A stretch of DNA of 64,000 nucleotides from Collybia mongolica. Taxonomy: Eukaryota; Basidiomycota; Agaricomycetes; Agaricales; Clitocybaceae. Position 1 is the stretch's first letter; each line of letters begins with the position of its first letter. The DNA is taken from positions 310,001 through 374,000 of the forward strand of contig JAAXNY010000011.1 in NCBI GenBank assembly GCA_013420905.1, written 5' to 3'. The position numbers and the translations under genes were made by a program. Below are positions 1 to 64,000 of this stretch, piece by piece. Under the pieces are notes generated by a model that saw nothing but the letters and a program-made list of their open reading frames with translations, searched no databases and had not been told where the DNA came from.

Positions 1-2
1 GG

Positions 3-1252
3 CTCTACAAAGGGGATGTAGGATATGTTTCCTCAGTAGAGAATTGGGGAAAACTGGAAGTCCTGCTGTTACCTCGCCTCCCTCCCCTTCAAGATGGAGA
101 TTCCTCCAAGAAAAGGAAACAAGGTACCCTCTGCTCCGAGCTGGGTTTGTTTGACAATGAAAAATGGGACCGAATCATCAAAACTCACCCCAGAGTCACT
201 ATCATTGACAGCAAAACTATGGGCCATTTTGCTGCTTTTGGTCGCAAATTTGAATTTTTCCTTGAATGCAGAACTTATGGCTTTGGTTCAGTATTGTGTG
301 TCCCCATTTCCTTAGAAAGCAAGATGATGGACTTGTTTCTATGCTGTCCTCACCCTGAAATCAAAAGCACACGATTCCCATGCCCTTCAGAATGGCAATT
401 TTTTGAAGGCAAACAGGTGGTCATAAAGGAATCCTCTAAGAGGGGTATCATCCAGTCTGTTGGTATTGATTCAGCAGAGGTGGAACTAGAAATGGGGGAG
501 GGTTTACACATGGTCCTGTGGTCCAATATGTGGAAGTACATCGCTCATGGCCATTTCGCAGAAGTAATCAGTGGGGCTCTCCAAGGGGAAAAGGGACGGG
601 TAGTTGAGGTGATGGAGGAATATGTCTACATTGTTGAATGCCTTGAAACACAAGGACTGCAGAGTTACATCAGTCCAAACTCCCTCAAGGTAAAAACTCA
701 AGATATTATGCCAGTCACATTGTAATTTACTTTTAAACAGCCACTCAAAGTCCATAGGAACTGGGTGAAAGTAGTTGACCCTCCAATAATACTCCACAGT
801 CAACCACCAACATTGAGTAACGTACCAACCATCCCAATTAGATGTGAGGAAGTTCCCTGGATAGGGCTTGAGGTTTTGGTCATCAAAACAGGACATGCAA
901 TGAAGGGTTCTCATGCAGTAATCAAAGATGTTCAACTCTTGAAAACTACACTCAGTGGACTCCGAGTAACTGTTCAATTTATTCACTTGAATCCTGCACA
1001 TCCATTCAGTGGCAAAGTTCTGGACTATGATGATGTTGTAGAATCTTCATAAGTATTATATTGTTCTTCATATTCATTATGAGCTAATTTCTCCTCCAAG
1101 GTCTCACCTCAGATTAAACGAATTCCCCCCACCCAAGAACAAATTATTTGTCCCCCTCCCAGGCCATGTTACCAAATTCCCCCCTCCCCAGGAACCTGCC
1201 ATGGCTGCCACTACTGCAGCAGTAGGGGGTAGCACACCCATGCCTGACTTTC
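3..1252 (+). pseudogene. SPT5-like KOW protein, 5' part (cut by window start and by element D1)
   Basis: Reading from base 3 gives a KOW-like start (LYKGDVGYV) and then a frame through base 689. A 51-bp GT-AG intron (690-740) joins it in phase to 741-1049. A TAA follows at 1050; whether this is a nonsense mutation or lies in a second small intron is not clear. A proline-rich frame is open again from about 1108 to 1252 and ends in STPMPDF. Element D1 begins at 1253, and the same frame resumes at 6123. KOW repeats are known from transcription elongation factor Spt5, and Agaricomycete genomes carry many diverged SPT5-like copies near transposons (family knowledge from memory). The protein is probably non-functional here. 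The family call rests on the KOW motifs and on the match of the two halves. Confidence 0.65.
690..740 (+). other. Spliceosomal intron in the SPT5-like gene
   Basis: The segment begins GTAAAA, ends TTAAACAG, is 51 bp long and joins two exons in phase 0 (ctcaag / ccactc). The size is typical of basidiomycete introns. Confidence 0.75.
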
Positions 1253-3561
1253 ACTTGAGGTAGAGGGCCATTACTGGCAGATATGAGTCCTTATGTTTTT
1301 TTTTTGATTAACTTTTCTTTATATTTCTAGAACCAGGTTGTTGCAATAGAACTAGCTATCCAGAATCTATTCAGCTTTATATTACTTTTTGTTGTTAATC
1401 TTGTCAGGCATTGTCCTAGAATTAGATTGTAGGCTACAGGGAGTAGCTTGACATCATGGAAGGCCTGATGGATACACAACATGAAGGTGTAATATGACCA
1501 CACATTTGAGCTTGCCAAATACTTGTTGCACTTCTGTAAGGGGTCATGTTGCCAAGAGGCTCAGACAGGGAGCAGTATACACAGTATGAACAACCACATA
1601 GGGAAGGGATGAGCATAGAGCACTAGGGGCTTGACTATAAGTAGAGAACCCAGCCCAAGTCTATTGCAAAGGTGCCCTTCCATAGAGAGGAAGGGGCACC
1701 TTATATGCTGTACATTATGCCTATGTCTCAAATAACAACAGAATCTGATATTAGTAACTCTACTGATGCAACAATCCATCTGTGATACTGTATGTCAGTC
1801 CAAAGTAAACTACTATCTGTCAAGGGGTTAAAGCAGTGTGTGTCAGAATAACAGTGAGGCTATACAAGCTGTGCAATAGTGATTCTGATGGCTAGATGTG
1901 GACAAACAAGTGATCCCCTTACAACTTCACCCATATCCATGGTGTATGCCAATAGAATTTGGTGTTTATAGATCCTATACAAATATCCACCAATAAAAGG
2001 TAACAATATACATCTAGGCATTTTCCTTAAAAACAAGTCAGCTGGTAAAGTGGGGACTCAGACTCTCAGAGATGGACTGTGTGAAAGAATTAACAAACTT
2101 GAAAATATAGATCCATATTTGTATATTCCAAATATACAACCAACTCAGTAGCTTCTCTGGGGACTTTACACTGAGCCACATGAGCCACACAGACCACACA
2201 GACAAATGCAGGTGTCTGCAGACTGACTCAGACCCTGTTTGGCAGGGAGCCCTGCTTAATTGGCAGTCTGCATCTAAGCCAAGTCAAAGCTAAGTCCATA
2301 AATCCACACTGTTAGTTTGATGCTCAGGCACAGCTTAAAACAACTCCTCATGGAGTCCATGCAGACTGTCCAAATTCCTTGCTTGATCATAGTTACCATG
2401 GCTTATTTAATGTACAAAATGCAATGTTTTAGAGAGTCAAATACAAGGCCTCAAGGTTACATAACATATGCATAAAGCATGGAGATTAACCATTTGGCAA
2501 TATGAGCTTGTCACTCCAAGTTGCTTGTTACTATAAAGTCCCCCTGCTGCCCATTCTTTTGTTCTGGCAATTGCTGAGTATTGTTGATGGGTGCCATGTC
2601 ACCTGTCAGCCTTGTTGTCAACCTCCACTACTACATACCCAGCTGCCCCTCCCATCACCTCCCTACCATATGATTGTGCACAAGTACACAATACTGCCAA
2701 ATACAATGCCAGGTCCCACTGCTATGGATACCAACACCCTCTCTCATACCCACCCCTCTCAGTGAAAATAACAACTGCAAAATCACAACAATAAGAGCTG
2801 CAACAAGAACTACAGAGGCACCTGCCACATTACCAGTGACTGCCTGCCCACATCTGCTAGTGAGCAGCTAGCATGGTGGACATGGGCGGTGCAGTGGTGT
2901 ATTCCATATGGTAGAACCATCAACTGGTGGCTTGGTGTGCATCCCTGAATGTGCTGTCTAGGCCAAGTAGTGCCAATCACCCCTGTGCCCTAACCAGATG
3001 TGTGTAGGGTGAGTGCATATGTGCCCCACATCTAGTTGCTCAGATATACCTTGTTCTATTGTATATGCACCTATATGCTGCTGTATACCTTGAGACTACC
3101 TTGATGTAATTCTATCTACCTTGTGATATGTTCTTATTCCTTTTACAAATATTAGTTTACTTCTTACTGATACTTTACCCCTGTACTATTTGCACAACTC
3201 TAGTAGGCTGATATAGACTTCTGGTACACCCACAGTATTTATCCAATGTATCTATTTATAGATTGGACTACCCAATTGTGTGATATAAGGAAGTAATATC
3301 AATGCAAATGCTTATAATAGAACCAAGTTCCCACTGTATTGGAATGTATATCAACTATTCAATATTGAACAATTTATTTCTAGCCTTGCATCCTGGGTTA
3401 ATCAAGAACTTATTAGATATGCTAAAAATAGAAATATCATCATCAAAGACAAAGTTCAAATAAATATACATATGCCTGTTAAGTGTTTTTTGTTGTGTTA
3501 TCACATACTATATTTAATTGTATTCATATAGCTAGCTGTTGTCAAGGTATTGAGCATTATA

Positions 3562-3773
3562 CAGTGGCTCAAAAAACTGCCCCAATGTTTGTACATTTTT
3601 GAAAGATCAATATGGTATGAAGTGCTGACATAAGCAGGGGACCTGGGGTAATTATGTAAGATACTATGACATCGTGGCTTTCCAATGGACCCTGGATCAT
3701 GTGATTTGGATCAATATCCATTAAGCTATAAGCCAAACAAAATGGTTACTTATTGGGGCAGTTTTTTGACCCT
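3562..3773 (+). repeat. Left terminal inverted repeat of Tc1 copy a
   Basis: This sequence pairs with 4958-5169. Each repeat carries the motif TCAAAAAACTGCCCCA twice: outward at the tip and in opposite orientation at the inner edge (3753-3769 here). A doubled binding motif inside a long repeat recalls the IR/DR layout of some Tc1 elements, but here the two motifs face each other. Confidence 0.8.
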
Positions 3774-3922
3774 TATCTTATTTTCCATTATTCTGGCATT
3801 TATGATCCAATGCAAGAACATTATGGACTGTGGGAAGAATAAACAATGTCATGTGACTTTATTTGTATCAATTTGACATGTTGGAATTGGTTCAATCATC
3901 TTCTTGACCTCTTACCACCATC

Positions 3923-4942
3923 ATGAAAGCCATTTCTACTGCTCAGCACAATACTGTTGTTTCTCTCCTCAATGAGGGCTATTCTCAGCGTCAAATCAAG
4001 GAGAAAACTGGTCTAGGGAAGGGTACCATCAGTAGGATCAGCAAAGATGTGGATGGAAACAAAGAAAACAACCTTGGTGGCCGCCCCTCCAAGCTGTCTG
4101 TTCGTGACAAACAGTCAATTATTCGTCAAATCAAGTCAGGGAAGCTTGATAATGCAGTTCAGGCTACCCAATTCATCAATGGCATCATCCCCAATCCTGT
4201 CACACCCCAGACAGTCAGAAATGCACTCAAGGAAAATCAATTTTATGCTGCTACAAAGAGGAAAGCTCCTCTTCTCAAACGAGCCCATCGCATCCGGCGT
4301 CTCCAGTTTGCAAAATATCATGAAAGCTGGACTGTGGAGGACTGGAAAAGGGTTCTATGGACAGATGAGACCAAAATCAATAGGATTGGGTCAGATGGAA
4401 AGGTTTATGTCTGGAAACAAAGGGGAGAACCACCATCTGATAGAACAACATCACCTACTGTCAAACATGGAGGAGGAGGAAACCTCATGGTATGGGGTTG
4501 TATGGGGTGGAATGGAGTGGGAAAGCTCATAGAGGTGCAGGGGAACATGGACAAGGTTCAATACTGTGAAATTTTGGAGAGTGGAGTTCAGGAAAGTTTT
4601 GAGAAGTTGGAAATGGTGGATGGCGAGCGCTACTTTCAGCAAGATAACGACCCCAAACACACATCTGGACTGGCCACACAGTGGTTTGAAGACAACAACA
4701 TTCAAGTCCTTGGCTGGCCTGCCCAATCCCCTGACATGAATCCAATAGAACACCTTTGGGAACATCTCAAGCGCCGTCTTAAAGAATATCCGACACCACC
4801 CAAAGGAGTACATGAGTTGTGGGATAGATTGGCTGAAGAGTGGGGTGAAATTCCACCAGAGGTATGCCAAAACCTGATAGAAAGTATGCCCAGGCGGATA
4901 CAAGCAGTTATAAAGGCAAAAGGTGGTCATACAAAGTATTAG
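3923..4942 (+). CDS. Tc1-family transposase (DD34E), 339 aa
   Basis: The enzyme would cut and join the element ends at TA sites in the nucleus. The N-terminal ~100 residues form paired helix-turn-helix DNA-binding domains (SQRQIKEKTGLGKGTISRI at 21-39) joined by a GRPSK linker, the usual GRPR-like hook. The catalytic triad is visible: D148 in LWTDETK, D241 in FQQDNDPKH and E276 in SPDMNPIEHLW, with 34 residues between the last two, as in Tc1. Length is normal for the family and no stop or frameshift is present, so the protein may be active. The start used is the first ATG, followed by an ordinary helix-turn-helix N-terminus. The same protein is encoded at 14267-15286. Confidence 0.95.
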   Translation: MKAISTAQHNTVVSLLNEGYSQRQIKEKTGLGKGTISRISKDVDGNKENNLGGRPSKLSVRDKQSIIRQIKSGKLDNAVQATQFINGIIPNPVTPQTVRNALKENQFYAATKRKAPLLKRAHRIRRLQFAKYHESWTVEDWKRVLWTDETKINRIGSDGKVYVWKQRGEPPSDRTTSPTVKHGGGGNLMVWGCMGWNGVGKLIEVQGNMDKVQYCEILESGVQESFEKLEMVDGERYFQQDNDPKHTSGLATQWFEDNNIQVLGWPAQSPDMNPIEHLWEHLKRRLKEYPTPPKGVHELWDRLAEEWGEIPPEVCQNLIESMPRRIQAVIKAKGGHTKY

Positions 4943-4957
4943 ATAGAAAATTAATAG

Positions 4958-5169
4958 AGGGTCAAAAAACTGCCCCAATGAGTAATCATTTTGTTTGGCC
5001 TATAGCTTAATGGGTTTTGATTTAAATCACATGATCCAGGGTCCATTGGAAAGCCACGATGTCATAGTATCTTACATAATTACCCCAGGTCCCCTGCTTA
5101 TGTCAGCACTTCATACCATATTGATCTTTCAAAAATGTACAAACATTGGGGCAGTTTTTTGAGCCACTG
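4958..5169 (+). repeat. Right terminal inverted repeat of Tc1 copy a
   Basis: This is the reverse complement of 3562-3773, with small differences at the inner edge. The inner inverted motif is at 4962-4978 and the outer tip ends GAGCCACTG before the TA duplication. Confidence 0.8.
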
Positions 5170-5170
5170 T

Positions 5171-5690
5171 ATATTGTGGGAAATTTCTTTAGTGTTATTG
5201 TTTGTTTGGCCAGATGTGTGGTGAAATGATATGTGTACAGTATTCATTTACAATATGTAACAAGAAATTTGTTGTCAATGAGGTTTAGAAAAATAAATAC
5301 AAATACAAACATATACAAACATATACATGAGGTACTACTTCACCATATCTAACACTAGCAATTTAAATTACATCCATAAGCCTTGTTGTTGTTGAGATAT
5401 GCAATGATTTATATTGTGGGAACTTTGATGTTATTGTTTATTTGGCTAGCTGTGTGGCAAAGTCATATACAAACTTGATATTCATTTGTAACATGCTTGT
5501 AGTGAGAGAGCTGCTTTTGACTTTTGATCATGATGTTTGAAGGTGTACAAACAAATACAAATACATATAAATATCTACGTTGGGTAGCCCCTCACCATAT
5601 CTAGTAGTAGCAATTTAAATTGCATCCATAGGTCTTGTCATTCTTGAGATATGCAATATTTTGTATTGTGGGAAAAGTTTGACCCAAAGC
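5171..5690. repeat. Degenerate ~240-bp tandem repeats, D1 (2-3 units)
   Basis: Each unit is A/T-rich and carries GAGATATGCAATG, TATTGTGGGAA, TTGTTTGGC and AAACAAATACAAATAC in that order. The same array with about four units is in D2 (16385-17300). No coding sense is apparent. Confidence 0.7.
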
Positions 5691-5714
5691 GGAACAAGCC
5701 TCTTGTAATTGTGT

Positions 5715-5766
5715 TTACGTTTGTCAACTACGCTGTTAGAGCTAACAGCGTAGTTGACAAACGTAA
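5715..5766. repeat. Perfect 25-bp inverted repeat with 2-base loop (D1)
   Basis: Arms 5715-5739 and 5742-5766 are exact reverse complements around the loop AG; the tip reads GCTGTTAG-AG-CTAACAGC. The same hairpin is at 17340-17391 in D2, where the arms extend further with one mismatch. It keeps CpG sites in an element that has lost most of them. It lies about 355 bp from the right end of both D copies. Confidence 0.9.
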
Positions 5767-6122
5767 GCATGATTATGCAGTGGGCAGTTATTAATTAATT
5801 CTTGAGATATCCCAAGAAAAAGACCACTTAACTCGAATTTATATTATTAAATGCAGCCCATGTTAGTTAGCAGTTGCCTTTTTTGCTCGAAATCCGCGCG
5901 TCGGCTAATTTCGATTCCCACAGTTAGAAAAATATTTCCACGACTACAAAGTGTTACTGATGTACTTCAAAATGTTTACTGATCATGTTCTAATGAAATC
6001 TCGGAACACTTCAAACTTACTAACCGTGGGAAAAACAACACTGGATCTTGTTGGGTACGCTGAATTTTCCCTGCAAACCCAGGATGATGAACGAGTTACT
6101 TATGTAAACATAAGAACTCGTA

Positions 6123-6607
6123 ACCACTTGATGCCGGCCTGGAACCCCTCATCTCAAATGCCTGATGTAGGATCCTCCTCTCAAGCCTCCCCTCCACCAA
6201 CTATATCACAACAGCAGGGACCTGCTCACCCGTTATTAGATCCACAGCTTATTGATATTAAATTAAAGGTGTTGGTTACAGGTGGGCAATATCAAGGGAA
6301 AGAAATGGTGGTCTCCATAGTGCAGATAGAAGGAGCATTATCAGTCTGGTTCAACCACTACAAGACATTGGGATCCTTGCCTCCAGGAGACCTCACACCA
6401 AAATGTCCCAATCCTACACATGATAACGGATTGTTGGTCGTAGTTGAAGGTGACCACCTGGGCCAATATGTCTGCTGAATTCACCATTGTTACAAGAATG
6501 GCCAGCCAATTATGATATTGGCCATCATCAACCGGACTGAGGGAGGCCACAAAACACTTTCAGGGGATCATTTGGAACTAAAGAAGAAAAGGAGGTCTTT
6601 ACACTAA
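6123..6607 (+). pseudogene. SPT5-like KOW protein, 3' part
   Basis: The frame resumes with HHLMPAWNPSS directly after D1. It contains one KOW-like stretch (VLVTGGQYQGKEM) and then a second (VVVEGDHLGQYV). TGC TGA at 6473-6478 breaks the frame, followed by TGT two codons after a conserved-looking IHH. All three are the expected C-to-T products of arginine CGN codons. The frame then stays open to a TAA at 6605-6607. This shows CpG-type decay of a formerly coding gene; orthologous lengths were not checked. Confidence 0.65.
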
Positions 6608-8206
6608 GCCACATAACCTGTGTGGACACACGGACTCATTTGGCAGGACTGTCAGCCAGACAAGAATCCGTGTCCATGCCGAGTCCGCATCAATCTGCAT
6701 AATTTTACATGGACACGCGGACTGGCATGGATGGACAGCTCGCAGAGTCCGCGCAGCCAGTGTATTACTAATCAGATTACTAATATAATTTTTATTTATT
6801 CAAATTATATATGACCTCGACGCTCAAACCCTGACTGCAAGGTCCTAAGTTCCTCCTGATGACCAGGATAAACAGGACGCAGACTTCGTGGCTATTAATA
6901 TGTCTCCGCAAGAAAGCACTCCTAATCTCACATTCACCATGGTCACATCGCCGTGCATCCACCATAGTAACAGTGTGCTCCTTGACAACTCTTTTTATCA
7001 CATGTCTGACCTGCAACAGAACCCTCTCCTGAAAATTGAAGTTTGGCGGGTCACTTTGACTGGACATAGTGCCGATGCAGAATTGGTCACACGCCCACTC
7101 TGTTCCTTCCGGGCCTATCACTATGGCAATATTGGTACTATCATACTTCATAAGGAGATTTTTGCACGGATTGTCCACTCAAGTGTATAGAGATTTTCGA
7201 TTTGGTACAATTGTCTTCCTCAGTACACTATAAAGTGACTATTCTCCCAGGCGTCATAGTGGTGGGTTCATATTTGTGGTCCTTGTTGTCAATGCTCTTG
7301 ACACCTCCCTTTCCAGGATACTATCTGCTTCTTCCAGGTAGTCGACTCCTAGCAATTTCCAGGGCCCACATCATGATATACAATATCCATGTCCAATGTA
7401 CAGAGGCTGAGGGAGGTGCCCTTCCCCTAGAGATCATACAACCAGTATGGAGTCTTCTTGTTGAAGCTAGAACTGATTGTGGTGGCCTGTCACCAGGGCT
7501 CTCTACTCCACTCGCCATGCAGTTCATTTTTACCTTGGGAGACCATGTTGCAAGCCTTGTTGTTTTGCACAGAGAAGACCAGATGCCGCGCTTGAATGAA
7601 ACAATGGAGCTTGGCAAGGGCAACAGATTCCCAATGGGTGCGAGTGGATTCCAGAAAGCATTTATCCAACACACAGATCAATCTGTTGCACGCCTGAGTT
7701 TCTCTTGGAACGGCCTAGACACAAGAAATGCGACTCCATTGCCAGTGGGCTCTTGCACTCGGGCCATTTCTGAAGGATATCCAACTATATATAAACGGAA
7801 CTCGACCACCTAGCTTTGGCGAGGAAACAGGTTGTATTGTACAGGACAAGGGGTATGGAGTTGTGTCGTTGATACCTTGTTAATCTATACAAATAATGCT
7901 TTACAAAGATCACATATTCAAGCAGCATGTCCAAATACCATAATCCTGTCTTGCATGGGTGTAGTTCCCGGATAGCATTCTCCATTGATAGGCCAGAGTG
8001 TCTGAACATTTCTCGAGGTGTTCCTGCCGCAAGGCCATTGCCACTCACCCGAAGAAAGACGAGTTTCATGTTTATCTAATAAACTTCAACCTGAGTGCCA
8101 CATTACAACTTGGATGTCACCCAGTAAGTGTTCGAGCCGCTCACTCCATCAACGAACCTAAACCTAAACACATCACTGCTATCCAGAGCCTCTTTGAATA
8201 CAAAGT
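6608..8206. other. Unassigned region with one long open frame
   Basis: No recognisable gene, repeat or RNA is seen. The longest frame (7202-7813, plus strand, 203 codons) has no motif I know, and an overlapping minus-strand frame (7321-7674) is no better. A minus-strand frame at 7785-8069 contains FLRVSGNGLAAGTPREMFRHSG, faintly like the N-terminal part of PIF/Harbinger transposases, but nothing around it supports this. It is probably decayed DNA. Confidence 0.3.
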
Positions 8207-9565
8207 GAGTCAGCTAAGAAACCCAGAATCAGTACAAAAACTTGAGCAGTGTGAATACACTCTACTCCCAACTTTAGAACCTATGGCATGAGGTGAAACT
8301 TTCAGCGCTCCGCAATTCATTGCAACCCCACACTATTGTTTTTTTTGAAAACAACTTGAAGACGGCCCGAATCGGATCATTTTGCCCTGGCTTTGGCATG
8401 ATATCTTTGATCAATGAACTGTCTTGGTATTCTTTAAATGCCTGATAAAACAAGACACACAGTCGCTCTCTTCCGGTGGTTAATCACTCATTCCCCCTCA
8501 TTTTGGTGGTGAGCAAATACAATTTTTTCTCCAATCCAATAGCCAGCCCAAGGTAGCAATACTATCATCACTTGCTGCTCCAGATAATGAGTTCCCTCCC
8601 TATGCGTGGCTGCTATAATATAAGTTCTTCCAAATTCCAGGTGATCTATGGCCCTCACTCTTCACTGGATCTACGGTGTTATGTTCTCCTGAGTTCATAA
8701 TGAAAATGCCAGAATACTCGTACCTTATGCCACACGCCTTTGCAATCCAGACTCCTTTGCTACCAGTACTTGCAATTGGTTCCCTCCTTCCACCTTGGGG
8801 CCTTCCTCACAGACATATATGTGTCAGTACCTGACATCTGCTGATGTGTGATCTTTTGTGCCCATATCTTGTACGGATGACCCCATATGCTTGGCATCGT
8901 TTTGGTCATCTTGGGGGGCTGTTCGGTTCTTCTGGTTCTCATCATCCTGTCAACTCGAGGGTGATAGAGAATATGATTGCCGATCAGGATCAGGTTGACT
9001 GTATACAGAAGGTATGACAAGAAAAACACTTAGATTTTGGGTGCATTTAAGGCCCTGGTACCGCTTCTGTGCCATTTGTTCTCAGTTGTGACAATCCTTT
9101 GGGAGTTCATTAGGGATGACATAACTTGGCCACAAGCTCGTTGTCTGGAACAGCAAGAAAAATCAATATCTAACCCACCACTCCAGTCAAATCTTGTTTT
9201 TGTTTGCATAAAGCGTCCAATGTATTTGTCCATGCAGCGTCCCTTGCACTGAATGGGATAACTGTTGAAGCCCTCCCTCCATGTGATGCATCATGGCCCA
9301 ATCATGCAGTCCCCAACTGCCTGAAAATGGCATTGAGGAATAGACCTGGACCCGGTCGGCAACTGTAAATATATTATCCTGACAATCCCCTTGATATTCT
9401 ACGACATATCAATAAATACTCATTATAGTAGGTAATGGAATAATGGGTTTTTTGACATATAAAAGGGCAAACATCATGCCTTGCAATGGCATTCCTCCAG
9501 AACACATCCCAACAGTGATCCACAGCTCACTCTTACCATCCAACTACTCACAACACACTCTTACA
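8207..9565 (+). repeat. Upstream block of G1 (one copy of the ~2.5-kb tandem unit)
   Basis: The sequence from about 8207 to the G1 start matches the blocks before G2 (from about 58450) and G3 (from about 61060). It shares the run CAGAATCAGTAC, the local order of many 15-30-bp blocks, and the promoter. It holds no convincing gene of its own. Confidence 0.75.
9458..9465 (+). promoter_or_regulatory. TATA box of G1
   Basis: TATAAAAG lies 108 bp before the G1 ATG. The same box stands at the same distance before G2 and G3. The leader is CA/CT-rich (TACTCACAACACACTCTTACA), as in well-expressed fungal genes. Confidence 0.65.
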
Positions 9566-9628
9566 ATGACTTCCATCATTGCCAACTGTCCCACTGACGC
9601 TACCTTCATCGTCTATGGTGAACCCCGC
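9566..9628 (+). pseudogene. G1, first 21 codons (gene split by A1)
   Basis: ATG at 9566 opens MTSIIANCPTDATFIVYGEPR, collinear with codons 1-21 of G3. The LTR of A1 follows at 9629. The rest of the gene lies 47.8 kb away at 57482-57862; joined, the two parts give 444 nt, the same length as G2 and G3. Confidence 0.9.
9625..9628 (+). repeat. Target-site duplication CCGC of A1, left copy
   Basis: CCGC precedes the 5' LTR; the right copy at 57478-57481 reads CTGC, a CpG transition. The intact copies G2 and G3 have a single CCGC at this place (GAACCCCGCTGGGAGG). Confidence 0.9.
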
Positions 9629-10835
9629 TGATAGGGCCCGAAATTGTTTGCACTTATAAAGTCAACAAGTAAGGCTATTAGTATCATTTCTAATAACCAA
9701 GTAAACGGTAATAAAGGATTAGAGTTGAGCTCCAAGACAGCTAATCTAGTCTAATGGATAATACACTATCAGTACAGAGGACTATGAGTATGGTCCATTA
9801 TTAGTCCTATTCACCATGCCCAGTTACAACCTTGGTATCTTAATCCATAAGTAACCATTGTAGTATGATATCATTAGTCCGGGGATCATCATTAATAGGA
9901 GGAGTAATTGTAAATTTGGGACTTGCACAACCCGATCCTAGTCAGGGGCACTTGGTATTAACTACTGGAAGAGACGGGACACTGTGAATAACAACTGGGA
10001 TGATCAGGAGAAGTAAATGACAGTGCGGCACTGTTTTAAATAACAAAGCGTGTGGTCGGGACTTGATAAGAGTTTAGCCAGCTCTTTCAATATTTGATAA
10101 GTAACAAGTAATGGCATAATTGGCACGCATGGCGTGCGCACCAAGTTGTAGAGGACGAGTCAGCATTAAATACAGATCCTTGGCGCAGGGGAGCACAGTT
10201 CCATATAAAATTTACAATTCCATATGATATTTAGTTTGTACACTATAAATAGACTGTAGAAGAGTAGCGCAAAGGTAAGGAATCTTGCCCCCACTTCACA
10301 CTACTATAGAGTATACAAATCACATTTGTTAAAACACTATTGCGTGCCCAAATTAAGGCTCAGATTGCTTCAAAGTTGTCTTGATTGGAATTGTTTGAAG
10401 AGATCACAGAATTGAAGAGTCTTAGTTCACTTGGAACTTAGTACTGCATTGTCCGTTGGAACTACTAGGCACTTGGCCTTAGTGCACTTGGCACTGTTTG
10501 TTTAATAAGTCGCTTGGACTTATAGATCCACTTGGGATCATTAATAATTAAACGTACACTTGGTACTCAGTCTATTGGATCGAGAGATATTATAAATATA
10601 CCTAGCAAGTTTTAAACTTGTGTTGAGGCTTTGTCTGAATCAAACCCATTGAGAGATCATTGGAAAGAGCCTTGACTAGTACTATTCAAAGCTTAGTGCT
10701 TCTAAGCACTTGAACCCGAACTCAAAACAGGCAATTCCTACTGTTTGTGTGTTGATTGTTAGGTTTGGTGTGTGTGTGTGTAAGAGATTACATTTCATAG
10801 CATCAGCACACTTATAGCCCAGGAGCCCCCTTTCA
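9629..10835 (+). repeat. 5' LTR of A1
   Basis: It is 1207 bp, from TGATAGGG to CCCTTTCA (TG...CA). It is nine bases shorter than the other family A LTRs because of a small deletion at about 9744. It differs from the A2 LTR mostly by CpG transitions, many of them shared with the A1 3' LTR. Confidence 0.93.
10422..10571 (+). repeat. Row of six mini-hairpins with RCTTG loops (A1 5' LTR)
   Basis: Six short inverted repeats follow one another, each with the loop ACTTG or GCTTG: AGTTC/GAACT, AGGC/GCCT, AGTGC/GCACT, TAAGTC/GACTTA, GATCC/GGATC and GTAC/GTAC. The same array is found in every family A LTR in this window. Confidence 0.85.
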
Positions 10836-11496
10836 TCTGGAGCCCACTGTGAGGGTTCAGAGTTTTGAATAGTCTAAGAAGAGCATCTTTCTTTGAAAAA
10901 TATTATACCAAGACGAGTAACATTGTCTACAAATTGAAGTAGAGCAGAGAAAGTTTAGTCAATCTGTCTCAAGAGCTGTGCCCACAAGCCAGCTCGTCAA
11001 ACAGACTAACTAATCAGCCACTTGCAAGACAAGTAGCTACAAAAACGCGGAAGACTAAAAATTCGCAAAACGCTGGAGTAACAGAGCCGTTACCACCTCC
11101 TAGACATGCGCGCACACGAGGATCTTCACAACCAGCCTTTGGATCTTCAGGACCAAGGCAAGTATTTTATTATCTCTAACCGAGAATTAGTTACCAAGTT
11201 CTTGGGGTGTCTAGACGAAGTCTTCAGATCCCAAGTACAAGGAAGGCTAACCCTGCTAGGGAATAATCAGTCTAATGCCACACAGGCAGGACAGGCCATT
11301 GCTACAAACAACCAGGCAGATCCTAATACTATTGCCGAAGCCGCTGCACTTGCATGACGAAAAGGAGATCAGTACAATCTGGAGGAAGTTATAGCAACTG
11401 CAATCAGCATTTCTGAAGGCATAGCCAACATGAATATTCCAGACACGAATAGATCTTTTATAACATCTGTAACAGCAACAGCAGCGCCCAAGATCA
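10836..11496 (+). pseudogene. A1 leader and gag, 5' remnant
   Basis: A primer-binding-like TCTGGAGCCCAC follows the LTR. The leader and gag align with A2 24751-25951. At about 11166 the sequence jumps from the leader just before gag to mid-gag (A2 about 25083 to 25627), an internal deletion of roughly 545 bp that removes the gag start and N-terminus. The CpG-rich run of alanine codons ends in TGA (11356), where A2 has CGA. D2 interrupts at 11497; gag resumes at 17743. Confidence 0.85.
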
Positions 11497-14039
11497 ACTT
11501 GAGGTAGAGGGCCATTACTGGCAGATACGAGTCCTCATGTTTTTTTTTTTGATTAACTTTTCTTAATATTTCTAGAACCAGGTTGTTGCAATAGAACTAG
11601 CTATCCAGAATCTCTTCAACTTTATATTACTTTTTTTTGTTGATAAGTTTGGTTCTGGAACACTTGTCAGGCATTGTCCTAGAATTAGATTGTAGGGTAC
11701 AGGGAGTAGCTTGACATCATGGAAGGCCTGATGGATACACAACATGAAGATGTAATATGACCACACATTTGAGCTTGCCAAATACTTGTTGCACTTCTGT
11801 AAGGGGTCATGTTGCCAAGAGGCTCAGACAGGGTGCAGTATACACAGTATGAACAACCATGCAGGGAAGGGATGAGCATAGAGCACTAGAGGCTTGACTA
11901 TGAGTAGAGAACCCAGCCCAAGTCTATTACAAAGGTGCCCTTTTATGGAGAAGAAGGGGCACCTTATATACAGTACATTGTGCCTATGTCTTAAATAACA
12001 ACAGAATCTGATATCAGTAATTCTACTGATGCAACAATCCATCTGTGATATGTCAGTCCAGAGTAAACTACTATCTGTCAAGGGGTTAAAGCAGTGTGTG
12101 TCAGAATAATAGATATAACAGTGAGGATATGCAAGCTGTGCAATAGTGATTCTAATGGCTAGATGTGGACAAACAAGTGATCCCCTTACAACTTCAGCCA
12201 TATCCATGGTGTATGCCAATAGAAGTTGGTGTTTATAGATCCTATACAAATATCCACCAATAAAAGGTAACAATATATATCTAGGCATTTTCCTTAAGAA
12301 TAAGTCAGCTGGTAAAGTGGGGACTCAGACTCTCAGAGATGGACTGTGTTAAAAAAATTAACAAACTTGAAAATGTAGATCTATATTTGTATATATTCCA
12401 AATACACAACCAACTCAGTAGCTTCTCTGGGGACTTTACACTGAGTGACATGAGGCACACAGACCACACAGACAAATGCAGACATTTGCAGACTAAGCTC
12501 AGACCTCATTTTACAGTCTGCATCTGAACCAAGTCAAAGCTGAGTCCATAAATCCACACTGTTACTTGGATGCTCAGACCCAGCTGGGAACAACTCCTCA
12601 TGAAGTCCATGCAGACTGTCCAGATTGCTTACTTAATCATAGTTACCATTTCTTATTTAATGCACAAAAATGCAATATTTTGGAGAGTCAAATACAAGAC
12701 CTCAAGGTTACATGTCATGTGCATAAAGCATGCAGATTAACCATTTGGTAAGTCCAAGGTGCTTGTTTTTATAATGACTGCTGCTGCCTACTCTTGGCCA
12801 TTACTGGCAATGGCTGAATATTGTTGATAGGTACTACTTCACCTGTCAGCCTTGCTGTCAACCTCCACCACTACATTCCCAGCTGCCCCACCCATCACCT
12901 CCCTGCCATATGATTGTGCACAATACTGCTAAGTACAATGCCATGGATACCACCACCCTCTCTCATACCCACCCCTCTTAGTGAAAATAACAACTGCAAA
13001 ATCACAACAATAAGAGCTGCAGCAAGAACTACAGAGGCACCTGTCATATTACCAGTGACTGCCTGACCACATCTGCTAGTGAGCAGCTAGCATGGTGGAC
13101 ATGGATGGTGCAGTGGTGTATTCCATATGGTAGAACCATCACCTGGTGGCTGGGTGTGCACCCCTGGATGTGCTGTCTAGACCAAGTAGTGCCAATCACC
13201 CCTGTGCCCAAACCAGATGTGTGTAAGGTGAGTGCATATGTGCCTCACATCTAGTTGCTCAGATATACCTTGTTCTATTGTATATGCACCTATATGCTGC
13301 TGTATACCTTGAGACTACCTTGGTGTAATTCTATCTACCTTGTGATATGTTCTTATTCCTTTTACAAATATTAGTTTACTTCTTACTAATACTTTACCCC
13401 TGTACTATTTGCACAGCTCTAGTAGGCTGATATAGACTTCTGGTACACCCACAGTATTTATCCAACGTACCTATTTATAGATTGGACTACCCGATTGTGA
13501 AACTTAAACTAATTGTTTAAATTTTAAGACAATTAATAAACAAGGAATATACCAAATAGTTAAATCACTAAGGAAGTAATATTGATCCAAATGCCTACTT
13601 GGGTGGAGTGGGCCAACACACTGTGTGGCTCCATTCCACATTCAGGAAGTTGTAAATGAGTAGAAACAATGTAGATGATAGTTTATAGAGGTCATGTGAC
13701 CATGGGAAATATTACCAAGTAAACAAGCAATACCTGTGCACAAAACCCAATGCCATAGCTTGCCTGGTTATGGAGAAAACACAAAAACCATCAGAACTAA
13801 CTTTTCTCAGGATCATGGACACTAATAAGCATTCAGATTGTTGTCATGTATTTGGTATACTTATATGGTGGAATAGATCATGTGACATGTGCCAATAAAT
13901 AGAGAAATCAATCTAATTTGTATTTCAGGTAAATATAGTAGTAGTTGTTGATTATTCCAATGTTTAGTGTAATTTCCCACAAGGGTCATGTTTGGTAAGG
14001 GTCATTGTTGTTATAAGATGTTTGTTCACCCCTGACATA

Positions 14040-15647
14040 CAGTGGCTCAAAAAACTGCCCCAATGTTTGTACATTTTTGAAAGATCAATATGGTATGAAG
14101 TGCTGACATAAGCAGGGGACCTGGGGTAATTATGTAAGATACTATGACATCGTGGCTTTCCAATGGACCCTGGATCATGTGATTTAAATCAAAACCCATT
14201 AAGCTATAGGCCAAACAAAATGATTACTCATTGGGGCAGTTTTTTGACCCTCTATTAATTTTCTATCTAATACTTTGTATGACCACCTTTTGCCTTTATA
14301 ACTGCTTGTATCCGCCTGGGCATACTTTCTATCAGGTTTTGGCATACCTCTGGTGGAATTTCACCCCACTCTTCAGCCAATCTATCCCACAACTCATGTA
14401 CTCCTTTGGGTGGTGTCGGATATTCTTTAAGACGGCGCTTGAGATGTTCCCAAAGGTGTTCTATTGGATTCATGTCAGGGGATTGGGCAGGCCAGCCAAG
14501 GACTTGAATGTTGTTGTCTTCAAACCACTGTGTGGCCAGTCCAGATGTGTGTTTGGGGTCGTTATCTTGCTGAAAGTAGCGCTCGCCATCCACCATTTCC
14601 AACTTCTCAAAACTTTCCTGAACTCCACTCTCCAAAATTTCACAGTATTGAACCTTGTCCATGTTCCCCTGCACCTCTATGAGCTTTCCCACTCCATTCC
14701 ACCCCATACAACCCCATACCATGAGGTTTCCTCCTCCTCCATGTTTGACAGTAGGTGATGTTGTTCTATCAGATGGTGGTTCTCCCCTTTGTTTCCAGAC
14801 ATAAACCTTTCCATCTGACCCAATCCTATTGATTTTGGTCTCATCTGTCCATAGAACCCTTTTCCAGTCCTCCACAGTCCAGCTTTCATGATATTTTGCA
14901 AACTGGAGACGCCGGATGCGATGGGCTCGTTTGAGAAGAGGAGCTTTCCTCTTTGTAGCAGCATAAAATTGATTTTCCTTGAGTGCATTTCTGACTGTCT
15001 GGGGTGTGACAGGATTGGGGATGATGCCATTGATGAATTGGGTAGCCTGAACTGCATTATCAAGCTTCCCTGACTTGATTTGACGAATAATTGACTGTTT
15101 GTCACGAACAGACAGCTTGGAGGGGCGGCCACCAAGGTTGTTTTCTTTGTTTCCATCCACATCTTTGCTGATCCTACTGATGGTACCCTTCCCTAGACCA
15201 GTTTTCTCCTTGATTTGACGCTGAGAATAGCCCTCATTGAGGAGAGAAACAACAGTATTGTGCTGAGCAGTAGAAATGGCTTTCATGATGGTGGTAAGAG
15301 GTCAAGAAGATGATTGAACCAATTCCAACATGTCAAATTGATACAAATAAAGTCACATGACATTGTTTATTCTTCCCACAGTCCATAATGTTCTTGCATT
15401 GGATCATAAATGCCAGAATAATGGAAAATAAGATAAGGGTCAAAAAACTGCCCCAATAAGTAACCATTTTGTTTGGCTTATAGCTTAATGGATATTGATC
15501 CAAATCACATGATCCAGGGTCCATTGGAAAGCCACGATGTCATAGTATCTTACATAATTACCCCAGGTCCCCTGCTTATGTCAGCACTTCATACCATATT
15601 GATCTTTCAAAAATGTACAAACATTGGGGCAGTTTTTTGAGCCACTG
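14040..15647 (-). mobile_element. Tc1/mariner element, copy b (inside D2)
   Basis: It is 1608 bp, flanked by TA at 14038-14039 and 15648-15649, and is the reverse orientation of copy a. It sits at a different place in D2 than copy a does in D1, so the two insertions were independent and not copied together with D. The repeat ends and inner inverted motif are as in copy a. Confidence 0.95.
14267..15286 (-). CDS. Tc1-family transposase (DD34E), 339 aa, second copy
   Basis: The protein matches the one at 3923-4942 residue for residue in the translation, with the same catalytic D148, D241 and E276 and the N-terminal helix-turn-helix region. The whole overlapping antisense coding pattern is the same too, so the two genes differ little or not at all in DNA. 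It is intact and probably recent. Neighbouring D2 sequence gives it no promoter I can identify. Confidence 0.95.
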   Translation of the reverse strand: MKAISTAQHNTVVSLLNEGYSQRQIKEKTGLGKGTISRISKDVDGNKENNLGGRPSKLSVRDKQSIIRQIKSGKLDNAVQATQFINGIIPNPVTPQTVRNALKENQFYAATKRKAPLLKRAHRIRRLQFAKYHESWTVEDWKRVLWTDETKINRIGSDGKVYVWKQRGEPPSDRTTSPTVKHGGGGNLMVWGCMGWNGVGKLIEVQGNMDKVQYCEILESGVQESFEKLEMVDGERYFQQDNDPKHTSGLATQWFEDNNIQVLGWPAQSPDMNPIEHLWEHLKRRLKEYPTPPKGVHELWDRLAEEWGEIPPEVCQNLIESMPRRIQAVIKAKGGHTKY

Positions 15648-16008
15648 TAACACACAGACCTTCAAAACTAGCTGAATCTGGACATTTCTAAAATTTCACT
15701 CAAAATGGACTGTGGGAAAAATATGCTCAACAAGGAAATTGTAGAGCCATGTTTGTACATTCCAAACATATAAAAACAAAGTTAATGGCTTTACTGGTTA
15801 TGGAGAAAAACACAAAATAAATTTTGAAACACAACACTCTGAAATATTAGATATGCATAATTTTGATGGCATCACCAAAGGCATTATGTAAGCATCCCAA
15901 ATAAATGCAAATTATGTCACAACACTTTGTATTTGTAGAGAAATGCTGTAAAAAGCTATAAGAGAAGAAAAATCCCATTATGGAAATATTTTCCTGCAGT
16001 GTTGAAAT

Positions 16009-16100
16009 ATGAATCAATGAATGAATGAATGAATCAACTTTTTGCCCAAAAACTGGGTTGATAAAGAACTCGTAATCAATCAATCAATCAATCAATCAAT
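16009..16100. repeat. Short tetranucleotide runs (GAAT)n and (AATC)n
   Basis: A run of GAAT units is followed about 50 bp later by about seven AATC units. Both lie beside near-repeated phrases (TTTTTGCC.AAAACTGGG.TGATAAAGAACT), so a ~65-bp block was duplicated. Confidence 0.8.
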
Positions 16101-16384
16101 TTTTTGCCTGAAACCTGGGCTGATAAAGAACTTGTAATAATAGAAACAAGTTCCCATAGTATTGAAATGTATACCAACCATTCAACATTTAACATTTTAT
16201 TTCTAGCCTTGCATCCTGGGTTAATCAAAACTTATCAGATATGCTAAAAATAGAAATATCATCATCAAAGACAAAGTTCAAACAAATGTACATATGTCTG
16301 TTAAGTGTTTTTTGTTGTATTATCACATACTATATTTAACCATACTCATATAGCTAGCCATTGTCAAGATATTGAGCATTATAG

Positions 16385-17300
16385 ATTCCAGAAGCATCCA
16401 CATTGACTTGTTTGGCTATGCTTATGGCCAAGTAATATATAAATGTGATATTAAAATAGATATAATAAGAGATTATAATCAAAGTTGGAAAGGCAAACAA
16501 ATATAAATATACATTTCCTGGTGTACCCCCTCCATAGGTCTAGGGGTAGTGCCTTGTATTTGCTGAGATATGCATGATCTATATTGTGGGAATTTCATTA
16601 ATATTGTTTGTTTGGCCAGATGTTGGCAAAGTAATATACAGATGATATTCATTTGTAATATGTAGTAAAAAGGTTGTTGTTGATAATGAGATTTGGAAGG
16701 GTACAAACAACTACAAACACATATAAATAAACACATCATGTATTCCTTTACAATGTCTAGTAGTAGCATGTCCATCAGCTTTGTATTTGCTGAGATAAGT
16801 ATCATCTATATTGTGGGAATTTCTTTGATATTATTGTTTGTTTGGCCAGATGTGATGAAGTGATATACAGACAGTATTCATTTGTAATATGTAGCAAGAA
16901 AATTGTTGTTGATGAAGTTTATAAAAATAAAAACAAATACAAACACTTACAAACATATACATGAGGTACTACTTCACTATATCTAACACTAGCAATTTAA
17001 ATTATATCCATAGGCCTTGTTGTTGTTGAGATATGCAATGATTTATATTGTGGGAACTTTGATGGTATTGTTTGTTTGGCTAGCTGTGGCAAAGTCATAT
17101 ACAAACTTGATATTCATTTGTAACATGCTTGTAGTGAGAGAGCTGCTTTTGATCATGATGTTTGAAGGTGAACAAACAAATACAAATACATACAAATATA
17201 CCAATTGGGTAGCCCTTCACCATATCTAGTGATAGCAATTTAAATTGCATCCATAGGTCTTGTCATTGTTGAGATATTCAATGTTTTGTAGTGTGGGAAA
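16385..17300. repeat. ~230-245-bp tandem repeats, D2 (about 4 units)
   Basis: The phrase GAGATAnGnAnnATnTnTATTGTGGGAA recurs at about 16567, 16795, 17027 and 17270, a spacing of 228-243 bp. Units are A/T-rich and diverged. The D1 array is shorter. Confidence 0.8.
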
Positions 17301-17339
17301 AGTTTGGCCCAAAGCGGAAGAAGCCTCTTGTAATCGTGC

Positions 17340-17391
17340 TTACGTTTGTCAACTACGCTGTTAGAGCTAACAGCGTAGTTGACAAACGTAA
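17340..17391. repeat. Perfect 25-bp inverted repeat with 2-base loop (D2)
   Basis: Arms 17340-17364 and 17367-17391 surround the loop AG, identical in the core to D1 5715-5766. Pairing continues outward (GTGC / GCAT) to about 33 bp with a mismatch. Confidence 0.9.
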
Positions 17392-17742
17392 GCATGATTA
17401 TGCAGTGGACAGTTATTAATTAATTCTTGAGATATCCCAACATAAGACCAATTAACTCGAAATCATGGTATTGAATGCAGCTTATGTTAGCAGTTGCCTT
17501 TTTTGCTCGAAATCCGCGCGTCGGCTAATATTGATTCCCACAGTTAGAAAAATATTTCCACGACTACAAAGTGTTACTGATGTACTTCAAAATGTTTACT
17601 GATCATGTTCTAATGAATTCTCGGAACACTTCAAAATTACTAACCGTGGGAAAAACAACACTGGATCTTGTTGGGTACGCTGAATTTTCCCCGCAAACCC
17701 AGGATGATGAACGAGTTACTTATGTAAACATAAGGACTCGTA

Positions 17743-18466
17743 AAGTAGAGATGGACAAAATAAAACAACAAATAGTTAATTTGTTAGACCGTCTCCAAGT
17801 AAATGAGAAGAATATGAGGAGTGGATTTGAGGATGTAATGAAAGCGCTTCAACAAGCAACTGTTCAGAACCATGCCACAAATAGCGCGCCCCAGCAGCAT
17901 CAGTATCAGAATCAGTACAGAAAGCCTAAAGAAGGACAACCGCAAAGACCGAATGCATATAAATGTCACTACTGTTTTACACCCGGACATTTCATCATGG
18001 CCTGTCCCGAGAAACAGAAACATTTTGAAGAAGGGAAAATAAAGACCAATGCAAATGGAGGAGTATGCTTACCAGACGGATTGTATATTCCCAGAGAACC
18101 AGAAATGGTATCATTGAAAGATAAAGTGGAACACTTCCATTCAAAGAAGGTAGCGGCCCTTTATTAATGCATCAGTCACATAATGCAGTAGACAGTAATA
18201 ATGACATTGGAACCTTGAAAGCCATAATGGCACAAATGGCCCAATTTCAAGCGCAACAAATGTTAGGACAACAGAGCATGCAAACTGCGTTGCCAGTACC
18301 GCCTCAGATGCAGAAACAGGAATATATAAATAATAACTATAATCCTACTGCAAAGAGTGCGCCGAATCCTGACATAGTAGCCTTACAAGCACAAATGAGT
18401 ACCTTATTAGGGCAGGTAGCAGAGCTCAATAACCAAAACAAGGTTAAAGAGTCGGGTTTCAATTAG
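17743..18466 (+). pseudogene. A1 gag, 3' remnant with zinc knuckle
   Basis: This aligns with A2 gag from about residue 250 on. It keeps the nucleocapsid knuckle CHYCFTPGHFIMAC (CX2CX4HX4C). A short deletion near 18160 removes the stretch A2 has at about 26379-26424 and creates a stop (TTATTAATG). The frame from 18167 continues to a TAG at 18464. The upstream frame from 17571 is a chance fusion: D2's last frame runs directly into gag. Confidence 0.85.
18454..18460 (+). promoter_or_regulatory. Slippery heptamer GGGTTTC at gag/pro junction (A1)
   Basis: Read in the gag frame it is G GGT TTC, three bases before the gag TAG. It has the X XXY YYZ form of -1 ribosomal frameshift sites and is identical to the site in A2. 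Confidence 0.6.
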
Positions 18467-18471
18467 GTCCG

Positions 18472-19683
18472 ATGAAGGAGGCTAAGGAACACGCTAGACC
18501 TACAACTAGGTCACATTCCAAGAGACAGCCTGAGGACTGTAGTAAAAATAGAAATAGTCATCAAGAAAGTATAAGTAATGATTCGGAGAGTAGTCAGGAT
18601 AGTAGCAAAGAGGAGCCAGTAGCACTGTATCCTAGGAAAAAGAAAGTAAAAATCATTGAACCATTAGTAAAGTCTCCAGTACGAAAAGAATTGCCCTACA
18701 TTGATGTGCCCGCGGTACCCTACATACCCCAGAGAACGGAACGCAACCCTGAACCAGTTGATCTGCTACCTAATTTTAACACCAAGTGTGGTCCGACTTA
18801 TGAAACTAAGTCCCTGATAGAAGTAAAAATAAAAGGTGGCAATATAATTGCTAAAGTGTTAGACAACCCTATCACATTGACCACGGGAGAGTTAATGGGC
18901 TTGTCAAAAACCATTAGAGATGGGATAAAGAATATTGTAACTGCCAGACGTAAATCCCTCACCCAAAGGGATGCTAACTTGCAAATAAACGAAACAGATG
19001 AGGAAGATGCCTTACCCTTTGGGAGGGACTGGGAACTTGATGATAACTACTTATGGCATGACACGCTACCAGTAGAGTCAATCCCATTCCAGTCTTTCTT
19101 CATCTCGGAGTATGACTGCGGCAGAATACCTAAGGGATCTATAATATGTGGAGACCCAGTCCTACAATATTTAGAGTCTTTACCAGCCGGGGAAGAGCCC
19201 AAACAGTTGTATGTAGCAAAAGAATCAGCCTCTTTGCGCGCAGTATATCCAGTAATAAATGGGGTAGGAACAGAGGAATCTTTATTAGATGGGGGATCCC
19301 AAATAGTATCAATGGCTAAGCAAACGGCTTTAGACTTGGACATTTCATGGGATCCAGACGTTGTCATACACATGCAGAGTGCCAATAAACAAGTGGAGAA
19401 AATAGTGGGATTAGCGCGCAACATCCCTTTCTTGTTTAATGACATGGCCATTTACCTCCAAGTACATATCATAAATTCACCTGCATACAAAGTATTGCTT
19501 GGGAGACCATTTGATACACTCACGGAAAGTCAGATCAAAAATGTTAGAGATGGGGGACAAGTAGTCACTATCACAGACCCTAACACAGGACAAAGGTGTA
19601 CTATCCCTACCCATGCAAAGGGATCACCGCCTAAGCTGTTGAAAAGACAACCGGAGCAGGATTTTCGGCCTTCAATGAATTAA
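18472..19683 (+). CDS. A1 protease-containing frame (pro), 403 codons
   Basis: This is the A1 copy of the A2 protein at 26724-27929 and has stayed open although gag and pol are broken. It holds the retropepsin-like motif LLDGGSQ and LLGRPF near its C-terminus. It carries many CpG-type replacements (for example Arg to Cys, His or Gln). Without working gag or pol it has no evident role. Confidence 0.75.
   Translation: MKEAKEHARPTTRSHSKRQPEDCSKNRNSHQESISNDSESSQDSSKEEPVALYPRKKKVKIIEPLVKSPVRKELPYIDVPAVPYIPQRTERNPEPVDLLPNFNTKCGPTYETKSLIEVKIKGGNIIAKVLDNPITLTTGELMGLSKTIRDGIKNIVTARRKSLTQRDANLQINETDEEDALPFGRDWELDDNYLWHDTLPVESIPFQSFFISEYDCGRIPKGSIICGDPVLQYLESLPAGEEPKQLYVAKESASLRAVYPVINGVGTEESLLDGGSQIVSMAKQTALDLDISWDPDVVIHMQSANKQVEKIVGLARNIPFLFNDMAIYLQVHIINSPAYKVLLGRPFDTLTESQIKNVRDGGQVVTITDPNTGQRCTIPTHAKGSPPKLLKRQPEQDFRPSMN
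19659..19665 (+). promoter_or_regulatory. Slippery heptamer GGATTTT at pro/pol junction (A1)
   Basis: In the pro frame it reads G GAT TTT, 15 bases before the pro TAA. After a -1 step the pol frame is open. It is the same as the A2 site. Confidence 0.55.
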
Positions 19684-22600
19684 TCCAAAGTGATCAAGGA
19701 GAGCTAGCCATAGAAATTGCTGAAGATGAGAATGGAAACTTTATTATAACGGGTTATAGACACCCTACTGATAAGCGGAATTTTGGTCACAAAGAACTTA
19801 GAGATGTCTTTTTGTCTAGAAGTGATGTAAACATGAATAGTACAGTACCTGAACGTGAATTACTAGCCACGTACTTGGCTTCCGTAGATGAGCGCGATGG
19901 ACCAGTAATAAACTACGAGCAGAACAGAAGGGACCAGACAAGTACACCCACTAGACCTAGGACATACGCTCAAGAACAGCCCATGCTCAATAAAGCTTTA
20001 AGTAAATTAAAGCAGTGACAAATTGGCACTAACAAGCACGGTCTTGGAACAGTAACAGGTGAAAAGTGTGATATCGAGTCCATGGATCAGCTAGTAGGAA
20101 AGAAGTATAAACCAGTACATTTGAAAACAAAACCAACACTGGCAGATCTGCCTGATAAATTTAGAATTATCAGAGATATAAAGGGTGACCCTTTAGCAGC
20201 TCTACCAGTTCTAATGCCTAACCCACCTCCATTTAAACCAACTGGAAGGTATACTGAGGAAAGGCACGCAGATTTCCAAAGAGTACACGAAGAAGAGAAC
20301 TTCTTAAAACCTAAAGAGATGGATATAATCCACAACTTTATGTGCAAACATAATGATGGTTTTGCTTGGAATGATAGTGAGTGCAGTAGCTTTAAGAAGG
20401 AATATTTTCCTCCTGTCGAAATACCAGTAGTCCCACATACACCATGGACAGAGAGAAACATTAGAATCCCACCAGGGATCTATGAAGATGTTTGTAAAAT
20501 CATTAAGACTAAAATTTATGCAGGGGTCTACGAGAGGTCCAATTCATCATATAGGTCTAGATGGTTTACCATATTAAAGAAAGGTCCAGGAAAGAAACTT
20601 AGAATTGTACATAGTCTAGAGCTGCTAAATGCAGTTACAATAGCACACTCGGGTTTACCACCTGCTACCAAAGAACTAGCAGAACACTTTGCAGGGCGTG
20701 CTTGTGGCAGAATGATGGATCTGTATGTAGGATATGATGAGAGGCCTTTAGCAGAAACCTTGCATGATCTAACCACGTTCCAAACACCGTTTGGCGCGCT
20801 GAGACTAGTAACACTCCCTATGGGATGGATGAATTCTGTTCCAATATTTCATGATGATGTTACATACATCCTACAAGATGAGGTACCACATGTCATGATA
20901 CCCTACATTGATGATGTACCCGTGCGCAGTCCAGCAACGTGCTATGAACTACCAGATGGAACAGAAGAAGAGCTACCTGGTGCTCCAGGTGTTAGATGCT
21001 TCTTCTGGGAACATATGCAAAATGTAAATCGCGTTGTACAGAGAATGAAGTATTCTGGAGGAACCTTTTCAGGATATAAGTCTACATTATGCGCAAGTGA
21101 AATTCTAGTGGTAGGACATAGATGTACCTATGAAGGACAAAAACCTACTACTAATAGGATTAGTGTAGTTGAAAGATGGGGACCATGCAAAGATGTCAGT
21201 GAAGTGCGCGCTTACATGGGAACTATTGGTGTATACAGGAATTTCATTAAAGATTTTGCCCGTATAAGCCAACCGATTCAAAAGTTAACTAGAAGTAGTG
21301 AACCTTGGATATGGGGGCCTGAGCAAGAAGAAGCGCAGCAGCTATTATTAGATGCACTTAAAAATAGCCCTGCGCTCCGTCCAATTAATTACACCTGGAA
21401 TATGCCAGTGGTATTGTCAGTAGATACGTCATGGAAAGCCGTAGGCTACTATATCTATCAGGAAGACCCTGATATACCTGGAAGAAAGCACTATGCTAGA
21501 TTTGACTTGATAACTCTGAATGAGCCTGAAGCGTGCTTCTCACAACCCAAACAAGAGCTATTCGGATTAATGAGAGTTCTAATGGCATGTTATTATTGGT
21601 TTATTGGAGTACGGAATTTGGTAGTAGAAACAGATGCGAAGTACATTAAGGGGATGTCATCAAACCCAAGTATAGGACCTAATGCAACAGTAAATAGGTG
21701 GATTGATAGGATACTTATGTTCCACTTTACTTTGGTTCATAAAGCTGGTAAAGGCTTTGGCCCAGACGGTCTGTCAAGACAAGATGCGCAGCTAGGGGAT
21801 CCTGTCTACCCGGACCCAGACAATGGTTACAATGAGCCCTCAGGTCCTTTAAGGTTTATCAACCCAACTGAGGGATTGGATGACCCTTTGGAATTGTCAG
21901 ACTTTAAGGAAGAGATTGACACACACAGCGGATATTTATTTCAACTCGCCAAGGAAATCTCTGATTTTGAAGTTGAAGTAAACAATGCTTGGGCTGGTGA
22001 AGCAGCATTTATTGGGGAAATAAAACAGCACTTAGGTTTAGGACAGTTTGGTATTCAAAGAGAAGCTTATCTAAAGCAACTTGTAAATACTACTGTCATA
22101 CCTGATGAAAAGTTTAAATATGACCCTAATGTAAGGGAAGTATACGATGAGTCTAAACAAACACCTATGGCACAAGAACAGGATAAAAACCTACCTTTAA
22201 TAAAGGAATGGTTAAAAAGACCACAAAAGAGACCAAAAGGAATGACAGACCATGCCTACCTAAAATTTGCGAGGCAGGTGTCTAATTTCTTTTTGGATCC
22301 AGAGGGCCAGATGTATAGGAAAAATATTGATAGCGCGCACCAGCTTGTTGTTGATAAAAATCACTGAACATATATGATGAAGGCGTCTCACGACTCTGTC
22401 GGACATAGGGGTTTCTACGCAATGAAATCCTTAATAGATAAACAATTTTGGTGGCCAGAAATGGAACGCAATGTATCATGGTATGTGAAGTCGTGTCACA
22501 TCTGTCAGACAAGGCTCTTAACTTTGTTGAGAATCCCTCCTGTCATAACCCACATGCCGTCTATATTCCAAGTATTACATGCGGACACCATGCATATGAG

Positions 22601-23534
22601 CCCACCGTCTAATGGTTATAAATATATTGTCCAAGGAAGGTGCACGCTGTCCTCGTGGATGGAAGGCGTGCCCCTCAAATCTGAGGATGGCAAGACCTTG
22701 GGAAGGTGGCTGTTTGAAGAAGTAATCTGTAGATGGGGCTCCCTAATGGAATTTGTAACGGATAATGGTCCTGCCTTTGTTGCAGCCAAAGTGTGGCTGG
22801 AATCCAAGTACAGTATTACAGGAATAAGTATATCACCATATAATTCCAAAGGAAATGGGATCACCAAGCATGCACATTGGGATGTGCGTCAAGCTGTCTT
22901 CAAGGCTACGGGTGGTGATGTAAAGAAGTGGTACTACTTCTTTCACCATGTAATGTGGGCTGACAGGATTACTATACGGAAAGGGACGGGTTGCTCCCCT
23001 TATTTTATGATTATGGGCACGCACCCAACCTTACCATTAGATATCATTGAAGCCACTTGGTTAGTAAAGTTACATGTACCAGGAAAAATATTGACTACAG
23101 AGGAACTCATTGGGTTTAGAGTGCAAGCTCTAGCTAAGCATGTCCAGCATGTGGCTGATATGTATGAGGAAACATATCAATATAAAAAAACAAAGGAGGC
23201 TATTACAGTATGAGAAGGATCACCGCGCAACCATCAGAGACTATGATTTCAAACCAGGAAGTTTAGTACTAGTTAGAAATACCGAGGTCAAAAGTTTGCT
23301 CAATAAAAAGCTGAAACCATGGTACCTTAAACCAATGATAGTTCTGAGATGAAACTGCGGGGGAGCCTATTTTGTTTGCAAAATGGATGGATTGGTGTGG
23401 CAACATAAAGTGGGGGCGTTTAGGGTTATTCCTTATTTTGCTAGGAGTACAATTGAACTGCCGGACAATCTGCAAGATCTAATAGACATCTCTAGTGAAA
23501 CATTAAATGCTTTAGTGGAATCAAAAGATCCCGC
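19666..23534 (+). pseudogene. A1 pol (RT, RNase H, integrase), broken
   Basis: This is collinear with A2 pol. The RT motif YIDD, RNase H and integrase HHCC are recognisable. Stops at 20016-20018 (TGA for A2 TGG), 22365-22367 and 23349-23351, plus a four-base insertion near 23160, break the frame. The third integrase catalytic residue, Glu in A2 (GNGIAERAH), is Lys here (GNGITKHAH). At 23535 the 5' LTR of A2 interrupts the C-terminus, which resumes at 45082. Confidence 0.92.
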
Positions 23535-24159
23535 TGATAGGGCCCGAAATTGTTTGCACTTATAAAGTCGACAAGTAAGGCTATTAGTGTCATTTCTAAT
23601 AACCAAGTAAGCGGTAATAAAGGATTAGAGTCGAGCTCCAAGACGGCTAATCAGAGTGAACTAGTCTAATGGATAATACACTATCAGTACAGAGGACTAT
23701 GAGTACGGTCTATTATTAGTCCTATTCACCATGCCCGGTTACAACCTCGGTGTCTTAGTTCATAAGTAACCGTTGTAGTATGATATCATTAGTCCGGGGA
23801 TCATCATTAATAGGAGAAGTAATTGTAAATTCGGGACTTGCACAACCCGATCCTAGTCAGGGGTACTTGGTGTTAACTACCGGAAGCGACGGGACACCGT
23901 GAATAACAACAGGGACAATCAGGGGGAGTAAACGACAGTGCCGCGCTGTTTTAAATAACAAAGCGCGCGGTCGGGACTTGATAAGAGTTTAGCCCGCTCT
24001 TTCAATATTTGATAAGTAACCAGTAAACGACATAATTGGCACGCGTGGCGCGCGCGCCAAGCTGTAGTAGACGCGTTGGTATTGAATACAGATCCTTGGC
24101 GCGCGGGAGCGCGGTTCCGTGTAAAATTTACAATTCCGTATGATATTTAGTTTGTACAT

Positions 24160-24167
24160 TATAAATA
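24160..24167 (+). promoter_or_regulatory. Likely TATA box of the A LTR promoter
   Basis: TATAAATA stands in an A/T-rich stretch about 590 bp before the LTR end. A second weaker candidate (TATAAATAT) lies near 24508. Transcription from the first would place the mini-hairpin row in the RNA leader; this is an inference. Confidence 0.45.
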
Positions 24168-24335
24168 GACTGTAGATGAGTAGCGCTAAGGTAAGGAATC
24201 TTGCCCCCACTTCGCGCGACTATAGAGTATACAAATCACATTTGTTAAAACACTATTGCATGCCCGAATTAAGGATCAGATTGCTTCAACGTGTCTTGAT
24301 TGGAATTGATTGGAGAACCACAGAATTAAAGAAAC

Positions 24336-24483
24336 TTAGTTCACTTGGAACTTAGTACCGTATTGTCCGTTGGAATTACTAGGCACTTGGCCTTAGTGCA
24401 CTTGGCACTGTATTGTTTGATAAGTCGCTTGGACTTATAGATCCGCTTGGGATCACTAATAATTGAACGTACACTTGGTACTC
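24336..24483 (+). repeat. Row of six mini-hairpins with RCTTG loops (A2 5' LTR)
   Basis: Stems and loops in order: AGTTC-ACTTG-GAACT, AGGC-ACTTG-GCCT, AGTGC-ACTTG-GCACT, TAAGTC-GCTTG-GACTTA, GATCC-GCTTG-GGATC, GTAC-ACTTG-GTAC. Stems change while the loop stays. Copies are at 10422-10571, 44665-44813, reversed at about 43322-43470, and at 50663-50796 (cut by B2). Confidence 0.88.
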
Positions 24484-24750
24484 AGTCTATTGGATCGAGA
24501 GATATTATAAATATACCTAGCAGGTTTTTGAACCTGTGTTGAAGCTTTTGTCTAAATCGAACCTGTCGAGAGATCATTGAAAAGGGCTTTGGCTAGTACT
24601 ATTCAAAGCTTAGTGCTTCTAAGCACTTGAACCCGAACTCAAAACAGGCGATTCCTACTGTTCATGTGTTGATTGTTAGGTTTGGTGTGTGTGTGAGAGA
24701 GATTACATTTCATAGCATCAGCGCACTTATAGCCCAGGAGCCCCCTTTCA

Positions 24751-25206
24751 TCTGGAGCCCACCGCGAGGGTTCAGAGTTTTTGAATAGTCTAAAGAGAGC
24801 ATCTTTCTTTGAAAAATATTATACCAAGACGAGTAACGTCATCTACAAATTGAAGTAGAGCGGAGAAAGTTTAGTCAATCTGTCTCAAGAGCCACGCCCA
24901 CAAGCCAGCTCGTCAAACAGACTAACTAATCAGCCACTTGCAAGACAAGTAGCTACAAAAACGCGGCAGACTAAAAATTCGCAAAACGCTGGAGTAACAG
25001 AGTCGTTACCACCTCCTAGGCGAGCGCGCACACGAGGATCTTCACAACCAGCCTTTGGATCTTCAGGACCAAGGCAAGTATTTAGAACTCCAGAGCCCTT
25101 AGGAAACATATCGACTACTAGTAAACCAGTAGCGCGTGGAAGATCGTCCGTAGTAAACCCAGTAGTAAACCTGAACTCGTTAGCTACTCAGAACCGTTCA
25201 GTAATC
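24751..25206 (+). other. A2 leader with primer-binding-like site
   Basis: TCTGGAGCCCACCGCG directly follows the LTR; TGG two bases from the LTR end is the usual start of a tRNA primer site, but I do not assign the tRNA. The leader is 456 bp. A frame in phase with gag is largely open from about 25030 (RARTRGSSQ), so gag might start upstream without an ATG; I keep the ATG at 25207. Confidence 0.55.
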
Positions 25207-26718
25207 ATGACTGAACCCCCTCGTAAATATATGCCCCAACCAGGCGTCCGTGATGCACCAGTATTCAAAGGAAAAGAGCCCACGGGTTTAATCCGGTTTC
25301 TGGAGCGAATGGAGGTCCTATGGAAGGAGTGTAACATTACAAATGATGAAGAAAAGAAGTTAATGTTAGGAAAATACGCAGACCTACAATCAGAGAATGA
25401 GTGGAGGGCATTAGACCACTATAAGACAGGCACTTGGACGGATTTCAAGACAGAGTTGATCTCTAGTTATCCGGAAGCACTCGATCAAGTAGAAGGATCA
25501 GTGGCCAAGTTAGAAGCAGTGTGTCGCGCCAACCCACGTATTGGAGTAACCGATGAGGCCGCGCTGAAAAAGCTGAAGTGTGAATTCAAAGCAGAATCTA
25601 TTAAACTCTTGGGAGTTAGGCCACCTATTATCTCTAACCGAGAATTAGTTACCAAGTTCTTGGGGTGTCTAGACGAAGTCTTCAGATCCCAAGTACAAGG
25701 AAGGCTAACCCTGCTAGGGAATAATCAGTCTAATGCTACACAGGCAGGACAAGCCATTGCTACAAACAACCGAGCAGATCCTAATACTATTGCCGAAGCC
25801 GCCGCGCTCGCGCGACGAAAAGGGGATCAGTACGATCTGGAGGAAGTTATAGCAACTGCAATCAGCATTTCTGAAGGTGTAGCCAACATGAATATTCCAG
25901 ACACAAATAGATCGTTTATAACGTCCGTAACAGCAACTGCAGCGCCCAAAATCAAAGTAGAGATGGATGAAATAAAACAACAAATAGTTAATTTGTTAGA
26001 CCGTCTCCAAGTAAATGAGAAGAATACGAGGAGTGGATTCGAGGATGTAATGAAAGCGCTTCAACAAGCAACTGTTCAGAACCATGCCACGAATAGCGCA
26101 CCCCAGCAGCATCAGTATCAGAATCAGTACGGAAAGCCTAAAGAAGGACAACCGCAAAGACCAAATGCGTATAAATGTCACTACTGTTTTACACCCGGAC
26201 ACTTCATAATGGCCTGTCCTGAGAAACAGAAACATTTTGAGGAAGGGAAAATAAAAACCAACGCAAATGGAGGAGTATGCTTACCAGACGGATCATATAT
26301 TCCAAGAGAACCAGAAACGGTATCATTGAAAGATAAAGTGGAACACTTCCATTCAAAGAAGGTAGCGGCCCTTTATTACGGAGATGTCACAGAAGGACCC
26401 GCTCCAGGAGTATTGTCCGTTATGCAGTCACATAATGCAGTAGACAATAGTAATGACATTGGAACCTTGAAAGCCATAATGGCACAAATGGCACAATTTC
26501 AAGCGCAACAAATGTTAGGACAACAGGGCGCGCAAACTGCGTTGCCAGTACCGCCTCAGATGCAGAAACAGGAATATATAAATAATAACTATAATCCTAC
26601 GGCAAAGAGCGCGCCAAATCCTGACATAGTAGCCTTACAAGCACAAATGAGTACTTTATTAGGGCAGGTAGCAGAACTCAATAACCAAAACAAGGTTAAA
26701 GAGTCGGGTTTCAATTAG
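25207..26718 (+). CDS. gag: Family A Gag (A2), 503 aa
   Basis: This is the structural protein of the retrotransposon particle. The N-terminal half has a capsid-like helical stretch (FLERMEVLWKECNI, WRALDHYKTGTWTDFK). The C-terminal half carries one CCHC zinc knuckle, C324-C327-H332-C337 (CHYCFTPGHFIMAC), for RNA binding, followed by a Gln-rich tail. The stop TAG at 26716 is preceded by the heptamer GGGTTTC, so a share of ribosomes may shift -1 into pro. The start is the first ATG and suits the alignment with the A1 remnant. No stop or indel is seen. The Gag call is firm because of the knuckle and its place before pro and pol. Confidence 0.9.
   Translation: MTEPPRKYMPQPGVRDAPVFKGKEPTGLIRFLERMEVLWKECNITNDEEKKLMLGKYADLQSENEWRALDHYKTGTWTDFKTELISSYPEALDQVEGSVAKLEAVCRANPRIGVTDEAALKKLKCEFKAESIKLLGVRPPIISNRELVTKFLGCLDEVFRSQVQGRLTLLGNNQSNATQAGQAIATNNRADPNTIAEAAALARRKGDQYDLEEVIATAISISEGVANMNIPDTNRSFITSVTATAAPKIKVEMDEIKQQIVNLLDRLQVNEKNTRSGFEDVMKALQQATVQNHATNSAPQQHQYQNQYGKPKEGQPQRPNAYKCHYCFTPGHFIMACPEKQKHFEEGKIKTNANGGVCLPDGSYIPREPETVSLKDKVEHFHSKKVAALYYGDVTEGPAPGVLSVMQSHNAVDNSNDIGTLKAIMAQMAQFQAQQMLGQQGAQTALPVPPQMQKQEYINNNYNPTAKSAPNPDIVALQAQMSTLLGQVAELNNQNKVKESGFN
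26706..26712 (+). promoter_or_regulatory. -1 frameshift site GGGTTTC, gag to pro (A2)
   Basis: Gag frame: tcG GGT TTC aat tag. The -1 frame reads GGG TTT CAA TTA GGT CCG ATG and runs straight into pro. The form matches the X XXY YYZ rule. A downstream stem or pseudoknot was not folded. The alternative is reinitiation at the ATG at 26724, five bases after the gag stop. Confidence 0.65.
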
Positions 26719-26723
26719 GTCCG

Positions 26724-27929
26724 ATGAAGGAGGCTAAGGAACACGCTAGACCTACGACTAGGTCGCGTTCCAAGAGACAGCCAGAGGACCGAAATAAAAA
26801 CAGAAATAGTCGTCAAGAAAGTAATGATTCGGAGAGTAGTCGGGATAGTAGCGAGGAGGAGTTGGTAGCGCCGTCTCCTAGGAAAAAGAAAGTAAAATTT
26901 GTTGAACCATCAGTAAAGTCTCCAGTACGAAAAGAATTACCCTACATCGATGTGCCCGTGGTACCCTACATACCCCGGAGAACGGAACGCAACCCTGAAC
27001 CAGTTGATCCGCTACCTAATTTTAACACTAAGCGCAGTCCGACTTATGAAACTAAGTCCCCGATAGAAGTAAAATTAAAAGGTGGCAATATAATTGCTAA
27101 AGTGTTAGACAACCCTATCACATTGACCACGGGAGAGTTAATGGGCTCGTCAAAAACCATTAGAGATGGGATAAAGAATATTGTAACTGCCAGACGTAAG
27201 TCCCTCACCCAAAGGGACGCTAACTTGCAAATAAACGGAATAGATGAGGAAGACGTCTTACCCTTTGGAGGGGACTGGGAACTTGATGATAACTACTTAC
27301 GGCATGACGCGCTACCAGTAGAGTCAATCCCATTCCAGTCTTTCTTCATCTCGGAGTATGACCGCGGCGGAATACCTAAGGGATCTATAATATGCGGAGA
27401 CCCAGTCCTACAGTATTTAGAATCTTTACCAGCTGGGGAAGAGCCCAAACAGTTGTATGTAGCAAAAGAATCGGCCTCTTTGCGCGCAGTATATCCAGTA
27501 ATAAATGGGGCAGGAACGGAGGAATCTTTATTAGATGGGGGATCCCAAATAGTATCAATGGCTAAACAAACGGCTTTAGACTTAGATATTTCATGGGATC
27601 CGGACGTTGTCATACACATGCAGAGTGCTAATAAACAAGTTGAGAAAACAGCGGGATTAGCGCGCAATGTTCCTTTCTTGTTTAATGACATGGCCATCTA
27701 CCTCCAAGTACATATCATAAATTCACCCGCATACAAAGTATTGCTCGGGAGACCATTTGATACACTCACGGAAAGTCAGATCAAAAATGCTCGGGACGGG
27801 GGACAAGTAGTCACTATCACGGACCCTAACACGGGACGAAGGTGTACTATCCCTACCCATGCAAAGGGATCACCGCCTAAGCTGTTGAAAAGACAACCGG
27901 AGCAGGATTTTCGGCCTTCGATGAATTAA
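26724..27929 (+). CDS. Family A protease protein (pro, A2), 401 aa
   Basis: The C-terminal ~135 residues resemble a retropepsin: LLDGGSQIVSM with the likely catalytic Asp at residue 271, a VHIINSPAYKVLLGRPF segment as the second strand pair, and a C-terminal Gly-rich turn. The active-site triplet is DGG instead of the usual DSG/DTG, so activity is inferred from position and context. The N-terminal ~100 residues are Arg/Ser-rich and charged (KKKVKF). It lies between gag and pol in its own frame, -1 to gag and +1 to pol, a gag-pro-pol plan better known from betaretroviruses such as MMTV than from Ty3/Gypsy. The ATG at 26724 is only needed if translation restarts. Confidence 0.75.
   Translation: MKEAKEHARPTTRSRSKRQPEDRNKNRNSRQESNDSESSRDSSEEELVAPSPRKKKVKFVEPSVKSPVRKELPYIDVPVVPYIPRRTERNPEPVDPLPNFNTKRSPTYETKSPIEVKLKGGNIIAKVLDNPITLTTGELMGSSKTIRDGIKNIVTARRKSLTQRDANLQINGIDEEDVLPFGGDWELDDNYLRHDALPVESIPFQSFFISEYDRGGIPKGSIICGDPVLQYLESLPAGEEPKQLYVAKESASLRAVYPVINGAGTEESLLDGGSQIVSMAKQTALDLDISWDPDVVIHMQSANKQVEKTAGLARNVPFLFNDMAIYLQVHIINSPAYKVLLGRPFDTLTESQIKNARDGGQVVTITDPNTGRRCTIPTHAKGSPPKLLKRQPEQDFRPSMN
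27905..27911 (+). promoter_or_regulatory. -1 frameshift site GGATTTT, pro to pol (A2)
   Basis: Pro frame: caG GAT TTT cgg. The -1 frame reads GGA TTT TCG GCC TTC and stays open into pol with no ATG until 28058. The known MMTV pro/pol site is G GAU UUA, which differs only in the last base (established knowledge). Pro terminates 15 bases downstream. Confidence 0.65.
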
Positions 27930-29922
27930 TCCAAAGTGATCAAGGAGAGCTAGCCGTAGAAATTGCTGAAGATGAGAACGGAAACTTTATTATAACGGGT
28001 TATAGACACCCTACTGATAAACGGAATTTTGGTCACAAAGAACTTAGAGATGTCTTTTTGTCTAGAAGTGATGTGAACATGAATAGTACAGTACCTGAAC
28101 GCGAATTACTAGCCACGTACTTGGCTTCCGTAGATGAGCGCGATGGACCAGTAATAAACTACGAGCAGAACAGCAGCGACCCAGCAAGTACACCCACTAG
28201 ACCTATGACATACGCTCAAGAACAGCCCATGATCGATAAAGCTTTAAGTAAATTAAAGCGGTGGCAAATTGGCACCAACGAGCGCGGTCTTGGAACTGCA
28301 ACAAGTGAAAAGTGTAATATTGAGCCCATGGATCAGCTAGTAGGAAAGAAGTATAAACCAGTACATTTGAAAACAAAACCAACACTGGCAGACCTGCCGG
28401 ATAAATTTAGAATTATCAGAGATATAAAGGGTGACCCTTTAGCGGCCCTACCCGTTCTAACGCCTAACCCACCTCCGTTTAAACCAACTGGAAGGTATAC
28501 TGAGGAAAGGCGCGCGGAATTCCAAAGGGTACACGAAGAAGAGAGCTTCTTAAAACCTAAAGAGATGGATATAATCCACGACTTTATGTGCAAACATAAT
28601 GATGGTTTTGCCTGGAATGATAGTGAGCGCGGTAGCTTTAAGAAGGAATATTTTCCTCCCGTCGAGATACCAGTAGTCCCACATACGCCGTGGACAGAAA
28701 GGAACATTAGAATCCCACCAGGGATCTATGAAGATGTTTGTAAAATCATCAAAACTAAAATTGATGCAGGAGTCTATGAGAGATCCAATTCATCATATAG
28801 GTCTAGATGGTTTACTGTATTAAAGAAAGGCCCAGGAAAGAAGCTTAGAATTGTACATAGTCTAGAGCTGCTAAATGCAGTCACAATAGCGCACTTGGGC
28901 TTACCACCCGCTACCGAAGAACTAGCAGAACACTTCGCAGGGCGCGCTTGTGGCGGAATGATGGATCTATATGTAGGATATGATGAGAGGCCTTTAGCAG
29001 AAACCTCGCGCGATCTAACCACGTTCCAAACACCGTTTGGCGCGCTGAGACTAGTAACACTTCCTATGGGATGGACGAATTCAGTTCCAATATTTCATGA
29101 TGATGTCACATACATCCTACAGGATGAGGTACCACATGTCACAATACCCTACATTGATGATGTACCTGTGCGTGGTCCAGCAACGCGCTATGAACTGCCG
29201 GACGGAACAGAAGAAGAGCTACCTGGTGCTCCAGGTGTTAGGCGCTTCTTCTGGGAACATATGCAAAATGTAAATCGCGTCGTACAGAGAATGAAGTATT
29301 CTGGAGGAACGTTTTCAGGATATAAGTCTATGTTATGCGCAAGTGAAATTCTAGTGGTAGGACATAGATGTACCTATGAAGGACGAAAACCTACTACAGA
29401 TAGAATCGGTGTAGTTGAAAGATGGGGACCATGCAAAGATGTCAGTGAAGTACGCGCTTACATGGGAACTATTGGTGTATGCAGGAATTTCATTAAAGAC
29501 TTCGCCCATATAGGCCAACCAATTCAAAAGTTAACTAGAAGTAGTGAACCTTGGATATGGGGGCCTGAGCAAGAAGAAGCGCAGCAGCTATTGTTAGACG
29601 CACTTAAAAATAGCCCTGCGCTCCGTCCAATTAATTACACCTGGAATATGCCAGTGGTATTGTCAGTAGATACGTCATGGAAAGCCGTAGGCTACTATAT
29701 CTATCAGGAAGACCCTGATATACCTGGAAGAAAGCACTATGCTAGATTTGACTTGATAACTCTGAATGAGCGCGAAGCGCGCTTCTCACAACCCAAACGA
29801 GAGCTATTCGGATTGATGAGAGTTCTAATGGCATGTTATTATTGGTTTATTGGAGTACGAAATTTGGTAGTGGAAACGGATGCAAAGTACATTAAGGGGA
29901 TGTTATCAAACCCAAGTCTAGG
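27912..29922 (+). pseudogene. pol: A2 pol, 5' part: RT and RNase H (interrupted by B1)
   Basis: The frame is entered from the heptamer (FSAFDELIQSDQ...) and has its first ATG at 28058. The RT domain carries LPMGWTNS and the catalytic YIDD at 29150-29161. RNase H starts at VLSVDTSWKAVGYY, continues with ARFSQPKRELFGLMRVL and reaches VETDAKYIKGM. The frame continues perfectly across B1: base 29922 joined to 36021 gives [11 protein letters not shown]. No other break is seen, so A2 pol was probably functional before B1 landed. B1's LTR adds a short false tail ending at 29959. Confidence 0.92.
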
Positions 29923-30338
29923 TGTAAGGGCAACTCCGGCGGAGTGCGCGCGAACTTAGTAGAGCGGGCCGACGCTGGTGGAGGGGATCCTAAGAGATGT
30001 ATTCACTTGTACGACATATGTGCTACTCACCTGGTGGAGGGGATCCTAAGAGAATTCTCTGAGGAGCCTCCATCAGGGGGGGTGTGCTATATACCTAGTA
30101 CTACATTAAATACACGTTCCCGGTGCGGTACGACGACACGCGTTGGGTTAGCGAAGGTCACGTGACCGTGCCCTTGATAGTCCGAACAAGTGCGAAGTCT
30201 GGCGGCGAACTGCGCGCGAAGTAGAGAGTGGGGGTGCGTGTGGGCGTAGGTAATGAACGTGCGATGTAGTGAATGTAATGGAGTGAGCGCGAAGTAAGCA
30301 GATCGGCGAAGTAAGGCGGAAATGGAGTTCCCCTTACA
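29923..30338 (-). repeat. 3' LTR of B1 (left side)
   Basis: It is 416 bp. The polypurine tract lies just inside at about 30341-30350 (CCCCCC on the plus strand). The LTR contains two copies of TGGTGGAGGGGATCCTAAGA about 75 bp apart. Confidence 0.95.
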
Positions 30339-30349
30339 TTACCCCCCTT

Positions 30350-33300
30350 CTAGGTTCGCGTGTCTTCACGCCGGCGTTGGAACGGGATCTGTGCGAATTG
30401 GACGCGTTGTACGAGTCGCGGTGCTCCGGGGTTGCGTCTGTAGAATTCGGCGACCAACTCGTCCGCATTCACCTTGTCGGCGGGTTCCCAGGTGTTCTGT
30501 TCGTAGCTGTAGCCCTTCCAGGCGACCAGGTACTGCAGCTTGTTCCTGTAAATCCGGCTGTCCATGATCTCCTGAACCTCATAATGTACCTCGCCGTCTA
30601 TGAGAGTGGGTTCAGGGACTTCGGTGACCGTTCTACCGGGTATTGGGTCGTGCGGCGCGGGTAGGAGTTTGACAACATGGAAGACCGGGTGGATGCGCGA
30701 TAGCGCCGGCGGAAGTTTGAGGCGGTAGGCGTGCGATCCAACCTTGGCTTCGATGGGGTAGGGCCCGATGTAGCGGTGAGCCAGTTTCTGCGACGGTCGA
30801 GTGATACGAATGTCGCGCGAATCCAAATACATCCGGTCTCCAACCTGGTAGTCGGGTGTTGGGTTTCGGCGGCGATTGTAGTACATCGCCATCTCGTCCT
30901 TGGCTTTGGCTAATGCGGCGCGGGCTTCCTCGAGGGTGTCCTTCATTCGGTCACGGAATTCGTTCGCGGTTTCCAGCCGGGATGGTGCGGTCTGTGGTTC
31001 GAAGCCCATGCGTGGATGTCGACCGGTGTCCAGGAAGAACGGCGAGTGCTGTGTCGAGGAGTGGACGTGGTTATTGTACTGGAATTCGGCGAGCGGTAAA
31101 AGGTCGACCCAGTTGTCCTGTCGCTCGCTGATGAATAACCGGAGATACTGTTCCAGTTCCTGGTTCACTCGCTCGGTCTGTCCGTCTGTCTGTGGGTGGT
31201 ACGCCGTAGACGCTGTGAGTTTAATATCAAGCATGCGATATAACTCCCTTGTGAATTCCGCCACGAACTGTACCCCTCGGTCGGAGACCATAGCCTTCGG
31301 TAAGCCGTGCAACTTCCACACATGCTGGAGGTAAAGCCTCGCCGATCCAAGCGCGGTAATTGTCGTCGTGGTTGGGATGAAGTGCGCGCGTTTACCCACC
31401 GTGTCCACCACTACCATGATCGCATCATGCCCTTGCGACTCGGGGAGTTCCACGATGAAATCCACGCTTGCGACGTCCCAGCGACCTTCCGGAATCGGCA
31501 GCGGTTTAAGTTCGCCGCTTGGAAGTTGACGCTGAGCCTTCGTTCGGAGACAGAGGTCGCATGTCTTGCAGTATTCGCTGATGTAGCGCGACATTTGAGG
31601 CCACCAGTAATTGCGCGATACGAGTTCCAACGTCTTCCATCTTCCGGCGTGTCCCGCAATTCGCGAATCGTGATGTTGCGCAACTATACGTCTGCGAAGG
31701 TCAGCGTGTTTTGGGACGTAGATGCGATCGCGGAAATACAGCAACTCCTGCGCTTCCCTCCACTCTGCGCTCCGAACCGATTTTCCTGCGGACTTCTTCA
31801 ACTCCTGCGCTGCCTTCACCACCGCTTCCTCCTGATGTCCCTCGCGATTGCCTCTCCGAATATCCCGCAGAATGTCCCTTTCCTCTCCTTCCACGACCAT
31901 TCCTTCCAGCGCGCGGATTGTGAACAACTCCGGTTTGAGGAGGACTAGATCGCGGTTATCCTCGTTTCCATCGCTGTGGTCCGCTCGGCGAGATAGCGCG
32001 TCTGGCTTACCCATACTTCGTCCGGGCTTGTGGTGCAGCGAGAAGTTGAATCGGGAGAGGTACAGTGACCACCTGGCCTGTCTCCGATTTAGCTTCTGGG
32101 ACGTCCGGAAGTACTCTAGATTTTTGTGGTCTGTCCAGATCTCGAAGTCGTGTCGCGCGCCTTCAAGGAAGTGTCGCCATTCTTCGAGTGCGCGAATGAT
32201 GGCGAGCATTTCCTTGTCGTGTATCTCGTAATTCCGCTCGACCGCGTTGAGGCTCTTTGACGAAAACGCGATCGGGTGCCACTTGTCGTCCTCCGGGCTG
32301 AGTTGCGAAAGTACTGCGCCGGTCGCGAAATCCGAACTATCTGCCTCCACCCTAAACGGCCGGTTGTCGTCTGCGAACATCAGTACTGGTTTAGACGACA
32401 CCGCTTCCTTCAACCCTTCGAATGCCTCCTGCTCCGACTCACCCCACTTCCAAGGCACGTCTTTACCAGTGAGATCAAACAATGGCCGCGCAATATGGGA
32501 GAAGTCGCGAATGAACCGCTGATAGAAGTTCGTGAAGCCCAAGAAGGACTGCACTTGCTTCTTGTTCGTGGGTGTTGGCCATTCCGCTACTCCGGCAACC
32601 TTGACCGGGTCCATCTCCGCCTGCCCCTCCGAGATAATGAGCCCCAGATACTCGATTCGGGTCTTCTCGAATTCGCATTTGTCCAGTTGCAGGTACAGTT
32701 TATGTTCGCGGAGTCGCTGGAGAACTAACCTCGTAATTCGGCGGTGTTCGGCGAGTGTCTTTGTGTAGATTAGAATATCATCGATGTAGACACATACCAC
32801 TCCTTCCATGATGAGATTGTGGAATATCTCGTTCATCATGGTTTGGAACGTTGCCGGCGAGTTAGTGAGACCAAAGAACATTACCAGGGGCTCAAACATT
32901 CCGCGGTTTGTGCGAAATGCGGCCTTCCACTCATCACCTTCCTTAATTCGGACGTTGTTGTATCCCCAGCGAACGTCGAATTTGGAGAAGTATTTCGCTC
33001 CCCGAAGATTATTGACGAGGTCGGAGATGAGTGGGAGTGGGTATTTGTTCTTGATCGTCAGCGAATTGAGAACGCGGTAGTCCTGTACCGGGCGTAGCGA
33101 ACCGTCCTTCTTCTTGATAAAGAAGAACGGCGAAGCCATTGGCGATTTGGAGGGGCGGATCCGACCAGAGGCGAGGTTCTCCTCGAGGAACTTGTCCAAC
33201 TCTGCTTGTTCGGCGACTGAGAGCAGGTAGACCTTGCAGGATTTCCCTTCTGCGTCGCGGACGAGTTCGATCGCGTGGTCCCACGGTCGGCGATCTGGGA

Positions 33301-34300
33301 GAGCGTCGAAGGACGTCTTGGAGAACACATCCTCAAATTCGTGGACGTGCGCCGGTGCTAGATCAAAGAACGTCTTGGGTTGCGCATTACGATCAAAGGA
33401 GTCTGCGATCTGCTGGGACGCGTTCTTCCGGGCTTCTGTTTGGATCTTTTCCGCTAGTCGCTGCGAGATGGTTTGGGTTGTCCGAATCTCTTCCGGTGCC
33501 TTCTGAAACTGTCCTGGTTCGCCGATGTTGACCACGAAGATACGGTCGCCCTCTTCGATGCAATCTTCAAGGGCGATATCTCCTTCGTGCTCAGAGTCGG
33601 GAACCTCTCCAATTTCTGTTTCTGGTTCGGGCATGGGTCCTGCGCGACAGGCGTTGATGCGGGCCTCCAATTTACGCTTCTCCGCCTTTTCCGATTTAAC
33701 CTCGTTCGCGCAGGTCCGACATTTGTCGGGACAGCGACTCATCTTCACCTCGTTGGTCTGCCAGTTGATCTCCGGGTTGTGCTCCTGCAACCAAGTGTAG
33801 CCCAGTATGAGATCCTGCTTCCCTAGGCTGGTGACTGCGAAGTGGGTGCGTTCTGAGTGACCGTTGTACCGGAGGATGAGGTCTACGATCTCCGAAATAG
33901 ACCCGTTCTCGTTCGGAGTGCCGTCGACGTTGAACACCGGAATAGTGCGAACTAGCTTGCGCGAGGTCAACCTGTTCCTCCGCACGAATTCAGAATCGAT
34001 GAAAAGGCCCGTTGCTCCCGAGTCTACCAAGCTGTTCGTCGCGAATGTCTCGCCTGTGTCGGTCGTCTGAAGTTCAATCTTGAGCTTCAGCGAGCGAGTG
34101 CTGGGGGTGGCGGCGACTACGAATCGCTTGGGTAGAGCTCGTTCCCATCGGGGGAGTCTCTGGCGCGGCGGTTTAGGGACGGGGATGGTATCTTGTACGG
34201 CTTCTGTAGTAGTTTCGGGTGTTTGGGAAATTTCAATTGTGTTCTCAACTTCTAAACACGCGAACCTATTTACAGATGACAGCGAGGGCGTACTGTTCAC
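30350..34300 (-). CDS. pol: B1 Pol: protease, RT, RNase H, integrase, chromodomain (1316 codons)
   Basis: Domains in order: retropepsin (LVDSGATG, Asp 93); reverse transcriptase with YIDD at 505-508; RNase H with D654, E697, D724 and D767; integrase zinc finger (HH876-877, H884, C914, C917); integrase core D947, D1007 and E1043 (DDX35E); and a C-terminal chromodomain (YLVAWKGYSYEQNTWEP), which in chromoviruses steers integration to marked chromatin. The frame has no ATG at its start. It begins at GTG overlapping the gag TGA and is open upstream to the heptamer at 34315, so Gag-Pol is probably made by -1 frameshifting. It is full length and unbroken. Confidence 0.97.
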   Translation of the reverse strand: MNSTPSLSSVNRFACLEVENTIEISQTPETTTEAVQDTIPVPKPPRQRLPRWERALPKRFVVAATPSTRSLKLKIELQTTDTGETFATNSLVDSGATGLFIDSEFVRRNRLTSRKLVRTIPVFNVDGTPNENGSISEIVDLILRYNGHSERTHFAVTSLGKQDLILGYTWLQEHNPEINWQTNEVKMSRCPDKCRTCANEVKSEKAEKRKLEARINACRAGPMPEPETEIGEVPDSEHEGDIALEDCIEEGDRIFVVNIGEPGQFQKAPEEIRTTQTISQRLAEKIQTEARKNASQQIADSFDRNAQPKTFFDLAPAHVHEFEDVFSKTSFDALPDRRPWDHAIELVRDAEGKSCKVYLLSVAEQAELDKFLEENLASGRIRPSKSPMASPFFFIKKKDGSLRPVQDYRVLNSLTIKNKYPLPLISDLVNNLRGAKYFSKFDVRWGYNNVRIKEGDEWKAAFRTNRGMFEPLVMFFGLTNSPATFQTMMNEIFHNLIMEGVVCVYIDDILIYTKTLAEHRRITRLVLQRLREHKLYLQLDKCEFEKTRIEYLGLIISEGQAEMDPVKVAGVAEWPTPTNKKQVQSFLGFTNFYQRFIRDFSHIARPLFDLTGKDVPWKWGESEQEAFEGLKEAVSSKPVLMFADDNRPFRVEADSSDFATGAVLSQLSPEDDKWHPIAFSSKSLNAVERNYEIHDKEMLAIIRALEEWRHFLEGARHDFEIWTDHKNLEYFRTSQKLNRRQARWSLYLSRFNFSLHHKPGRSMGKPDALSRRADHSDGNEDNRDLVLLKPELFTIRALEGMVVEGEERDILRDIRRGNREGHQEEAVVKAAQELKKSAGKSVRSAEWREAQELLYFRDRIYVPKHADLRRRIVAQHHDSRIAGHAGRWKTLELVSRNYWWPQMSRYISEYCKTCDLCLRTKAQRQLPSGELKPLPIPEGRWDVASVDFIVELPESQGHDAIMVVVDTVGKRAHFIPTTTTITALGSARLYLQHVWKLHGLPKAMVSDRGVQFVAEFTRELYRMLDIKLTASTAYHPQTDGQTERVNQELEQYLRLFISERQDNWVDLLPLAEFQYNNHVHSSTQHSPFFLDTGRHPRMGFEPQTAPSRLETANEFRDRMKDTLEEARAALAKAKDEMAMYYNRRRNPTPDYQVGDRMYLDSRDIRITRPSQKLAHRYIGPYPIEAKVGSHAYRLKLPPALSRIHPVFHVVKLLPAPHDPIPGRTVTEVPEPTLIDGEVHYEVQEIMDSRIYRNKLQYLVAWKGYSYEQNTWEPADKVNADELVAEFYRRNPGAPRLVQRVQFAQIPFQRRREDTRT

Positions 34301-35460
34301 TCGCTGTCCGCTACAAAACCCTCTTCTTCCGCCGGCGGTTCGACTCGTGCGTCTATCATCGCGAAGATGTGCTGCGCGAACTCATGCTGCTCCTCCATTG
34401 ACATGAACCGCGTGTCGTAGCGGAGGGGGCAGTCCTTCCGGAAATGGCCCGGCTGCTTACATCGGTGGCAGGTCTCGATGTTCGTTCGAGCCCTCCGCAT
34501 CGCGTCTACATCCATCGGAACTGGTGGAGGGAGAGCAGGGGGCGGCGGAGGTGGTGGTGGCGCCATCCGTTGCAGCGTCGGGGCTGAGAAGTGCGGCGGT
34601 GCGCGAAACGCCGAGGTAGTGCGTGCGGGAGGTGCGCGAGCCGCCGGTTTAGTGCTCAGGAAGGCCTCGTTGGTGAGGCGGTTTTCATCGCACTTCATCG
34701 CCGCTACATACCACTGTTCCGGCTGATCGTCCGCTGGTCGTCCCACTGCCATCGTCGCGATCTGCGACTGAATCTCCCCGCTCAGTCCCTTCCGGTACTT
34801 CACCACAATCGTCAACCCCTCCTTGTATCCCGACTTGTCGATGAGATCCCTGAACTCATCCGTGTAGTCGTCCACCGATCGCGATCCTTGGTGGTAGCTG
34901 CTCGTTTCCAACCTCGTAATCGCCCGCTGCGCTTCGCTCTGCACGAAGAAGTTGACCGCGAAGTCGGCGCGGAATAGGGTCCATGTCGCGTACTTCGGGT
35001 TCCCGGTAGCGGTCTGGTATCGCATGGCCCGGTCCGCAAACAGATACGCTCGGCCTTTCTTCATGAAGGTGTACGCCCACCGTACCTGAGTCACTTCATC
35101 CGCGAACTGGTGTGGTACAAGATTTATATACAGTTCGCATGCGTTAATGAACGCACGCCCTCGTTCGCGCGATCCGTCGAAGTCATCGGGAAGCGATGGC
35201 CGGAGTGCCGAAGGTCGTCCCGAATTAACGTGGGTCGCGGGGGGAGGTGTTGATACATTATTTACAGGGGCGCTGGGTGCAGGGGTATTGACCGGGGGTG
35301 GGGGAGCCGCGGTTTGGAGCGCGATCAGCGCGTTGATGCTGTCGGTGAGCTTCTTAAGCTGCTCGGCTTGTTCCTCCGCCTTCCTATTGAGATCTCCTAC
35401 GTCTCGTTCGACGTTATCCATCCTTGTTTCGGTGTCCATCGGCCGGAGTAGGAGTTCCAC
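34297..35460 (-). CDS. gag: B1 Gag, 387 aa
   Basis: The N-terminus is a coiled-coil-like region (MDNVERDVGDLNRKAEEQ), followed by a Pro-rich linker. The Ty3/Gypsy capsid-type core spans about 115-255 (FADRAMRYQTATGNPKYATW, YTDEFRDLIDKSGY). The zinc knuckle CHRCKQPGHFRKDC (CX2CX4HX4C) is near residue 343. The tail is acidic. The first ATG, at 35460, is used; another follows eight codons on. It overlaps pol by four bases in the -1 frame. Confidence 0.93.
   Translation of the reverse strand: MELLLRPMDTETRMDNVERDVGDLNRKAEEQAEQLKKLTDSINALIALQTAAPPPPVNTPAPSAPVNNVSTPPPATHVNSGRPSALRPSLPDDFDGSRERGRAFINACELYINLVPHQFADEVTQVRWAYTFMKKGRAYLFADRAMRYQTATGNPKYATWTLFRADFAVNFFVQSEAQRAITRLETSSYHQGSRSVDDYTDEFRDLIDKSGYKEGLTIVVKYRKGLSGEIQSQIATMAVGRPADDQPEQWYVAAMKCDENRLTNEAFLSTKPAARAPPARTTSAFRAPPHFSAPTLQRMAPPPPPPPPALPPPVPMDVDAMRRARTNIETCHRCKQPGHFRKDCPLRYDTRFMSMEEQHEFAQHIFAMIDARVEPPAEEEGFVADSE
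34315..34321 (-). promoter_or_regulatory. -1 frameshift site GGGTTTT, gag to pol (B1)
   Basis: In the gag frame it is gaG GGT TTT gta, 15 bases before the stop codon. The -1 product across the junction (GFCSGQRVNST) matches that of B2 ([11 protein letters not shown]) in pattern, as expected if this stretch is translated. Confidence 0.65.
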
Positions 35461-35599
35461 TTCTAGTTCGGAGGAGGGTGGAGAGGGCGATTCTCGCGCG
35501 GTCTTGACGGATTCTGTATCGGAGCTGACAGTTTCTGCCGATCGGAATTTGGCAATGGCTGCGGTGAGGTCGCGGTCTCTGCTGGTGAGAGAATTCTAC

Positions 35600-36015
35600 T
35601 GTAAGGGCAACTCCGGCGGAGTGCGCGCGAACTTAGTAGAGCGGGCCGACGCTGGTGGAGGGGATCCTAAGAGATGTATTCACTTGTACGACATATGTGC
35701 TATTCACCTGGTGGAGGGGATCCTAAGAGAATTCTCTGAGGAGCCTCCATCAGGGGGGGTGTGCTATATACCTAGTACTACATTAAATACACGTTCCCGG
35801 TGCGGTACGACGACACACGTTGGGTTAGCGAAGGTCACGTGACCGTGCCCTTGATAGTCCGAACAAGTGCGAAGTCCGGCGGCGAACTGCGCGCGAAGTA
35901 GAGAGTGGGGGTGCGTGTGGGCGTAGGTAATGAACGTGCGATGTAGTGAATGTAATGGAGTGAGCGCGAAGTAAGCAGATCGGCAAAGTAAGGCGGAAAT
36001 GGAGTTCCCCTTACA
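35600..36015 (-). repeat. 5' LTR of B1 (right side)
   Basis: It is 416 bp. On the minus strand it has a TATATA box and then AGAGAATTCTCT about 30 bases on. The sequence just inside the LTR is GTAGAATTCTCTCACC, which repeats that palindrome (see the finding on self-priming). Confidence 0.95.
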
Positions 36016-36020
36016 CTAGG

Positions 36021-38022
36021 ACCTAATGCAACGGTAAATAGGTGGATTGATAGGATACTTATGTTCCACTTTACTCTGGTTCATAAAGCTGGTAAAGGCT
36101 TTGGCCCAGATGGTCTGTCAAGACGAGACGCGCGGCTAGGGGATCCTGTCTACCCGGACCCAGACGATGGTTACGACGAACCCTCAGGTCCTTTAAGGTT
36201 TATCAACCCAACGGAAGGATTGGATGACCCTTTGGAGCTGTCAGATTTTAAAGAGGAGATCGACACGCGCGGCGGATATTTATTCCAACTTGCGAAGGAA
36301 ATCTCTGATTTTGAAGTTGAAGTAAACAATGCCTGGGCTGGTGAAGCAGCATTTATTGGAGAAGTAAAACAGCACTTAGGTTTAGGACGGTTCGGTATTC
36401 AAAGAGAAGCTTATCTAAAGCAACTTGTAAATACTACTGTCATACCTGATGAAAAGTTTAAATATGACCCTAATGTAAGGGAAGTATATGACAAGTCTAA
36501 ACGAACACCTACGGCGCAGGAACAGGATAAAAACCTACCTTTAATAAAAGAATGGTTAAAAAGACCACAAAAGAGACCAAAAGGAATGACGGATCGCGCC
36601 TACCTAAAGTTTGCAAGGCAGGCGTCTAATTTCTTTTTGGATCCAGAAGGCAGGATGTATAGGAAAAATATTGATAGCGCGCACCAGCTTGTTGTTGATA
36701 AAAATCACCGGACATATATGATGAAGGCGTCTCACGATTCTGTTGGACATAGGGGTTTCTATGCAACAAAATCCTTAATAGATAAAAGATTTTGGTGGCC
36801 AGAAATGGAACGCGATGTATCATGGTATGTGAAGTCATGTCACATCTGTCAGACAAGGCTCTTAACTTTGTTGAGAATCCCTCCTGTCATAACCCACACG
36901 CTGTCTATATTCCAAGTATTGCATGCGGACACCATGTATATGAGCCCATCGTCTAACGGTTATAAATACATTGTCCAAGGAAGATGTGTGCTGTCTTCGT
37001 GGATGGAAGGCGCGCCCCTCAAATCTGAGGATGGCAAGACCTTGGGAAGGTGGCTGTTTGAAGAAGTAATTTGTAGATGGGGTTCCCTAACGGAAATTGT
37101 AACGGATAATGGTCCTGCCTTTGTCGCAGCCAAAGCGTGGCTGGAATCCAAGTATGGTATTACAGGAATAAGTATATCACCATACAATTCCAAAGGAAAT
37201 GGGATCGCCGAGCGCGCACATTGGGATGTGCGTCAAGCTGTCTTCAAAGCTACAGGTGGTGATGTAAAGAAGTGGTACTACTTCTTCCACCATGTAATGT
37301 GGGCTGACAGAATTACTATATGGAAAGGGACGGGTTGCTCCCCCTATTTTATGATTACGGGCACGCACCCAACCTTACTGTTAGATATTATCGAAGCCAC
37401 TTGGTTAGTAAAGTTACCAGGAAAAATATTGACTACAGAGGAACTCATTGGATTTAGAGCGCAGGCTCTAGCTAAGCACGTCCAGCATGTGGCCGATATG
37501 AGGAAACGTATCAATATAGAAAAACAAAGGAGACTATTACAGTATGAGAAGGATCACCGCGCAACCATCAGAGACTATGATTTCAAACCAGGAAGTTTAG
37601 TACTAGTTAGAAATACCGAGGTCGAAAGTTCGCTCGATAAAAAGCTGAAGCCACGGTACCTGGGACCAATGATAGTCCTTAGACGAAACCGCGGGGGAGC
37701 CTATATTGTTTGCGAAATGGATGGATCGGTGTGGCAACATAAAGTGGGGGCGTTTAGGGTTATTCCCTATTTTGCTAGGAGTACAATTGAACTGCCAGAT
37801 AATCTGCAAGATCTAATAGACATCTCTAGCAAAACACTAAATGCTTTAGTGGAATCGAAAGATCCCGCTAATAGGCAAGTTTACAAGGAGCGTGACTATA
37901 CATTTGACAGAGTCCAATTGGATCAGTCCGATTCAGAGTCAAGCTCTAGTGAGAACACTGAGGAGGGGATAGCGCCGGCGCTACCACAAACTACTGTGTC
38001 ACACCGGAAGTTGCATAGGTGA
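36021..38022 (+). pseudogene. pol: A2 pol, 3' part: RNase H end and integrase (interrupted by B1)
   Basis: The frame continues in phase from 29922. It has the end of RNase H ([15 protein letters not shown]), the integrase zinc finger (HDSVGHRGF...CHICQTR) and the catalytic core with Asp in LHADTMYM, Asp in VTDNGPAF and Glu in [14 protein letters not shown]-like stretch ([17 protein letters not shown]) follows. No chromodomain is seen. It ends at TGA 38020-38022, 146 bp before the convergent stop of the antisense gene. Confidence 0.92.
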
Positions 38023-38168
38023 TAAATCAGTATGGAAACAGAAGCAGTAAAGACAGTATAAGCAACTAAGCGAAGTAGTAAGGACAGTGTTAAGCCGAGT
38101 AAAGACAGTAATACAAAGGAGCGTGGGGAGGGACACCATAACTCAGGAGGAAGTTAATTGGACTGTCC

Positions 38169-39551
38169 TCAAGCAGATATGAAGTCGTCTTCAACCTCGG
38201 GCAAGGGCAAGTCAGCCGGAGCTACCTCCTCCTTATCATTGTCATCCTGGTCATGGACTTCCGTAGCGCTTGCAGTGGCAGCCTCGTCAGAGCCTCCCTC
38301 CAGAGCGGCCTCGTTCATTAGACCATTGAGGCGAGTAACCTCATCCATAGTGGCATCACGACGCTTCAATAAGAAGGACACTGTATGACTGATCTCCTCC
38401 AACTCAGCGCGGTAGTTTAAAAGCATCCTACCGAGGGCTTGCTTGGTGTGCGACATGGGATTGCCCGCGTCTGCAATCAAGCGCGCCCGCGCTAAGACTA
38501 CATCGTGCTCCTTGGAGGGACGGAAGTCAATAAAGACACGAGTATCTGATGCACAGTCGGTATAAATTTAGGACCATCTATTATTAGAAAACGTACCCTC
38601 AGCAGATACCTTTGGATCTTCATCCGGGGTGTCTTGCCTCGTACGCTTTTTGGGACGAAGAGTGCTGCCGCGATTGAGCTCGGAACGCTTGCCGTCCTGT
38701 AGGAATAAGAAACAAAGTAATAAACAGAGCAAAAACAAGAATGGGTACCTTGATGGCAGCCTTTTCAGCCTTAGTCCTTTTGACACGGGGAACCTTAATG
38801 TTCTCCTTCTCCTTGCGGCTACAGGTGATTGGTCCTTCACTAAGGAGACGACTAGTCACTGATCCAGAGACAGTAGCACTAGCTGTAGCGCCGGAATCAA
38901 TGACCATATTCTTGAGTAAAGAAGAGACGCCATTGAGTATGTCGCACACTGACAGCGCGGTAGCTAAAAAGAAACATACCGAGTCAGTACCAGACATTTC
39001 AATGTCACCATCATATTCACCGCCAGCAATGACCTCGCCTGGAATAGTGGTACCATCCGCTTCACCACCAGTAGCAGGGACCTAGTACCAGAAAACCATG
39101 GTTTAAAGAGCAGTACAGTACGAGATGAGGTAAAAAGCACGCACCGCGGTTTGAGACAGGTGCTCAGTGCGGACCTTTTCACGGTGACGGTGAATAGCGG
39201 CAGTCAGAGTCACAATATTACGGTAAACAGGCTCTTGAAGTAACTCGGGGTATACATGTTGTAGTCCCTGGAATGCCTTACGGACGCCAAAAATAACATT
39301 CTGCCAGGACCGCTCCGTCAAAACCAATTTGGACTCAGTCAGGAGTAGCTGTAAATTGTAAAACCTGGTTACAAAAACGGCGTTTTAAAAAGTGTAATTG
39401 GTAAAAAGTGTACCGCGGTTTCGCCTAACTTCCGGACGCTGACCCTTTGTTCAACAAGGGTGTCCATCGATAAACGAGCTTGAAAGGTGTGCCACTGAGC
39501 TTGGACCATCTTGAAGTTCTCGATGTCTTGATAGTTGGGGGGGCTAGTCAT
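38169..39551 (-). CDS. Antisense gene 2 of A2 (383 aa, 5 exons), function unknown
   Basis: Exons on the minus strand: 39551-39414, 39348-39145, 39081-38749, 38696-38597 and 38545-38169, joined through four GT-AG introns of 51-66 bp in correct phase (1152 nt with stop). The protein starts MTSPPNYQDIENFKMVQAQ. A helical N-terminal half includes RSWQNVIFGVRKAFQGLQHV. The middle is basic (PRVKRTKAEKAA), with a second basic patch (RPKKRTRQ) that looks like a nuclear localisation signal. The C-terminus is acidic (HDQDDNDKEEV). I do not recognise the family. It converges with pol. A copy in A1 (45386-46764) keeps every exon, splice site and frame. Confidence 0.7.
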
Positions 39552-40245
39552 AATAATGCAGAGGAAATTGATTCTTCGAACCAGAACGTTGTAAAGAGAG
39601 TATAATAGAGTCGGGCGATGTCTTGGGACAAAAAGCACAGCCAGTGCCCTTTTTATACCTCTACGACTAGAGAAGCGCTACCCAGTCTCTCATTCGTTGC
39701 GCGCATTCTATCCCCAGAAAAATCTATACATTTCAACTGAACAGGTCCGAGACGCGTGCCTAATTGAAATGCTGGGCCCAATTGAAAAAGGAGCTCCGTA
39801 AAAATTCATGTGGAGCGCGGCAGTGTCCGCATGACAACTGGGACAGTTGTTGTCAGTGTTGAGGGGGAGATGGGTATAAGCAAAATCGATTTGGAAAAAC
39901 CTACCAAGGTTACAAGGATTGAAATAGATTGTCTATAAAAAGTCAGTGATCGCACCATGGTCTTAATGATCGAGAGAATTGCACCAGAATTAAACTGTAC
40001 TATTTATAACTTAAGTAGCCGGTGCAAGGGCGGAAGCTTTCTTATGAAGACAATAGAACAACGGGTAAACCAATTGTATTGTTTATAGTCCAGGGGACTG
40101 TATGTAGAAACATGTGTTGGACTTCAATTAATAAAATTGAAGCCCAACGAAAGGCGGGGGAATAAGTAATATGTAAGGGCACAGGGGCCCGGGAAAACAC
40201 AAGTAGATAAAAAAAAAAAAATATAGGGGGGGGGGCGCGGCGCGG
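39552..40245 (-). other. Spacer between the two antisense genes, with promoter of gene 2
   Basis: It holds the likely promoter of antisense gene 2 (next entry). Near 40210-40240, just past the stop of gene 1 on the minus strand, are C and T homopolymer runs. Nothing else is seen, and the A1 copy is alike. Confidence 0.5.
39651..39658 (-). promoter_or_regulatory. TATA box of antisense gene 2
   Basis: On the minus strand GGTATAAAAAGGGC stands about 100 bases before the ATG at 39551. The same box is present in A1 at about 46861-46868. Confidence 0.6.
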
Positions 40246-42192
40246 CTACTCCTCCTCGCTGTCAGGCACGGACGAAGAGGAACTTGACGACAAAGAACCG
40301 TCATCAACCTCTGCTTCTTCCTCCAAGGGCGGCCAAGGGAGGTTCTGGAAATCTGCGTAGAAGAGGAGAGCGCTCTCCGTGGCTGGCGTAGTCAGCAAGA
40401 GGTTTTGAAGGCCCTCCAGGCCTTCCTCCTCGTACAACTTACCGATGGTGCCAACTATGCGCGCCAACAAGGAGTTGCGCATTTCAAGCGCGCGGTTAGC
40501 GGCCTGAATGACCTCCGCGGCAAGAGAGTCCGCGTCGCCTAGCTGAGCATAGGCTTCAGCAACCGCTAGTAGAATAAGTAAAATCATTAGTAAACAAAAA
40601 GACAGAAAGAAAATGGCTTACTAGAAATGCCCGCACCAAGCATCGGCCCCAGATCCTCACGAAGCCTAGCGCGCTTCTGGGGAGTGAGGCTGAAGCTGCA
40701 CTTCCCCTTCTTGGCGGTGGCGCATTCAACGCACGGTTTACCCCAACCGTTGAAGGTGCACTCAATGTCGCCGCGGGTGGCGCACATCGTGCAAGGATAG
40801 CCCACCTAGTAAAAAAAATGATCAGTAACAAGAAATAAAGTAGTAATAAACATACGGAAGAGCGCCGCGGCGCAAGGTCAGCCAGCAGGGAGGTAATAGG
40901 GGACTGTAGCGGCGTCAGCTCCCGGTTGGGAACCAGCGCGTGCTTGCGGCGTGTCGCCTGAGCCCTATCCCTAGAACGGGTGGTCTTACGCGACTGACGA
41001 GGAGAAGGGGCCACAGGAGGCAACAACTCCGCGAACCCCTCTTGAGCCAACTGGCGTGCGATCTCATCATCGAAGAGCCGAAGCTCAGGGACTTCAACCT
41101 TCACCGGCGGCTGCCCAGAGGACTAAGGAGATAAAGATGAGTAAACGTAAATGACTTCAGAAAGAGACATACCGGGCCTGCTTCTGAGGGACGCAGCGCG
41201 GAAGCACTGCCAGTCCCCTGGGCGCGCGACATGTCAGACTAGAATTTTGAAATCAAGTCAGCAATAATGTGAAACTCGTAAAGTAAAGGATATACCTGGG
41301 GAACCGCATGGCCTTTTCCCTTGGACCCAGCATTACGCTTCCGCTTGAGGGGCTATTAAAATAAGTCAACCACCGAAGGAAAGTAATAAAAAGCAGTGAT
41401 AAACGAACCGCAGGTACCAAGACCGGGGAGCGCGCCGGCAAGGGCGCGGCGGACCAATTGTCCCGGTACTGATGGTAACGGCGCGGTGCGCCCACCATGC
41501 GAGGAGGGACGAGGAAAGTATCCTGAAAGATACTTTCACCATTGTCGCGCTCGAAGCGCGACCCCACCTGGTCCAGGACTTGCTCCACAGTGGGAGCCTG
41601 GCCCTAAAGTAAAAGGTAGTCAGCTTGACAAGGGCAGGCAGAGTAAAGAAGTAAACAAGTCACTTACCAGAAGAATGGAATTGTGGCCCAGGTCAGTCGA
41701 TATGACCGTGCGCCAGGAAGACCACGAAGCCTCACGCGCGTCGACAGGGATGCGCATCACTTGAAGGTGAAGCGCGCGCAGGAGGAGGATAGCCGGATAT
41801 GGCAGCGAGAAACGCGCGCCACGGACCACGCCAGTGATGGCATCCTGAGACCAGTAAATAAGTAAAAGGAGTTAACAAGTAAAAGATGGGCATACGATGA
41901 GCATGGAGCAGTGATCGACAAAGTCGATCAAGTCATCAAGGTCAAGGGGACCTTGGTGGTCCATACGGGGCGCGAGCTCCTCGGCCATGATAATCCACCC
42001 TTGCTCCATAGCGACGAAGACGTCGCCCTCGGCATCTTCGAGGAGGTCCGAGAAGGAAGGGATCGGCTGGTCCACATAGACCATGGTGGGGGAACGGCCC
42101 TCAGTCGGCAGAATCGTGGCAGAAAGCGAGAGGGACAGCGCGGAAGGCGAGCGCAGAGCACGAGCCATGGCGGAAGTGGAAGTGGAAGACAT
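40246..42192 (-). CDS. Antisense gene 1 of A2 (520 aa, 8 exons), Zn2Cys6-like nuclear protein
   Basis: Exons on the minus strand: 42192-41896, 41844-41668, 41603-41409, 41352-41296, 41238-41173, 41122-40856, 40805-40622 and 40565-40246. All introns are 50-64 bp GT-AG and in phase (1563 nt with stop). The small fourth exon encodes PLKRKRNAGSKGKG (224-237), a likely nuclear localisation signal. Residues 358-389 hold six cysteines spaced CX2CX7CX8CX2CX7C, close to the fungal Zn2Cys6 DNA-binding cluster. The last 30 residues are acidic and Ser-rich (PPLEEEAEVDDG). A DNA-binding regulator is the natural guess, but the cluster is internal and atypically spaced. The A1 copy is at 47453-49409. Confidence 0.75.
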
Positions 42193-42644
42193 TTCTGTTT
42201 GAAAAGAGTTGGAGCGTTTGAGCAATGCAGATAGCAAAGAGATTTAGAAATGGGCTATAAAGTCCAAATTGTCTAAAACTTAGCAAGGACGCGAGCTTTT
42301 TAAAACGCACAACCCTGCTTTGCGAAGCTCTGAAAGACAAACAGGAGTACCGATCTCTTGCTGAAGTGTCAGAAACATAACGAGAAAAATGTCCAGATGA
42401 CTGAAATATCTGTAAAGCGATGTCCGAATGTCAAGTACTCTCTCAGAAGACGTATATAGCTGTCACGATCCTGATGGGAAGTAAAACCTCTGGGCTCGAT
42501 CCCAACATCGCGCGCCTACCTGTCTAAAAGCGGAACCGTTGTAACATTGTACTGAAAGATTAGACGCGTGCAGACCCAAAGTATTGGACCAACATGCCGG
42601 CAAAGAGAGACTGAGGACAGTCTACATTTGTGGTATGGGGGAGA
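42193..42644. other. Promoter side of antisense gene 1, and polypurine tract of A2
   Basis: Minus-strand TATA-like candidates lie at about 42297-42308 (TTTTAAAAAGC) and 42251-42264. On the plus strand the polypurine tract GGGGGAGA (42637-42644) abuts the 3' LTR and would prime plus-strand DNA synthesis. No gene is seen. Confidence 0.5.
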
Positions 42645-45081
42645 TGATAGGGCCCGAAATTGTTTGCACTTATAAAGTCGACAAGTAAGGCTATTAGTGT
42701 CATTTCTAATAACCAAGTAAGCAGTAATAAAGGATTAGAGTCGAGCTCCAAGACGGCTAATCAGAGTGAACTAGTCTAATGGATAATACACTATCAGTAC
42801 AGAGGACTATGAGTACGGTCTATTATTAGTCCTATTCACCATGCCCGGTTACAACCTCGGTGTCTTAGTTCATAAGTAACCGTTGTAGTATGATATCATT
42901 AGTCCGGGGATCATCATTAATAGGAGAAGTAATTGTAAATTCGGGACTTGCACAACCCAATCCTAGTCAGGGGTACTTGGTGTTAACTACCGGAAGCGAC
43001 GGGACACCATGAATAACAACAGGGACAATCAGGGGGAGTAAACGACAGTGCCGCTGAAAGGGGGCTCCTGGGCTATAAGTGCGCTGATGCTATGAAATGT
43101 AATCCCTTACACACACACACCAAACTTAACAATCAACACACGAACAGTAGGAATCGCCTGTTTTGAGTTCGGGTTCAAGTGCTTAGAAGCACTAAGCTTT
43201 GAATAGTACTAGCCAAAGCCCTTTTCAATGATCTCCCAACGGGTTTGATTCAGACAAAAGCTTCAACACAGGTTTATAAACCTGCTAGGTATATTTATAA
43301 TATTTCTCGATCCAATAGACTGGGTACCAAGTGTACGTTCAATTATTAATGATCCCAAACGGATCTGTAAGTCCAAGCGACTTATCAAACAATACAGTGC
43401 CAAGTGCACTAAGGCCAAGTGCCTAGTAATTCCAACGGACAATACGATACTAAGTTCCAAGTGAACTAAGTCTCTTTAATTCTGTAGTTCTTCAATCAAT
43501 TCCAATCAAGACACGTTGAAGCAATCTGATCCTTAATTCGGGCACGCAATAGTGTTTTTAACAAATGTGATTTGTATACTCTATAGTAGCGCGAAGTGGG
43601 GGCAAGATTCCTTACCTTAGCGCTACTCATCTACAGTCTATTTATAATGTACAAACTAAATATCATATGGAATTGTAAATTTTACACGGAACTGCGCTCC
43701 CGCGCGCCAAGAATCTGTATTCAATACTGACGCGTCTACTACAACTTGGCGCGCACGCCATGCGTGCCAATTATGTCGTTTACTGGTTACTTATCAAATA
43801 TTGAAAGAGCTGGCTAAACTCTTATCAAGTCCCGACCGCGCGCTCTGTTATTTAAAACAGCGCGGCACTGTCGTTTACTCCTCCTGATTGTCCCGGTTGC
43901 TATTCACGGTGTCCCGTCACTTCCGGTAGTTAACACCAAGTACCCCTGACTAGGATCGGGTTGTGCAAGTCCCGAATTTACAATTACTTCTCCTATTAAT
44001 GATGATCCCCGGACTAATGATATCATACTACAACGGTTACTTATGAACTAAGACACCGAGGTTGTAACCGGGCATGGTGAATAGGACTAATAATAGACCG
44101 TACTCATAGTCCTCTGTACTGATAGTGTATTATTCATTAGACTAGTTCACTCTGATTAGCCGTCTCGGAGCTCGACTCTAATCCTTTATTACCGCTTACT
44201 TGGTTATTAGAAATGACACTAATAGCCTTACTTGTTGACTTTATAAGTGCAAACAATTTCGGGCCCTATCACCGCGCTGTTTTAAATAACAAAGCGCGCG
44301 GTCGGGACTTGATAAGAGTTTAGCCCGCTCTTTCAATATTTGATAAGTAACCAGTAAACGACATAATTGGCACGCGTGGCGCGCGCGCCAAGCTGTAGTA
44401 GACGCGTTGGTATTGAATACAGATCCTTGGCGCGCGGGAGCGCGGTTCCGTGTAAAATTTACAATTCCGTATGATATTTAGTTTGTACATTATAAATAGA
44501 CTGTAGATGAGTAGCGCTAAGGTAAGGAATCTTGCCCCCACTTCGCGCGACTATAGAGTATACAAATCACATTTGTTAAAACACTATTGCGTGCCCGAAT
44601 TAAGGATCAGATTGCTTCAACGTGTCTTGATTGGAATTGATTGGAGAACCACAGAATTAAAGAAACTTAGTTCACTTGGAACTTAGTACCGTATTGTCCG
44701 TTGGAATTACTAGGCACTTGGCCTTAGTGCACTTGGCACTGTATTGTTTGATAAGTCGCTTGGACTTATAGATCCGCTTGGGATCACTAATAATTGAACG
44801 TACACTTGGTACTCAGTCTATTGGATCGAGAGATATTATAAATATACCTAGCAGGTTTTTGAACCTGTGTTGAAGCTTTTGTCTAAATCGAACCCGTCGA
44901 GAGATCATTGAAAAGGGCTTTGGCTAGTACTATTCAAAGCTTAGTGCTTCTAAGCACTTGAACCCGAACTCAAAACAGGCGATTCCTACTGTTCGTGTGT
45001 TGATTGTTAGGTTTGGTGTGTGTGTGAGAGAGATTACATTTCATAGCATCAGCGCACTTATAGCCCAGGAGCCCCCTTTCA
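42645..45081 (+). repeat. 3' LTR of A2, split by a reversed solo LTR
   Basis: The pieces 42645-43054 and 44276-45081 together make 1216 bp, the same length as the 5' LTR. The split is at CCGC in GTGCCGCGCTG, and CCGC is repeated at 44272-44275. Confidence 0.93.
43055..44271 (-). repeat. Solo LTR of family A, reverse orientation
   Basis: It is 1217 bp, reading TGAAAGGGGG...CCCTATCA on the plus strand, with CCGC duplications at 43051-43054 and 44272-44275. It has no internal region, so it is the product of LTR-LTR recombination. Because it lies inside an LTR of opposite orientation it makes long inverted repeats. Confidence 0.93.
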
Positions 45082-45206
45082 CCGCTAATAGACAAGTTTA
45101 CAAGGAGTGTGACTATACTTTTGATAGAGTCCAATTAGATCAGTCCAATTCAGAATCAAGTTCTAGTGAGAAGACTGAGGAGGGGATAGCTCTGGCGCTA
45201 CCATGA
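45082..45206 (+). pseudogene. A1 pol, last codons (after A2)
   Basis: It starts with the right CCGC copy and continues as [16 protein letters not shown], matching the A2 Pol C-terminus. It ends at TGA 45204-45206, some 15 codons earlier than A2. Confidence 0.85.
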
Positions 45207-45385
45207 ACTACTAAGTCACACCGGAAGTTGCATTGGTGATAAATCAGTATGGAAACAAAAGCAGTAAAGACAGTATAAGCAATGAAGCTAAGCAGTAAGG
45301 ACAGTGTTAAGCTGAGTAAAGACAGTAGTACAAAGGAGCGTGGAGAGGGACACCATAACTAAGGAGGAAGTTAATTGGACTGCCC

Positions 45386-46764
45386 TCAAGCAGATATGAA
45401 GTCGTCTTCAACCTCGGGCAAGGTCACGTCAGCCGGAGCTACCTCCTCCTTGTCATTGTCATCCTGGTCATGGACTTCGGTAGTGCTCACAGTGGCAGCC
45501 TCATCAGAGCCTCCCTCCAGAGCGGCCTCGTTCATTAGACCATTAAGGCAAGTGACTTTGTCCATAGTGGTGTCACAATGCTTCAATAAGAAGGACACTG
45601 TATGACTGATCTCCTCCAACTCAGGGCAGTAGTTTAAAAGCATCCTACCGAGGGCTTGCTTGGTGTGTGACATGGGATCACCCACGTCAGCAATCAAGCA
45701 TGCCTGCGCTAAGACTACATCATGCTCCTTGGAGGGACGGAAGTCAATAAAGACGTGAGTATCTTGTACACAGTCAGTATAAAATTAGAATCATCTATTA
45801 TTAGAAAACGTACCCTCCGCAGATGCCTTTGGATCTTCATCCGGGGTGTCCTGCCTTGTACGCTTTTTGGGACAAAGAGTGCTGCCGCAATTGAGCTCGG
45901 AACGTTTACCGTCCTGTAAGAATAAGAAACGAAGTAATAGACAGAGTAAAAACAAGAACAGGTACCTTGATGGCAGCCTTTTCAGCCTTAGTCCTTTTGA
46001 CGCGGGGAACCTTAATGTTCTCCTTCTCTTTTTGACTACGGGTGATTGGTCCTTCACTGAGGAGATGACTAGTTGCTGGTCCAGAGACAGCAGCACTGGC
46101 TGTAGCGCTGGAATCAATGACCATGTTCTTGAGTAAAGAAGAGATGCCATTGAGTATGTCATGCACTGACAGCACGGTAGCTAAAAAGAAACATACCAAG
46201 TCAGTACCAGACATTTCAATGTCGCCATCATATTCACCACCAGCAATGACCTCGCCTGGAATAACAGTACCATCCGTGTTGCCACCAGTAGCAGGGACCT
46301 AGTACCAGAATACCATAGTTTAAGGACAGTAAAGTACAAGATAAGGTAAAAAGCAAGCACCGCGGTTTGAGAGAGGTGCTCAGTGCAGACCTTTTCACAG
46401 TGACAGTGAATAGTGGCAGTAAGAGTCACAATGTTATGGTAGACGGGCTCTTGAAGTAACTCGGGGTATACATGTTGTAGTCCCTGGAATGCCTTACAGA
46501 CGCCAAAGATAACATTCTGCCAGGACCACTCTGTCAAAACCATTTTGGATTCAGTCAGGAGTAACTGTAAAATGTAAAAGTTGGTTATGATAATGGCATT
46601 AAAGGTTTAATTGGTAAAAAGTGTACTGCGGTTTTGCCTAACTTCCAGACACTGACCCTTTGTTCAACAAGGGTGTCCATTGATAAACAAGCTTGAAAGG
46701 TGTTCCACTGAGCTTGGACCATCTTGAAGTTCTTGATGTCTTGATAGTTGGGGAGGCTAGTCAT
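45386..46764 (-). CDS. Antisense gene 2 of A1 (older copy, still open)
   Basis: All five exons of the A2 gene can be followed (first exon 46764-46627, stop at 45386), with the same phases and GT-AG ends. The final acceptor reads ACAAG instead of ATCAG. I found no stop codon in the joined frame. Many Arg codons have become Cys, His or Trp through CpG transitions (for example LNCGSTLCPKK). Expression is unknown. Confidence 0.6.
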
Positions 46765-47452
46765 AATAATGCAGAGGAAATTGGTTTTTTGAAACAGAAC
46801 GTTGTAAAGAGAGTATAATAGAGTCTGGCGATGTCTTTGGAAAAATAGCGCGGCCAATGCCCTTTTTATACCTCTACAACTAGGAAAGTGCTACCCAGCC
46901 TCTCATTTGTTGCGCGCGTTCTACCCCAGAAAAATCTGCACATTTCAATTGAACAGGTCCGAGACGCATGCCTAATTGAAATGCTGAGCCCAATTGAAAA
47001 AGGAGCTCCATAAAAATTCATGTGGAGCACGGCAGTGTCCGCATGACAACTGGGACAGTTGTATTCAGTGTTGAAGGGGAGATGGGTATAAGCAAAATTA
47101 ATTTGGAAAAACCTACTGAGGTTACAAGGATTGAAATAAATTGTCTATAAAAAGTCAGTGATTGCGCCACAGTCTTAATGATTGAGAGAATTGCACCAGA
47201 ATTAAACTGTACTATTTATAACTTAAGTAGCTGGTGCAAGGGTGGAAGCTTTCTTATGAAAACAATAGAACAACAGTAAAACCAATTGTATTGTTTATAG
47301 TCCGGGGGACTGTATGTAAAGATATGTGTTAGACTTCAATAAAAAATTGAAGCCCAACAAAAGGCGGGGGAATAAGTAAGACGTAAATAAGGGCACTAGG
47401 GCCTGGGAAAACACAGGTAGATAAAAACATAGATGGGGGGGGCACGGCGCAG

Positions 47453-49409
47453 CTACTCCTCGCTATCAGGCATGGACGAAGAGGAGGTTGATGATGAAGA
47501 ACCATCATCAACCTCTGATTTGTCCTCCAAGGGCGGCCAAGGGAGGTTCTGAAACTCTGCGTAGAAGAGGAGAGCGCTCCCCGTGGTTGGCGTAGTCAGC
47601 AAGAGGTTTTGAAGGCCCTCCAGGCCTTCCTCCTCATATAACCTACCAATGGTGCCGACTATGCCCGCCAACAAGGAGTTGCGCATTTCAGGTGCGCAGT
47701 TAGCAGCCTGAATAACCTCCGTGGCAAGAGTGTCTGTGTCGTCCAGCTGAGCATATGCTTCAGCAACCGCTAGTAGAATAAATAAAATCATCAGTAAACA
47801 AAAAGACAGAAAGAAAATGGCTTACTGGAAATGCCTGCACCAAGCATAGGCCCCAGATCCTCCCGGAGCCTAGTGCGCTTCTGGGGAGTGAGACTGAAGC
47901 TACACTTCCCCTTCTTGGCAGTAGCACATTCAATACACGGTTTACCCCAACCATTGAAGGAGCACTCAATGTCGCCGCGGGTGGCACACATCGTGCAAGG
48001 ATAGCCAACCTAGTAGGAATGATCAGTAACAAGAAATAAAGTAGTGATAAACATACGGTAGAGCACCGAGGCACAAGGTCAGCCAGCAGGGATGTAATAG
48101 GAGACCATAGCGGTGTAGGCTCCCAGTTGGGAACCAGCGCATGCTTACAGCGTGTCGCCTGAACCCTATCCCTAGAACAAGTGGTCTTACGCGATCAACA
48201 AGGAGAAAGGGCCGCAGGAGGCAACAACTCTGCGAATCCCTCTTGAGCCAGCTGGCGCGTGATCTCTTGATCAAAGAGCCGAAGCTCAGGGACCTCAACC
48301 TTAACCGGCGGCTGCCCAGAGGACTAAAAAGATAAAAATAAGTACAAGTAAATGGGTTTTAAAATAGAAAGGAGACATATGGGACCTGCCTCCGTGGGAC
48401 GCAGTGCAGAATCACTGCCAGCCCCCCAGGCACGTGACACGTCAGACTAGAATTTTGAAATCAAGTCAGGAATAATGTAAAACTCTTGTAGTAAAGGATT
48501 GTATACCTGGGGAACCGAGCAGCCTTTGCCCTTGGACCCAGCATTACGCTTCCTCTTAAGGGGCTATTGAAATAAGTCAACAACAGAAGAAAAGTAATAA
48601 AAGTAGTGATTGACAAACCGCGGGTACCAAAACCAGGGAGCGCGCAGGCAAGGGCGCAGTGGACCAACTGTCCTGGTACTGATGGTAACAGCGCGGTGCA
48701 CCAACCATGCAAGGGGGGACGAGGAAAGTATCTTGGAAGATACTGTCACCGTTGTCGCACTTGTAGCGCAACCCTACCTGGTCCGAAACTTGCTCCACCG
48801 TGGGAGCCTGACCCTAAAGTAAAAAGTAATCAGTATGACAAGGACAGAGTAAAAGGAGTAAACATAAGCCATTCACCAAAAGAATGGAATTGTTTCCGAG
48901 GTCAGCTGATATGACCATATGCCAGGAAGACCATGAGGCTTTGTGCATTTCAACTGGGAGGTGCATCACCTGAAGGTGAAGCGTGCACAGAAGGAGAATG
49001 GCCAGGTATGGCAGCAAAAAGCGCATGCCACGGACCACGCCAGTGATTGCATCCTGAGACCAGTAAATAAGTAATTTAGTAAAAGGTTTTAACAAGAAAA
49101 AGATGGGCGTACAATGAGCAAGGAGCAGTGATCAATGAAGTCAATTAAATCATCAAGGTCAAGGGGCCCCTGATGGTCCATACGGGGCGCGAGCTCCTCA
49201 GCCATAATGATCCACCCTTGCTCCATGGCAATGAAGACGTCGCCCTCGGCATCTTCAAGGAGATCAGAAAACAAAGGGATGGGCTGGTCCACATAGACCA
49301 AAGCAGGGGAACAGCCCTCAGTCAGTAAAATCATGTTGGAGAGCGAAAGGGACAGCGCGGAAGGCGAGCACAGAGCACAAGCCATGGCAGAAGTGGAAGT
49401 AGAAGACAT
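47453..49409 (-). pseudogene. Antisense gene 1 of A1 (older copy, one stop)
   Basis: The eight-exon layout is kept, including PLKRKRNAGSKGKG and all six cysteines of the cluster (CTMCATRGDIEC...CIECATAKKGKC). The sixth exon carries a TGA at 48195-48197, where A2 has Gln; a lost Arg CGA in the A1 lineage would explain it. Otherwise the changes are mostly CpG transitions. Confidence 0.65.
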
Positions 49410-50796
49410 GTCTGGTTAAGAAGGGGTTGGAGTGGTTAAGCAATGCGAATAGCAAAGAAATTTAGAAATGGGCTGTAAAGTCCAAATTGTCTAAAACTTA
49501 GCAAAAGCGAGAGCTTTTTAAAACACACAACCCTGCATTGCGAAGCTCTAAAGGACAAGCAGGAGCACCAATCTCTTGCTGAAGTGTCAGAAACATAACG
49601 AGAGAAATGCTCAGATGACTGAAATATCTGTAAAGCAATGTCCGAATGTCAAGTACTCTCTCAGGAGATGTATATAACTGTCACAATCCTGATGGAAAGT
49701 AGACCTCTGGGCTCGATCCCAACATCGCGTGCCTACCTGTCTAAAAGCAGGAACCATTGTGACCTTGTACTGAATGATTAGACACGTGCAGACCCAAAGT
49801 ATTGGACTAACGTGCCGGCAGAGAGAGACTGAGGACAGTCTACATTTGTGGTGTGGGGGAGATGATAGGGCCCGAAATTGTTTGCACTTATAAAGTCAAC
49901 AAGTAAGGCTATTAGTATCATTTCTAATAACCAAGTAAACGGTAATAAAGGATTAGAGTCGAGCTCCAAGACAGCTAATCAGAGTGAACTAGTCTAATGG
50001 ATAATACACTATCAGTACAGAGGACTATGAGTATGGTCTATTATTAGTCCTATTCACCATGCCCAGTTACAACCTTGGTATCTTAATCCATAAGTAACCA
50101 TTGTAGTATGATATCATTAGTCCGGGGATCATCATTAATAGGAGAAGTAATTGTAAATTTGGGACTTGCACAACCCGATCCTAGTCAGGGGCACTTGGTA
50201 TTAACTACTGGAAGAGACGGGACACTGTGAATAACAACTGGGATGATCAGGAGAAGTAAATGACAGTGCGGCACTGTTTTAAATAACAAAGCGTGTGGTC
50301 GGGACTTGATAAGAGTTTAGCCAGCTCTTTCAATATTTGATAAGTAACAAGTAATGGCATAATTGGCACGCATGGCGTGCGCACCAAGTTGTAGAGGATG
50401 AGTCAGCATTAAATACAGATCCTTGGCGCAGGGGAGCGCAGTTCCATATAAAATTTACAATTCCATATGATATTTAGTTTGTACACTATAAATAGACTGT
50501 AGAAGAGTAGCGCAAAGGTAAGGAATCTTGCCCCCACTTCACACTACTATAGAGTATACAAATCACATTTGTTAAAACACTATTGCGTGCCCAAATTAAG
50601 GCTCAGATTGCTTCAAAGTTGTCTTGATTGGAATTGTTTGAAGAGATCACAGAATTGAAGAGTCTTAGTTCACTTGGAACTTAGTACTGCATTGTCCGTT
50701 GGAACTACTAGGCACTTGGCCTTAGTGCACTTGGCACTGTTTGTTTAATAAGTCGCTTGGATTTATAGATCCGCTTGGGATCATTAATAATTAAAC

Positions 50797-51344
50797 TGTA
50801 AGGGGAACACCCTTACCGACTCCGTTTTCCATTTTCCGACAACATTCCCGACCATACAAACGTTTGGGAACGCTCCCCAGTCCCGATCCCCATTCCCGAC
50901 TGTAGTCACCGACTACTTTACCGACAACAACCCGAGTCGAACCCGACTCACCCACTCACTCACACCACACTCGCTACCACCCTGCTCCCTTTACCGACTC
51001 TCGTTAGACGTTTCCGAACGCGGACGCGGGCGCGGCTTGTCGGGATCACTGCGGCGCACCCACGTGATCCTTTACCGACAACGCGTGCCCTCGTACCGTC
51101 CCAGGAACGTGTAGTTAATGTAGGAACATCATATATAGCCTGTACACCTGGCTGGAGGACCCTTAGAGAATTCTCTTAGGATCCCCTCCACCAGGTGAGT
51201 AGTACATATGTCGTACAAGTGAATACATCATCTTAGGATCCCCTCCACCAGCTCTGAGTTAGAACTCCCGACCCCGACCTCCGTCACTCGGTAATCGTTG
51301 TCGGACTCTGCGCAACTCAGTAACCCGGCGGAGTTGCCCTTACA
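50797..51344 (+). repeat. 5' LTR of B2
   Basis: It is 548 bp. TATATA lies at 51131-51136, with AGAGAATTCTCT at 51165-51176. Just past the LTR is TTAGAATTCTCTCCCC, the likely primer site. Confidence 0.95.
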
Positions 51345-51496
51345 TTAGAATTCTCTCCCCAGAGAGAGGCCGTAGATTGCGCAAACGACGCGCGGAAGAA
51401 TTCAGCGAAGGTAGACCGCCGAAATGACCCCGCACCCGTTCCGCACAATCCTCCCCCTCACCCAACAAACATACCAACTGCAATCCGCCCGACAGG

Positions 51497-52752
51497 ATGT
51501 CCGAACCCGACCACTTCCGAGCGTTAGAAGAGGAACTCGGACGCATGCAGGAGGCTATGCACAAACAGTCGGAGGACTTCGCAAACCTCAACCGCAACTT
51601 TCAAATGTTGATGGATCGTCTGGGACCCGCACCCGCAGCTACACCGCCGCCTGAGGCCGCACCCCAACCACAACAACCAAATGTAGCACCACCCCCGAAC
51701 CCGACCGCACGGGCTCAAGCGACACCTTCCCCCACTCCCTCCAACACCGCTCCCGCCTTTCAGGCGGAAACCCGACTCAAACCTTCCTCTCTCCGACCCG
51801 CACTACCCCCAACCTTTGACGGATCTCGAACCAAAGGCCGCGCATTTATTCAAGCGTGCAAGCTTTACATCAAACTGGTACCGCACCAGTTCGAAGACCA
51901 ACTAGCGGGAATCCGATGGGCGTTCACGTTCATGCAGACGGGAAGGGCCTACTACTTCGCCGATCGAGCGCTGAGGCACGAGGAATCCACGGGCCAACCA
52001 AAATATCTGGCCTGGGACACCTTCAAGGCGGATTTCACCGCCAACTTCTATGTCCAAGGGGAGGCGCAGAAGGCCATGACGCGATTAGAAACCGCGTTGT
52101 ATCATCAAGGGAACCGAATGGTAGACGAGTATACCGACGAATTCCGCGACCTGGTGGACAAGTCGGGATACAAGGAAGGCCTCACCATCATGGTCAAGTA
52201 TCGGAAGGGCCTCAACCCTGCTATCCAGTCCCAGATAGCGATGATGAACCCAGGGAGAATGACCCCGATGCATGGTATGCCGCCACGATGCGCTGCGACG
52301 ACAACCGCCTGGACAACAAAGCGTTCATGAGTACGCGGAACACTCGCAACCCAGCCCCTACGTACTCGGGTCTTTCCATGGCAAGGTTACTGACCAAACC
52401 CGTGCCCCGTGTGACGCCTCTCACAATTACGCCGCCACAAACCAATCCCGCCGCTGCTGCCCCCCTTCATCCAGGGATTCCGATGGACATAGACACGAGC
52501 CGAACGCGGGCAAAGCCTGTTCTCTGCTTCCGCTGCGGAGGACAAGGACACCTACGACGGGATTGCCCCCAAGGCTTTGACACAAGGTTCATGACGCGGG
52601 ATGAGAAAGAGGAGTTTGTCCAGCAGGCCTTGGTGGACCTAGACGTGCACATCGCCCAAACCCGACTGGTCCCAACACAGGAGGAGGAAGCGGAAACTCA
52701 AGTAGAGGAAGCGGAAGAGGAGGCAGAGGATTTTCCAACTCGCAGCGGGTGA
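51497..52752 (+). pseudogene. gag: B2 gag, one frameshift
   Basis: MSEPDHFRALEEELGRMQ opens a coiled-coil-like N-terminus, followed by a Pro-rich linker and a capsid core very close to B1 (YTDEFRDLVDKSGYKEG). Near 52245-52262 one base is lost or gained. The downstream part (DAWYAATMRCDDNRL..., zinc knuckle CFRCGGQGHLRRDC) lies in the other frame and ends at TGA 52750-52752. Confidence 0.9.
52728..52734 (+). promoter_or_regulatory. -1 frameshift site GGATTTT, gag to pol (B2)
   Basis: Gag frame: gaG GAT TTT cca, 15 bases before the stop codon. It is the same heptamer as the pro/pol site of family A. Confidence 0.6.
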
Positions 52753-55700
52753 ACAGTACGCCCCTGCTGACGAGCGGTAGTAGATACCATTGTTTAGATG
52801 TGGAGGAAATACACGATTGCCCCCCGCCATCTGAACCTACTACCGAAGTTGTACCCTCAAACCCGACAAGTCGGAAAACGCGGATTCCGTGTTGGGAGCA
52901 CAGGCTTCCGAAGGAATACACAGTTGCAGCGATCCCAGGGGCCAGATCGCTAGACTTAAAAGTAGAGCTCCAAACTACAGACACGGGAGAAACGTTCGGA
53001 GTGACAGGATTAGTGGACTCGGACGCAACGGGGATGTTCATCCACAAGGATTACATTGAGAAACACCGGATTGCAACTCGGAAATTACAGTGGCCAGTCG
53101 CAGTATACAATGTTGACAGGACTCCGAACGAAGCGGGCTCTATCAGTGAAATAGCGGAACTGGTTCTACGCTACAAAGGTCATTCGGAACGAACCACCTT
53201 CGCGGTCACACACCTCGGGACGCACAACCTCATCCTAGGTTACACCTGGCTCAAGGAGCATAACCCGGAGATAGACTGGACAACGAATGAGGTGAAACTC
53301 AGTCGGTGTCCAGCCAAGTGTTGGGTATGCACTGAGGAAGTCAAGGCGGAAACTAGGGAGAAGCGGAAAATGGAAGCGCAAATCAATTCATGCCGAGCGG
53401 GACTCTTCCCGAACGTGGGTACCGACGAAGAGGAAGATACCGACTCGGAAAACCCAAACCCGCTTTCCGAACTCCTAGAAGAGGGTGACCGCATCTTTGC
53501 AGTGAGTCTACGGGACCCAAACCACGCGGAAAAGCAGACAAAGGGACCGGAAGAGATGTGTCGAGCAATCCCGAACATATCCCAGAGGCTAGCGGAAGCC
53601 TTCCATCGAAACTCCCAACCCGCCAAGCCGTTTCGCGAGACAGCGCCCGCCTACGTACACGAATTCGAGGACGTGTTCTCGAAAACATCCTTCGACGCAC
53701 TTCCCGACAAGCGGTCTTGGGACCACGCCATTGAACTCATTCCCGAAGCCAAATCCCGATCGTGCAAGGTCTACCCCTTGTCGGTCACGGAACAGGAAGA
53801 GTTGGACAAGTTCCTCGAGGAGAACCTGTCGTCGGGACGCATCCGCCCCTCGAAATCCCCAATGGCCGCACCATTCTTCTTCATCAAGAAGAAGGATGGC
53901 TCCCTCCGACCCGTTCAAGATTACCGAGTACTGAACGGAATGACGATCAAGAACGCATACCCCCTTCCGCTGATTTCCGAGCTCATCAACCAACTGCGCG
54001 GGGCCAAGTACTTTACCAAGCTGGACGTCCGCTGGGGTTACAACAATGTGCGGATTAAGGAAGGAGACGAGTGGAAGGCGGCGTTCCGAACAAACCGAGG
54101 ATTGTTCGAACCCCTGGTAATGTTCTTCGGACTCACGAACTCACCCACTACGTTCCAAACGATGATGAACGAAATCTTTCAGGATCTCATCACCGCCGGT
54201 GTAGTCTGCGTGTACATTGACGATATCCTCATCTACACAAAAACCCGAGCGGAACATCAACGGGTCACTCGGGAAGTCCTCAAACGTTGTCGGGAACACA
54301 AGTTATTCCTCAAACTTGACAAATGCGAGTTCGAACAAGAGCGGATCGAGTACCTGGGACTTATCATCTCAGCGGGAAAGATGGAAATGGACCCCGTCAA
54401 GGTCAGCGGTATAGTGGACTGGCCAGCGCCAACCAACAAGAAGGAAGTACAATCGTTCCTAGGATTTACTAACTTCTACCGGCGCTTCATAGAGGGTTTC
54501 TCCCACCACGCCCGACCACTCTTTGACCTGACACGGAAGGACGCGGCGTGGAAGTGGGGCGAGGCAGAACAAGCGGCGTTTGAAGAGTTGAAGGCACGAG
54601 TGGCATCCCGACCGGTATTGATGTTCCCCGACAACGACCGCCCTTACCGCATCGAGGCTGACTCATCGGATTTTGCAACTGGCGCGGTATTGTCCCAACT
54701 CAGTTGGGAAGACGAGAAGTGGCATCCGGTGGCCTTCATGTCCAAAAGTCTCAGTGCGGTCGAGCGGAACTACGAGATCCACGACAAGGAGATGTTGGCT
54801 ATCATTTGGGCATTGGAGGAATGGAGACACTTCCTAAAAGGAGCCCGACACCCATTCGAGGTATGGACTGACCACAAGAATTTAGAATACTTTCGGTCAG
54901 CCCAGAAACTCAACCGCCGACAAGCCTGCTGGTCTCTGTACCTCTCCCGCTTCGACTTCTCCTTACATCACAAACCCGGAAGGAGTATGGGTAAACCCGA
55001 CGCTCTCTCGCGACGCGCTGACCATTCGGATGGAGCGGAAGACAATAAGGACATTGTCCTCCTCAAACCCGAGCTGTTCACGATACGCGCACTCGAAGGA
55101 ATCAGGGCGGAAGGTGAGGAAAAGGACGTGATGAAGGACATTCGGCGCAGAAATCGAGGCGGACATTTGGAGGACTCGGTAGCAGAGGCGGCGAAGAAAC
55201 TCCGACAGGGAAAAGGCAAGTTGGTCCACAGCGCAGAGTGGCGGGAGGAACAAGAGGTACTGTATTTCCGCGGTCGGATTTACGTTCCTAACTTCGCAGA
55301 CCTCCGCCGACGCATTGTGGAACAACACCACGACACTCGAGTGGCAGGACACGCGGGGAGATGGAAAACGTTGGAATTGGTGTCCCGCAACTACTGGTGG
55401 CCTCAGATGTCGCGGTATATCGGTCAGTACTGTCGGACGTGCGACCTATGTCTCCGCACGAAGATACAGCGTCAATTACCGATCGGAGAGTTACACCCGC
55501 TGGGAGACTATCAGCGTGGACTTCATCGGCGCACTCCCCGAATCGGAAGGATTTGACGCGGTCATGGTAGTAGTCGAGTCGGTGGCGAAGCGGTCTCACT
55601 TCATACCCACCCACACCACCATTACCGCACTGGGAGCCGCCCGCCTGTACTTGAAGGAGGTTTGGAAACACCATGGACTACCGAACGCGGTGGTATCCGA

Positions 55701-56631
55701 CCGAGGACCGCAATTCGTAGCGGAGTTCACGCAAGAACTGTACCGACTACTTGGGATTAAACTGACGTCGTCCACCGCCTACCACCCACAAACGGACGGG
55801 CAAACCGAGCGCGTAAACCAAGAACTCGAGCAATACCTGCGGCTGTTCGTAAGCGAGAGGCAGAACAACTGGAACGAACTCCTACCGCTTGCCGAATTCC
55901 AGTACAACAACCATGTTCACGCCTCCACACAGCACACGCCCTTCTTCCTAGACACTGGCAGACACCCGCGCATGGGATTCAAACCTCAGACAGAACCCGC
56001 CCAACTAGAGACGGTCGGGGAATTCACGCAACGGATGGAATCCGCGCTAGAGGAGGCACGATCAGCACTAGCCAAGGCCAAGGAAGATATGACGCGGTAC
56101 TACAATCGCCGACACCGACCAACGCCCGAATATCAGGTCGGTGATCTGATGTACCTAGACTCAACGGACATTCCCATCAGTCGGCCAACGCGGAAACTAG
56201 CCCACCGCTATGTAGGACCTTACCCGATCACAGAGCGGATAGGTACACACGCGTACCGACTGAAACTTCCAAGGTCCATGTCGCGCATCCACCCGGTGTT
56301 CCATGTGGTGAAACTACTTCCCGCGCCCGCCGACCCAATTCCCGGAAGACGCCCGACAACCGTCCCGCCGCCTGTGTTAGTGGACGGAGAGGAGGAATAC
56401 GAAGTGGGAGATATACGGGATAGTCGGGTTAGCAGAGGAAAGTTGTACTACCTAGTATCCTGGAAGGGGTACGGGTACGAACACAACTCCTGGGAACCCG
56501 CCGAGAATGTTCATGCAGATGAACTGGTCAGCGAGTTCCACAGGGCAAATCCTCAAGTGCCCCGACGACTCCCGCGTGCCCAATTCGATTCTATCCCTTT
56601 CCGACCATTGCACGAGGTCGCGCAATCCTAG
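52749..56631 (+). pseudogene. pol: B2 pol, broken before the integrase core
   Basis: Protease (here LVDSDATG, with the catalytic-loop Gly changed to Asp), RT (YIDDILIYT), RNase H and the integrase zinc finger are read to about 55490. Then the frame changes, and [13 protein letters not shown]..., the DDE core and a chromodomain (YLVSWKGYGYEHNSWEP) continue in another frame to 56631. Compared with B1, about 20 bases are missing between two GCTG copies. Confidence 0.93.
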
Positions 56632-56642
56632 AGGGGGGGTAA

Positions 56643-57190
56643 TGTAAGGGGAACACCCTTACCGACTCCGTTTTCCATTTTCCGACAACATTCCCGACCA
56701 TACAAACGTTCGGGAACGCTCCCCAGTCCCGATCCCCATTCCCGACTGTAGTCACCGACTACTTTACCGACAACAACCCGAGTCGAACCCGACTCACCCA
56801 CTCACTCACACCACACTCGCTACCACCCCGCTCCCTTTACCGACTCTCGTTAGACATTTCCGAACGCGGACGCGGGCGCGGCTTGTCGGGATCACTGCGG
56901 CGCACCCACATGATCCTTTACCGACAACGCGTGCCCTCGTACCGTCCCAGGAACGTGTAGTTAATGTAGGAACATCATATATAGCCTGTACACCTGGCTG
57001 GAGGACCCTTAGAGAATTCTCTTAGGATCCCCTCCACCAGGTGAGTAGTACATATGTCGTACAAGTGAATACATCATCTTAGGATCCCCTCCACCAGCTC
57101 CGAGTTAGAACTCCCGACCCCGACCTCCGTCACTCGGTAATCGTCGTCGGACTCTGCGCAACTCAGTAACCCGGCGGAGTTGCCCTTACA
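56643..57190 (+). repeat. 3' LTR of B2
   Basis: It is 548 bp, preceded by the polypurine tract AGAGGGGGGGTAA. It ends at the TAAAC duplication. Confidence 0.95.
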
Positions 57191-57481
57191 TAAACGTACA
57201 CTTGGTACTCAGTCTATTGGATCGAGAGATATTATAAATATACCTAGCAAGTTTTAAACTTGTGTTGAGGCTTTGTCTGAATCAAACCCGTTGAGAGATC
57301 ATTGGAAAGAGCCTTGACTAGTACTATTCAAAGCTTAGTGCTTCTAAGCACTTGAACCCAAACTCAAAACAGGCGATTCCTACTGTTTGTGTGTTGATTG
57401 TTAGGTTTGGTGTGTGTGTGTGTAAGAGATTACATTTCATAGCATCAGCACACTTATAGCCCAGGAGCCCCCTTTCACTGC

Positions 57482-57862
57482 TGGGAGGGTGTGGCAAACA
57501 CTTGGACCGATCTCCCCGGTGCGACAATCCCTCTCAACCTTGGCACAGGCCACTCCTCCTACGGAGCCGTCTTCGTCGCCACCTTCAGTGCTGAGGCTCT
57601 TGCCTCAGGCCCAAACGGCAGTGTCATCTCTGCTACCATCTTCTTTGGCAACGCAGCAGCCCAGCCTGCCAGCGACAATCACTGCTACGTCACTACCCAA
57701 GGCAACCCTGAGTGGTCCTCGCACACCTTCATTCGTACCATTCGCTTCGACCCCGCTTTCGATGCCAGAGACGTCACCACCCAGGTCTAGTTTGGCGGAT
57801 CCAACAGTATGACTGCTGGCGTCCAAAACTGGGTCCTCAAGATCAAGCGCTTTGACCTCTAA
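57482..57862 (+). pseudogene. G1, codons 22 to stop
   Basis: It begins WEGVANTWTDL, continuing the codons at 9566-9628. A TAG at 57788-57790 replaces the Lys codon of G3 (QVKFGG), so the gene would be truncated even without A1. It ends TAA 57860-57862. Confidence 0.88.
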
Positions 57863-59919
57863 ACTATGGTATGTTTCAGTTTATCTGCCTGTCTATGATA
57901 GCGCCAAATACTCGTCTTTCTTCAAGTTTGTCAATGAGCTTCAGCTGAGAATGATCTAGGTGGATACAAAGAAAGGCGTTTCATAGATTTTTAGTGGATG
58001 GCTGTCTGTACAAGTACATATATTATCCAACTGATATGTTTCACCTGGTATACTCTTGCGTTGTAGCATCTCTATTTCACACCAAGAAAAAAGTGTTTTT
58101 CTATCAATGAGAAACACAGGGTCCATCAGATAAGCAGACTCCTGAACAGCCGTCCTGGACTGTTTGTTCCTCTTTACTAGTAGTGTAGCACAGTGATAAT
58201 ACAAAGTCAATTAAACACCGTTTTCCAATTCACACAATATAATTACTATGTGCTCCATATTAGCATCATACGCAGGTAATCAAAATCATCAACATGTAAA
58301 TTCGCGAAGAGTCACGTGTTCTTCTAAATTTGATGTATTCGCAGGCGGGGTTTTCGGGCTGCGCTCTTGATCCCACTTCTGAGTCATACCAGGATGCTGC
58401 GCTTCTTGCGCTTCAAGTTGCACTCCAAACATAAGCGCCCACGAAAACTCATCTCAGGACAGAATCAGTACGAAAAATTGGGTACTGTAAATACACTCTA
58501 CTTACTCACAATATTAGAATCTGCGGCGTAAGGCGAAACCTCCAATGCTTCACAGTTCATTGCAAACCCCATACTCCTGTTTCTCTTCGAGAACAAGATG
58601 GCTTGATAGGGCTATTTCGTCACTGGCTTCCAATACCTGTCAAGGGCATGATACTATTGATCGATGATTGATGAGCTGTCACGGCACTTTGTAAATGCCT
58701 GCTAAAACATGACACGCAATCGCTCTCCTCCGGCAGTTGGCCACTACTCTCTCCCTCATTCCGGTGGTGAGCAGACACAATTTCTTCTTCAATCCCACAG
58801 CCAGCCCTAGGCAGCAGTACGACCGCCATGCCAGTGCACTTGCCTTTCCAGACAATGAGTTCTCTCCCGAAACGTGGAAGCTATACCATCAGCCCTTCCA
58901 AGCTCCGGGTAATCTACTACGGCCCTCACTCTTCACTGGTCCGGGTAATCTACTACGGCCCTCACTCTTCACTGGATCCACGGGTTTATATTCTCCCGAG
59001 TTCATAATGAAAATACTGGACACTCGTACCTCACGTCACAAGCCTTCGCGGTTCAGGTTTTTTTGCAACTAGTGCTTGCAATTGGTTCCCTCTTCCACCT
59101 TGGGGCCTTCCTCGCAGACATATTGTGTCAGTGCCTGGCGTCTGCTGACGCACGATCCTTTGTGCGCGTATCTTGTGCGGATGGACCCATATGCTTAGCG
59201 TCATTTTGGAGGGCTGTTGCGGTTCTTCTGGTTCCCTTCATCATGTCAATTCGAGGGTGAGTAAAAATAATGGCGGTGACATGTACGTTATTGGCCAAGA
59301 CCAGGTCGGTGAGCAACCACATACGGAAGGCATGAGGGGGCAGAAGCACTGCAATTGTTGGGGTGCATTCAAGGGTCCTGGTACCGCTTCTGTGCCGACT
59401 ACTTGTTGCGACTATTGTTGGGGGTTCATTAGACACGAGACGCCTGACCTCAAGCTCGTTGTCTGCAATAACAAGATAGTGGTATCTAACCCACCACTCT
59501 GGCCAAATCTCGTTTTTATCTGCATAAAGCGACCAAGATATTTGTACGTTCGGCGTTCCTTGTGCTGATCAGGGTAGTGCTTATGTACCGGTAAACGGAT
59601 AATTCCTACTGTCAACTCTCCATGTGATGCGTAACAGCCTTTTCATGCGACCCGTACTGGCTGAAAATGGCCTCAATGAATTCAATGACGGAAGAATTGG
59701 CCTGGACCCGTTCGGCGACTGGAGATATCCTATCCTGACAGTCCCCTTGACGTTCTACGACGTATCAACAAATACCCGTTATAGGTAACGGAATAGAAGG
59801 GTCCCTCAACGTATAAAAGGGCGAACATCATGCCTTGCAACAGCATTCATCCAGAGCACATCCCAACAATCATCCACAACTCACTCTTACCACCCAACTA
59901 CTCACAACACACTCTTACA
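57863..59919 (+). repeat. Spacer of tandem unit 2 (G1 end to G2 start)
   Basis: It is collinear with 60364-62451. It carries the marker GGGTTTTCGGGCTGCG at about 58347 and the TATA box TATAAAAG at 59812-59819. No gene is seen. The 36-bp direct duplication at 58905-58975 is private to this unit. Confidence 0.8.
58905..58975 (+). repeat. 36-bp direct tandem duplication
   Basis: CCGGGTAATCTACTACGGCC and the following 16 bases occur twice in a row (58905 and 58941). The other units have one copy. Confidence 0.9.
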
Positions 59920-60363
59920 ATGCCTTCCATCATCGCCAACCGTCCCGCTGACGCTACCTTCATCGTCTATGGTGAACCCCGCTGGGAGGGCGTGGCGAAC
60001 ACCTGGACCGATCTCCCAGGCGCGACGATCCCTCTCAATCTCGGCACAGGCCACTCCTCCTACGGAGCTATCTTCGTTGCCACCTTCAGTGCCGAGGCTC
60101 TTGCCTCAGGCCCAGGCGGTGGTGTCGTCTCCGCTACCGTCTTCTTTGGCAATGCAGCGGCCTAGCCTGCTAGCGACAATCACCGCTATGTCACTACCGA
60201 AGGCAACCCTGATTGGTCCTCGCACACCTTCATTCGCACTATTCGCTTCAACCCCTCTTTCAATGCCAGAGACGTTACCGCCCGGGTCAGATTTGGCGGA
60301 TCTGACAATATGAACGTCGGCGTCCAAAATTGGGTACTCAAGGTCGAGCGTTTCAATCTCTAA
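59920..60363 (+). pseudogene. G2, copy with premature stop
   Basis: It has the full 444-nt length of G3 with the same TATA box spacing. TAG at 60163-60165 replaces CAG (seen in G1), which cuts the product to 81 residues. Downstream the frame is otherwise open to 60363. Read-through or sequencing error cannot be excluded. Confidence 0.85.
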
Positions 60364-62451
60364 ACTATGGTGTGTTTCTAGTTTTTCCGCCTGTATATAA
60401 TAGCGCTGATCACTCGTCTTTCTTTTAAGTTTAGCTTCAGCTTGATAATGATCTAAGTAGACACAAAGAAAGACGTTTCGTAGATTTTTAGTGGACAGCT
60501 GTCTGTACAAGTACATATATAATTCGATTGTTATGCTTTATTCGGTATACTCTGGCGTCGTAGCGTCTCTATTTCACATCAAGGAAAGAGTGATGCCAAT
60601 TTCTCTCATCAATGAGAAACACAGGATCCATCAGATGAGCAGACTCCTGACCAGCCGTCCTAGACTATTTATTCCTTTACCCGAGTAGTGAAGCACGATA
60701 ATAATACCAAGTCAATTGAACTTCCTTTCAACACGGGCATTAAAGGACATATTTAAAAATGTTGTAGACCATCAACCCAGGAAAAAGGGACCCGAGCACT
60801 TTACTCAACTCGAACTCAGCTCTAAGTCTCACAATATAATTACTAAGTGCTCCACATTAGCATCATACGCAGGTTATCAAAATCGTCGACATTGTAAATT
60901 TGCGAATTCGAAGAGCCACGTGTCCTCCTTCTAAATTTGGTGTCTTCGCAGGCAGGGTTTTCGGGCTGCGCTCTTGATCCCACTTCCAGGGCATATCAGG
61001 ATGCTGCGCTTGTTACGCTTCGAGTTGCACTCCAAACACAAGCACCCTACGAAAATCCTCTCAAGACAGAATCAGTACGAAAAACTGGGCACTGCAAATA
61101 CACTCTACTCGCGATTTTAGAATTTGCAGCATAGGGCAAAACCTCCAACGCTCCGTAGTAACGTTGCAAACCCCACACTCCCGTTTCTCTTCGAGAACAA
61201 GATGGCTCGATATGGATTATTTCGTCACTGGCTTCCGATACCTGTCAAGGGCATGATATTGTTGATCGATGATCGATGAGCTGCCACGGTATCTCGTAAA
61301 TGCCTGATAAAACACGACACGCAGTCGCTCTCCTCTGGCGTTTGGCCACTACCCACTACTCTCTCCTTCACTTTAGTGGTGAGCAAACCCAATTTCTTCT
61401 TTAATCTCAGTGCCGGCCCTAGGCAGCTGTACGACCGCCATGCCAGTGCACTTGCCTTTCTAGATGACGAGTGACCTCCCCAAGCGCGGAAGCTATACCA
61501 TCAGCCCTTCCAAATTCCAGGCGTTCTACGGCCCTCACTGTTCGCTGGATCTACGGTGTTACGTTCTCCCGAGTTCATAATGAAAACGCCGGAACACTCA
61601 TACCTTACGTCACACGTCTTCGCGATCCAGACTCCTTTGCTGCCAGTCCTCGCGATTGATTCCATCCTTCCACCTTGGGGCCTTCCTCACAGACATATTT
61701 GTGTCAGTGCCTGGCATTTGCTGACATGTGATCTTTGGTGCCCGTATCTTGTACTGTCTACCCATCTACTTGGCGCGATTTGGGGGGATGTCGCGGTTCT
61801 TCTGGTTCTCGTCATCTGTCAATTCGAGGGTGATAGAGAAAATGATGACGATATCTACGATTGCTGATCAGGACCAGGTTGACTGCATATGGAAGGTACG
61901 CCAAGAAAAAGCACTGCAGATTTTGGGTGCATTTGAGGTCCTGGTACCGCTTCTGTGCCATTTATTCTCTGTTGTGACAATCCGTTGGGAGTTCATTAGG
62001 GACGACGTCACTTGACCACAAGCTCGTCGTCTGGAACAGCAAGAAAAATCAATATCTAACCCACCACTCCGGTCAAATCTCGTTTTTGTTTGCATAAAGC
62101 GTCCAAGGTATTTGTCCATACAGCGTCCCTTGCACTGAACGGGATAACTGTCGAAGCCTTCCCTCCACGCGATGCATCATGGCCCAATCATGCGGTCCCC
62201 AACTGCCTGAAAATGGCATCGAGGAATAGACCTGGACCCGGTCGGCAACCGTAAATATATTATTCTGACAATCCCCTTGACGTTCTACGACATATTAATA
62301 AATACTCATTATAGTAGGTAATGGAATAATGGGTTTTTCGACGTATAAAAGGGCGAACATCATGCCTTGCAACAGCATTCCTCCAGAACACATCCCAACA
62401 GTGATCCACAGCTCACTCTTACCACCCAACTACTCACAACACACTCTTACA
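60364..62451 (+). repeat. Spacer of tandem unit 3 (G2 end to G3 start)
   Basis: It is the same layout as the previous spacer. The marker is at about 60955. No gene is supported. Confidence 0.8.
62344..62351 (+). promoter_or_regulatory. TATA box of G3
   Basis: TATAAAAG lies 108 bp upstream of ATG 62452. It is kept with identical spacing in all three copies. Confidence 0.65.
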
Positions 62452-62895
62452 ATGACTTCCATCATCGCCAACCGTCCCGCTGACGCTACCTTCATCGTCT
62501 ACGGTGAACCCCGCTGGGAGGGCGCGGCGAACACCTGGACCGATCTCCCCGGTGCGAGGATCCCTCTCAACCTCGGCGCAGGCCACTCCTCCTACGGAGC
62601 CATCTTCGTTGCCACCTTCAGTGCCGAGGCTCTTGCCTCAGGCCCAGACGGCGGTGTCGTCTCCGCTACCGTCTTCTTTGGCGACGCAGCAGCCGCGCCC
62701 TCCAGCGACAACCACCGCTACGTCACTACTCGAGGCAACCCTGAGTGGTCCTCGCACACCTTCGTCCGTACCATTCGCTTCGACCCCTCTTTCGACGCCA
62801 GAGACGTTACCGCCCAGGTTAAGTTTGGCGGATCCAACGGTATGACTGCTGGCGTCCAAAATTGGGTCCTCAAGGTCGAGCGCTTCAACCTCTAA
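62452..62895 (+). CDS. G3: small unknown protein, 147 aa, intact
   Basis: I do not recognise the family. The protein has no cysteine, no signal peptide and no membrane segment, so it is probably cytosolic. Alternating short hydrophobic runs (ATFIVYG, GAIFVATFSAEAL, VVSATVFFG, NWVLKVERF) suggest an all-beta fold. The ATG at 62452 is chosen because G1 and G2 share it and because the upstream in-frame ATG at 62371 lies near the expected transcription start. It is the only unbroken copy of a tandem family spaced about 2.5 kb. A lectin-like role is possible from the size and fold impression only. Confidence 0.75.
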   Translation: MTSIIANRPADATFIVYGEPRWEGAANTWTDLPGARIPLNLGAGHSSYGAIFVATFSAEALASGPDGGVVSATVFFGDAAAAPSSDNHRYVTTRGNPEWSSHTFVRTIRFDPSFDARDVTAQVKFGGSNGMTAGVQNWVLKVERFNL

Positions 62896-64000
62896 ACTAT
62901 GGTATGTTTCAGATTTTCCGCCTGTATATGATAATTCTGATGATATGCCTCTCTTTAAGTTCGTCGATGAGTTTCAGCTTGAGAATGATCTAGGTAGATA
63001 CAAAGAAAGGCGTTTTGTAGTTTTTTAGTGGATGGTTTTTTGTACAAGTACATATATCATTCAACTGATATATTTCATTCGGTATACTGTCATAGCGTCT
63101 CCATTCCACACCAAGAAAAGAGTTTTTTTGTCAACGAGAAATACAGGAATCATCAGATGAGCAGACTCCGAACCAGCCGTCCTGGATTGCGTGTTCCTTT
63201 ATCCTAGTAGCGTAGCACGATGATAATACCAAGTCAGTCGAACTTCGTTACACACAGGAATTAAAGGAGCGTATTTAATAATGTTTTGGATCATACCCTA
63301 GCAAAAGGGACCCCAGTACTGCATTCGGCTCCAATTCGTGTGGTACATCTACTCCACGTTGGCGTCATACGCAGATCATCGACATTCTCAACAAAATAGA
63401 TGGACACCGGATTCGCGAAGAGCCCGGAAGCCACGTGTGCTTCTAAAAGCGTTATTACTGCACGTGTGGTGTGACTGGGGTGTATTGCTATTAGTTTTGC
63501 AGGCAGGGTTTTCGGGCTGCGTCCTTGATCTCAATTTCTAGTCATACCAGAATGCCGCTCTAGTTACGGTCCAAACCCAAGCGCCTGACGAAAATCCGTT
63601 TCAATCCAGAATCAGTACAAAAACTTGGGCACTGCGAATGCACACTCGCGACTGTAGGACCCTGCAACGCGAGGCGAAATCTCCTGGGCTCCGCGGTTCA
63701 TTGCAAACCCCACGCTCTTGTTTTTCTTTGAGAACGACAAGATGGCTCGAATTGGATCATTTCGTCCTGGCTTCCAATACCTGTCAAGGGTATGATTGAT
63801 GATCGATGGTCTGTCACGGCACCTTGTAAATGCCTGATAAAACAAAGTACGGCATCGCTCTCCTCCTAGGTCATCCTCCCCCCTCATTTTGGTGGAAAGC
63901 AAACACAATTTTTTTCCAATCCCATAATCAGCCCCAGGCAGCACCAAGACCACCATGCCAATGCACCTGCATTTTCCCAGATAATAAGCTCACTCCCAAC
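62896..64000 (+). repeat. Spacer and start of tandem unit 4 (cut by window end)
   Basis: After the shared 3' flank (AACTATGGTATGTTTCAG) it continues as in units 2 and 3. The marker GGGTTTTCGGGCTGCG at about 63507 and CAGAATCAGTAC at about 63608 are in the same order. By spacing, a fourth G gene would start about 1 kb past the window. Confidence 0.7.

Follow-up and report, generated by a model that had tools for sequence, protein, structure and literature searches.

Genes on the antisense strand have been described in several groups of LTR elements. In fungi, the Gypsy element Boty of Botrytis cinerea has an extra antisense gene, brtn, between pol and the 3' LTR (Zhao 2011, as cited in PMC7264820, PMC8365987 and PMC4227169). 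The plant elements Retand, Grande (with gene23) and RIRE2 are described as having an antisense coding region in the stretch between pol and the 3' LTR as well (PMC7264820, PMC11963269), and for Grande the gene23 protein is reported to be nuclear and the gene to have its own promoter (PMC7264820). Among retroviruses, hbz of HTLV-1 and aph of HTLV-2 to 4 are spliced minus-strand genes at the 3' end, whose products are reported to be mostly nuclear and to affect sense transcription (PMC10186651). According to a 2020 review (PMC7264820), it was not known what antisense genes do for LTR elements.

Here we analysed a window of 64,000 nucleotides from Collybia mongolica (the whole stretch, to which all positions refer) with the element copies A2 and A1. 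The parts of A2, followed by the matching region of A1, are:

23535..24750, plus strand: 5' LTR of A2
24859..29922, plus strand: gag and front part of pol, interrupted by a nested element at 29923
29923-36016: nested chromovirus-type element inside A2
35992..38022, plus strand: pol, integrase end
39552..40245, no strand assigned: spacer between g2 and g1, housing the presumed g1 promoter
42193..42644, no strand assigned: stretch from g2 to the 3' LTR, presumed g2 promoter
42645..43054 and 44272-45081, plus strand: 3' LTR of A2, first and second part
43055-44271, including its 4-bp repeat: solo LTR from the same family, in inverted orientation, which splits the 3' LTR of A2
45385..49405 (ends approximate), minus strand: cassette copy in A1, with an open g1 frame and a g2 frame interrupted by one in-frame stop

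A2 spans 23535-45081, and subtraction of the nested element and the inverted solo LTR leaves about 14.2 kb, in agreement with the length given in the preliminary description, which had also assigned the element to Ty3/Gypsy and placed the same cassette in A1. The LTRs start with TG and end with CA, and in Pfam searches RNase H precedes the integrase in both A1 and A2, the order of Ty3/Gypsy LTR retrotransposons. The RNase H matches in 24859..29922 are above the cut-off and a zinc knuckle is just below it; at the pol end Integrase_H2C2 is above and rve just below, and RVT_1 was listed for A1 only, below the cut-off (E 0.00066). Pfam gave no Chromo match in A2 (35992-38019), in contrast to the nested element (30353-34381), and A2 is thus not classed as a chromovirus. 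Downstream of the pol stop (38022) and up to the 3' LTR (42645), no plus-strand frame reaches 150 aa.

On the minus strand of this same interval lie two complete multi-exon genes, as first described, and the outer coordinates then given, 38169 and 42192, are exact:

38169..39551, minus strand: g1, 5 exons, 383 aa
39551-39414, 39348-39145, 39081-38749, 38696-38597, 38545-38169, minus strand: g1 exons
39349..39413, minus strand: g1 intron 1, 65 bp
39144-39082, 38748-38697, 38596-38546, minus strand: other g1 introns
39650..39657, minus strand: TATA box TATAAAAA, about 100 bp upstream of the g1 start codon
40246..42192, minus strand: g2, 8 exons, 520 aa
42192-41896, 41844-41668, 41603-41409, 41352-41296, minus strand: g2 exons 1-4
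41238-41173, 41122-40856, 40805-40622, 40565-40246, minus strand: g2 exons 5-8
41845..41895, minus strand: g2 intron 1, 51 bp
41667-41604, 41408-41353, 41295-41239, 41172-41123, 40855-40806, 40621-40566, minus strand: other g2 introns
40698..40793, minus strand: possible zinc-binding motif CX2CX7CX8CX2CX7C in g2 exon 7

All 11 introns are GT-AG and in A2 measure 50-65 bp (50-66 bp had been claimed); they are in phase 0 throughout, except for the last intron of g1 and of g2, which are in phase 1. G+C content is 0.52 and 0.61 in the coding parts of g1 and g2 vs 0.36 and 0.32 in their introns, and GC3 of g2 is 0.69 vs 0.37-0.42 in the gag-pol frames. A 6-exon model of g1 with an additional GT-AG intron (38979-38911) is also open, but it is less likely because a relative in Collybia nuda retains part of this segment as protein. 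The six cysteines of the g2 motif are kept in 38/40 intact g2 copies, and reading by eye showed basic clusters (KRKR, RPKKR) and acidic ends in the two proteins, features that would agree with a nuclear location.

The cassette is not confined to the window. When the assembly (46.0 Mb, 26 contigs) was searched with the cassette as DNA, A2 gave 42 matches (39 of 152 candidates scored) and A1 gave 37 (36 of 161), and a query with exon 2 of the g1 relative from C. nuda gave 106 matches, of which 105 are strong (E at most 1.8e-22) and the last is a fragment. We fetched 59 loci and, leaving out two duplicates (L001, L019) and 11 partial copies, aligned 46 of them with A2 and A1 from the window (n=48). 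In these near-full cassettes the complete reading frame of g1 is open in 43/48 and that of g2 in 40/48, and GT-AG pairs are found at 520 of 528 splice positions (g1 191/192, g2 329/336). By intron the counts are 48, 48, 47 and 48 of 48 for g1 and 47, 48, 48, 48, 46, 44 and 48 of 48 for g2. Every intron is present in all 48 sequences, with lengths that vary (60 to 71 for g1 intron 1) and are never zero. Measured against A2, indel events in the 47 other copies number 18 over 2715 bp of exon, 271 over 615 bp of intron (four introns have few or none) and 225 over the 694 bp of the spacer between g2 and g1; these events are not independent, because the copies have a common ancestry.

We searched the genome for intron-less copies with one exon-exon junction per gene, allowing up to 3 mismatches, patterns that could miss diverged copies, and found 0 places, and a positive control at the g2 place, the exon-intron junction, gave 70. 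This fits the explanation proposed at the outset: new insertions are copied from plus-strand RNA, where the splice signals of minus-strand introns go unread, so that these introns are kept. The cassette shows in this way how genes with many introns can stay in a retroelement despite repeated reverse transcription.

The place of the cassette in the element is also fixed. Among eight loci with 1.5-kb flanks (A2 included), seven show the pol end followed by g1, g2, the segment preceding the g2 start and the beginning of the LTR, all with the same orientation; the eighth (L003) lacks the segment preceding g2 and the LTR start, and an inverted LTR occupies that place. In 19 of 20 further loci that reach the LTR (L040-L059) its start lies beyond g2, and L059 is cut short. 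The cassette thus sits at the same place in 26/28 loci reaching the LTR region, and to this extent the preliminary description is supported; the 42193..42644 stretch is next to g2 in 27 of these 28, in L059 only in part. With an antisense coding region between pol and the 3' LTR in most copies, the element fits the antisense additional ORF class aORF-3R. The more distant relatives found within the genome were one fragment and two old copies: L060 has 73% DNA identity and retains exon 1 of g1 and a portion of exon 2 in frame, the TATA box, and a GT-AG first intron of 61 bp with a different sequence, and L061 and L062 are decayed cassettes.

Comparison of copies by dN/dS had been proposed in the preliminary description, and the ratio is well below 1 for both genes. 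Between A2 and A1 it is 0.306 for g1 and 0.200 for g2, and for the sense frames it is 0.075 (gag part), 0.232 (next frame), 0.178 (RT part) and 0.165 (integrase part); the antisense genes are thus conserved like the other element proteins (0.31, 0.20 vs 0.08-0.23), which is also a feature of aORF-3R. Pooled pN/pS over all pairs is 0.285 for g1 and 0.244 for g2. One comparison runs counter to this, A2 vs L006, with a g1 dN/dS of 0.92 on only 12 changes. Variants found in a single copy are spread almost flat over the codon positions and variants shared between copies pile up at the third. When variants in two copies were excluded, 31/88 single-copy variants of g1 were silent vs 72/142 of those in at least three copies (Fisher p 0.029), and 71/179 vs 192/336 for g2 (Fisher p 0.0002), which shows that selection works on the lineages that multiply. 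Single-copy variants were in turn more often silent than all possible changes (p 0.016 and 0.00003), a lean that may be partly mutational, from transition and CpG bias. Purifying selection thus acts on g1 and g2, about as strongly as on gag-pol, and we are highly confident that both are real genes under selection. With frames kept by selection across dozens of copies, the element appears to need them.

Outside this genome, one relative of g1 was reported among 7993 scored candidates, the hypothetical protein BDZ94DRAFT_1234893 of C. nuda (Agaricales), which is 63% identical over the whole length and in register with g1 at the exon junctions. Protein searches with g2, queried alone and as a three-copy alignment minus its low-complexity ends, gave no relative outside this genome (about 8000 candidates scored each). 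Neither protein matches a Pfam family at E up to 1, and this includes the TRP28 protein of Retand (PF04195), considered as a candidate; up to E 10 the g2 exon-7 piece matched no family and BDZ94DRAFT_1234893 two at chance level. A Zn2Cys6 zinc cluster was considered for g2 exon 7. In this fungal domain (PF00172) the first half is CX2CX6C, and the g2 piece, with the spacing CX2CX7CX8CX2CX7C, has no Pfam match. Sequence searches of PDB gave no relative for BDZ94DRAFT_1234893 and for g2 six chance-level matches, all to one enzyme (best E 0.83). The structure predicted for BDZ94DRAFT_1234893 with the window exons has a pLDDT of 41 and the fold is unusable.

The TATA box of g1 is conserved, as TATAAAA stands at this place in 48/48 aligned sequences; upstream of g2 no canonical TATA was noticed. 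No short word was enriched above simulation in the non-coding parts of A2, so that the scan yielded no site to which a self-regulator might bind. The word AGACGCGT, common to the LTR and the upstream regions of g1 and g2, looked promising, but counts as no more than a lead, since simulation places three copies of an 8-letter word within chance.

The explanation that we consider most likely is that g1 and g2 are accessory genes of the element that encode nuclear regulators, and that they are at work, being expressed and spliced and regulating the element, is a reading we hold with a confidence slightly above even. From gene structure and conservation we infer that both genes would be read from the minus strand, g1 with a TATA promoter of its own inside the spacer and g2 with a promoter located in the stretch that separates the g2 start from the 3' LTR. 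The host would splice the transcripts and two proteins would be made, whose action is most likely nuclear and directed at the element, at its sense transcription or its silencing, in a way that may be comparable to the antisense genes of some retroviruses.

An alternative is that g1 and g2 serve integration or chromatin, with g2, through its six-cysteine motif, helping to steer new copies to CpG sites or countering CpG methylation of the element, and it draws on the insertion sites of the family. CCGC, once decayed to CTGC, stands at the ends of all three family-A insertions in the window. Patterns requiring a perfect LTR end, with no T after or no A before it so that internal junctions are excluded, found 202 downstream and 138 upstream flanks in the genome. 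At positions 2-3 of the 4-bp repeat, the 100 listed downstream flanks have CG 63, TG 20 and CA 17 times and the 100 listed upstream flanks 73, 12 and 15 times, so that one of the three stands there in 200/200; at other offsets of the listed flanks they together make up 0 to 32%. Both ends were listed for 19 solo LTRs; their 4-bp repeats are identical in 13 cases (one CCAT, without CG; two of the 13 sit in an inverted duplicate), differ by CpG-type transitions only in five and show a different base change in one. The bias is absent from a second LTR family in this genome, where the three dinucleotides account for 3 to 14 of 54 over the first six offsets and CG never for more than 2. CpG targeting is a property of the A2/A1 element family, and our literature search recognised no paper on CpG-centred insertion targets in fungi. 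Close copies, moreover, differ from A2 largely through CpG-type transitions (28/30 in L002, 34/49 in L006, 38/66 in L008), as expected of methylated DNA.

Both the target and the transitions speak for a CpG role of g2. Zinc-cluster proteins often bind CGG triplets, which we counted in its favour too. Yet none of our findings connects g1 or g2 with the CpG target, the cysteine motif of g2 lacks a Pfam match, and an integrase alone can be selective, as in the ZAM subgroup of Drosophila errantiviruses, which prefer CGCG (PMC5408687). Their target resembles ours in being palindromic and containing a CpG (PMC5408687) and in its 4-bp repeat (PMC3276498), but in the A2/A1 family only the central CpG is fixed, and the available part of PMC5408687 does not mention antisense genes. 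We regard a part in integration or chromatin as unlikely. Its more specific form is a two-protein module that finds CpG insertion sites and shields CpG-rich DNA from silencing by methylation; if true, the element would carry its own reader of a host silencing mark, and we find this distinctly doubtful.

That the cassette consists of host genes, caught recently and carried without use, could be argued from the short spliceosomal introns and from the GC3 of g2, which suggests a different origin, and the preliminary description had raised a possible capture of host genes that regulate the element or its silencing. Purifying selection across lineages, the 105 strong matches to g1 exon 2 and the relative in another species speak against unused host genes, and the searches made turned up no host copy; we hold this reading to be very improbable. 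To the same degree we discount the possibility that the antisense transcript alone matters, for instance as double-stranded RNA. Antisense RNA by itself may act in other elements, according to PMC7264820, but a non-coding role would leave the kept frames, the contrast in indels between exons and introns and the low pN/pS unexplained. Chance open frames with chance splice signals, conceivable for models drawn from a single sequence, can practically be dismissed given 48 sequences, an annotated relative in C. nuda and the low pN/pS.

Taken together, accessory genes acting as nuclear regulators of the element remain our preferred reading, for which the nearest working models are the spliced antisense regulators of HTLV (PMC10186651) and gene23 of Grande (PMC7264820). 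With about a hundred copies, two intron-rich genes, selection and a relative in another mushroom, the role of an antisense gene becomes testable in a fungus. The preliminary description cited antisense frames in plant elements and knew of no two-gene, heavily spliced cassette in a fungal one. An antisense gene in a fungal Gypsy element is already published, brtn of Boty; our literature search found no fungal element whose antisense cassette is spliced or holds several genes, and what appears to be new here is the combination of two genes and 11 introns. Compared by description and position rather than by sequence, Boty differs in the single antisense gene named in these sources, in its ascomycete host and in a Boty-like gag-pol with a chromodomain, of which Pfam gave none in A2. 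In the plant elements the main text of PMC7264820 and PMC11963269 does not mention introns, and most Retand clusters are reported to carry a TRP28 domain, whereas g1 and g2 are without Pfam match. HTLV, as described in PMC10186651, has one antisense gene each, with the promoter in the 3' LTR, and is likened to g1 and g2 here by organisation.

The LTR family of the ~14.2-kb Ty3/Gypsy element A2 and its second copy A1 (family A) inserts at CpG. Genome-wide, the 4-bp target repeat had CG, TG or CA at its centre in all 200 of the 200 flanks among the matches listed, TG and CA being decay products of the central CG, and the CpG-centred bias was absent from the flanks of the control LTR family of the same genome. 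A2 contains both a nested Gypsy element, with an apparent 5-bp target repeat (CTAGG), and a solo LTR of its own family. At another cassette locus, L003 (1-1500), the stretch before g2 is gone and an inverted LTR lies next to this gene.

23531-23534 and 45082-45085: target repeats at LTR ends, example of family A
29923-36016, minus strand: Gypsy element with chromodomain, nested in A2
43055-44271: solo LTR of family A, inverted, within the A2 3' LTR; target repeat CCGC

Two short sequences recur near the spliced minus-strand genes of A2, g1 and g2. The motif ACGCGT was retained before g1 in 47/55 copies with data and before g2 in 21/26, and the recurrence of AGACGCGT in A2 showed no excess over chance. 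Elsewhere in the window, a perfect inverted repeat contains frames of 344 and 171 aa.

24071, 39752 and 42564: AGACGCGT, one each in the LTR, before g1 and before g2
38046-38110: 13-bp direct repeat AGTAAAGACAGTA, present three times between pol and g1, with one unit matching at 85%
3560-5172 and 14037-15649: 1613-bp inverted repeat, 100% identity

The g2 coding sequence (40246-42192) has a GC3 of 0.69, versus 0.37-0.42 in the gag-pol frames. When 38100-42300 was compared with cassette copies at other loci, CpG-type transitions made up 28 of the 30 differences between L002 and A2, and 34 of 49 for L006. Since such transitions dominate in these close copies, and CpG frequency in A1-type copies is about half that of A2, the sequence comparison suggests that the element DNA is CpG-methylated.
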